Position numbers and translations under genes: made by a program. A DNA stretch of 40,262 bases from assembly GCA_017435645.1 (NCBI GenBank), contig JAFSER010000004.1:1-40262 (forward strand). Direction: 5' to 3'. The notes under the pieces are model-generated. The model was not told where the DNA came from and searched no databases. It saw nothing but the letters and a program-made list of their open reading frames with translations. Origin of the DNA: Clostridium sp. Its GTDB lineage: Bacteria > Bacillota > Clostridia > Clostridiales > Clostridiaceae. Of the stretch, positions 1-40,262 are shown piece by piece. The number at the start of each line of letters is the position of its first letter. Position 1 is the stretch's first letter.

Positions 1-1
1 A

Positions 2-175
2 AAATTAGAAGAGGATATAGCCAAAAGTGAAGAAGAATTAATGTCACTTCAAGAACAACTTTGCCTGGAAGAAGTATATTCAAATCCTAAGGAAAGTGAA
101 AGAGTAAGTAAAGAAATTAAAACATTGGAAGATAAAATTTCTTTATTATATGAAGAATGGGAAAACTACGAATAA
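2..175 (+). CDS. C-terminal end of an ABC-F ATPase (partial)
   Basis: The reading frame is open from the window edge and ends at a TAA at 173-175, giving 57 residues. The fragment is a charged, Glu/Lys-rich coiled coil. It contains an LxxEEVYSNPKE stretch and ends in LYEEWENYE, the usual C-terminal tail of ABC-F proteins (Uup/YfmR/EttA group), soluble tandem-ATPase proteins that act on the ribosome. Neither ATPase domain lies inside the window, so the subfamily (translation factor or antibiotic-resistance type) cannot be decided. A strong hairpin terminator follows at 254-302. Identification rests on the tail alone. Confidence 0.7.
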   Translation, partial: KLEEDIAKSEEELMSLQEQLCLEEVYSNPKESERVSKEIKTLEDKISLLYEEWENYE

Positions 176-253
176 AATTCACCTATAAATTCTTATTAAA
201 TATTAATGAATCATCTAATAAATATAATTTGGAAAATTTATAAATATAGCTAC

Positions 254-302
254 AAATACTAAAACTAGTAGATATTTAATATTTCTACTAGTTTTAGTAT
301 TT
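254..302. terminator. Bidirectional terminator between the ABC-F gene and dut
   Basis: A perfect 18-bp inverted repeat (arms 254-271 and 285-302) surrounds an AT-rich loop. T-rich sequence follows on the plus side and an A-rich flank precedes it. It sits between two convergent genes, so it can end both transcripts. Confidence 0.85.
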
Positions 303-347
303 TACATATATCAACTAATAATATTTAGTTAATCCTAATTTATATTA

Positions 348-724
348 TTATCTTTTTCCTGTAGAACCAAAGCCACCTCTATCTTCATTTCCAAAGCTAT
401 CTACTTCTTCAAATTCTATTTGTGGCATAACTTCCATTATTCTAAATTGACCTATTTTATCCCCTTGTCTAATCCATACCCCATTTAATTCTTTATCTAC
501 TGATTTTAAACAGAATACAGGCATATGCCACATATCATTATCTCCAATATATGTATCATCTACTACTCCAACTGAATTAGTTTGAATTATTCCCCATGTT
601 TTAAAAGTTGAACTTCTTGGTGCTAAATGCCCTTCCCAGCCTTGAGGTAATTCTAATGCAAATCCTAATGGTATCATAGCTCTTTCACCTTCATTTACAA
701 ATACATCTTTACTTGCATAAAATA
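348..724 (-). CDS. dut: dUTPase, 3' exon (gene split by a group II intron)
   Basis: This encodes the main body of a trimeric dUTP diphosphatase, which hydrolyses dUTP to dUMP and keeps uracil out of DNA. Visible motifs are the APRSSTFKTWGI phosphate-binding segment, GVVDDTYIGDNDMW with the catalytic Asp and the Tyr of the uracil pocket, and the C-terminal RGGFGSTGKR P-loop-like arm. The reading frame continues upstream to a GTG at 767, but that extra 14-residue stretch is intron sequence. Joining base 724 to the 5' exon (3391-3463) gives exactly 450 nt, or 149 residues, the normal family length. The junction codon is G+TA (Val). Function therefore depends on splicing. Confidence 0.9.
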
Positions 725-3390
725 GTGATAGGTAACTTTTTGATATCATCTCCAAGTTTTCCCCCACTCCACACCGTACATGAGGTTTTCACCTCATACG
801 GCGTTCCCTCGTATATTTACCTATTCTTTTAAATTATAGTATTACCAACCTGTTTTCTTAGTTTGTTTATTTTACTTAGAGCAGTTTTGTTTGGATTAAT
901 TATATTTATATATTTGTTTATTGTCTCAGTTTTAGTAGCATGTATAAGCTTGTGCACCTCATATGTTATAAGAACTAGATTGCTATATTCATCAGTTCCA
1001 CCCATACTTACTGGCTTTATATGATGACATTCCATGTTGTCTATTTCAAGATATTGTTTTGTCACCTTACACTCCCCTTTTTGTGCAACATATAATGAAA
1101 TTCTATTATCATTATATTCTACACTTTTAGCAGGATTTGGGTTTTCCATTAACAGTTTTAATGTTCTGTTTGATACACTGTTTTGTTTTGCATGTATCAT
1201 CTTCCTACCTTCTTCGGTGTAATTATTAATATTTTGATTTATACACATGGGAGGTTTGGTTTTAATTGCTCCTATTGGAAATAGGGGTTTGTTGGCTATA
1301 TAGTATGTTTTATAATTATAATTACTATATAGTTTCTTATACAGTATTGTACTTTCTCCCTTGCTACTTCTTATCCTTTTAGTTCTATTATATATAAATA
1401 TATTGGTTCTGTAAGCTATATTGGAAAAATCCACATTTACGTTTGTTGCTACCTTATAGTAGTTTTGCAAACCCAATACCATAGAATTGTATCTATTTAC
1501 ATTATTTATATCGGGTTGCTTTTGTATCTTTATAATTTGACCTCTTAATTCTTTTATAGCTTTCTCCTTAGCTTTGTTTGTCATATGGGACTGTACAACT
1601 AAATTATTACTCTTTTTTCTTAGTTTCATTTTAAAACCTAGATATTCCGAGTAATTTGTTTTAAGGTTTACTATTTGGGATTTCTCTTCACTTATCTCCA
1701 ATTGTAGTCTTTCTTTCAACCATTGTTTAGTTGCATGGAAACTTTTATTAGCAGTTTCACTATCTCTACAGAAAATTTTAAAGTCGTCTGCATACCTTAC
1801 TATATACATTTCTTTTAATTTTGACTTTCTTCTGAGTGATGTGTATTTGTTACTTCTTTCAATTTTGCCATTTCTAATTCTGTCGTAATTGTGTTTTGTT
1901 TTAATATGTTCCCATTGATTGGCTATCCACCAGTCCAGTTCGTTGAGAACAATATTTGCTAGGAGAGGTGATAGTATTCCTCCTTGTGGAGTACCTTTTG
2001 TTGGTATTCCTTGTCCTTTTATTGGTGCTTTTAGCATTTTCCCAATGATACATAGGAGTCTTTTATCTTGTATTCCTAGTGTCCACATCTGTTTTATGAG
2101 TTTTTCATGGCTTACATTGTCGAAGAAACCTTTTATATCAACATCTACAACATAGCTTAATTTATTACTTTGCATTAAGTTGTAACATTTGGCTATTGCA
2201 TGGTGGGTACTTCTGTTTGGTCTAAAACCATAGCTGTGTTCGTAGAATTTTGCTTCACATATAGGCTCTAACACTTGCTTTATGCATTGTTGCACAATTC
2301 TATCTTCTATGGTTGGTATACCTAGTGGTCTAGTTTTTCCATTAGGTTTTGGAATTTCTACCCTTCTTACTTCATGTGGAGTATAGTTGTTGAATCTGCT
2401 TTGTATGTGTTCTACGAACTCATCCTCTTTCATATTCGCTATATATTCTATACTCCTACCATTAGTTCCCTCAGTTTTACTCCCACTATTTCTTTTGATG
2501 TTTCTATATGCTAATTTTATATTTTCACTACTAGTGATTATTTCCATGAGTTTGTAGAACTTATAGTTGTTCTTTTTAGCCTTATGGAATAAATCATCAA
2601 ATACGTCTTGCATATTGTAGTATTCATTGTTTCTAAGTTTTTGTTTCTTAAGACAATAGGTAGTCATTAGTCGGTTAATCATTCCTTTTATTAATTTTGT
2701 TGAATTTTCACCTCTATTAGTCTTACAAGAACCTAATGTTATACTATATAATTTAAATTTTATTGTAAATTTACGACTTAGGGCTATCCCTCCATAGCTT
2801 GTTATCACTATTTCTTAGGTACTGTGCCCCTACTCTCACTAGGATTAAAATATATTTCTATATTACTACTTCATTGGTGGTAAGACCTCCATATTCCTAG
2901 CTTTCCACGTTCCAATAATTCTTATCTTTTACCATAAGCCCTTAGGTAGTTTCTTTGAGCCTGTCAACTTGCATAATGCCTGTAACATTATAAGGAATTT
3001 CATATAGACGAATCTTACTTTTCCTCATTGACAACATACTTTGATGTTATATACATTTCTATATATTCTGGATTTAGACCCTTACATTCAAAACTTCGTC
3101 AGTTCCATCTTGTTATTAGGAACATTCTTACCATAGACTTTTTATAGACCACCGACCTATCTTGCACTTGACTACCTCTAGTTCACTTTTCCTCAACTTA
3201 ACTTGTTAGGGTACAATCTCAGCCGACTTCACCGAGCTTATGACACTTCTATGCTATACCCATTTTCATGCCATTCGGAGTATTACGGAGAGCCTTTCAA
3301 AGCGTTACCTTATCATTCGACTCTTAGAATTATTAGTTCTCCTAATTATCTAATTAGTGAGTAATCTTTTCAATTACTAACGTGTCACAC
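725..3390 (-). mobile_element. Complete group II intron inserted in dut
   Basis: The 2,666-nt element is in the same orientation as its host gene. On the minus strand it begins GTGTGAC (3390 downward), matching the GUGYG 5' consensus, and ends ...CTATCAC at 725, matching the 3' AY rule. A domain V-like hairpin, with CCGTATGAGG paired to CCTCATGTACGG, lies near 771-806. A domain VI-like stem lies between it and the 3' end. The reverse transcriptase ORF occupies domain IV, and about 600-700 nt at the 5' end would hold domains I-III. Boundaries were set by consensus ends and by exact restoration of the dut frame. Everything needed for splicing and mobility seems present. Confidence 0.9.
829..2682 (-). 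CDS. ltrA: Group II intron reverse transcriptase/maturase with HNH domain
   Basis: This is the multifunctional intron-encoded protein for splicing and retrohoming. From the Met at 2682 (617 residues) the order is: an RT-0-like N-terminus; RT blocks including the TRPLGIPTIEDRIVQQ, YGFRPNRSTHHA and TPQGGILSPLLANI segments; the catalytic YADD at about 297-300; a thumb/maturase X region at about 365-460; and a C-terminal HNH endonuclease with ECHHIKP and an N/H-rich second half (about 550-582). The frame stays open to 2808, but the extra residues look like structured intron RNA. The start is uncertain: no ideal Shine-Dalgarno is seen, and ATG at 2667 is another choice. No stop or frameshift interrupts it, so the enzyme looks active. 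Confidence 0.93.
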   Translation of the reverse strand: MINRLMTTYCLKKQKLRNNEYYNMQDVFDDLFHKAKKNNYKFYKLMEIITSSENIKLAYRNIKRNSGSKTEGTNGRSIEYIANMKEDEFVEHIQSRFNNYTPHEVRRVEIPKPNGKTRPLGIPTIEDRIVQQCIKQVLEPICEAKFYEHSYGFRPNRSTHHAIAKCYNLMQSNKLSYVVDVDIKGFFDNVSHEKLIKQMWTLGIQDKRLLCIIGKMLKAPIKGQGIPTKGTPQGGILSPLLANIVLNELDWWIANQWEHIKTKHNYDRIRNGKIERSNKYTSLRRKSKLKEMYIVRYADDFKIFCRDSETANKSFHATKQWLKERLQLEISEEKSQIVNLKTNYSEYLGFKMKLRKKSNNLVVQSHMTNKAKEKAIKELRGQIIKIQKQPDINNVNRYNSMVLGLQNYYKVATNVNVDFSNIAYRTNIFIYNRTKRIRSSKGESTILYKKLYSNYNYKTYYIANKPLFPIGAIKTKPPMCINQNINNYTEEGRKMIHAKQNSVSNRTLKLLMENPNPAKSVEYNDNRISLYVAQKGECKVTKQYLEIDNMECHHIKPVSMGGTDEYSNLVLITYEVHKLIHATKTETINKYINIINPNKTALSKINKLRKQVGNTII

Positions 3391-3463
3391 CATCTATCCA
3401 GTTTCCTTTAGTGATTTTCTTTAATTTTGTAGCTCCCTCAAAATACTTTATTCTAAGCTTCAT
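3391..3463 (-). CDS. dut: dUTPase, 5' exon
   Basis: This encodes the first 24 residues of dUTPase plus one base of codon 25. The start is MKLRIKYFEG and the exon ends in KGNWID, the typical N-terminus of clostridial dUTPases. The ATG at 3463-3461 follows an AGGAAG ribosome binding site. The intron begins immediately after the sequence TGGATAGATG. The exon's sense-strand sequence near the junction (ATAGAT) can pair with GUCUAU hexamers inside the intron near 3133-3150, candidate EBS1 sites. Confidence 0.85.
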
Positions 3464-3576
3464 ATAATCTTCCTTTCATGAAAACTAAAATTTATATATA
3501 TATTTTAAAATAATAAAATAAACATTTAAAGTATTAATATAAAAATCTATAAATTAAATAGTTTTTTATAATTTAA

Positions 3577-3612
3577 AAGGAGCTTCATTATTTAACATGA
3601 TAACTCCTTTTT
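3577..3612 (-). terminator. Terminator after the prealbumin-domain gene
   Basis: An inverted repeat AAGGAG/CTCCTT with a partly paired TTAT/ATAA interior lies between the stop of the gene at 3633 and the dut start. T-rich sequence follows on the minus strand. The stem is modest. Confidence 0.5.
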
Positions 3613-3632
3613 TACTATATTATTCTTAAAAA

Positions 3633-4421
3633 TTATTTCTTACAAAATTCAGGCTTAATTCTATTTACTACTAATATTTTTGCATCCTTATTATTAGAAT
3701 CTATAGTAACCTCATTCCAATTATAATATAATGGCTTTTCAAAAAATTTTCTATTTACAATTGAAATTATTCTATAGCATCCATTTGGTAAATTATTAAA
3801 CTCTACCTTCCCCTTTGAATCAGTAAACTTTGAATCATAAAGCTTTGGAGAAACTCCATTTAACACATATAAATTTATTCTTCCTCCCTTTATTTCAGCT
3901 CCACTCTTATTACCTAATCTAGTATAAACACTAATACTACCTAATTTTTCTTTAGCCTTATTTGTATTTTTCGATTTATTTTTTTCTTTCTCTAATTTTT
4001 CATTAGAATATTTTTTTTGTAAACTATTTTCTATTTCTTCATAAATACTATTATAAGCCTTAGAATACTTTTCATCTTCCCATGAGCTATCTTTACTAAT
4101 AGTTGGTCTTTCTTCACATATATTAACCTTATTAATTATAACTTCACTATCTTCTATAAATTCATTCTCATCATTTAAATCTTGTCTATGCTCTATAGTA
4201 TTTATATCTTCTTCATAAGCAGCACAATCACCTTCTATAATATCTTCACACTGATTACACTTTATGTTATTACTATTATTTATAGTGTTGCCGCTATTTA
4301 TAGTACTTCCAGCTTCTACTTCATTGCCAATACTAATAAATAAATCAATATTCCCATTTTCATCCACTGTATATTTTTTATTTTCATCACTATGATATTG
4401 GTCATTAATTTCTATTTTCAT
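3633..4421 (-). CDS. Uncharacterised protein with a C-terminal prealbumin-like (SpaA/Cna-B type) domain
   Basis: The product has 262 residues and no signal peptide or membrane segment. Residues 1 to about 45 are predicted beta-rich (KKYTVDENGNIDLFISIGNE). A Cys-x2-Cys pair (CNQC) and a further Cys follow, then a long acidic and Lys/Glu-rich linker. A C-terminal domain of about 90 residues has the pattern GGRINLYVLNG ... SKGKVEFNNLPNGCYRI, which resembles small transthyretin/SpaA-like folds that decorate surface proteins. I chose the ATG at 4421 because GGAGG lies 5 nt upstream; a TTG four codons earlier overlaps that site. It stands alone and I do not recognise a named family. A role at the spore or cell surface is only a guess. 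Confidence 0.7.
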   Translation of the reverse strand: MKIEINDQYHSDENKKYTVDENGNIDLFISIGNEVEAGSTINSGNTINNSNNIKCNQCEDIIEGDCAAYEEDINTIEHRQDLNDENEFIEDSEVIINKVNICEERPTISKDSSWEDEKYSKAYNSIYEEIENSLQKKYSNEKLEKEKNKSKNTNKAKEKLGSISVYTRLGNKSGAEIKGGRINLYVLNGVSPKLYDSKFTDSKGKVEFNNLPNGCYRIISIVNRKFFEKPLYYNWNEVTIDSNNKDAKILVVNRIKPEFCKK

Positions 4422-4433
4422 TTTAACCTCCAA

Positions 4434-4940
4434 AGTGCAATATAGTTACATAATACGTTTTCTATATCTACTTGGTGATTATTTTTTTAATTATACTACA
4501 TTTAATAAAGATATATTTAATAAAATCACTTTTCTCAATAAATGATTTTATTACCTTATATATGATTATATATTATTCAATATACTCTACTTCAAATATA
4601 TAAATAATATTATTTATATATTTTTATAAATTTATTCTATCTATATTTTATTTTTAATCTAGTATCTTACTTATTTACCTTCTCTTAATTTCTATTAGTT
4701 TGTAATTAATATTTCAAAAAAATTTAATTCTTATTTAAACATATGTATATCTCTAATTCTTTCTACTTTATCTTATATTTCTATCTCTTCATTTAATTTT
4801 TGCTTTCTTATTTTTCATTACTTTATTTTTAACTTCATTATATACTCCACATTATATTAAACCCTTATTTTTTCCCAAAAAATATATGATTTATTTTTTT
4901 ATATTATAGGAATACTAATATTGCTAAATAAATATAGGAG
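4434..4940. other. AT-rich intergenic region with no gene seen
   Basis: About 500 nt of very AT-rich sequence separates two divergent genes. No open frame with a ribosome binding site, RNA gene or clear repeat was seen. It must hold the promoters of both neighbours, but none stands out. Confidence 0.6.
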
Positions 4941-5681
4941 GTGTTTAAAATTAAAATTAAAAAAACTATTATATCCTTTATAGTTTTTAATATATTATTA
5001 TTACCTATAACTGCTTTTGCTTCAACTTATATTAATTCTGAAGCAGAAGAAAAAGAAAGCATAAATGAAAAAATAATCTATCTAACCTTTGATGATGGTC
5101 CTGGTGGTGATGTTACAAAAAAGGTTCTAGATATTCTAAAAAAAGAAAATGTTCCTGCAACCTTCTTTGTTATAGGTTGTCAAATTAAAGGACAAGAAGA
5201 TATTATATTAAGAATGAAAAATGAAGGACATAGCATTGGACTTCATAGCTATAGCCATGATAGAAATAAGCTTTATTGTAGCAATGAAAACTTTTTAGAA
5301 GAAATGAAAAAATGTCAGGATACTCTTTATGAAGTAACAGGAGAAAAATATAAAATATTAAGATTTCCTTTTGGATGCAATAATCAATCCTATAAGCTAA
5401 CTCAAAAATTAGTTGATAGTATCCATGATAATAATCTAAAAATATATGATTGGACAGTAGATAGTGGTGACGGAGCAAATTATAAATCTTCCCCAGAAAC
5501 TCTTATAAAGAAATCTTGTAAAGAAGAAGATAATGCAGTTATATTAATGCATTGTGGATATATAAATAAAAATTCTGCTGAAGCTCTTACTTCTATAATT
5601 AAATATTATAAAAACAAAGGATATACTTTTAAATCCATAGATGAAACTACTCCCGAGGTATATAAAGTAACTAAAAAATAA
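4941..5681 (+). CDS. Secreted polysaccharide deacetylase (NodB fold, PdaA/PgdA-like)
   Basis: A membrane or exported CE4 deacetylase of 246 residues, probably acting on peptidoglycan or another N-acetylated polymer. A signal sequence covers about residues 7-28 (hydrophobic, ending AFAS). The NodB domain has motif 1 TFDDGPGG (catalytic and metal Asp51-52), motif 2 HSYSH (metal His102 and His106), motif 3 RFPFG (Arg141), motif 4 DWTVDSGD and motif 5 ILMH (His204). All catalytic residues are present. The start is odd: GTG at 4941 overlaps the GGAGG site itself, and the codon at proper spacing is ATT (4950), so initiation may be at AUU. It is monocistronic, with a terminator at 5846-5890. Confidence 0.88.
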   Translation: MFKIKIKKTIISFIVFNILLLPITAFASTYINSEAEEKESINEKIIYLTFDDGPGGDVTKKVLDILKKENVPATFFVIGCQIKGQEDIILRMKNEGHSIGLHSYSHDRNKLYCSNENFLEEMKKCQDTLYEVTGEKYKILRFPFGCNNQSYKLTQKLVDSIHDNNLKIYDWTVDSGDGANYKSSPETLIKKSCKEEDNAVILMHCGYINKNSAEALTSIIKYYKNKGYTFKSIDETTPEVYKVTKK

Positions 5682-5845
5682 TTTTTATATTATACATTTT
5701 TTAACAGGTAATAGTTATTGGTATTAATATAACTCTATGAAATCTTAAAATTATAATATACTACTTTCTTGTAAATACTTAATATAAAAATATACTACAT
5801 ATTGATAAACATATTTTAATTTATATTATTTGTAGATGATATAAA

Positions 5846-5890
5846 AAAATATACTACTGTTATTTTTAACTAATAACAGTAGTATATTTT
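5846..5890. terminator. Bidirectional terminator between the deacetylase gene and trpP
   Basis: A long inverted repeat (ATACTACTGTTAT paired with ATAACAGTAGTAT) has A-rich sequence before and T-rich sequence after. It lies between convergent genes and can serve both. Confidence 0.85.
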
Positions 5891-6421
5891 TTATTTATTT
5901 ACTAAAACTCCTGTTGTTCTTAATGCTGTTAATATAGCTTTATATAATACAGGTCCTATTATTCCATTTAATATTGTTGCTGGAAGTACTGCTACTAAAA
6001 ATAATGATATAAAACCTCCTGGTAATCCACTTATTAAAAAAGCTGAGCCTAAGAAAGATAAGCCACTTATAAGTGTTCCAAATACTAATCCAAATACTAT
6101 TTTTATATTATCACTAAACTTATCTCCCATTATCTTAAAAGTAATATAAATAACATGTCCACTAACTAATTTATCTATTATATTTGGTAATTGACCTACT
6201 GGAAACTTTGTTGTTAATGCAGTAATAATTCCAATAATAATACTTACTAATATAGTAGTTTTATAGTCCTTATTAATTAATATAATAATAAATAATATTG
6301 CTACTGCAAAATCTGGTTGCATTGGTAATCCTAAAGCTGGTGTAATTTGATGTAATAACGCTCCTATTGCTATAAGAATAGCATTTAATATCATTTTTTT
6401 AGTATTTATATTTTTTCTCAT
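5891..6421 (-). CDS. trpP: Tryptophan transporter TrpP (ECF S-component-like)
   Basis: An integral membrane protein of 176 residues with five or six hydrophobic segments and short loops, matching the TrpP family in length. The motif GALLHQITPALGLPMQPDF near the N-terminus is typical, and the end is a short positively charged tail. Its leader (6522-6778) is a T-box with a UGG specifier, so uptake is switched on when charged tRNA-Trp is scarce. That strongly supports tryptophan as the substrate. AGGAGAATTA precedes the ATG. Confidence 0.9.
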   Translation of the reverse strand: MRKNINTKKMILNAILIAIGALLHQITPALGLPMQPDFAVAILFIIILINKDYKTTILVSIIIGIITALTTKFPVGQLPNIIDKLVSGHVIYITFKIMGDKFSDNIKIVFGLVFGTLISGLSFLGSAFLISGLPGGFISLFLVAVLPATILNGIIGPVLYKAILTALRTTGVLVNK

Positions 6422-6521
6422 AATTAATTCTCCTTTTATATATACTTCTAATTTTTAATCTTTATTATCACTCACTTTTCATACCATACTTACCAGCTCC
6501 TTCTTATTAATTAATATTTCT

Positions 6522-6778
6522 AAAATTAAAAACGCCCTATACAAAATGTATAGGACGATATAACTCGCGTTGCCACCTAAATTGCTTTAAAAAGCCACTC
6601 TAATCAGGTACTACATACCCTATTCCCTGTATCGTGGGACATACGGATCAACTACTTTAAATATTTCGTCTCACTCCTCAAAGGTCCATTCACTATTAGC
6701 TATAGTACTGAAATCTCACCATCTTCAGCTCTCTTAAACCTTGCATAATAGTTACTACTCCTTATCATAGGCTTGTCT
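6522..6778 (-). promoter_or_regulatory. T-box riboswitch (tRNA-Trp) controlling trpP
   Basis: The minus strand shows a stem I region with the AGAGAGCTGAAG...TTCAG elements, then GTGAATGGACC, where TGG (88-86 of 6686-6688) is the specifier codon for Trp. The conserved T-box AGGTGGCAACGCG follows (6566-6578), and then a terminator hairpin CCTATAC/GTATAGG with TTTTTAATTTT (6522-6556). Uncharged tRNA-Trp is expected to pair with TGG and, through its 3' end, with the T-box bulge, favouring the antiterminator. Confidence 0.93.
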
Positions 6779-6807
6779 TATTTATTTATATAATATTATC
6801 ACTTGTA

Positions 6808-8178
6808 TTATTTGTCAATAGTTTTAAGAATATTTTGTCTATTTGGTATTATTATAATAAAAATAAATAAAATTACTAATAAAATTCCCTTAATAATACT
6901 TGTTCCACTTATGCTCCACCAAACTCCTTTAATACCTAAAGAAGCTATACTACTTAAATATATTGCAATAGGTATTCTACATCCTGTTAAAATAATACTT
7001 ACCCATGATGGAGTTACTGTATCTCCAAGACCATTAAAGGCTCCTGCTGTAGTTATTTCAATACACATAAACAACTGTGAAAATCCTAAAATTGTAAGAT
7101 ATATAGAACCTTCTCTTATAGCATCTGCCTCTGGAATAAATATAGAAAATAGTCCTTCTCCTGCAAAAACTAATAATAGTGTTGCAAATATTCCTATACT
7201 TGTAGCCATTGCCATAGTTGTCTTATATCCTTTAATTATTCTATCCCATCTTTTTGCTCCATAGTTTTGTCCAATAAATGAAGTTAAGGCTACTGCAAAA
7301 CCTTCTGCTGTCATCCATGATATTGCTTCTATTTGAGACCCTACCTTTTGTACTGCTATAGCTACTGGTCCCCAATTTGCTACAACTCTTCCTATTACCA
7401 TTGCAAAAATAGAAAAACAACAATTTTGAAGGGCACTTGGTATTCCAAGTCTACATATTTTATAACTAATTTTTTTATCTAAATATTTTTTATTTTCCAT
7501 TCCTAAAGTATATCCACTTTTTATAAATATAACCACAAATATTATTGTAACTATAGCTTGTGCCCCTACTGTAGCTAATGCTCCTCCAACTACACCAAGA
7601 GCTGGAAAACCACATAATCCAAAAATCAATACTGGATCTAATATAATATTTATAACCAATCCTATTGTATTTATAACAAATGGTAATTTGCTACTTCCTG
7701 AAGCATTAAAAACTCCAGTAAATAAAGGATTTAAAAAACTAAATATCATACCAACAGAAACTATTACTAAATACTTTAATGACATATTAATAATTTCTGA
7801 ATCTCCAAGCTTAAAAAATCCTATTAACCTCTCTTTAAATACTAATAAAATTACAGTATAAACTAAGGCTATTAATATATTAATTAATAAACTATTATAA
7901 ATAAATTTATTTTTTTCTATATTATCTTTTTTCCCAATGGCTTGAGAAATTCCAATTTGACCACCTATCTTTGAAATATAAACTAATGCACTTCCAAACC
8001 ATGTAAAAAATCCTACTGTTCCAACTGCAGCTACAGCATTACTTCCAATTCTTCCAACCCACATCATATCTATTAAATTATAAGCCATTTGAATAAATGA
8101 TGTTCCCAAAATAGGCAATGATAATTTAACTAATGTACTAAAAATATTTCCAGATACTAAATCAACTGTCTTCTTCAT
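6808..8178 (-). CDS. MATE family multidrug/sodium antiporter
   Basis: A cation-coupled exporter of 456 residues with about 12 hydrophobic segments in two homologous halves. Family features are the start LVKLSLPILGTSFIQMAYNL, the MMWVGRIGSNAVAAVG segment of helix 2, and the second-half counterpart near VANWGPVAIAVQKVGSQIE. The length is normal and the frame is intact. A good AGGAGGAGAC site precedes the ATG. The gene lies upstream of the trpP T-box, which separates their transcription. The substrate cannot be read from the sequence. Confidence 0.92.
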   Translation of the reverse strand: MKKTVDLVSGNIFSTLVKLSLPILGTSFIQMAYNLIDMMWVGRIGSNAVAAVGTVGFFTWFGSALVYISKIGGQIGISQAIGKKDNIEKNKFIYNSLLINILIALVYTVILLVFKERLIGFFKLGDSEIINMSLKYLVIVSVGMIFSFLNPLFTGVFNASGSSKLPFVINTIGLVINIILDPVLIFGLCGFPALGVVGGALATVGAQAIVTIIFVVIFIKSGYTLGMENKKYLDKKISYKICRLGIPSALQNCCFSIFAMVIGRVVANWGPVAIAVQKVGSQIEAISWMTAEGFAVALTSFIGQNYGAKRWDRIIKGYKTTMAMATSIGIFATLLLVFAGEGLFSIFIPEADAIREGSIYLTILGFSQLFMCIEITTAGAFNGLGDTVTPSWVSIILTGCRIPIAIYLSSIASLGIKGVWWSISGTSIIKGILLVILFIFIIIIPNRQNILKTIDK

Positions 8179-8339
8179 AAGTCTCCTCCTAATAAGTAAA
8201 AAAACTTCAAAAAATGAAAATTAACTTATATATTATATAAAATAATAATAAGTTTAATTTCAAATTATGAAGTATTCTAAAACTAGATTATTAATCTAAA
8301 ATTATATAATATTTTTAAAAATATAATTTATATTAATAA

Positions 8340-8480
8340 TTAATTATTTTCATTTACTTTAATTTCTTCATTACATTCTTTGCTTTTATTTTGGTTTTTC
8401 TTATCGTTAATTAAAGTTGCTACTAAAGCTACTCCTGCCATTGCTGCCACTGCTAATTTCCCAATATTTTTTATCTTCAT
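8340..8480 (-). CDS. Small membrane-associated protein, 46 residues
   Basis: An ATG at 8480 follows AGGAGGAATAAAA. The product starts MKIKNIGKLAVAAMAGVALV, a single hydrophobic segment, and ends with a Lys/Asn/Glu-rich hydrophilic tail. It resembles many short clostridial membrane peptides of unknown role. It lies 18 nt downstream of the DUF4250 gene in the same direction and is probably co-transcribed with it. The good ribosome binding site and amphipathic layout support it as a real gene. Confidence 0.65.
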   Translation of the reverse strand: MKIKNIGKLAVAAMAGVALVATLINDKKNQNKSKECNEEIKVNENN

Positions 8481-8498
8481 TTTTATTCCTCCTAATAT

Positions 8499-8687
8499 TT
8501 ATTTAAATTGATTACTTTCTTTATAGTATTCATATCCGATTTTATTTAACTTTTGAATTATTATATCTTCTTCAATATCCATATCATCACATAAAGTTTC
8601 TAAATTAGAATAAGAATCTCTAAGTTTCATATTAATAATACTTAGTAACATATTAGGATCCATTGATTTAATTTGATCATTATCCAT
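8499..8687 (-). CDS. DUF4250 domain protein
   Basis: A 62-residue protein matching the DUF4250 pattern: MLLSIINMKLRDSYSNLETL near the start, a DDMDIEE segment and the C-terminal KIGYEYYKESNQF. These small proteins are widespread in Firmicutes and look helical, possibly helix-turn-helix-like, but have no known function. AGGAGGAGTAT precedes the ATG. The 46-residue gene follows at once. Confidence 0.85.
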   Translation of the reverse strand: MDNDQIKSMDPNMLLSIINMKLRDSYSNLETLCDDMDIEEDIIIQKLNKIGYEYYKESNQFK

Positions 8688-8791
8688 AATACTCCTCCTC
8701 TTTCATATAACTTTAATCTTAAATAAAATATACCATATATTTTCATTTTTAAAAAGACTATTATATAAATTAATACATTCTAAATAATTAA

Positions 8792-8811
8792 AGGCTGTCT
8801 TATGACAGCCT
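8792..8811 (-). terminator. Hairpin terminator after the 30-residue gene
   Basis: An 8-bp perfect stem AGGCTGTC/GACAGCCT with a 4-nt loop is followed on the minus strand by TTTAATTATTT. It lies 10 nt past the stop of the small gene at 8822. Confidence 0.8.
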
Positions 8812-8821
8812 AGAAATATGA

Positions 8822-8914
8822 TTATTTAACTTCTGGTACTTTGGAAGCCTCACTTTTTTTAGGTGATTTATATCTCTTTTTTTCCCAACTTGCTTCTTGA
8901 CCTTTTTTAGCCAT
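8822..8914 (-). CDS. Basic small protein, 30 residues
   Basis: An ATG at 8914 follows GGAGGTGAAGTT. The product is MAKKGQEASWEKKRYKSPKK followed by ten more residues, with a net strong positive charge and no hydrophobic segment. It has its own terminator immediately after the stop, which argues for a real short gene. The charge suggests nucleic-acid or membrane contact, but no family is recognised. Confidence 0.65.
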   Translation of the reverse strand: MAKKGQEASWEKKRYKSPKKSEASKVPEVK

Positions 8915-8959
8915 AACTTCACCTCCAGTATACCTTTAGTATAAATAATCTAGCTGAAT

Positions 8960-9826
8960 TTATTCCTCATCATAAACTTCTAAGTATTTTGTTTTAACTC
9001 CACTTTTTTCCCATCCAAGTATAGAATCTAAATTAACATTTTCTGCAGATTTAAATATTGACTTTTCAACACCATCAAAATTCTTTTTTAATTCCTTAAT
9101 AAGCTCTTTTATTTCATATCTTTTATTACCTATTTTTTCTGCAGCTACCATACAAGCACAGTTTAATGGCCAAATACCTGCATTATTTGTAAATCTCTTA
9201 ATATATTCTTCTTCTACATAATATAAAGGTCTAATAAGTTCCATTTCTGTAAAGTTAGCTGATTTAAACTTTGGCAACATAGTTTTAAAGTTACCAGCAT
9301 AAAGAACATTTAAAAGTGTTGTCTCAATTACATCATTATAATGGTGTCCTAAAGCTAGCTTATTGCATCCTAGTTCCTTTGCTTTATTATATAATGAACC
9401 TCTTCTCATTCTTGCACAAAGATAGCATGGATAATCTCTAGCCATCTTGTCTACAACTTCAAATACTTTTCCATCATATATATGTAGTGGTATTCCTAAA
9501 TGCTCACAATTTTCTATAAGAAGCTCTTTAATTTGTGGATGATATCCTGGATCCATTGCAATAAATTCTAAATCAAAATTCATTTGACCATGCTTTTTTA
9601 ATTCTTGAAAGCATTTAGCCATTAATAAGGAATCCTTTCCACCTGAAATAGCTACTGCAATTTTATCTCCTTCTTCAACTAGCTGATAGTCCTTAACTGC
9701 TCTAACAAACTTAGTCCATATATGTTTTCTATATTTTTTAACAAGGCTACGCTCTATTTCTGCTAAAGTTTTCTTTTCTTCAGTAGGAACAAGTCTCTCA
9801 CAGCCCTTTCCTGCTATACTACTCAA
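8960..9826 (-). CDS. TtcA-like tRNA sulfurtransferase (PP-loop ATPase)
   Basis: A 288-residue N-type ATP pyrophosphatase of the TtcA group, which adenylates and thiolates a tRNA base. The PP-loop is SGGKDS (61-66). Cys134 and Cys137 (CYLC), with CAC at 223-225, fit the cysteines that hold the iron-sulfur cluster and active site, and GHHYNDVIETTLLN is the second conserved block. The start is TTG at 9826, supported by GAGGTGA about 5 nt upstream; an ATG overlapping that region runs straight into a stop. In clostridia this family may act on tRNA or on a related sulfur transfer, so the exact base is open. Confidence 0.85.
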   Translation of the reverse strand: MSSIAGKGCERLVPTEEKKTLAEIERSLVKKYRKHIWTKFVRAVKDYQLVEEGDKIAVAISGGKDSLLMAKCFQELKKHGQMNFDLEFIAMDPGYHPQIKELLIENCEHLGIPLHIYDGKVFEVVDKMARDYPCYLCARMRRGSLYNKAKELGCNKLALGHHYNDVIETTLLNVLYAGNFKTMLPKFKSANFTEMELIRPLYYVEEEYIKRFTNNAGIWPLNCACMVAAEKIGNKRYEIKELIKELKKNFDGVEKSIFKSAENVNLDSILGWEKSGVKTKYLEVYDEE

Positions 9827-9889
9827 ATCATCACCTCATTTAATAATATTTATAAATTATATCATCTTTTAAATAGATTGTCTTTAATA

Positions 9890-11254
9890 TTATTCTTTTA
9901 TATTAGACTTTATTGCCTGTGGAAAATTAAATATATTTTCAGGATTATATTTTTCTTTTATCTCTCTTAACTTCTTATAATTTTCTCCATAATACTCTTT
10001 TTCAAACTCATATAACTCATTAAACGGGAAATTAACAAAGGATCCTACTGTCATTGAACCTATAATCTTAAAGTTATCTATTATCCATTTCTTATTTTCT
10101 TCTGCAAATTCATCTTCTTCCCATACTGACTGAATTCCAAGAATAAATCGTGCATCTCTATAATAAAAAGCAGTATCATCTCTATTTATATCTGAAATAG
10201 CTCCTCCTAATCCATAAAATGATATAGCATTGTAATAATATCCCTTTGATGGATTACTAACTATATTAATAAACCTTTTAATTTCTTCTTTACTATAATC
10301 TTTATAAACAAATCTTCCTGTAGATTTATACTTTTCATAATCTGGATGACTGTCTTGTATCCATCTATTACAGTCTAAAAGGCTTCTTTCTTCTACTATA
10401 ACTTCTATATTCTTATCTACTTCTAATAATGGTTTTAATATTTTTCTTGCTTCTACAGTATCTCCATAAAATATTCCTGTTGCTTTTACTCCTCTTCCAT
10501 TTACAACAGAATTATATATAGCTGTTTTTAAATTTATTCTTCTATCTAAATCTTTATATAAATCTTGTAGTTCTAATATAAATTTAGTTATTATTTCATC
10601 AGTTGAGTTAGGATAGTTTATATAAATTATACTTGCTTTTTCTGCCTTTATATCTAACTTTAAAGTCATAGATGTTATAACACCAAAGTTACAACCACCA
10701 CTTCCCATTAAAGCCCAAAATAAATCCTTATTTTCTTTATTATTAGCAATTATTTTTTTTCCCTTAAAATTTATTATTTCAACTTCTATTAAACTATCAG
10801 AGGCAAGTCCTAAATATCTTGATGAATAACCCCATCCTCCACCTAATATTAATCCTGCTACTCCAACAGTTGGACATCCTCCACCAGGAAAAGCATATCC
10901 CTTACTTCCTAATGCTTCATAGGCTTCTCTATTTCTAACTCCACCACCTATTTTTACTTTTCCTTCTTCTTCATTTATTACAATAGTGTTAATATTACTT
11001 ACATCTATTATAGCTACATCATCACCTGTTGAATATCCCTCATAATTATGGCCACCTGATCTTATCCTAAGCTCTATATTATTTTCTGTAGCCCACTTTA
11101 TAGCATTAATTATATCTTCTTCGTTATAGCAATAAATTATAATATAAGGTTGTTTCTTTATAGCTCTATTCCAAGATAAAATATGTTCCTTATAATCTTT
11201 ACTTTCCTTTGTTATTATTTTCCCTGTTAAAGTTGAATAATCAAAAGTCCTCAT
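9890..11254 (-). CDS. FAD-dependent oxidase of the berberine bridge enzyme family
   Basis: A 454-residue PCMH-type flavoprotein. The FAD-binding domain (about 35-210) shows both attachment points of bicovalent FAD: His69 in RSGGHNYEG and Cys127 in PGGGCPTVGVAG. The C-terminal BBE segment YYGENYKKLREIKEKYNPEN closes the active site. Bacterial relatives oxidise sugars or other alcohols with oxygen, which is notable in an anaerobe and could mean an alternative acceptor or use during aerated sporulation. There is no signal peptide, so it is cytoplasmic. The gene is monocistronic and divergent from the cotJ operon. Confidence 0.88.
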   Translation of the reverse strand: MRTFDYSTLTGKIITKESKDYKEHILSWNRAIKKQPYIIIYCYNEEDIINAIKWATENNIELRIRSGGHNYEGYSTGDDVAIIDVSNINTIVINEEEGKVKIGGGVRNREAYEALGSKGYAFPGGGCPTVGVAGLILGGGWGYSSRYLGLASDSLIEVEIINFKGKKIIANNKENKDLFWALMGSGGCNFGVITSMTLKLDIKAEKASIIYINYPNSTDEIITKFILELQDLYKDLDRRINLKTAIYNSVVNGRGVKATGIFYGDTVEARKILKPLLEVDKNIEVIVEERSLLDCNRWIQDSHPDYEKYKSTGRFVYKDYSKEEIKRFINIVSNPSKGYYYNAISFYGLGGAISDINRDDTAFYYRDARFILGIQSVWEEDEFAEENKKWIIDNFKIIGSMTVGSFVNFPFNELYEFEKEYYGENYKKLREIKEKYNPENIFNFPQAIKSNIKE

Positions 11255-11490
11255 CTTGTCACCTTCTTCAAAAATTATTTAAATATGTAAAATCAATTCA
11301 ACCTATACTAGCATCAAAATCTATTCTATATAAGATAATATCATATAAAGATTTAAAATCAATATTCTTAATTTTTCTTTTATATAATTTATTTTTCTAC
11401 TTTTTTAGAATTTTTCTCTAAATAAATTATCACATATATATTATTTCGACATATTTTATTAGTATAGTTCTATAATGAAAGGATGTTTTT

Positions 11491-11766
11491 ATGTACTATC
11501 GTAAAGATAATAATTGCGATAAATGTAATGATTGTATGAGCAATCCTGGTAAAGATTACTGTAATACTACTTGTAAAGATAAAGATATGAATTGTTATGA
11601 ATCCTATAAAGTTTATAATCCACATGTTTATTCAAAGGCTACTGTTGTTGTTCAACCTTATAAAAATTTATATTGTATAAATGATGCTTTTGAAGCTGGA
11701 ACTATATTTAAAGATTTATATAGTCCTTATTGTGATGTTAAATATTTAGGAGGTAAAAATAAATAA
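11491..11766 (+). CDS. cotJA: Spore coat protein CotJA
   Basis: A 91-residue Cys- and Asn-rich small protein. The central part (YNPHVYSKATVVVQPYKNLY ... AFEAGTIFKDLYSPY) is the CotJA core. The N-terminus carries eight Cys in the first 36 residues (CDKCNDCMS and CNTTCKDKDMNC), a clostridial addition. The ATG follows GAAAGGATG. It is the first gene of cotJABC; its last base is the first of cotJB. Expected in the inner spore coat under mother-cell sigma control. Confidence 0.92.
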   Translation: MYYRKDNNCDKCNDCMSNPGKDYCNTTCKDKDMNCYESYKVYNPHVYSKATVVVQPYKNLYCINDAFEAGTIFKDLYSPYCDVKYLGGKNK

Positions 11767-12029
11767 TGAAAAGGCATGAATATTTAGAAGTAATACAAAA
11801 GCTACAATTCTTTTTAGTAGACCTTAATTTATTTTTAGATGTAAATCCAACTTGTGAAAAGGCTAAAGCTGATTATGATAAAGTGTCTAGTGAATTAAAA
11901 AAGACTATTTGGAATTATGAAAAAGAATATGGTCCTTTAACTAACTTTGGTTATGCTTATTTTCAAAACCCTGAAGATTGGGTTAATTCTCCTTGGCCAT
12001 GGGAAAATACTAAAGGGGGTAAAAAATAA
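11766..12029 (+). CDS. cotJB: Spore coat protein CotJB
   Basis: An 87-residue protein with the CotJB pattern: an N-terminal helix (EYLEVIQKLQFFLVDLNLFLD), an NPTCEKAKADYDKVSSELK segment and the aromatic C-terminus FQNPEDWVNSPWPWE. The ATG overlaps the TAA of cotJA and its stop overlaps the cotJC start, so the three are translationally coupled. It assembles with CotJA and CotJC in the coat. Confidence 0.93.
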   Translation: MKRHEYLEVIQKLQFFLVDLNLFLDVNPTCEKAKADYDKVSSELKKTIWNYEKEYGPLTNFGYAYFQNPEDWVNSPWPWENTKGGKK

Positions 12030-12604
12030 TGTGGTATTATGTTAAAACTTTACAACATCCAGTAAATTTAAAATCTACAGATGTAGGAATGGCTAAGCTT
12101 TTAGTTACTCAATATGGTGGTCCTGATGGAGAACTAAGTGCTGCTCTTAGATATTTAAATCAAAGATATTCTATGCCAACTAATAAATCAAAGGCTCTTT
12201 TGACAGATATTGGAACTGAAGAGCTTGCTCATGTTGAAGTAATGGCTACAATGGTTCATCAAATAATGGAAAATGCTTCAATTGATGATATAAAAGCTGC
12301 TGGTTTAGATGGTCACTATGTAGATCATGGAAAAGGTTTATTCTATACTGATGCTAATGCAAATCCTTGGACTGCAACCTATATCCAATGTAAAGGAGAT
12401 GTAGTATCAGATTTAACTGAAAATATGGCTGCTGAACAAAAAGCAAGAGCTACTTATGAATGGTTAATGAATATAACTGATGATATGGAAATTAAAAAAA
12501 TTCTTGGTTTCTTAAGAGAAAGAGAAGTTGTTCACTTCCAAAGATTTGGTGAAGCTTTAGTTGATATTCAAGATAATACAAAACTAACAGATTTCTGTAA
12601 ATAA
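12029..12604 (+). CDS. cotJC: CotJC, manganese-catalase-like spore coat protein
   Basis: A 191-residue ferritin-like protein with the dimanganese ligand pattern: Glu in the LSAALRYL helix, TEELAHVEVMATMVHQI, ENMAAEQKARATYEWL and REREVVHFQRFGEAL. These are the four-helix Glu/His sets of manganese catalases. It probably removes peroxide or forms the coat scaffold. It is the last gene of the operon, followed by a terminator at 12611-12680. Confidence 0.95.
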   Translation: MWYYVKTLQHPVNLKSTDVGMAKLLVTQYGGPDGELSAALRYLNQRYSMPTNKSKALLTDIGTEELAHVEVMATMVHQIMENASIDDIKAAGLDGHYVDHGKGLFYTDANANPWTATYIQCKGDVVSDLTENMAAEQKARATYEWLMNITDDMEIKKILGFLREREVVHFQRFGEALVDIQDNTKLTDFCK

Positions 12605-12610
12605 TAATAT

Positions 12611-12680
12611 GGATATAATATTATATTAATTGTTCTATAATTACACTATAGATTTTATTAATATAATATTATATCCTTTT
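12611..12680 (+). terminator. Terminator of cotJABC
   Basis: The 20-nt arm beginning GGATATAATATTATATTAAT is perfectly repeated in reverse near 12657-12676, and TTTTT follows. It begins 7 nt after the cotJC stop. Confidence 0.85.
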
Positions 12681-13240
12681 TAAATTAAAGGTAATTTTAA
12701 ACCTTATAAAAATCTATAAAATATATATTAAAATTATTATAGTAAAAATATAGATACCTATATTTTTCTTTTCTATAAGTTACCTCTAAACAAAATAACT
12801 CTATATCTTCTCTTTATAAATAAGCTTTGTAATATAATTATCCCTTCCATCAAAAATATATTTTTTACTATTATAACTATACTTTACTAAAATCATTAAT
12901 ATATAAATATCATTTTTAAAAACTTTCAACACTTTCATAAATTAATATTTATATAATAAAACCTATAATATTAATACTAATTAATATTATATTTTTAGTA
13001 AATAAACCTTCCTTTATTTTAACTTCAATTTATGTTTAATTAAATTAATATATTCATTTCTGGTAATTTCAATGACATAAACTTTACTTTTACTAAATAA
13101 AAAATACTATATCTTCCCATTGAAATACTACTTTTATTAATTTCTATATTTTTAAATATACTTTGATAAATTGCTAATATTTATAATTTTTTTGAGAAAC
13201 ATTCCTAAGAATATAGTAACTCTCTTTAAAACATACTATA
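12681..13240. other. AT-rich intergenic region with no gene seen
   Basis: About 560 nt of very AT-rich sequence. No open frame with a ribosome binding site or stable structure was recognised. It must hold the promoter of the Coat F pair. Confidence 0.6.
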
Positions 13241-13257
13241 CATGGAGGTGAAGTAAA

Positions 13258-13431
13258 ATGACTTCAAAAGAACTACTATATATAGCTGATGCCTTAGGTC
13301 ATGAAAAATTTATGGAAAGCATATGTAAAGAAACAGCAACTAAATTACAAGATGCTGAATTAAAAAATCTAGTTACACAATATGAAGCTAAACATAAAGA
13401 ATTATTTGGAAGACTATTTTCATTATTATAG
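13258..13431 (+). CDS. Small Coat F-like spore protein, 57 residues
   Basis: An ATG at 13258 follows GGAGGTGAAGTAAA. The product starts MTSKELLYIADALGHEKFME and is a helical hairpin with acidic and Lys-rich helices. This resembles the short first member of clostridial Coat F-like (ferritin-fold) pairs. It is followed 12 nt later by the 81-residue gene, with a GGAGGATT site between. The pair probably forms a complex in the spore coat. Assignment rests on the pairing and helical pattern. Confidence 0.7.
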   Translation: MTSKELLYIADALGHEKFMESICKETATKLQDAELKNLVTQYEAKHKELFGRLFSLL

Positions 13432-13443
13432 GAGGATTTACAC

Positions 13444-13689
13444 ATGGATGATAAATGTTTATTAGAAAACATTCTTCAATTAACTAAAGGCGCTACTGAC
13501 TTATATCTTCATGCTACAACTGAAGGTTCTACAGAAAATATTCATACAACATTTCATGACTTATTACATGAAACTTTAAAAATTCAAAATGAAATTTATA
13601 AAAAAATGGAAGCAAAAGGTTGGTATCCAGTTGAACAAGTTGAGCAAGCAAAAATTGATCAAACTAAACAAAAATTTGTAATGCAATAA
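13444..13689 (+). CDS. Coat F domain spore coat protein
   Basis: An 81-residue protein with the Coat F pattern: LLENILQLTKGATDLYLHAT, a middle helix FHDLLHETLKIQNEIYKKMEAKGWYP, and a Gln/Lys-rich tail with repeated VEQ. The KGWYPVEQV segment is typical of CotF-type proteins. Its operon partner is the 57-residue gene just upstream. A terminator follows at 13709-13747. Confidence 0.85.
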   Translation: MDDKCLLENILQLTKGATDLYLHATTEGSTENIHTTFHDLLHETLKIQNEIYKKMEAKGWYPVEQVEQAKIDQTKQKFVMQ

Positions 13690-13708
13690 AAAATAAATTT
13701 AACCTAAA

Positions 13709-13747
13709 AAAAGTGGGTAATAGTATAAAACTAATGCCCACTTTTTG
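13709..13747. terminator. Bidirectional terminator between the Coat F pair and the sialic acid operon
   Basis: AAAAAGTGGG is paired with CCCACTTTTT around an AT-rich loop. The A and T runs on both sides suit both directions; it also ends the long nan operon after nanK. Confidence 0.85.
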
Positions 13748-13784
13748 AAATAAGAGGAATATATAATTTAAAAATTATATCTAA

Positions 13785-14723
13785 CTAATTAGTTATATTA
13801 TAATATACAGCACCAACTAACCCAGCATCATTACCTAGTTCTGCAGCTTCTATTTTTAAGCTTTCTCCAAACTTTTTCATAACTTTAGTTAAAACGTAAT
13901 TTCTTACAGGCTCTATAAATAACTTTTCTTGTTTACTTACAGCACCACCAATTAAAATTATTTCTGGATTAAAAATATGAACTAAACTAACTAGTCCTTT
14001 TCCTATATTCTCAATCCAAGCATCTACAACTTCCTGTAATTTTTCATTATTATTTTCTAATTCATCAAATATATATTTACCGTTAATATCTTCTTTATTT
14101 ATTGATAAATTACCTATTTCATCATATTTTTCTCTAACCATTCTAATTAATGCAGTCATTGAAGCATATTGTTCATAGCAACCTATATTCCCGCAAGTAC
14201 ATTCTCTTCCATTAGAATCTATAGAAAAATGTCCAAGTTCTCCTGCTATACCTATATTACCTAGAAGTATTTTAGAGTCAACTATTATTCCACCACCTAC
14301 TCCAGTTCCTATAGTTATTCCTATAGCATTTTTATATCCTTTTGCTTTTCCTACCCATTGTTCTCCAATAACCATGCTATTCGCATCATTAATTACAGTA
14401 GTTTTTACATTATATATTTCTTCTAGCTCTTTTTTTATTTCTGTTCCACACCAGTTTTTAATATTTCCTCCAACACCAACAATAGCCCCAATATTGCTAT
14501 TAACTTGCCCTGTTGCAGATACACCTATTCCTTTAAGAGCACTTTTATCTACATTATTTTCTTCTAAAAATAACTTTATCGATTTTTTTACAGTTTCAAA
14601 CATAGGAGTTTCGTAATTATCAAAGGAAACACTGTAATTATTTGTAGCACTAATTTCTCCTTTATTATTAACTAACCCTAATTTTACTGTAGTTCCCCCT
14701 ATATCAACACCTAAATAAACCAT
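13785..14723 (-). CDS. nanK: N-acetylmannosamine kinase (ROK family)
   Basis: A 312-residue ROK sugar kinase. The ATP-binding DIGGTTVKLG lies at residues 6-15, and the ROK zinc site is CTCGNIGCYEQYAS. The GELGH segment supplies sugar-binding Glu and His. By context it phosphorylates N-acetylmannosamine made by NanA, giving the substrate of NanE. ROK proteins are hard to tell apart by sequence and glucokinase is possible, but the last position of a nan operon, 6 nt after nanE, makes NanK the best call. Confidence 0.88.
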   Translation of the reverse strand: MVYLGVDIGGTTVKLGLVNNKGEISATNNYSVSFDNYETPMFETVKKSIKLFLEENNVDKSALKGIGVSATGQVNSNIGAIVGVGGNIKNWCGTEIKKELEEIYNVKTTVINDANSMVIGEQWVGKAKGYKNAIGITIGTGVGGGIIVDSKILLGNIGIAGELGHFSIDSNGRECTCGNIGCYEQYASMTALIRMVREKYDEIGNLSINKEDINGKYIFDELENNNEKLQEVVDAWIENIGKGLVSLVHIFNPEIILIGGAVSKQEKLFIEPVRNYVLTKVMKKFGESLKIEAAELGNDAGLVGAVYYNITN

Positions 14724-14729
14724 ATCTAC

Positions 14730-15428
14730 TTACCCTCTTTTTATTTCTTTCATAAATCTTTCAGTTATTTCTAAAGGTCTAGTTATTGCACCACCAACAA
14801 CTACTGCATACGCACCAATTTCAAGCATTTTTGCAGCTTGTTCTGGATAATGTACTCTTCCTTCTGCTATTACTGGAATATCAACTGAATTTACTAATTT
14901 TTCAACTAATTCATAATCAGGTCCATCTAGCTTTTCTGTATAATCTGTATATCCACTTAATGTAGTTCCAATAAAGTCTACACCAGCTTTATATGCATTT
15001 ACACCCTCTTCATAATTAGATATATCTGCCATTATTAATAAATCTGGATATTTATCTTTAATTTTCTTTATAAATTCTTCTACTGTTTCATGGCTTACTC
15101 TTTCTCTTAAAGTACAATCTGTAGCCACTATATCAGCACCTGCTTCTACTAAAGCATCAATTTCATCCATAGTAACTGTAATAAAAGGACCATAACCTTC
15201 AGATACCTTTTTAATTATTCCTATAATAGGTAATCCTGTTTCTTCTTTTATTTTTACTACATCTAATACACCATTAGTTCTAATTGCACAAGCACCTGCT
15301 CTTTTTGCTGCTCTAGCCATCAATGGCATTATTGTATCATTTTCTATATATAATGGTTCACCAGGTAATGCCTGACATGATACTATTAATCCACCTTTTA
15401 ATGCTTCTAAAATTTCTTCTTTTCTCAT
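14730..15428 (-). CDS. nanE: N-acetylmannosamine-6-phosphate 2-epimerase
   Basis: A 232-residue TIM-barrel enzyme that converts ManNAc-6-P to GlcNAc-6-P. The N-terminal LKGGLIVSCQALPGEPLY is the NanE hallmark, followed by ARAAKRAGACAIRTNG, the IIGIIKK segment with the catalytic Lys, and the C-terminal phosphate site AEGRVHYPEQAAKMLEIGAY with VVVGGAITRP. The frame is full length. It follows the esterase pair with a 47-nt gap and precedes nanK. Confidence 0.96.
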   Translation of the reverse strand: MRKEEILEALKGGLIVSCQALPGEPLYIENDTIMPLMARAAKRAGACAIRTNGVLDVVKIKEETGLPIIGIIKKVSEGYGPFITVTMDEIDALVEAGADIVATDCTLRERVSHETVEEFIKKIKDKYPDLLIMADISNYEEGVNAYKAGVDFIGTTLSGYTDYTEKLDGPDYELVEKLVNSVDIPVIAEGRVHYPEQAAKMLEIGAYAVVVGGAITRPLEITERFMKEIKRG

Positions 15429-15475
15429 TTTTACACCCCTTTATCTTTATCTAAAATTAAAGTGCTATAGTATTT

Positions 15476-16432
15476 TTATTTAAATAACATAAATTTAAGA
15501 TTTTCATTTTCAAAAAAGTTATTTAACTCATGACCAAATTTATGAAAAATTAAATGTTTCTTTTGACAATTTGCATTATTAATAACTGCATATTGAGTAC
15601 TTGGAGGACAAATATTATCTAAGAGTCCTGTTCCTACCAATAACTCACAATTTAATCTCTTCGCAAAATTAACTATATCTATATAAGCTAATTTCTCAAA
15701 TACCTCTACTTCTCTTAAATGCATTGGATCAAACCATCTAAAATAATATCTTATTCCTTCATAGGCATCTTTATCTAAATCCATTTCCCAAACTCTCTTA
15801 AAATCAGCTAAAAATGGATATTGCATAGAGCATTTTTTTATATTCTTATTAAAAGCTGCTACTACTAATGCTAAAGCTGCTCCCTGTCCTTTTCCAAAGG
15901 TAATCATTTTATTAACATCTGTTTTTTCAAATTTTTCTACTATTTTAGAAAGAATATATGCATCTAAATAAACTTTTCTATAATACATATTTTCTAATGT
16001 ATCATCAATACCTAAAATAACATGTCCTGATACAGTGCTTCCCTTACTTCCTCCAAGGTCTTCACTTCTACCACCTTGTCCTCTACAGTCCATAGCCACT
16101 ACTGAATAGCCTATTCCTATATATCTTGTTAAATGGTGCCATCCTCTACTAGCTTCCTTATAATCATGGAATTCTAAAACTGTTGGCACTTTTTTATTAG
16201 CTTTAGGACAAATATATTTTGCATATATTTCAGCTCCATCTATACCTTTAAAAAATATTTCATAATAATCTGCTTGATTATTCTTAAAATCCTTTTTTAC
16301 AATTTTATACTGAAGCTCAATATTTTCAATATTTTTTATTTCATTTTCCCAAAATTCATCAAAATCATCAGGTATAATGCCCTTTCCCAAATATGATTCC
16401 ATTTCCTTTATAGGCATATCTAACATTGGCAT
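15476..16432 (-). CDS. CE7-family esterase homologue lacking the catalytic serine (pseudoenzyme)
   Basis: A 318-residue alpha/beta-hydrolase closely related to the neighbour at 16434. The fold markers remain: MDCRGQGGRSEDLGG, DNICPPST with Asp272, and His301 in FGHE. The nucleophile motif is GKGQGA instead of GxSQG, so residue 182 is Gly (codon 15887-15889, GGA), two base changes from any Ser codon. The oxyanion-hole segment FHGYPG is also altered, to FHDYKE. The reading frame is intact and the gene lies 1 nt from its partner, so a retained non-catalytic role (partner subunit or sugar binding) is likelier than simple decay. A different nucleophile cannot be excluded. Confidence 0.85.
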   Translation of the reverse strand: MPMLDMPIKEMESYLGKGIIPDDFDEFWENEIKNIENIELQYKIVKKDFKNNQADYYEIFFKGIDGAEIYAKYICPKANKKVPTVLEFHDYKEASRGWHHLTRYIGIGYSVVAMDCRGQGGRSEDLGGSKGSTVSGHVILGIDDTLENMYYRKVYLDAYILSKIVEKFEKTDVNKMITFGKGQGAALALVVAAFNKNIKKCSMQYPFLADFKRVWEMDLDKDAYEGIRYYFRWFDPMHLREVEVFEKLAYIDIVNFAKRLNCELLVGTGLLDNICPPSTQYAVINNANCQKKHLIFHKFGHELNNFFENENLKFMLFK

Positions 16433-16433
16433 A

Positions 16434-17399
16434 CTACATATCCTCCTTTAAGAAAAAGTCTATTAGCATATCATCAAAGGCACTTATTTCCTCATGAGTA
16501 TAGTCTGGGAAAATAATATGTTGCTTTTTAGATTTTATATTATTATAAGCAGCAAATTGAGTAGATGGTGGACAAATATTATCCATAAGTCCTGTCCCCA
16601 TTAATACCTCTGCTTCTAATCTAGTTACTAAATTATGAACATCTATATAACCAAGTTTTGTAAACATTTCTTTTTTATCATTGCCTATTGTATTGAACCA
16701 CCTTGAATAATATCTAAGGCCTTCATAAGCTACTAAATCTAAATCCATATCATATACTCTTTCATAGTCTGATAAAAATGGATAAAGAGCAGCACATTTT
16801 TTTATTATTGGATTTAAAGATGTGCAAGCTAAAGTTATTCCTGCACCTTGACTAGCTCCATTTGCATATATTCTATTTTTATCAATTCCATCAAGCTCCT
16901 TAGCTATTCTACACAATATAGATGCATTTTGAAAAAGCCTTACATAATACATATCCTTAGCTTCTCCATCTAGCCCTGCAATAATATGTCCTGATACTGT
17001 AGTGCCTTTAAATCCTCCAATATCCTCTCCTTTTCCACCTTGTCCTGGGCAATCCATAGCTATTAAAGCGCATCCCATTCCAGCAAAGGAAGTTTGTTCA
17101 AACCACCCCCTACTTGCTCCTGGATATCCATGAAATTGAAGAATTAATGGTAGCTTATCATCTGATTTAGGCTTAACATACTTTGCATAAACCTCTTCTC
17201 CATTTATACCTTCAAACCACAAATCATAATAAGAACAAGCTTCAAAACCACTTATCTCACTATCTGTAATAGAATATCTTAAAGTGTGATTCTTTACTTC
17301 TTCCATTCTCTCATCCCAAAACTTATGAAAATCCTCTGGCATTGGGTTTGTTCCTCTATACTTTTTAAGCTCATCTAATGGCATATCTACTACTGGCAT
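16434..17399 (-). CDS. CE7-family acetylesterase (acetyl xylan esterase/cephalosporin C deacetylase type)
   Basis: A 321-residue cytoplasmic carbohydrate esterase. Its catalytic triad is visible: Ser183 in NGASQGAG, Asp273 in MDNICPPST and His302 in YTHEE. The oxyanion region HGYPGASRGW and the RGQGG-like CPGQGGKGEDIGG are intact. CE7 enzymes remove O-acetyl groups from sugars. In this operon the likely job is to de-O-acetylate imported sialic acids, since O-acetyls hinder the lyase. It follows the flavoprotein gene by 4 nt. Confidence 0.88.
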   Translation of the reverse strand: MPVVDMPLDELKKYRGTNPMPEDFHKFWDERMEEVKNHTLRYSITDSEISGFEACSYYDLWFEGINGEEVYAKYVKPKSDDKLPLILQFHGYPGASRGWFEQTSFAGMGCALIAMDCPGQGGKGEDIGGFKGTTVSGHIIAGLDGEAKDMYYVRLFQNASILCRIAKELDGIDKNRIYANGASQGAGITLACTSLNPIIKKCAALYPFLSDYERVYDMDLDLVAYEGLRYYSRWFNTIGNDKKEMFTKLGYIDVHNLVTRLEAEVLMGTGLMDNICPPSTQFAAYNNIKSKKQHIIFPDYTHEEISAFDDMLIDFFLKEDM

Positions 17400-17403
17400 T
17401 TAA

Positions 17404-19029
17404 TCACTCTCCTTGAAAATACACTTTAATATCACCATCAAATTTTATGTTTATTTTTTTATTCATATTATTATCTATACTAGGATAATCACTTCTGTAA
17501 TGTGAACCTCTACTTTCCTTTCTCATATCAATAGCAAGTAAAATAGCCTTTGATAATAATAAATAATTTAATAATCTAAAAGAATATTTAACATTACTAT
17601 AGTCTACTTTTTCCTTAAGCTTAATATTTTCTTTAATATTATCTAACTCTAAAATAGCCTTTCTTAATTTACTTCCTTCTTTTTCGATCATTGCATTATT
17701 AAACATAATATCCTTAATTTTATTAATTAAATTCTTTGATTCTTCTATTTCAAAAATTTCAAATTCTATTTCTTCTATTCTGTCATGAGTATTATTTTTA
17801 ACATATGAACTTGCATTATTACCAGCAATAATACCAAAAACTAAAGCATTTGCTGTTGATAGTCCACCTATTCTATCTGCTCCATGCATACCTCCAGTAC
17901 ATTCACCTGCTGCATATAACCCATTTATTCCAGTTTCTGCTTTAGAATTAATATAAATTCCACCATTAGCCGCATGAAAAAATACTCCAATATTTATGTC
18001 ATCATCCATAGTTAGATGTTTATTTTCTTTTAACCATTTAAAATATACTTTTATAAATTCTGGAGAATTGTTTTTTAATTCTTTTTTATATTTTATTTGT
18101 ACTCCTTTTTCATTCTTCAAAAATTCATTAAATATAGCATAATCAATTTCCCTAGAAGATAGCCTAGATGTAAAAGGACCATAAGTTGATCTTAAATCTA
18201 GCTTTTCTTCTATATACTCAATATTCCTAAAAATATCTTCGCCATTCGAGTTAGTAGCTTGAATATATTTAAATGTTTTTTCATTAAATATAGTCTTATA
18301 ACTTGGACTAATAAATCCTGGCATCATTTGCATAAACTCAAGATTTGTTAGATTACATCCTTTTTTTAATGCAATAGCTTGCATACTTCCAATAACATCG
18401 GCTGTATTTAAACTATACTTAAATAAGTTACCTAAGCCACCACTAGCAATAACTATAGATTTGCAACTAATAAACTCAATATTTTTATTATCTCTTATTA
18501 GCACTACACCCTTTATTTCATCATTAATTTTGACTATATCTATAACTTCTGAAAAAGGATATTTTATTATATTTTCATTATCTAAAAGTTTTTTAAATAT
18601 TTCTTTTCCTTCATTTGATACTAAACCATTCCATTGTCTTTTTTTATAATCAAAGCATGGAATAAATTCTTTTTCATCTTCGTTATCAGGACTTATAAGA
18701 TTAATTCCAAGTCCCTTCAAATATTCCTTTGACTTATTAATATTTTCTACAAAAGTTTTTACTAACTCCTTATCTACTACATCACAACCTACTTTTATTA
18801 TTGTGTTTATAAAATCTTCTATATCATCATTATGTTCTGGGCTTATCATACCAAAGCCCCATGTTCCTGGATAAAAGCTTGATCCAGATAGAATATTTAC
18901 ACTACTTGAAATTATAACCTTGCTCCCATTTTTTGAAGCTTGAATTGCAGCCATAACTCCTGCAATCCCAGCTCCTATTATAAAAACATCACATTCAATG
19001 TTACTTTTTAGATTTATCTTATATTTCAT
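17404..19029 (-). CDS. FAD-dependent oxidoreductase, fumarate reductase/NadB-like flavoprotein
   Basis: A 541-residue soluble flavoprotein. The N-terminal dinucleotide fold is VFIIGAGIAGVMAAIQAS (15-32). Catalytic-type residues of the SdhA/FrdA/NadB family are present: His352 in HAANGG, Arg293 in SSREIDYAI, and Arg386 in HGADRIGG. The C-terminus has RKESRGSHYRSDYP. There is no heme or FMN domain, no signal peptide and no partner iron-sulfur subunit nearby. Its start overlaps the end of nanA by 11 nt, so it belongs to the sialic acid operon. It is not a known Nan enzyme. Aspartate oxidase is possible but nadA and nadC are absent. I infer a redox step on a modified sialic acid, such as an unsaturated or oxidised form. 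Confidence 0.82.
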   Translation of the reverse strand: MKYKINLKSNIECDVFIIGAGIAGVMAAIQASKNGSKVIISSSVNILSGSSFYPGTWGFGMISPEHNDDIEDFINTIIKVGCDVVDKELVKTFVENINKSKEYLKGLGINLISPDNEDEKEFIPCFDYKKRQWNGLVSNEGKEIFKKLLDNENIIKYPFSEVIDIVKINDEIKGVVLIRDNKNIEFISCKSIVIASGGLGNLFKYSLNTADVIGSMQAIALKKGCNLTNLEFMQMMPGFISPSYKTIFNEKTFKYIQATNSNGEDIFRNIEYIEEKLDLRSTYGPFTSRLSSREIDYAIFNEFLKNEKGVQIKYKKELKNNSPEFIKVYFKWLKENKHLTMDDDINIGVFFHAANGGIYINSKAETGINGLYAAGECTGGMHGADRIGGLSTANALVFGIIAGNNASSYVKNNTHDRIEEIEFEIFEIEESKNLINKIKDIMFNNAMIEKEGSKLRKAILELDNIKENIKLKEKVDYSNVKYSFRLLNYLLLSKAILLAIDMRKESRGSHYRSDYPSIDNNMNKKINIKFDGDIKVYFQGE

Positions 19030-19948
19030 CTAAGAATTCTACACCTGTAATGTTATAAGTTTCCTTTATATTCTTAAGACCAGCTCTAAACTCTTCTGCC
19101 TTAGCTTCATCTAAGTTTTCAAATGGGCTACGACAAATACCTGCATTTATGCCTCTCCAATTTAATATAGTCTTCATTCCTGCATAGAATGATGGTAGTT
19201 GTAAACAATACATTATAATTTCAATAGCTTGTCTTTGAAGTTTAGTTGCTTCATCTATATCTTTATTGTCTACTGCTTTCTTTATATTAATAAATAATTC
19301 TGGCATTATGTTATAGAATGATCCTATTATTCCATCTGCCCCTGATAATAATCCTGAAACAGCCATTTCATCTGCTCCAGAGTATACTAAAAAGTCTTCT
19401 CCAACTTCATCCTTTATTTGAGTTATTTCATAATGAGCTAATGCTGTATATTTTATACCTTTAACATTTTCAATAGCTGCTAATCTCTTTATAGCATTCA
19501 TTCCTAATAATCCAACTAGTGGAACATTATAAACTATCATTGGTAGGCTACAAGCATTAGCTATTTCTGTATAATAATTTACTATTTGATTTTCATTAAA
19601 TTTCCAATAGAAAGGAGGTACACTTGAAATTCCATCTGCTCCAACTTCTTCAGCGTGTTTTGCTAATTCTATAGAAAGCTTAGTTCCTATAGCACCAACA
19701 TGAACAACAACTGGAACTCTACCTTTATTTTCATCCATAACTATTTCTACTACTCTTTTTCTTTCTTCACTACTCATAGTAAAGCCTTCTCCTGTAGATC
19801 CAGTTAAATATAAACCATCTACCCCTTTACTAATTAAGTAAGAAACAAGCTCACGCATTCCTTTTTCATCAATTTCTTCATTTTTATCAAAGGCTGTTAA
19901 TACTGCTGGAATCACACCTTTAAAATCTTTAATATCAAATTTACTCAT
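19019..19948 (-). CDS. nanA: N-acetylneuraminate lyase
   Basis: A 309-residue DHDPS-superfamily aldolase that splits Neu5Ac into ManNAc and pyruvate. The pyruvate-binding GSTGEG (Ser51, Thr52), Tyr140 in VYNVP and the Schiff-base Lys166 in KGIKYTA are all in place. The sequence around KYTALAHYE and SGADE fits the NAL subgroup rather than DapA. Its ATG overlaps the end of the upstream ATPase gene by 8 nt, showing tight coupling of uptake and cleavage. Confidence 0.95.
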   Translation of the reverse strand: MSKFDIKDFKGVIPAVLTAFDKNEEIDEKGMRELVSYLISKGVDGLYLTGSTGEGFTMSSEERKRVVEIVMDENKGRVPVVVHVGAIGTKLSIELAKHAEEVGADGISSVPPFYWKFNENQIVNYYTEIANACSLPMIVYNVPLVGLLGMNAIKRLAAIENVKGIKYTALAHYEITQIKDEVGEDFLVYSGADEMAVSGLLSGADGIIGSFYNIMPELFINIKKAVDNKDIDEATKLQRQAIEIIMYCLQLPSFYAGMKTILNWRGINAGICRSPFENLDEAKAEEFRAGLKNIKETYNITGVEFLDEI

Positions 19949-20969
19949 TTTTATCCTCCTTAATATTTATGTCTGCTAAATGACATGCTACATAATGTTC
20001 TTTACCATCAATAATATATTTTTTTAATAATGGTCTTTCTCTTTTACAAATTTCCATACACTTTTTGCATCTAGGATGGAAGTTACATCCCGATGGTGGA
20101 TTTACTGGACTAGGTACATCTCCTTCCAATACTATCCTCTTACTTTTTTTACTTAAATCAGCTATAGGAATTGCTGATAATAAAGCCTCCGTGTATGGAT
20201 GTAAATAATTTGAAAATACTTCTTCTGTATCTGATAGTTCAACTATTCTTCCTAAGTACATAACTGCAATCCTATCACTTATATATTCAACTACACTTAA
20301 ATCATGAGTAATAAAAATATAAGTTAAATTTCTTTCTTCCTTAATTTTTTTTAATAAATTAAGGACTTGAGCTTGTATTGAAACATCTAAAGCTGAAACT
20401 GACTCATCACAAATAATTAACTCTGGATTAACACATAAAGCTCTAGCTATTCCAATTCTTTGTCTTTGACCACCAGAAAATTCATGAGGATATCTATCCA
20501 TATATTCTCTACGCATATTAACAGCCTCAAGAATATCTCCAATTATCATTCTTCTTTGCATTTTATCTTTAACTCCAAATTTCTTTAGAGGATCTGATAA
20601 AGATTGATAAATTGTGAAAGCTGGATTTAAAGATGAATGTGGATCTTGGAAAACTATTTGCATCTTTTTTCTTGCTAAATCCATTTCTTCTGAATTTAAT
20701 GTTAGTAAATTTTTCTTACCAACATTTCCTTGGAAATCATAGTTCATTTCACCAGAAGTAGGCTTTACTAACTGAAGAATTGATTTCCCTAAGGTCGTTT
20801 TACCACAACCTGATTCCCCTACTAATCCCAAGGTTTCACCTCTATAAATAGTTAAGTTAATATCATTTACAGCTTGTACAAATCTAGTTGGTTTCTTAAA
20901 CATACTATCCTTAATTGGGAAATGTGTTTGCAAGCCTTTAAGTTCTAATAAAACTTCCTTATTTTCCAA
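19941..20969 (-). CDS. ABC transporter ATPase (DppF/OppF type; SatD-like role)
   Basis: A 342-residue ATPase with Walker A GESGCGKTT, signature FSGGQRQRIGIA and Walker B LIICDESVSALD (Ser in place of the usual Pro, a common variant). The C-terminal extension has the Cys-rich CNFHPRCKKCMEIC of oligopeptide-type ATPases. It pairs with the ATPase at 20959, overlapping it by 11 nt. In SatABCD-type systems this peptide-like transporter carries sialic acid; context makes that the likely substrate here. Confidence 0.9.
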   Translation of the reverse strand: MENKEVLLELKGLQTHFPIKDSMFKKPTRFVQAVNDINLTIYRGETLGLVGESGCGKTTLGKSILQLVKPTSGEMNYDFQGNVGKKNLLTLNSEEMDLARKKMQIVFQDPHSSLNPAFTIYQSLSDPLKKFGVKDKMQRRMIIGDILEAVNMRREYMDRYPHEFSGGQRQRIGIARALCVNPELIICDESVSALDVSIQAQVLNLLKKIKEERNLTYIFITHDLSVVEYISDRIAVMYLGRIVELSDTEEVFSNYLHPYTEALLSAIPIADLSKKSKRIVLEGDVPSPVNPPSGCNFHPRCKKCMEICKRERPLLKKYIIDGKEHYVACHLADINIKEDKNE

Positions 20970-21993
20970 CTTCCATCACCTCTTTCTTTTTATTATTCTC
21001 TAGTACTTCCTTGTACTTATAGCAACGTACCATATGACTATTACTAATATGCATTTCTTCAGGCATTTTATTACACTCTTTACATGCATAATTGCATCTT
21101 GGTGCAAATTGACACCCCTTTGGTCTATCATATGGATCTGGTGTTGAACCCTTTATTGGACTTAAATCTTGATTTTTCCCTTTTCCTAAAATAGGAATAG
21201 ACTTAAGTAATGCTTCTGTATATGGATGAGCTGGCATAGTTAAAATTTCTTCAACTGTACCACTTTCAATAATATTTCCCATATACATAACTGCAACATC
21301 ATCTGCAAGCTCACTTACAACACCCATGTCATGAGTAATTAACATTATTGCTGTATCATTTTCTTTTTTAAGCTTATCCATTAGCTCAAAAATCTGTGCT
21401 TGTATAGTAACATCTAATGCTGTAGTGGGTTCATCTGCAATAAGTACCTTAGGATTACAGCTCATAGCCATAGCTATCATTGCTCTTTGCCTCATTCCTC
21501 CTGAGAATTGATGAGGAAACTCTTTAATTCTTTGCTCTGGAAATGGTATTCCCATATCCTTTAATAGATTTAAAGTTCTTTCCTTTGCTTCTTTTTTAGA
21601 AATTTTTTCATGACAAAGAATATTTTCTGCAATTTGATAGCCTACAGTATAAACTGGATTTAAGGCAGTCATTGGATCTTGGAAAATCATTGCAATATCT
21701 TTACCTCTTAATGCCCTCATTTCCTTTCCATTTCTAGAAAGCTTGTCAATTCTTATATCACCTTCATCACTATGATAAATTATTTCTCCCTCTTCTATTC
21801 TTGATAGTTTAGGTAATAATTGCATAATTGATGAAGCTGTTACACTTTTACCACATCCTGATTCTCCAACAATACAAAGTGTTTTACCCTTTTTTATTTT
21901 AAATGAAACCCCATTTATAGCTTTATTACATCTTTGATTAGTATAAAAGAAGGTTTTCAAATTATTAACACTAATTATAGCTCTATCTTCCAC
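20959..21993 (-). CDS. ABC transporter ATPase (DppD/OppD type; SatC-like role)
   Basis: A 344-residue ATPase with Walker A GESGCGKSVTASS, signature FSGGMRQRAMIAM and Walker B VLIADEPTTALD. The C-terminal oligopeptide-ATPase cysteine cluster is CQFAPRCNYACKEC. It follows the DppC-like permease gene by 15 nt and precedes its partner ATPase with an overlap. It powers import together with the two permeases. Confidence 0.92.
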   Translation of the reverse strand: MEDRAIISVNNLKTFFYTNQRCNKAINGVSFKIKKGKTLCIVGESGCGKSVTASSIMQLLPKLSRIEEGEIIYHSDEGDIRIDKLSRNGKEMRALRGKDIAMIFQDPMTALNPVYTVGYQIAENILCHEKISKKEAKERTLNLLKDMGIPFPEQRIKEFPHQFSGGMRQRAMIAMAMSCNPKVLIADEPTTALDVTIQAQIFELMDKLKKENDTAIMLITHDMGVVSELADDVAVMYMGNIIESGTVEEILTMPAHPYTEALLKSIPILGKGKNQDLSPIKGSTPDPYDRPKGCQFAPRCNYACKECNKMPEEMHISNSHMVRCYKYKEVLENNKKKEVMEVGK

Positions 21994-22008
21994 TTATAAA
22001 TTCCTCCT

Positions 22009-22938
22009 TTACCCTTGTTGAGTAGGGTCAGTTGTATCTCTTAAACCATCTCCAAGGAAATTAATACTCATAACAAATAATGATATTACAATACCTACTG
22101 GTAACCATAACCACCAATTATTTTGTAATGTGTACATATCTTGAGATGCATTTAATATATTACCCCAAGTTGCTATTTCAAGTGGCACACCTAATCCTAA
22201 GAAACTAAGTGCTGCTTCTTCTAAGATAAACATAGCTGTACTCAATGTTATATTAACCACAATTGGTCCAATAGCATTAGGTAGCATATGCTTATAACAA
22301 ATAATAAAATCATTTAATCCAAAGGTTTTTAAAGATTGGACATATTCTTCTTCTCTAATAGAAAGAATCTTTGCACGAGTCATACGATATACACTACCCC
22401 AACCCGTTAATATAAATATTATTATTAAATTAGTTAAGCTTTGTCCTAATATCGAAACTAGCATAAGCACTAATATTAGTTGAGGGAATGACATAAATAC
22501 TTCTGATAATCTTAAAACTACCTTATCAAATATTCCACCTTTATAACCTCCATAGCACCCTAATAAAACTCCTATAAAAGCACATCCTAAGGCACTGCCT
22601 AATCCTACCAATATAGATATTCTTCCACCATATAAAACTCTAGCAAATACATCTCTACCAACCTTATCTGTTCCAAAAATATGTTCAGATGAAGGTGCTT
22701 GTAGTACATTCTTCATATCAATTACTAAAGGATCATATTTAGTAAGAAGTGGTGCAAAAATAGATGATAATAAAATAACTAAAAATACTATAATTCCAAC
22801 AACTGCTAATCTATTATTTAAAAGCTTTCTTAAAGAACGATTAACCTTCTTATTCCCTAAAACTCCTGATTCTTCTAATTCTTTTATTTTGTCTAACTTT
22901 CTATCAAATCGACTTCTTTTTTCTCTTACTTCAGCCAT
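22009..22938 (-). CDS. ABC transporter permease (DppC/OppC type)
   Basis: A 309-residue inner-membrane permease. A basic cytoplasmic N-terminus is followed by about six membrane segments. The conserved HIFGTDKVGRDVFARVLYGG and the EAALSFLGLGVP segment are those of DppC/OppC permeases. It forms a heterodimer with the DppB-like protein encoded just upstream (10-nt gap). Confidence 0.93.
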   Translation of the reverse strand: MAEVREKRSRFDRKLDKIKELEESGVLGNKKVNRSLRKLLNNRLAVVGIIVFLVILLSSIFAPLLTKYDPLVIDMKNVLQAPSSEHIFGTDKVGRDVFARVLYGGRISILVGLGSALGCAFIGVLLGCYGGYKGGIFDKVVLRLSEVFMSFPQLILVLMLVSILGQSLTNLIIIFILTGWGSVYRMTRAKILSIREEEYVQSLKTFGLNDFIICYKHMLPNAIGPIVVNITLSTAMFILEEAALSFLGLGVPLEIATWGNILNASQDMYTLQNNWWLWLPVGIVISLFVMSINFLGDGLRDTTDPTQQG

Positions 22939-22948
22939 AATAAACCTC

Positions 22949-23908
22949 CTACTCTAACTTAACTCTAGGGTCAAGTAATGCTGTTAAAATATCTACTAAA
23001 AAACTAGATACTAAAACTGTTGTTACAGTAATAAGTGCTATTATCATAACTAAAGGGTAATTTTGAGAACGTACTGCAGTTGCAAAAGCACTTCCTATAC
23101 CTGGCCATCTAAATATACTCTCAATAACTACTGCTCCCCCTATTAAAGTAGGTAATCTAAATCCTATTAAAACTACAACCGGAGTTAACGCAACTCTAAA
23201 ACCATGAACTAAGTTAACTCTCCATTCTGGTAACCCCTTACTTCTAGCTGTTCTTATATATTCCGCATTCATAGTATCTAACATACTAGAACGTGCATAT
23301 CTCATAACTCCTGCAGTAAGAGAAATTCCTAAAACTAATGCTGGTAATATTAAATACTCATATCTATCAATAAATGCAGTTTTCCCCGGCATCATACGAC
23401 CTCCAACTGGAAGCCAACCTAACCTTAAAGAAAAAATCAATATACATACCATACCAAAGAAAAATTGTGGTATCGAAACACCAAGCATTCCTGCAACAGT
23501 TAATAAATTTTCTGAAAAAGTTCCACGTTTTATTGCACTAAACAAACCTAATACACTACCTAAAATCGTAGAAATTAATAACGCTGCTACAGCTAATTCT
23601 AAAGTTGCTGGTAATAAATCTTTTATTGTTTCTATAATAGGAACTCCACTTGATACACTATATCCAAAATTACCTTTTAAAAGTTCTCCTAACCATCTAA
23701 AATAACGTACTAAAAAAGGATCATTTAAGCCATAGGCAGCACGAATTTCTTCAAGTTTTTCTGGATCAACATTTGCAAGCATTTCTGGACTTATCATATG
23801 CGATACTGCATCACCTGGAGTTAATTCTAGACCTAAATATATGATAAATGTTATTAATATTAACATTGGTATTAGCCCTAGTATTTTCTTAATTATAAAT
23901 TTACCCAT
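22949..23908 (-). CDS. ABC transporter permease (DppB/OppB type)
   Basis: A 319-residue permease with an uncleaved N-terminal helix, a periplasmic-type loop containing ELTPGDAVSHM, and the C-terminal membrane domain with MNAEYIRTARSKGLPEWRV (the EAA-type coupling loop). It is separated from the binding-protein gene by 139 nt that hold a hairpin, which may lower its expression relative to the binding protein. Confidence 0.93.
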   Translation of the reverse strand: MGKFIIKKILGLIPMLILITFIIYLGLELTPGDAVSHMISPEMLANVDPEKLEEIRAAYGLNDPFLVRYFRWLGELLKGNFGYSVSSGVPIIETIKDLLPATLELAVAALLISTILGSVLGLFSAIKRGTFSENLLTVAGMLGVSIPQFFFGMVCILIFSLRLGWLPVGGRMMPGKTAFIDRYEYLILPALVLGISLTAGVMRYARSSMLDTMNAEYIRTARSKGLPEWRVNLVHGFRVALTPVVVLIGFRLPTLIGGAVVIESIFRWPGIGSAFATAVRSQNYPLVMIIALITVTTVLVSSFLVDILTALLDPRVKLE

Positions 23909-23931
23909 ATTATTCCCCCGTTTTTAAAATT

Positions 23932-23964
23932 AAGGAGCTATCACACTTAAGTATGTAGCTCCTT
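23932..23964 (-). terminator. Intercistronic hairpin between binding protein and permease genes
   Basis: AAGGAGCTA is paired with TAGCTCCTT across a 15-nt loop. It lies between the first and second genes of the operon. It probably acts as a partial terminator or RNA-end stabiliser giving extra binding protein, a common arrangement in ABC importers. Confidence 0.6.
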
Positions 23965-24047
23965 TTAATGCAAAAATTTAATTTTTATTTGGAGCTATGT
24001 CATAATTTAAAATCTACTCATACCACAGCTCATTTCATTATAATAAT

Positions 24048-25685
24048 CTAATTTATTACCCAATCTTGTACATTCCAATCATAGTTGAATTGTGGGTTAC
24101 CATATGCTTCAAGTCCTGTTTCTAATCTAGTGCTCTCGATTAAATATATTGGTTGATAATATAGTGGTATTTCAAATAAAGTTTCATTCTCATATTTTTG
24201 TAGTTCATAATATGCTTGTTTTTGAACTTCACTATCCATTGATGCATTAGTTGCATCTATTAAAGCGTTTAATTTTTCATCTTCTGGAGTATGTGAATTG
24301 GTTGGTGATCCTGTTCTATATCTATCATAATATTCATGCATTGATAATGCTGCATTTGCTGCATAACACATATCCCAATCTACAGCACTTGGACCATTTG
24401 TTTGATCTTCTGGTGCTGACCAAAGAATAGTTGCTAAATCTCCTTCAACTAATCTAAAGTTCATTTTAATTCCAACATCTTTTAAGTATGCTTGTATTGA
24501 AGTCATTAAATCTACTGTTGTTTGATCTGTATAATAATAAACTACATCTATTTCATAATTTGCATCCCAATTAGCTTCTGCTAATAACTCTTTTGCTTTT
24601 TCCGGATTATATTCATATTCATTTAATCCATCAACTTTATCTGAACCATTTGGAGTTAAACTATTTGCAGGGACTATAGTTCCATCAAATAAGTTTGCAC
24701 CTATTGTTTCCATATCTATTGCATATCTAATAGCTTGACGAACTCTATAATCTGCTAGTGGAGATTTCGTTCCATCAGGCTTATCAAATTTATTCACATA
24801 GAATAAACGAGTATATCTAACATCAATTTGAGTTAATTTTACATTTGCAGCATCTTTTAAAGCCTTAACATCTGCTACACTCTTAGTATATCCATAATCT
24901 AATAGTCCTGAATTAACATTGTTAACTAAATTAGCATCACTATCTCCAGGGCTTGGGGTTAAGTGAATAGTAAAGCTTGCAACACCATCATAATACTTAT
25001 CAAATGGTACTAAAGTAGTATAATCGTTAAGCTTAACTTCTTCTACTTTAAATGGTCCTGAGCCTACAGGACTTTGGAAGTAATCTGCTTGTTGAATCAT
25101 TAATGGATCAACATCTTCAAAATATTTTTGTGGTAATGGAGCAAATTGAGTAAATGTTAATAATGCATCTGGTGCTACTTTATCAAATGTAATAGTAATT
25201 GTATTACCATCTATTACTATTCCTTCTAATCCATCAGCTTCACCAGCTAAATAAGCTTCACTACCCTTAATTGCTTGGAAAGTACTTAAAAATACTGAAT
25301 TAATTACAGCAGTATTCATTGAATATTCTATACTCCATTTAATATCCTCAGGAGTAATTTTTTCACCATCATGCCAGTAAATATCATCCCTTAAAACAAA
25401 TATTAGTTCTGTTCCATCTTCGCTTAAGGTATATTCTTTTGCTAATTCGCCATGACTTGGATTCAGATTTTCATCTGATTCAATCAAATGGTCATATAGA
25501 ACCTTATTGTAGGTATAAGCACCTGGGTTTAACCAAGGAGTTTCAAAAAATTCTATAGGTCCACCATTAGAATACATAACTTTATCTTCTGTTTCAGCAG
25601 TTTCTGTTTCTTTACTTCCACTACCACATGCCACTAATGATAATGACATTAAGGCAGCCAGGATACAGCTAATAATTTTTTTCAT
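24048..25685 (-). CDS. Extracellular solute-binding lipoprotein, family 5 (SatA-like)
   Basis: A 545-residue lipoprotein with signal peptide and lipobox LVAC (lipid-modified Cys20). The body is the peptide/nickel-type family 5 fold, with segments such as YTLSEDGTELIFVLRDDIYWHDGEKITPEDIKWS and DYRVRQAIRYAID. It is the first gene of the eleven-gene operon, read from the promoter at 25769-25797. Family 5 proteins bind peptides, opines or sugars; the SatA proteins of Haemophilus ducreyi and bifidobacteria bind sialic acid. Context supports that substrate. Confidence 0.9.
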   Translation of the reverse strand: MKKIISCILAALMSLSLVACGSGSKETETAETEDKVMYSNGGPIEFFETPWLNPGAYTYNKVLYDHLIESDENLNPSHGELAKEYTLSEDGTELIFVLRDDIYWHDGEKITPEDIKWSIEYSMNTAVINSVFLSTFQAIKGSEAYLAGEADGLEGIVIDGNTITITFDKVAPDALLTFTQFAPLPQKYFEDVDPLMIQQADYFQSPVGSGPFKVEEVKLNDYTTLVPFDKYYDGVASFTIHLTPSPGDSDANLVNNVNSGLLDYGYTKSVADVKALKDAANVKLTQIDVRYTRLFYVNKFDKPDGTKSPLADYRVRQAIRYAIDMETIGANLFDGTIVPANSLTPNGSDKVDGLNEYEYNPEKAKELLAEANWDANYEIDVVYYYTDQTTVDLMTSIQAYLKDVGIKMNFRLVEGDLATILWSAPEDQTNGPSAVDWDMCYAANAALSMHEYYDRYRTGSPTNSHTPEDEKLNALIDATNASMDSEVQKQAYYELQKYENETLFEIPLYYQPIYLIESTRLETGLEAYGNPQFNYDWNVQDWVIN

Positions 25686-25728
25686 TACAATCCCTCCATC
25701 TCAATCCCATAATATTTTTAATTTCAAC

Positions 25729-25753
25729 TCCAAAATTCTCATTTTTTTTGGAG
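25729..25753. promoter_or_regulatory. Palindrome downstream of the nan operon promoter (candidate operator)
   Basis: CTCCAAAA and TTTTGGAG form an 8-bp perfect inverted repeat separated by 9 nt, just downstream of the expected transcription start. It could be a NanR operator or a leader hairpin. Confidence 0.4.
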
Positions 25754-25768
25754 TATTGCTTCAAAAAA

Positions 25769-25797
25769 ATTATATCATTTTTTGCTATTTTTGTAAA
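25769..25797 (-). promoter_or_regulatory. Sigma-A promoter of the sialic acid operon
   Basis: TTTACA and TATAAT are separated by exactly 17 nt on the minus strand, with TG directly before the -10 region. The start would be near 25762, giving a leader of about 75 nt before the ATG at 25685. Confidence 0.8.
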
Positions 25798-25891
25798 CGT
25801 TCATCAATATATTTAATTCTATTTATGAGTTTTTTTATTATTTATGTATTTTTTTAACATTAGTATAATTTTTCACAATATTTTTTATTTT

Positions 25892-25942
25892 TTTGATATT
25901 TTTTATTATTTTATTAATTTTTTATCAAATCTATTATATAAT
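25892..25942 (+). promoter_or_regulatory. yhcH promoter with an overlapping inverted repeat
   Basis: A TATAAT at 25937-25942 is a good -10; the -35 (TTAATT) is weak, suggesting regulation. TTTGATA (25892-25898) and TATCAAA (25923-25929) form an inverted repeat just upstream that could bind the NanR regulator. Confidence 0.45.
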
Positions 25943-25976
25943 AAGCATAAACTTATTTGAAAAGAGGGATATTTTT

Positions 25977-26426
25977 ATGATAGTAGGGAAAATTAATGAT
26001 TTAATTCGTTACAAAGGATTAAATAAAAATCTAGATACTGCTATAGATTTTATTGTAAATACTGATTTAAATACTCTAGTTGACGGAAGAAATGAAGTAG
26101 ATGGAGATAATGTATTTATTAATAAATTTATTTATACTGGTAATGAGGAAGGTGATGGATTTTTTGAAGGTCATAAAGACTACTTAGATATTCATATGGT
26201 TTTAAGTGGTTGCGAAAAGTTAGGATATGCAGACATATCAGAATTAACAGCAGTTACTGAATATGATAAAAATACTGATTTTACTAAGTTTGAAGGAAAT
26301 ATTAAAAATTACATAAAATTAGAACCTTTAGATTTTGCTTTAACATTTCCTGAAGATATTCATATGCCAAAAATAAAAATAAATGATGAGAAAATTGAAA
26401 AGCTTGTATGTAAAGTACTTTTGTAA
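25977..26426 (+). CDS. yhcH: YhcH/YjgK/YiaL family protein (NanQ-like)
   Basis: A 149-residue cupin-like protein. Metal-ligand-type residues are visible: Glu64, His66 and His73 in EGHKDYLDIH, and His129 in FPEDIHMP. NanQ of E. coli is of this family and speeds the anomer interconversion of sialic acid; others act with EbgC-type pathways. The ATG at 25977 follows AGAGGG, so upstream in-frame residues are not part of it. It is divergent from the import operon and probably co-regulated. Confidence 0.88.
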   Translation: MIVGKINDLIRYKGLNKNLDTAIDFIVNTDLNTLVDGRNEVDGDNVFINKFIYTGNEEGDGFFEGHKDYLDIHMVLSGCEKLGYADISELTAVTEYDKNTDFTKFEGNIKNYIKLEPLDFALTFPEDIHMPKIKINDEKIEKLVCKVLL

Positions 26427-26448
26427 TTGTTTACTTTATTTTTTATAA

Positions 26449-26490
26449 AAATAGTTAAAGGATATCCTAGTAGATATCCTTTAACTATTT
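26449..26490. terminator. Bidirectional terminator between yhcH and nanR
   Basis: A perfect 18-bp inverted repeat, AAATAGTTAAAGGATATC and its complement, surrounds a 6-nt loop between convergent genes. Confidence 0.9.
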
Positions 26491-26506
26491 AACTATACAC
26501 TTATTT

Positions 26507-27322
26507 CTAAGTTTCTGATTTATTAATTAATAATTTTGCAGTTTCTTCTTTTAAAGCTAATACTTTATTTTTATTTAACAATGCATAACCTGTACTTAGT
26601 AAATCTATTATGTAAAGTTGAGAAATTTTAGTTATTAATGAACCTCCATCTAAAAGATTTTCTTTACTTGCTGTTACTAACACACAATCTGCTAATTTTG
26701 CCACTGGTGATAAAGGAAAACTAGTTATTGCTATAATTTTAACATTTTTCTTCTTTGCAATTTTTAAAGAATCTAAAATATCCTTCGTATATCCAGATAA
26801 GCTTAAAGCTAAAATAACATCATTTTCAGTACAAGTTGAAGAATACATTAATTGAAAATGACCATCTGTAACTGAAATCCCCTTCTTTCCCATTCTAATA
26901 AATCTACTTTTAGCCTCACCGGCTGCTAATCCTGAAGCCCCTACTCCATAAAATAAAAGAGTATCAGAATTTTTAATAAGATCAATGGCTTTATCTAATT
27001 GATTAGTATCTAATATACTTTTTGTATTTTCAATTGCATTTATCATATTAGTACTTATGGAATCTATATAGTTTTCAGGATATGTTTCTTCTACTGGCTT
27101 ATCATCCTTTGCTATTTGTAATTTTAAATCTTGAAAGCCATTAAATCCAATTTTTCTTACGCATCTCAATATTGTTGCTTCACCAACATTTATTTTTTTT
27201 GAAATGTCCTGTAAAGTCTCATATAATATATTTCCTTTTTCTTGTAAAATATACTCTGCTACTTTTCTTTCTGATTTACTTAAAGAAGGATAGCAAGATT
27301 TTATCATAGATACGTACTTTAT
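26507..27322 (-). CDS. nanR: RpiR-family regulator, probable NanR
   Basis: About 271 residues. The N-terminal RpiR helix-turn-helix has SKSERKVAEYILQ ... ISKKINVGEATILRCVRKIGFNGFQDLK. The C-terminal SIS sugar-phosphate domain has LLFYGVGASGLAAGEAKSRF and ILALSLSGYTKDILDSLK. NanR proteins of clostridia are of this type and sense ManNAc-6-P. The start is unclear. The frame is open to an ATG at 27433 that lacks a ribosome binding site. A strong AGAAAGAGGTGG points to an ATA codon at 27322, with GTG at 27331 and ATG at 27307 as other choices. It faces yhcH and is monocistronic. Confidence 0.85.
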   Translation of the reverse strand: MKYVSMIKSCYPSLSKSERKVAEYILQEKGNILYETLQDISKKINVGEATILRCVRKIGFNGFQDLKLQIAKDDKPVEETYPENYIDSISTNMINAIENTKSILDTNQLDKAIDLIKNSDTLLFYGVGASGLAAGEAKSRFIRMGKKGISVTDGHFQLMYSSTCTENDVILALSLSGYTKDILDSLKIAKKKNVKIIAITSFPLSPVAKLADCVLVTASKENLLDGGSLITKISQLYIIDLLSTGYALLNKNKVLALKEETAKLLINKSET

Positions 27323-27433
27323 ATTAACCACCTCTTTCTCATATCCTAATTTATTTCCAATTATATATTTATTAAGTATATATTTCAAGAAATTTAAACA
27401 ATATATTGTATTTTCCCCAAAATTGAAAATCAT

Positions 27434-27882
27434 TAAGAACTGTTGCTTTAAGAATATAGATTAGATATTAATAATTACTATGCCAACTAGAATTATTTCC
27501 TCTTATTAATATTTTCTTATAAATTTAATAGCAATTAACCTATATTTTTTAATATATAATATAATAAAATTGTTTTAATTTATAAAAATATTGTCTTTTA
27601 TTTAAATATTTATAATTAACTATTTACTTCAAAATTTATTCATTAAACTAAATATATTTTCTATAATTCAACAAAAATATTCTTTAATATTTTAATATAT
27701 TTATTCCTAAATATTAAATTACATAAATGCATAAAATACTTAACATTAAATTTTATATACTAATTAATTTCTTTGTTTATTATGATAAATACTTCTTAAA
27801 AGTAACCTAAATATTTTAAAAAGTAAAAATCTCTTTATAAAGATAATATAGTTTCAAAAATTCTAAAAACATTTAATATAAA
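27434..27882. other. AT-rich intergenic region with no gene seen
   Basis: About 450 nt of AT-rich sequence upstream of nanR. No gene or distinct RNA was seen; it must contain the nanR promoter. Confidence 0.6.
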
Positions 27883-27914
27883 AGAGAGTAGTCCTGTATA
27901 CCTTGTACTACTCT
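27883..27914 (-). terminator. Terminator after the DksA/TraR-type gene
   Basis: GAGAGTAGT/ACTACTCTC is a 9-bp stem with a 14-nt loop, followed by TTTTATATT on the minus strand, 70 nt past the stop at 27985. Confidence 0.75.
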
Positions 27915-27984
27915 CAAACTATTTATTTTATATTTAGTTCTTATATAAGCTATAATTTAAACTTATTTATTATTAATACAAAAT

Positions 27985-28596
27985 TTAATTTGGTAATTGA
28001 TTTATATATTGCTGATTACTTATTTTTTCAATATCTTGTACATAAGTATTATCATCATATTCATATTCGTAATTAGTATCGTCTATTTGATTAAATCTCC
28101 CTACAGCTTGATAAGTATCTTCCTCATCAAAACCTATTTCATCTTTATCCCCATATCTTGACTTATGACCAAAGGGATTACCTATTACACTTTCTTCTAC
28201 TACTCTTTTATTAGAATTATAGGTTTTTATTCTGCTAACTATGTCCTCACACTGGATACAATTTACTGCATATGGTATAAAGTCTAATCTTTCTTTATCT
28301 ATTTCTTTTCCACAGCTTTGACATATACCATATTTACCTTCATCCATAATTTTCAAGGCATCATCTATCTTGTTTAATAATGACTTTTCATTTGCTTCTA
28401 AAGCTTTTCCTTTTGTTACTTCAAAGGTTTCACTTGCTATATCTGAAGGATGGTTATCATAAAAAGATAATTCACTTGCAGTTTCAAAATTAAACTTAGT
28501 CATTCCGTTAGCTTCTAATTGATTGATAACATCTTTAATTCTATCTTTTTCTTTATTTAACTTATCTTTATAATAATTAAGTTCTTCTTTATTCAT
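27985..28596 (-). CDS. TraR/DksA C4 zinc-finger protein (YteA-like)
   Basis: A 203-residue protein. The N-terminal coiled coil is followed by the zinc finger CQSCG ... CIQC (Cys-x2-Cys-x17-Cys-x2-Cys) with the DksA-type EGKYGICQSCGKEI lead-in. The C-terminal part is acidic and Asp/Tyr-rich, as in Bacillus YteA proteins linked to sporulation. DksA relatives bind RNA polymerase through the secondary channel. I chose the ATG at 28596 because AAAGGATGA lies 6 nt upstream; a longer frame starts at 28626. Confidence 0.85.
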   Translation of the reverse strand: MNKEELNYYKDKLNKEKDRIKDVINQLEANGMTKFNFETASELSFYDNHPSDIASETFEVTKGKALEANEKSLLNKIDDALKIMDEGKYGICQSCGKEIDKERLDFIPYAVNCIQCEDIVSRIKTYNSNKRVVEESVIGNPFGHKSRYGDKDEIGFDEEDTYQAVGRFNQIDDTNYEYEYDDNTYVQDIEKISNQQYINQLPN

Positions 28597-28764
28597 AAAA
28601 ATCATCCTTTCGAAAATAATACACAATTATATTTTTCCTAAAAGATTCGTTTTTACTAAGCTAATTTATAACTATCTTATCTTTTAAAGGTAACTTCTTT
28701 TTCTTTATCTAAAGTTACAAATGTTTTACTTTGAATCATCTTTGAAATTAATATATCTTATCTG

Positions 28765-28885
28765 TTAAATTAATCAACTCATAATCATAATCATTACTTT
28801 TTACCTTTTCTCTTGATACTAAAATTTGTTCAATTTAAAATTTTTTCCAAATTATATTTAGAAAATCAGTACTTATAAAAAAAGA
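28765..28885 (-). pseudogene. Relic of a codB leader and codB 5' end
   Basis: About 115 nt align with the codB leader and first codons at 38400-38515. Shared blocks include CAGTACTTATAAAAAAA (forward strand), AAAATTTG[CT]TC at the start codon region and ACTCATAATCAT further in. The start codon is lost (TTGAACAAATTTTAG in place of ATGGAGCAAATTTTAA) and the frame is quickly broken. Only the first 30 or so codons remain. It shows that a second cytosine permease gene or segment once lay here. Confidence 0.75.
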
Positions 28886-28915
28886 ACAAGAAGTGTTATA
28901 CTTCTCGCTCTATAT
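28880..28915 (-). terminator. Terminator of the GH3 gene, derived from a codB leader
   Basis: On the minus strand AGAAGT/ACTTCT closes a hairpin extended by GAGC and TTC, followed by TTTTTTT. The tail after the T run is shared with the codB attenuator at 38505-38513, so the GH3 gene may be using the old attenuator. Confidence 0.7.
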
Positions 28916-28918
28916 ATA

Positions 28919-31687
28919 CTACTTTTTATTTCTTTTTTTAGTTAATCCTACTGCTCCTAATAATGAAGTAGCTCCTAATAATATATATCCTACCATTGTT
29001 GAAGTATCTCCAGTATTAACATTATTATTATTAGTTGATGAATTTATTTCATCTTTTATTACATCATTATTGTTAGGTTTTGATTCTGTATTAGTGTTTG
29101 GTGATTGTGGCTTTTGAGTTTCAGGATTTACAACTGATGAGCTTATTTCTTTTACAAAATTATCAAAAACATTTACTAATTCAGATTGTGAATTCTTTAC
29201 TTTTACAGTTACATAAACCTTGTTATCTACATTTCTCATTTTAAGCTTCTTATCTAATTGAAATTTATAAACTGTATAATCTCCATCTTTTGTTGTAGAA
29301 ATTATAACAGGATTTAATCCTTTGAATTCAGTTAAGAATTTGTTTAATTGGCTTAAAGTCACTGAATCTTTTACTATAAATTCAAATGGACTATCTATTT
29401 CTCCATTACCTGATAATAATTCAACTACATCATTATTAAATGCTGGCTTATCTTCTTCAGGAGTGTTTTCTGATCCATCTTCTTCAGGAGCATTTTCTGT
29501 TCCATCTTCTTCAGGAGCATTTTCTGTTCCATCTTCTTCAGGAGCATTTTCTGTTCCATCTTCTTCAGGAGCATTTTCTGTTCCATCTTCTTCAGGAGTA
29601 TTCTCTGATCCATCTTGTGAAGGTTTATCAGCTGATTCACCATCTTCTGGTTTGTTTTCAGGTTGTCCATCCTCTTCACCAGTATCTCCATCTGTATCAG
29701 TATCTGCATCTGTTAATGCATCATATTTAATACCAAATCCACGTGCATATAATATTTCATCTGTATATGTATCAGTAGTATTATCAAATTTTTGAATATT
29801 AACTGGTAATGTTCCTTGTGCTCCAAATACACCTAAAGCAACTTCTACACCTGCAATTATGTTTGGTCCATATGCTGCTTCTGAGCCTGTAACTCCACCT
29901 ACGATTGCTTCTGTTGGGTCAACTGCTGAACCCTTACATCCATACACAGCAAGAATAGCATCTGCATTTGGATATAATTGAACATCATATGGTTTATCTA
30001 CAGATTGAACAACTGTTGTCTTATTATTTTCTTCTGCATAATTTACAAAAGCATTAGGTGCTGCTGATAGCCAATGATCATATTCCATTCTATTTGCCTT
30101 TGATACTTCTGAATTTATAATAATTGTATCTGCCCAGTCAATTTTCTCTTTAATTGTAACTATAGTTCCATCTTCTTTTGTTTCTGCTGTTGCATCTAGA
30201 CTTTCACTAGAAAATCTTACAACATCTACCTCTGCACCTTCTGGAATAAGTCCAGCTTCTACTGCTCTATTCCATGCCATAATCATTTGAGCTTTTTCAT
30301 TATTATATGGAACCATCATAAGAACTTTACTTTCTGATGTAATATTTAATGGTAATGTATTATTTTCATTTTTAACAACTGTTACTGCTGCTGCTGCAAT
30401 TTCTCTTTCTAATTCTCTATTTTCATCAGAACCTACTGTTGCAAGAGCTTTTTCTAATGTATAATCAGCAGCATTGTAATCTAATATTCCTCTATTTTCT
30501 TTTACTGTTAATATTCTTGTAACAGCATCATCAATTCTTTCCATAGGTATTGTTTCATTTAAAACTGCTTCTTCAACCCCATCAATAATAGCATCTAAAT
30601 TTTTTAAATCATCTAAACTATATAATGTAGTTGGCATACAAATCATATCAACACCAGATTGAATTGCTATAATAACTGATTGTACTTCATCCCATTTATC
30701 TGCAATTCCTGCCATATTCATAGCATCTGTAACTACTATTCCTTCAAATCCCATTTCTTCTTTTAGTAATCCTGTAATAATATCATCAGACATTGTTGCT
30801 GGTAAGCTTTCAGCATTTCCTGTCTTATTAGAAACAATTGTATCACTTTCTAATTGAGGATAAAGAATATGAGCTGTCATAATCATTTCAATACCATCTT
30901 CAATAGCAATATAATATGGTGCTAACTCATTTTCCACTAATTCTTCATAAGACTTATCTACACTTGGTAACCCATAATGAGAATCAGTAGCAGTATCTCC
31001 ATGTCCTGGAAAATGTTTTGCACAACCAATTACATTATATTTTGCCATACCTTCAATTGTTGCAGATGCCATTTCTCCAACTATTGTAGCATCATCACTA
31101 TAAGATCTTAACCCAATAACTGGATTATTAGCATTATTATTAACATCAACTACTGGTGCTAAGTTTGTATTTATACCTAAAACAGATAATTCGCTACCAA
31201 TAATTTCTCCTGCAATTCTAGAATATTCTGTATTTGCAGTTGCTCCTAATGCCATATTTCCTGGAAGTGCTGTTCCAGTACCTAAACGATATACAGATCC
31301 ACCTTCTTGGTCTGCACTAATAAGCATTGGAATACCTCCATCTTTTGTTGCAGCTTCTTGCATAGCCATTGTTAAATTATACGATTGTTCAGTTCCTGTA
31401 AGATTTTGAGCAAAGTAAATCAGTGCACCAAAGTTATAATCCTCTACAATCTTTTTTACTTGTTCATTCATTACTTCAAAACCTATTTTAGCTACGTTAT
31501 CTGTAGTATCCTCATCCCAATAACGAAAATCAACCATTAACATTTGTGTAATTTTGTCACGTAATGACATGTCATTTACCATTGTCTCTACCTTAGTACT
31601 TGTTACAGTTGCTTCTACCTTAATTGGTGAAATAATAGATACTCCCATGGCTAATGCTAGCAATGCTGATAAAATTTTTTTCTTCAT
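28919..31687 (-). CDS. Secreted GH3 beta-N-acetylhexosaminidase with sortase-like C-terminus
   Basis: A 922-residue exported enzyme. Order: signal peptide (1 to about 27), GH3 N-domain with the NagZ-type KHFPGHGDTATDSH (224-237, catalytic His237) and nucleophile Asp321 in VVTDAMNMAG, GH3 C-domain (about 435-650), an acidic repeat of six 9-residue units (about 692-746), a C-terminal domain (about 760-850), then a VNTGD motif, one membrane helix and KKRNKK. The NagZ-type His/Asp dyad marks removal of beta-linked N-acetylglucosamine or muropeptide residues. The end resembles a wall-sorting signal but VNTGD is not classic LPxTG. It is monocistronic; relic sequences flank it. Confidence 0.88.
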   Translation of the reverse strand: MKKKILSALLALAMGVSIISPIKVEATVTSTKVETMVNDMSLRDKITQMLMVDFRYWDEDTTDNVAKIGFEVMNEQVKKIVEDYNFGALIYFAQNLTGTEQSYNLTMAMQEAATKDGGIPMLISADQEGGSVYRLGTGTALPGNMALGATANTEYSRIAGEIIGSELSVLGINTNLAPVVDVNNNANNPVIGLRSYSDDATIVGEMASATIEGMAKYNVIGCAKHFPGHGDTATDSHYGLPSVDKSYEELVENELAPYYIAIEDGIEMIMTAHILYPQLESDTIVSNKTGNAESLPATMSDDIITGLLKEEMGFEGIVVTDAMNMAGIADKWDEVQSVIIAIQSGVDMICMPTTLYSLDDLKNLDAIIDGVEEAVLNETIPMERIDDAVTRILTVKENRGILDYNAADYTLEKALATVGSDENRELEREIAAAAVTVVKNENNTLPLNITSESKVLMMVPYNNEKAQMIMAWNRAVEAGLIPEGAEVDVVRFSSESLDATAETKEDGTIVTIKEKIDWADTIIINSEVSKANRMEYDHWLSAAPNAFVNYAEENNKTTVVQSVDKPYDVQLYPNADAILAVYGCKGSAVDPTEAIVGGVTGSEAAYGPNIIAGVEVALGVFGAQGTLPVNIQKFDNTTDTYTDEILYARGFGIKYDALTDADTDTDGDTGEEDGQPENKPEDGESADKPSQDGSENTPEEDGTENAPEEDGTENAPEEDGTENAPEEDGTENAPEEDGSENTPEEDKPAFNNDVVELLSGNGEIDSPFEFIVKDSVTLSQLNKFLTEFKGLNPVIISTTKDGDYTVYKFQLDKKLKMRNVDNKVYVTVKVKNSQSELVNVFDNFVKEISSSVVNPETQKPQSPNTNTESKPNNNDVIKDEINSSTNNNNVNTGDTSTMVGYILLGATSLLGAVGLTKKRNKK
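29451..29612. repeat. Six 27-bp tandem repeats in the GH3 gene
   Basis: The units encode [GS/GT]EN[AT]PEED. The four middle units are almost identical at the DNA level while the outer two differ, suggesting recent copy-number change. The 27-bp length keeps the frame. Confidence 0.9.
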
Positions 31688-32394
31688 GAATTCTCCCCCT
31701 GTTGTATATTTACGATCTGTTAAGTTATATGAACATTGCTCTTTTAAACTCTAGAAAATAATAATTTTAAAAAGAACTAATTATTATCCTATAAAATAGA
31801 AAATAACAATGATCAAAATAATTTTTTGAACTACATTTTCTATAATTAACTCAAAATGAAAACGTATCCCTTAAATATTATATACAATATTTTCACAAAT
31901 TTCTACTATTTTTTAATCTTTTTTCTAATTTTAGAGAAATTGTTTAATTTTTTATTTATATTTACTTTTATTGTAAATAGTATTCACCTTAAATAATATA
32001 TACTCCTATTTAACATTGGATAAAATATAAAGATTCCTAAATATAAAAATAAATTAAACATACTATTAAACCTCATAATATATCTATCACATTTTATCCT
32101 CTTTATTATCTCCAAACTTATTAATTATCTTAAATAAAATTAAATAACACTTTTTCAATGAATTATATAGTAAATTTTTATCTAAATATTATTGTATATA
32201 AATTCTTTAACTTAATTTATATAATTCCCATTTTACTAAGTTATATAAAATATATACTTATTCTACTAAATACATAACTAAATTTATTTTAAGAGTGAGC
32301 ATATTAAATTATAAATAAAAATATTTCTACTCTCGAGAAAACAATAGTCATAATCAGTTATACTAGCTATTAATTTTCTCTTAATATAATAAAA
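31688..32394. other. AT-rich region upstream of the GH3 gene
   Basis: About 700 nt with no open frame carrying a ribosome binding site. It must hold the GH3 promoter. Nothing else was recognised up to the transporter relic. Confidence 0.55.
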
Positions 32395-32670
32395 TAAAAT
32401 AAAATTTTTTAAATAAAGTATATTTCATTACATAAACAAGATATAAAATAACTAAAGGTAATAAATAACTTTAATGAATACTTTAACTTTAGTAAATACC
32501 TTAATTTTTATAAAAAATAAAAGCTATAGAAAATTTAAACCTAAGACATAACGGTATAACTATTCCATAGCTTCAAACAAATGTATTTCATCTGTTGACT
32601 ACATACATTCTATCTTTATATTTTTATTTAATTTAATATAAATATAGTATAATAAAAAAATTAACAAATA
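32395..32670 (-). pseudogene. Relic of the GAP-family transporter gene and its leader
   Basis: Two blocks align with the locus at 38890-39650. One (32395-32470) matches an internal part of the transporter gene, sharing TATAAAATAACTAAAGGTA. The other (32505-32670) matches the whole leader and promoter region. The middle of the gene, including its start, is deleted. The leader hairpins survive with one compensatory pair, one G-U pair and two new mismatches. Confidence 0.8.
32521..32612 (-). ncRNA. Degenerate copy of the transporter leader RNA
   Basis: The short hairpin (arms 32579-32586 and 32603-32609) and the long hairpin (32521-32541 with 32553-32573) correspond to those at 39523-39612. GAAGC, TACCGTTA and ATGAAATACATTTGTTTGAAGC are retained. 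Decay of the upper stem suggests it no longer works. Confidence 0.6.
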
Positions 32671-32697
32671 AAATAAGATGTTTTTAATATATAAATA

Positions 32698-32970
32698 TTA
32701 CTTGAGTTTATCTCTCTGGATTGTTGCTGCAACAGCATATTTTAATTCTTCTTCATCTTGATAACCTATAAATAATAATCTCTTTACATCATTGTGATTA
32801 AAGAATATCAATTCTTCATTAGCTTGGATTCCTAATGGCGATGTACAACCACAATAATCAAATACTTCACCATCTAACTCTTTTTTGACCAATCTACCAA
32901 TTATTAATACTTTTTCATTCTTTTCTAAATCATTTATCACTATAGTTCCTAAAGGTAATAATTTTGCCAT
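32698..32970 (-). CDS. DUF4176 protein of a type VII secretion module
   Basis: A 90-residue protein: AKLLPLGTIVIND, VLIIGRLVKKELDGEVFDYCG, and FFNHNDVKRLLFIGYQDEEE are the DUF4176 pattern. Such proteins occur in LXG/WXG100 toxin operons, but their function is not settled. I chose the ATG at 32970, which follows AGGAGTGAAAAG; the frame is open to 33012 into the previous gene. It is the last gene of the module. Confidence 0.87.
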   Translation of the reverse strand: MAKLLPLGTIVINDLEKNEKVLIIGRLVKKELDGEVFDYCGCTSPLGIQANEELIFFNHNDVKRLLFIGYQDEEELKYAVAATIQRDKLK

Positions 32971-32974
32971 CTTT

Positions 32975-33690
32975 TCACTCCTTAAATTTTGATAAACTTT
33001 GAATATACTCATACTTTTTTGCTTTATAAACTATAAAAATAAATAAAGGTATACAGTATATTATAAATGAATAAAATCCTACTAACATTATCATATTTGC
33101 CTTAGTTATATTCGCTATCAATCCAAGTGATACTCCGATCTTTATAGCAGCTTCACTTGGATTTTTATAAATATTTTCTTTAGAATATTGATTAATAAAT
33201 TTTTTAGGTGCATTTCGAATTCCAATAATTATTATAGGAATTAACAAAAGTATAAACAATATAATTATTTTCAAATAATCTATACTAGTCCAATTATTAA
33301 ACAAAAAAAACTGAAGCATATATGTTCCTATAAAACATAGTGCAAAAACTTCTAAAACAACAAAGTTTCCCAAAATTAAAAACATCTTTATATTTAAATC
33401 TTTATTTCTTCTAAGCTTTGTAAATAATATTATAGATACGATACTAAAAATTAATGATGGAAAAATATAAATAGCTCTAACTATAAAAGAAATATTTTCA
33501 TTTTTTAAATATAATGGAGCTACAGATCCTATTAAACATGTTATTGAAGTAACATATATATTTGATGGTTTAGTCAGTGCTGTACTATTTACTTTAAATT
33601 CAACTTCTTTATTGTATTCTTTAACTATTTTCTTTATTTTTTCATTTTCCTTATTTTTTTAAGTTCATTAATATAATTTTCTACCAATAT
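32975..33690 (-). pseudogene. Duplicated immunity-like membrane protein gene, frameshifted
   Basis: A tandem paralogue of the gene at 33758-34471. A poly-A tract near codon 11 (T run at 33654-33660) has seven bases, where the intact copy has eight. That single-base loss stops translation soon after the start. Adding one base restores 238 residues with no other break. The usual ATG has become ATA, though TTG at 33687 follows. The 3' half is open as 136 residues from an internal Met at 33385. Slippage of the tract could restore or turn off the gene, so it may be phase-variable, or simply dead. Confidence 0.85.
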
Positions 33691-33757
33691 AATGTATCCC
33701 ACCAATCTCATAAATCATTTATTTTATTTTTATTGAATAAAGCACAGGTTAAATTAA

Positions 33758-34471
33758 TTATACTTCCTCTTTTAATAAACTTTGAATATAGTCATACTTT
33801 TTTGCTTTATAAACTAAAAAAATAAAAAAAGGTATAAAATATATTATAGCTGAGTAAAATGCTACTAATATTAGCATATTCGCCTTAGTTATATTGGCTA
33901 TCAGTCCAAGTGATACTCCAATCTTTATAGCAGCTTCACTTGGATTCTTATAAATATTTTTTTTAGAGTATTGATTAATAAATTTTTTAGGTGCATTGCG
34001 AATTCCAATAATAATTACAAGTGTTATTAAAAACATAAGTAACATGATTATTTTTAAATAATCTATAGTAGTCCAATTAAATAAAATAAACTGAAACATA
34101 TATGTTCCTGTAAAACACATCACTATAAATTCTAAAATAATAGAGTTTGCTAAAGCTAAAAATAGCTTAATATTTACGCATTTACATTTTTTCAGACTTC
34201 TAAGTAATATCATGGGTACTATACTTAATGTTAATAAAGGAATTGTATAAATAAGACTAATCACTAAAGAAATATTTTCATCTCGCAAAATTAATGGTAT
34301 TAACGACCCAATTAAAGATAATATTGAAAAAAGATATATATCTGCTGGTTTTTTCATTATTGGTCCATTTAATTTAAATTCAACTTCTTTATTATACTCT
34401 TTAACTATTTTCTTTATTTTTTCATTTTCCTTATTTTTTTTAAGTTCATTAATATAATTTTCTACCAACAT
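33758..34471 (-). CDS. Membrane protein, candidate immunity to the adjacent toxin
   Basis: A 237-residue protein with a charged N-terminus (ENYINELKKNKENEKIKK) and about six membrane segments. The loop IGIRNAPKKFINQYSKKN lies between helices, and the C-terminus is basic. The ATG at 34471 lies inside the last codons of the toxin gene (10-nt overlap). Small membrane proteins in this position protect producers from membrane-active LXG-type toxins. I do not recognise a named family. Confidence 0.72.
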   Translation of the reverse strand: MLVENYINELKKNKENEKIKKIVKEYNKEVEFKLNGPIMKKPADIYLFSILSLIGSLIPLILRDENISLVISLIYTIPLLTLSIVPMILLRSLKKCKCVNIKLFLALANSIILEFIVMCFTGTYMFQFILFNWTTIDYLKIIMLLMFLITLVIIIGIRNAPKKFINQYSKKNIYKNPSEAAIKIGVSLGLIANITKANMLILVAFYSAIIYFIPFFIFLVYKAKKYDYIQSLLKEEV

Positions 34472-35721
34472 AATATATCCCACCAATCCTCTAAATCATT
34501 TATTTTATTTCCAATCCAATAACTACTAGGTTCTATTATATTATTGTATAAATCCGTTAAAATTGGATCAATAAATACATTATAGATATAACCTGCAAAT
34601 GCAGTTATAAGAAATCCACCTACAATACCAATAACTGTTCCTATAGGTCCACCACCACTTCCTATTAATCCACCAACTTGACTTCCAGCTATACCACTTG
34701 CTACAATTCCAGCAACATCAATTCCTGCAGCTACTACTACATCATCTAATTCATCTCCATTTTTAAAGTAATTTTCATATTGTTCAGTTGAAATCTCTGC
34801 AACCTGACATGCTACAGCAATTCTGCCCGCCCATTTACCTACAGAAGTTGTTGCATTACTTAACTTTGTTGATTTTGAAATTTTAGTTGATCTTATATTC
34901 TTTAAATCATCTAATTCTGATTTCATTATATTTACCTTACTTTTACCTAGTTGACTTCTACTTATCTTTTGTTCTAAATGAGTAATTTGTCCATCAATAG
35001 CCTTTATATCTAAATTAAACTGATTAATATCCTTACCAACATATTTACTATTAATCCATGAGGCTACACTCCTTGATGCAATTATATCATTTATTTGATT
35101 TACTACATCTACTCTAGCGCTATTTTTATCCATTGAAAGAATATCAATAAGTAATACTTCTTCTGGACTTTTTATCAGCTTATTATTCAAATCCTCAAGT
35201 GCTTTCTGTAATTCAGACTCATTCAAATTAGATAATTCCTCAATCAATCTTTTTGTTTCAGGATTAAATAATAAAGAAATCTTCATTGCCTCTTCCTGAG
35301 ATAACCCTTGATCAATTAAAATATTATACAATTGATCCTGTCCCACATCTACTTGATTGAATTTTAATAATGTAATATACACATTATAATCTTTATTATC
35401 CTCAACAAACTTTAATTGATTATTAATCATACTCTCTAAGTTACTATCTATAGACTCTATTGGTGAGTAAAAATTATTAAAACCTATTTGGAAATTACTA
35501 TATCTAGAAATTTCTTTATCTATAGCTGATTTAAGATAATATATATTATTATTAAGAACTTCTGTGCTCCAAAGGCCATTTAAATCTGTTACATTAGAAA
35601 TATAAGTTTCTACATCACTAAGTAAATCTTGAATTTCCTCAAAATAATTAATATAACTTTTAATCTCCCTTTCAAAATTATCGCAACTACTATAATCAAT
35701 CTCAAAAATACTATCTGACAT
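34462..35721 (-). CDS. Type VII secretion effector, candidate pore-forming toxin
   Basis: A 419-residue protein with no signal peptide. Residues 1 to about 110 form a WXG100/LXG-like helical targeting domain (NFEREIKSYINYFEEIQDLL ... LNGLW). Helical and coiled-coil segments follow to about 290. Residues 325-380 are hydrophobic and glycine-rich (GIDVAGIVASGIAGSQVGG, then GSGGGPIGTVIGIVGGFLI), a glycine-zipper-like membrane segment. The C-terminus is aromatic (DWWDILCW). This layout resembles the glycine-zipper LXG effector TelE and the membrane-depolarising TspA. GGAGGTG precedes the ATG, and the preceding gene's stop overlaps that site. Confidence 0.75.
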   Translation of the reverse strand: MSDSIFEIDYSSCDNFEREIKSYINYFEEIQDLLSDVETYISNVTDLNGLWSTEVLNNNIYYLKSAIDKEISRYSNFQIGFNNFYSPIESIDSNLESMINNQLKFVEDNKDYNVYITLLKFNQVDVGQDQLYNILIDQGLSQEEAMKISLLFNPETKRLIEELSNLNESELQKALEDLNNKLIKSPEEVLLIDILSMDKNSARVDVVNQINDIIASRSVASWINSKYVGKDINQFNLDIKAIDGQITHLEQKISRSQLGKSKVNIMKSELDDLKNIRSTKISKSTKLSNATTSVGKWAGRIAVACQVAEISTEQYENYFKNGDELDDVVVAAGIDVAGIVASGIAGSQVGGLIGSGGGPIGTVIGIVGGFLITAFAGYIYNVFIDPILTDLYNNIIEPSSYWIGNKINDLEDWWDILCW

Positions 35722-35723
35722 AT

Positions 35724-36044
35724 CTACACCTCCAAGTAATTAGGTAATGTATTTCTTTGATTTATCAACTCCTCTGTAACAGCTTTAACTTCCTCTAAAT
35801 ATTGCTTTAACTGAAGAATTTCAGTAAGTCTCTGTAAATATTCTAAATTCCATTCCTCATATTTACTTCTAAATGATTCATAACTACTTCCTGACCATGA
35901 GTCACTATATTCTAATCCCTTCATTTCATTTTCAACTTGTAAAAATACTTCAGTTAATTTTTCAATCTCACTATTAAAACTATTTATTAAAGAAGTAATT
36001 ACATCTAAATCAACATAGAAATTACTATTTTTTATCCCTGCCAT
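35724..36044 (-). CDS. WXG100-like small protein of the type VII module
   Basis: A 106-residue two-helix protein with SDSWSGSSYESFRSKYEEW as the hinge, the W-x-G type turn. Its size and place directly before the toxin (2-nt gap) fit a Lap-type or WXG100 partner (DUF3130/DUF5344-like) that guides the toxin to the ESX secretion machinery. Confidence 0.82.
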   Translation of the reverse strand: MAGIKNSNFYVDLDVITSLINSFNSEIEKLTEVFLQVENEMKGLEYSDSWSGSSYESFRSKYEEWNLEYLQRLTEILQLKQYLEEVKAVTEELINQRNTLPNYLEV

Positions 36045-36071
36045 ACAACTCCTCCTTTATAAAATAGTTAA

Positions 36072-36416
36072 TTATTCAAGTAATGAATAAAATGATGATA
36101 TTTCATCTTCTAATTGAGTTACTTTATCCTCTAAAATACTAATTGCTAATATTATTTCTGATAAAATATTATCATTATAAGTAAATATACTATTACTAGA
36201 AATATTTAAAGCACTAATAAGATTAGATTGATACCCAATAGCATTACTACTTTCATCACACGTATTAGAATAATGTGTATTTTTAATATACCCTAATCCA
36301 CTTTCAATTTTTAAAGCTTTATTCTTTGCTTTATATAAATAATCTATAGAATCCTCATATTTCCTTAGCTTATTTTTATGATTATAAATCTTATTATAAA
36401 TATCTTGATTACTCAT
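36072..36416 (-). CDS. Helical partner protein of the type VII module
   Basis: A 114-residue helical protein: KLRKYEDSIDYLYKAKNKAL at the start and a C-terminal coiled coil EDKVTQLEDEISSFYSLLE. Length and order resemble DUF5082/YwqH-like small helical proteins in LXG operons. Lies 8 nt after the WXG100 gene and 27 nt before the next. Confidence 0.72.
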   Translation of the reverse strand: MSNQDIYNKIYNHKNKLRKYEDSIDYLYKAKNKALKIESGLGYIKNTHYSNTCDESSNAIGYQSNLISALNISSNSIFTYNDNILSEIILAISILEDKVTQLEDEISSFYSLLE

Positions 36417-36424
36417 CTCCCCTC

Positions 36425-36739
36425 CTATCTAGAAGTAGAAGCTTCCATATTTTTTATAACTTCTAACTCTACACTTTCCATCTCTTTACTAGCTTTATTC
36501 ATAATATTAGCCAACTTTTCTATTCCATCAACAGCTGTTTTTTCAAAATCTTTAAAGATTTCCTCCTGCTTAGCATTAAAAGCTTTTCTATATTTCCCCT
36601 TCATACTATTGTCAGCTTCATCACAAGCTTTTTTTAACTTTTCTAAACTTTCTTTGGATTTTTCTTGAATATTTAATAACTTATTATAAGAAATCGTAAT
36701 TTTATCATAATCAAATTTGATAGTTTTATTTCCAAACAT
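36425..36739 (-). CDS. First gene of the type VII module, WXG100-like protein
   Basis: A 104-residue mostly helical protein: IQEKSKESLEKLKKACDEAD, then MKGKYRKAF at the turn, then a second helix. A canonical WXG is not visible, so the class is tentative. AGAGGGGATAGT precedes its ATG. It opens the operon of seven genes, which includes the immunity and DUF4176 genes. Confidence 0.72.
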   Translation of the reverse strand: MFGNKTIKFDYDKITISYNKLLNIQEKSKESLEKLKKACDEADNSMKGKYRKAFNAKQEEIFKDFEKTAVDGIEKLANIMNKASKEMESVELEVIKNMEASTSR

Positions 36740-36824
36740 ACTATCCCCTCTTTATATATTTTTAGATTTATTTTACCATTTTTTTATTATTTTACCAATA
36801 TTGTTTTTATATTTTATAAATTAA

Positions 36825-36851
36825 AAGAGTTAGCTTTTACACTAACTCTTC
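36825..36851 (-). terminator. Terminator downstream of codA
   Basis: AAGAGTTAG and CTAACTCTT form a 9-bp stem, followed on the minus strand by TTTAATTT. It ends the decayed codBA transcript before the type VII operon. Confidence 0.75.
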
Positions 36852-36930
36852 AACAATTGAAAGAAATTCAAAATAAATTTCCTCCATACCTCTTAACTTT
36901 TACTTCTTAGTTTATTAATTAAGTTCTCTC

Positions 36931-37200
36931 TTAGTTCTTCACTAAATCATTATACGATTTTTGTTGTCCTTCAAAAAGAGTTCCACTTTTATTCCACTCT
37001 GGTTCTCCAGCTGTAAGAGTAGTATCTAAATGAATATGTGGTTCAACAAAAGAAGCAGAAGCTAAAGCTCCATTTCCTTCTATTACCTCTTCACCTTCTA
37101 AAGCCACTAAATCTTCATTTATTTCTGTAAATTCTCCATTTAATATTCTTATATCAAATAATCCTTCTTTATCTAAAAATCTTACCTTTTTAATTAGCAT
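36931..37200 (-). pseudogene. codA: Truncated cytosine deaminase gene, N-terminal part only
   Basis: Only 89 residues remain of about 400. The start MLIKKVRFLDKEGLFDIRI, the metal-binding FVEPHIHLDTTL (His-x-His of the amidohydrolase fold) and GEPEWNKSGTLFEG match CodA. Homology then stops abruptly and the frame ends after an unrelated QQKSYNDLVKN. The metal, catalytic and dimer parts are lost, so it cannot work. A ribosome binding site (AAGGTGATG) remains. It was the second gene of codBA. Confidence 0.85.
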
Positions 37201-37212
37201 TTTATCATCACC

Positions 37213-38465
37213 TTATTTATTAGTTATTTTCATTCCTATTATGTAAACTAAGATAGTTGTTATTATTGCATTTAATGCTATAACTCCAACTGTTATTATA
37301 TTTGCAACTATAAACCCTGCTAAAAATGCTATTATAGCAATCCAATTTATTTTTACAAACTTTGTACTTTCAATATTAGAATATTTTCTTTTCTTTACAA
37401 AAAAGAAATCTGCAATAATTATTCCCCTACTGGAGATAACATTGAATTTAAGAAGGTTAAAAATGCTGTGAAATTATTATTTAACCAAATTGCTCCTACT
37501 GTTCCTATTAAGCCACTGATAATTACTAACATTCTCTTAGGTAATTTTGTTATATTGGAAAGACCAAGTCCCGCTGTATATATAGCATTATCATTTGTTG
37601 TCCATATATTTAATCCTAATACAACTATAGCAGGTACTATTAACTCTTGTGAAAACATACCATCTGCTATATCTGAATTCCCTGTAACCATTGCTCCTAT
37701 TGCTCCAAATAAGAACATTAACGAGTTTCCTATAAAAAAGGCTATAACTGTTGTTGAAACTGCTATCTTTTTATTCTTTGAAAATCTTGTAAAGTCAGGA
37801 GTTGCTGTTCCTCCACTTATAAAAGATCCTACACATAATGTAACTGCTGTAACTAATGTCATTTTACTAGTTGGCTCTATATTCATTAAGGCTTGAAACC
37901 CACCTACTGAATTTGCTGCCATTGTTGCTTATGTACTACCTAATATAGCTATTGCTGGTACTGCTATTGCACTTAAAATTGTTAGTGACTTAATTCCAAA
38001 ATAAGCTGTTGCCGTCATTAATATTCCTGTAATTGCCACTAACAAATGTAAATTTACATTAAATCTATTTGCTACTGGTATTGCAAACATTGCTATTCCA
38101 ACACCAAACCATCCTATTTGTGTAATACTAGTTATAAATGATGCTAAGTATGATCCCCTTTCACCAAATGAATATCTAGCAATCAACTGCATTGAAAGAC
38201 CAGAGTCTGCTCCTACATATGCTAATGCTCCTGTATAACAAGCTAATATTAAATTACCTATAATCACTGCTATAAAGAAATCCTTTAATTTTAGTCCCGT
38301 TCCTAAATTTCCTCCCGTTAACATACTTGCTGAGAAAAATGTGAATCCAAGCATTACTACAAACATTGAAAAGAATCCCTTCTTATCCTTCTTCTCTACA
38401 TGAGATAACTCATAATCATGGTCCTTGTTTTTAACATTTTCTTCTACATTTAAAATTTGCTCCAT
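37213..38465 (-). pseudogene. codB: Cytosine permease gene with a nonsense codon and a frameshift
   Basis: Adding one base gives exactly 417 codons plus stop, the normal CodB length. An in-frame TAA at 37931-37929 follows ILGST, and homology continues at once in the same frame with ATMAANSVGGFQALM. A G run near 37424-37427 has four bases where five are needed (SPVGE-stop against SPVGGIIIADFFFVKKRKYS). Both halves keep typical NCS1 transporter segments, so the damage is recent. The gene is headed by a PyrR attenuator. Confidence 0.9.
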
Positions 38466-38506
38466 TTTAAAATCCTCCTAAATATTTTTAGGAAAACCAG
38501 TACTTA

Positions 38507-38660
38507 TAAAAAAACGACCTTTCTTTTATATAGAAAGGTCGTTAATACTTAAAATTGGACATACTAATAAAAGTACATTATAAAATTATTATTTCTGTCA
38601 TATTCTATCTGTCGTATCATCTCCGACCTTCTTAGTCTCTCTGGACTAAATTTAAAGGAC
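38507..38660 (-). promoter_or_regulatory. PyrR-binding attenuator before codB
   Basis: On the minus strand AGTCCAGAGAGACTAAGAAGG (38633-38657) matches the PyrR anti-antiterminator consensus. A terminator, ACGACCTTT/AAAGGTCGT with TTTTTTT (38508-38542), follows. UMP-loaded PyrR would favour the terminator, so the operon opened when pyrimidines were low. The leader looks intact though the genes are broken. Confidence 0.88.
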
Positions 38661-38740
38661 TAGTTTTCTTGAAACAATTATATATTGAACTTTTGAAAAA
38701 TATAAACATATTTTTACATATTTTATTTGTTTTTAAACTA

Positions 38741-38779
38741 ATTTCATATAAATTGTTTACTAATGGATTTATATGAAAT
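38741..38779. terminator. Weak terminator after the GAP transporter
   Basis: ATTTCATATAAA and TTTATATGAAAT form a 12-bp stem with a 15-nt loop just after the stop at 38783. The following T-run is poor. Confidence 0.45.
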
Positions 38780-38782
38780 ATT

Positions 38783-39493
38783 TTAATTTATCAATGATGA
38801 TATTGAATGATATATAAAAAATATTCCTATTCCTCCACAAATAATAGGCATAATAAAAGATGACAGCTTAGTAGCTTTCTTTTCTATTAATAGATAAAAT
38901 TTTTCAAATAAAGAATATTTCATTATATAAACAAAATATAAAATAACTAAAGGTAAAGAGTAAATAACATTATATATAACTAAAATTAAAATAACTGATA
39001 AAAAACTCAGCTCATAATTTAGTAAAACTGTAAGAAAAGCAAAATAAGGAACAGCAGTAGTAAGCTCAGTTATTGTTGCTATTACACCTAATATAAATAA
39101 AGAAAGTGGTGAAACTGATTTTATTTTTTTAGAGATTTTTCTTTTATCACTTTCTATTAAATCACTATTTTTAGCTTGCCTAATAATATTTTTATTTATA
39201 AATTTATATAAAATAAAAACAATAATACTTATTCCTATAATTAATTCTACAATATATATTTCTGGTACAAGCTTTTTAAAAATACTTATAAATAAATTAG
39301 AAATAACTACAACCAATCCATAATATGCCATAAGACCACCTATAAAATTAGTTATACCTGTTGCTAAAATAAAAAACCATATATGCTTTGGCTTTTTTAC
39401 TATTCCTTGTAATATAAATTGTTGCGTAATTGCTACAGGATTTAAGCTATCTGCAGCACTTGTAAAAATTGTTGTAACCAATAAGCCTATCAT
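38783..39493 (-). CDS. GAP family (LysE superfamily-like) membrane transporter
   Basis: A 236-residue membrane protein with about six segments. Near the N-terminus AADSLNPVAITQQF is typical of GAP/Sap proteins related to LysE and cytochrome c biogenesis-type exporters. A charged cytoplasmic loop (SDLIESDKRKISKKIK) divides the two halves. The GGAGGAATGTATA site decides the ATG at 39493 over the upstream in-frame codon. A structured leader precedes it, suggesting ligand-controlled export. The substrate is unknown. Confidence 0.8.
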   Translation of the reverse strand: MIGLLVTTIFTSAADSLNPVAITQQFILQGIVKKPKHIWFFILATGITNFIGGLMAYYGLVVVISNLFISIFKKLVPEIYIVELIIGISIIVFILYKFINKNIIRQAKNSDLIESDKRKISKKIKSVSPLSLFILGVIATITELTTAVPYFAFLTVLLNYELSFLSVILILVIYNVIYSLPLVILYFVYIMKYSLFEKFYLLIEKKATKLSSFIMPIICGGIGIFFIYHSISSLIN

Positions 39494-39510
39494 TATACAT
39501 TCCTCCATTT

Positions 39511-39613
39511 TTATAAAAATAAAAGCGATAGAAAATTTATACCCACGGCCTAACGGTATAAATATTCTATCGCTTCAAACAAATGTATTTCATCCGGCGA
39601 CTACATACATTTT
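39511..39613 (-). ncRNA. Structured leader RNA, candidate riboswitch (guanidine-IV-like?)
   Basis: On the minus strand a short hairpin comes first (ATGTAT/ATACAT within 39581-39612, loop GTAGTCGCCGGATGAA). UUGUUUG separates it from a 20-bp hairpin (39523-39575, one U-U mismatch, loop GTTAGGCCGTG). That second hairpin is followed by CTTTTATTTTTATAA, so it is a terminator just before the transporter's ribosome binding site. GC-rich loop nucleotides could kiss. This layout is like the mepA (guanidine-IV) ON switch. I cannot confirm the class from sequence alone. Confidence 0.5.
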
Positions 39614-39718
39614 AGCTTCATATTTTTTATTTAATTTATTATAATTATATTATCATAATAAAATTACCAAATCAATTAATATATAAATTTATATACTTAA
39701 ATTTTAGGAGGCAAAAAA

Positions 39719-39958
39719 ATGAGTTGTGGTTGTGGAACAAATAAAAAAGATGGAAAAGCAATTGTTGATAGACTAAGAGAAAAAGGAAAAGCAGAATTAA
39801 AATTAGATAATCCTTATACTATAAAATGTAGCTGTGATAATAATATTACAATAGATACCTTTGTAACAGTATGTCCTAATTGCAAAATGACTTATGGAAT
39901 TACTCCATGCTCTCAAAATGATATAAATAACATAAAAGAAGCAGGAATTAATTATTAG
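39719..39958 (+). CDS. Small cysteine-rich protein, 79 residues
   Basis: Six cysteines lie as MSCGCG, then KCSCD, then VCPNC, with another in TPCS. The set looks like a zinc- or metal-binding ribbon. AGGAGGCAAAAAA precedes the ATG. It is divergent from the GAP transporter, sharing its upstream region. No named family is recognised. Confidence 0.72.
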   Translation: MSCGCGTNKKDGKAIVDRLREKGKAELKLDNPYTIKCSCDNNITIDTFVTVCPNCKMTYGITPCSQNDINNIKEAGINY

Positions 39959-39978
39959 TTAAAGATATTTAGTCATAT

Positions 39979-39997
39979 ACCACCAGCTTAGCTGGTG
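39979..39997. repeat. Hairpin at the end of an IS200/IS605 element
   Basis: CCACCAGC/GCTGGTGG is an 8-bp stem with a 3-nt loop, like the subterminal imperfect palindromes recognised by TnpA. It lies about 100 nt past the transposase stop and so marks one end of the element. Confidence 0.7.
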
Positions 39998-40079
39998 GCT
40001 TGATTAAGCCCTATAAGGGCATGATACTTGCTGCACTACTCGTGCTCTGAATAACCGCCAATCGCAAAACAGTTTCAGC

Positions 40080-40103
40080 TACCACCCTCATCGGGTGGTT
40101 TTT
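40080..40103 (-). terminator. Hairpin immediately after the tnpA stop
   Basis: CCACCC/GGGTGG with a 4-nt TCAT loop is preceded by AAAAA and ends 1 nt after the transposase stop, in the minus orientation. It probably forms a translation-coupled terminator, or the inner element-end structure. Confidence 0.55.
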
Positions 40104-40262
40104 CTATTTGCTTCCTTTTATCGGCGATCCCGTAAACGGGTCAATATATTCTTTAAAACTAAGTTGCTCTGCTATTTGATCTTCTTGAATTTGGTTTTGA
40201 ATATACTTTGTAATTGCAGTTTTATTTCTTCCCACTGTGTCAACGTAATATCCTCTACACCA
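40104..40262 (-). CDS. tnpA: IS200/IS605 transposase TnpA, C-terminal part
   Basis: 52 residues run in from the right edge and stop at 40104. The sequence WCRGYYVDTVGRNKTAITKY, then IQNQIQEDQ, EQLSFKEYIDPFTGSPIKGSK, is the typical TnpA (Y1, HUH) tail. The catalytic Tyr lies outside the window, so it is not known whether the enzyme is intact. The G+C-richer tail region and palindromes fit a recent insertion. Confidence 0.9.
   Translation of the reverse strand, partial: WCRGYYVDTVGRNKTAITKYIQNQIQEDQIAEQLSFKEYIDPFTGSPIKGSK

Follow-up and report, generated by a model that had tools for sequence, protein, structure and literature searches.

For gut bacteria, sialic acid from the host is an important food source. 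E. coli needs NanY to grow on two of its forms, Neu5Ac2en and 2,7-anhydro-Neu5Ac (accessible sections of PMC10955332), and the NanOx reaction, in which C4 is oxidized, is redox-neutral overall with a tightly bound NAD+ (accessible sections of PMC7535918). Among sialate importers, SatABCD (ST3) has an Opp-type architecture, and its binding protein belongs to the peptide-binding type (accessible sections of PMC10017367). In the same superfamily as the enzyme described here, the mono-carboxylate reductase urocanate reductase retains the carboxylate-binding His and Arg and the proton-donor Arg and has lost the second-carboxylate His (accessible sections of PMC7921117). The available text of four sialate reviews and surveys (PMC10017367, PMC8754123, PMC2693436, and PMC10570557) makes no mention of a flavoprotein step, with "flavo" and "fad" occurring in taxon names or as fadR, and no description of a flavoprotein, fumarate reductase, or FAD oxidoreductase of sialate operons was found in the open-licence literature, as far as its text was available.

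The frdX gene and its operon

The window, i.e., the whole stretch of 40,262 nucleotides analyzed here, is an entire contig of a 1.29-Mb Clostridium sp. assembly that is 79% complete. On its minus strand, frdX (positions 17404 to 19029) encodes a single-subunit flavoprotein of the SDH/FRD/NadB type, 541 amino acids in length, belonging to a distinct clade. All genes of the operon lie on this strand, in the order SBP-oppB-oppC-oppD-oppF-nanA-frdX-axeA-axeB-nanE-nanK. The frdX reading frame opens with an ATG within the last part of nanA, confirming the 11-nt overlap given in a preliminary description of this DNA, and 4 nt separate the frdX stop from the start of axeA. The lyase gene nanA (19019 to 19948; 309 amino acids) passes the N-acetylneuraminate lyase model NF003164 of NCBIfam with 283.1 bits against a cutoff of 281; the TIGR00683 cutoff was not reached, and the top PDB matches are E. 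coli NanA entries. Family scans identified nanE (14730 to 15428) as a ManNAc-6-phosphate 2-epimerase, while nanK (13785 to 14723), a probable ManNAc kinase, passes the Pfam ROK family and stays below the respective cutoffs of all NCBIfam ManNAc kinase models.

The importer consists of an SBP_bac_5 binding protein (24048 to 25685), assigned from Pfam, PDB matches, and its recurrence with frdX in relatives, together with oppB-like (22949 to 23908) and oppC-like (22009 to 22938) permeases and oppD-like (20959 to 21993) and oppF-like (19941 to 20969) ABC ATPases; these four names derive from translations and gene order only. The solved relatives of the binding protein carry mostly peptide, nickel, and opine names. 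Upstream of the operon are an RpiR-family gene with a SIS domain, identified by family scans as a probable nan regulator (26507 to 27433, minus strand), and a divergent plus-strand gene of the YhcH/YjgK/YiaL family (25893 to 26426), kin of the anomerase NanQ, which passes TIGR00022 and scores 91.4 of the 160 bits of the NanQ equivalog model. No iron-sulfur, heme, or FMN-domain partner was seen beside frdX among the operon ORFs or in the Pfam scan, and no FrdB-type iron-sulfur partner was present among these ORFs, which look like genes of the importer, nan, and AXE1 kinds. The operon showed no excess of promoter matches over shuffled sequence (88 versus an average of 93.7) and yielded no terminator.

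Two AXE1-family genes follow frdX, and their duplication is the longest repeat found. The first, axeA (16434 to 17399), carries the nucleophile motif GASQG, as it does in each of the 10 pairs examined (those of the window, the sister operon L165, and eight relatives). In its paralogue axeB (15476 to 16432; GKGQG), Gly replaces the nucleophile Ser in 10 of 10 pairs, as GKGQG, GEGQG, or GEGLG, with the His region kept. As the nucleophile is missing, axeB is likely inactive as an esterase, and of the "two esterases" noted earlier, axeA retains this label and axeB loses it. The pair, which is conserved across Clostridium, Anaerotruncus, C. porci, and C. citroniae, looks from its motifs like an active subunit joined by an inactive one.

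Several further features of the window lie outside the operon. These are an apparently secreted GH3 beta-N-acetylhexosaminidase-like protein of 922 amino acids with a repeated (S/T)EN(A/T)PEEDG-type linker (28919 to 31687); a 191-amino-acid manganese catalase (12029 to 12604) that appears short at its C terminus, since its match covers positions 1 to 198 of a 284-position Pfam model; a reverse transcriptase with an HNH domain, probably from a group II intron (829 to 2808); and a second flavoprotein, a berberine-bridge-type FAD oxidase (9890 to 11254).

Fold, active site, and family of FrdX

FrdX contains FAD_binding_2 and Succ_DH_flav_C domains across a full-length SDH/FRD/NadB superfamily fold, and its structural model is confident; Pfam and structure comparison thus bear out its earlier description as a 541-residue FrdA/NadB-type flavoprotein. 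The Pfam matches are to FAD-binding families and Succ_DH_flav_C, with no GFO/IDH family among them. TfrA, NadB, and SDH/FRD flavoproteins give the best HMM and PDB matches, but the scores are far below the respective cutoffs, at 176 bits against 452.75 for NadB (TIGR00551) and 198 against 718 for TfrA. Six nadA-linked NadB proteins of related genomes, which score 327 to 438 bits, likewise fall under the TIGR00551 cutoff. In the tree, the FrdX homologues form a single clade that is separated from the NadB, FrdA, and SdhA proteins of E. coli and from two clostridial NadB proteins with SH-aLRT support of 100. A nadA gene and a separate NadB are present in 6 of the 12 frdX genomes of the family, with neither seen in the other six (one of which, G000, is 79% complete). 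A weak NadB-HMM match in a 711-amino-acid frame of G015 (C10:1052899-1053639) lies 3 kb from nanE, the sole exception among 43 non-FrdX NadB-HMM matches.

Residue conservation was counted in an alignment of the window protein and 38 relatives, with L034 omitted as almost identical to L027. H352 (kept in 38 of 39) and R386 (39 of 39) align with H351 and R386 of NadB, the His/Arg pair that in this superfamily grips the activating carboxylate, and E250 is likewise found in all 39 sequences. At position 236, the equivalent of the second-carboxylate His (H244 of NadB), FrdX has Met in 34 sequences and Ile in 5. N249 aligns with a Thr of FrdA, and the covalent-FAD histidine of FrdA, which we take to be H44, corresponds to a Ser in the window protein. 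In place of the loop around NadB E121, presumably the amino-group residue, FrdX has a PCFD motif that hardly varies (P and C in 39 of 39, F and D in 38 of 39). The preliminary description had placed R293 with H352 and R386 in the hydride-transfer site; the latter two stand, whereas position 293 is Arg in only 15 of 39 sequences. In the MAFFT alignment, R289, which is Arg in 34 of 39 (Glu in L039 to L041 and Lys in L042), comes closest to the proton donor of NadB and FrdA. As hhalign places this loop a few residues away from its MAFFT position and R280 is invariant across the alignment, the proton donor is left between R289 and R280, either of which appears to be a better candidate for the catalytic arginine than R293. 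Taken as a whole, the predicted active site fits a mono-carboxylate substrate.

Assignment of FrdX as an L-aspartate oxidase was rejected on the low NadB score, the loss of the second-carboxylate His in all 39 sequences, and the existence of a separate nadA-linked NadB in 6 of the 12 family carriers. Fumarate reductase was rejected on that same His, the lack of the covalent-FAD His, and the lack of a FrdB-type partner in the operon. Judged by sequence and genome context, FrdX therefore looks like neither enzyme, and this alternative, which the preliminary description had itself raised, is disfavored.

Recurrence of frdX with sialate genes and an importer

The neighborhoods of 39 relative loci were compared, 23 from named genome contigs, 10 from carriers found in the family search, and 6 from class and Lachnospiraceae-type searches; the last family carrier, G020, is already represented by L013, and L137 was dropped as a repeat of L023. 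Neighboring genes were labeled by BLAST against window and reference proteins using a simple ORF picker, and some contigs end early. At an E value of ≤1e-60, frdX was found in 12 of 206 genomes of the family, and all 12 carry nanE, compared with 62 of the 206 overall (hypergeometric P = 2.5e-7, kinship not corrected). It was present in 9 of 348 genomes of the Lachnospiraceae-type sample, while searches at the order level (12 of 225 genomes at 1e-80) and class level (4 of 391) gave one extra carrier outside the family, G581. A pattern scan of viral contigs found no FrdX relative.

A nanA gene accompanies frdX in 21 of the 39 loci, 19 times on the frdX strand and additionally in L131 and L133. 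The same Opp-type importer occurs in 28, with 26 binding-protein genes on the frdX strand and those of L132 and L133 on the opposite strand. An AGE epimerase is present in six loci (family membership was tested for L015), the axeA-axeB pair in eight, and yhcH sometimes lies between the genes. In Clostridiaceae-type loci other than L042, nanA precedes frdX, and in most others it follows. Grouping at 80% identity reduced the 40 rows, including the window, to 31 groups, of which 18 have nanA and 23 the importer, and on the frdX tree the linkage to nanA requires seven changes and that to the importer three. Pairwise distances of frdX correlated with those of nanA (r = 0.67), nanE and nanK (0.66), and the importer genes (0.49 to 0.55), but as shared descent was uncorrected, these values were given no weight. 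In L131, a sialate locus, the gene next after frdX encodes a group II intron maturase (7012 to 8403).

No clear sialate gene was seen within approximately 9 kb of frdX in 15 of the 39 loci (L018, L020, L025 to L029, L031, L032, L034, L043 to L045, L134, and L136). L018 holds a weak ROK match, five of the loci are Eggerthellaceae type (L025, L027 to L029, and L034), and L043 and L044 are shorter frdX homologues beside an sbcCD-like pair. Across 35 frdX genomes, nanE is absent from 11, 4 of which have nanA and AGE beside frdX. Conversely, the sister operon L165 (in G029, which has a distant frdX homologue elsewhere in the genome) is collinear as opp-nanA-axeA-axeB-nanE-nanK without frdX; here the longest axeA ORF opens 52 nt past the stop of nanA (within 9256 to 9309), and axeA may start further in. 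G198 likewise has opp-nanA without frdX. From these operons and the loci lacking sialate genes, frdX is an accessory of sialate operons and not a required part. A conserved nanA neighborhood, which the preliminary description had proposed to look for, was found in part of the sample. Neighbors changing freely, which it had taken to speak against its reading, were also found in part, as order and partners vary, yet nanA and the importer recur.

With E. coli NanY as the query, orthologs (59% identity) were found in 2 of the 12 family carriers, G020 (C. nigeriense) and G064, each in a separate locus of nanY with a Sat-type transporter. Four other carriers gave partial matches of 27 to 31% identity and six gave none at 1e-15, such that a match at ≤1e-100 is missing in 10 of the 12 genomes (one of them 79% complete). 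In the Lachnospiraceae-type sample, NanY was matched at 1e-80 in 7 of 348 genomes; the frdX carriers with a match are G618 and G664 (41% identity), and seven of nine carriers have none at this threshold. Across nine NanOx loci, the Sat-type transporter genes are, where matched, 26 to 32% identical to the sugar ABC transporter encoded next to certain frdX genes, and identification of the latter as the known 2,7-anhydro importer was rejected on this basis. A GFO/IDH oxidoreductase gene lies by frdX in six loci (e.g., L038, 12749 to 13855, and L040, 8000 to 9145). It was rejected as NanOx for L040 and L038, where a glucuronide-3-dehydrogenase is the top PDB match and NanOx/NanY entries are absent from the 6 and 7 PDB hits, respectively, at 1e-15; its product is possibly a sialoside 4-dehydrogenase.

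Possible role of FrdX and comparison with known systems

For substrate class, reaction direction, and electron route, we infer the following scheme. FrdX would be a soluble, single-subunit enzyme of the cytosol with probably noncovalent FAD, acting before or beside NanA on an acid that the neighboring Opp-type ABC importer delivers. A sialate-type carboxylate would be held by H352 and R386 next to the flavin, R289 (or R280) would give or take a proton, and a hydride would pass between flavin N5 and the beta carbon, with the site that binds the second carboxylate in fumarate reductase and aspartate oxidase remodeled to take a different and probably larger partner. NanA, with a YhcH-type anomerase, would receive the product, followed by the NanK/NanE or AGE route. 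As the operon encodes no electron-transfer partner, the reaction would be redox-neutral overall or use a general cellular carrier. On chemical reasoning, ordinary fumarate reductase chemistry would turn Neu5Ac2en into a 2-deoxy acid that is not expected to be cleaved by NanA; the adjacency of nanA would hence be better matched by a redox-neutral cycle or another sialic form. The 2,3-didehydro and 2,7-anhydro forms of Neu5Ac are possible substrates, but as the sole answer they are disfavored because G020 and G064 also hold NanOx.

Our preferred reading, with a probability of roughly 0.48, is that FrdX acts on a sialate-type acid in a role beyond that of a plain NanOx copy. The step would be an accessory one, opening up a form of sialic acid beyond the reach of the plain Nan set, and would be more than a duplicate of the job of NanOx. 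The fuller proposal, that a new clade of the SDH/FRD superfamily with its own Opp-type importer converts a form unusable by both NanA and NanOx, is more tentative. We know of no superfamily member that acts on a sugar acid of sialate size, and FrdX would be the first. The original observation is partly confirmed, and its interpretation as a reduction or oxidation of an unusual sialic acid before lysis is partly supported.

FrdX might instead act on another acid from the Opp importer, such as the acyl group or aglycone of a conjugate, the sialate genes serving a different part of the molecule. The opp-frdX and opp-frdX-axe-axe units without nanA (L018, L020, L026, L031, and L032) would agree with this, as would the Eggerthellaceae-type loci apart from nan genes and the names of the solved binding-protein relatives; however, nanA or yhcH directly follows frdX in many loci without an esterase, while esterase genes are likewise found where frdX is missing, and we place this account on the unlikely side. 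It is decidedly unlikely that FrdX is a nonhomologous stand-in for NanOx, a flavin enzyme turning 2,7-anhydro-Neu5Ac or Neu5Ac2en into Neu5Ac with a hydride borrowed and returned. Both enzymes occur together in G020, G064, and G618, the known importer of the 2,7-anhydro form is not common to both, and C4, where NanOx oxidizes (accessible sections of PMC7535918), is not obviously reached by a carboxylate-anchored geometry of the FRD type. Such a stand-in would nevertheless account for the many carriers without NanY and for the lack of an electron partner, and NanOx, with its tightly bound NAD+, is itself redox-neutral (same source). A displaced L-aspartate oxidase or fumarate reductase, serving NAD synthesis or as an electron sink and in the operon by chance, is highly improbable; the best HMM and PDB matches point that way, but the scores (176 and 198 bits), the His lost in 39 of 39, and the recurrent nan linkage argue against it.

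Returning to the preferred reading, an unnamed flavoprotein family that in related bacteria often travels with sialic acid genes and one importer hints at a missing step for unusual sialic acid forms, and if true, would constitute a flavin-dependent branch of sialate catabolism. The recurrence of enzyme and importer suggests that a natural form is used via a route not yet assayed. Given the compact operon, the confident structural model, and a natural sister operon lacking frdX, the question is directly testable.

Compared with NadB, FrdX has the same fold, a single subunit, no covalent-FAD histidine, and the H351/R386 pair, but differs in the Met or Ile in place of H244, the PCFD loop around the E121 position, the absence of a link to nadA, and scores far under those of nadA-linked NadB from the same genomes. 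With UrdA and other mono-carboxylate members of the superfamily it shares the kept His/Arg and the lost second His (accessible sections of PMC7921117), but it has no FMN-binding domain in the Pfam scan, has a Succ_DH_flav_C domain at its C terminus, and is encoded within a sialate operon. The importer resembles SatABCD in its Opp-type architecture and peptide-kind binding protein, with HdSatA (5z99) matching the window binding protein at 8.6e-9 and ranking below 50 other distinct sequences of the PDB. Like NanOx/NanY, FrdX is linked to nan genes and an importer and may carry out a conversion ahead of NanA; in contrast, NanOx/NanY has another fold and cofactor (GFO/IDH/MocA, NAD) and occupies Sat-type transporter loci, sometimes in the same genome as FrdX. 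Since the two coexist and their transporters are only 26 to 32% identical, FrdX marks a branch other than that of NanOx and able to exist alongside it.
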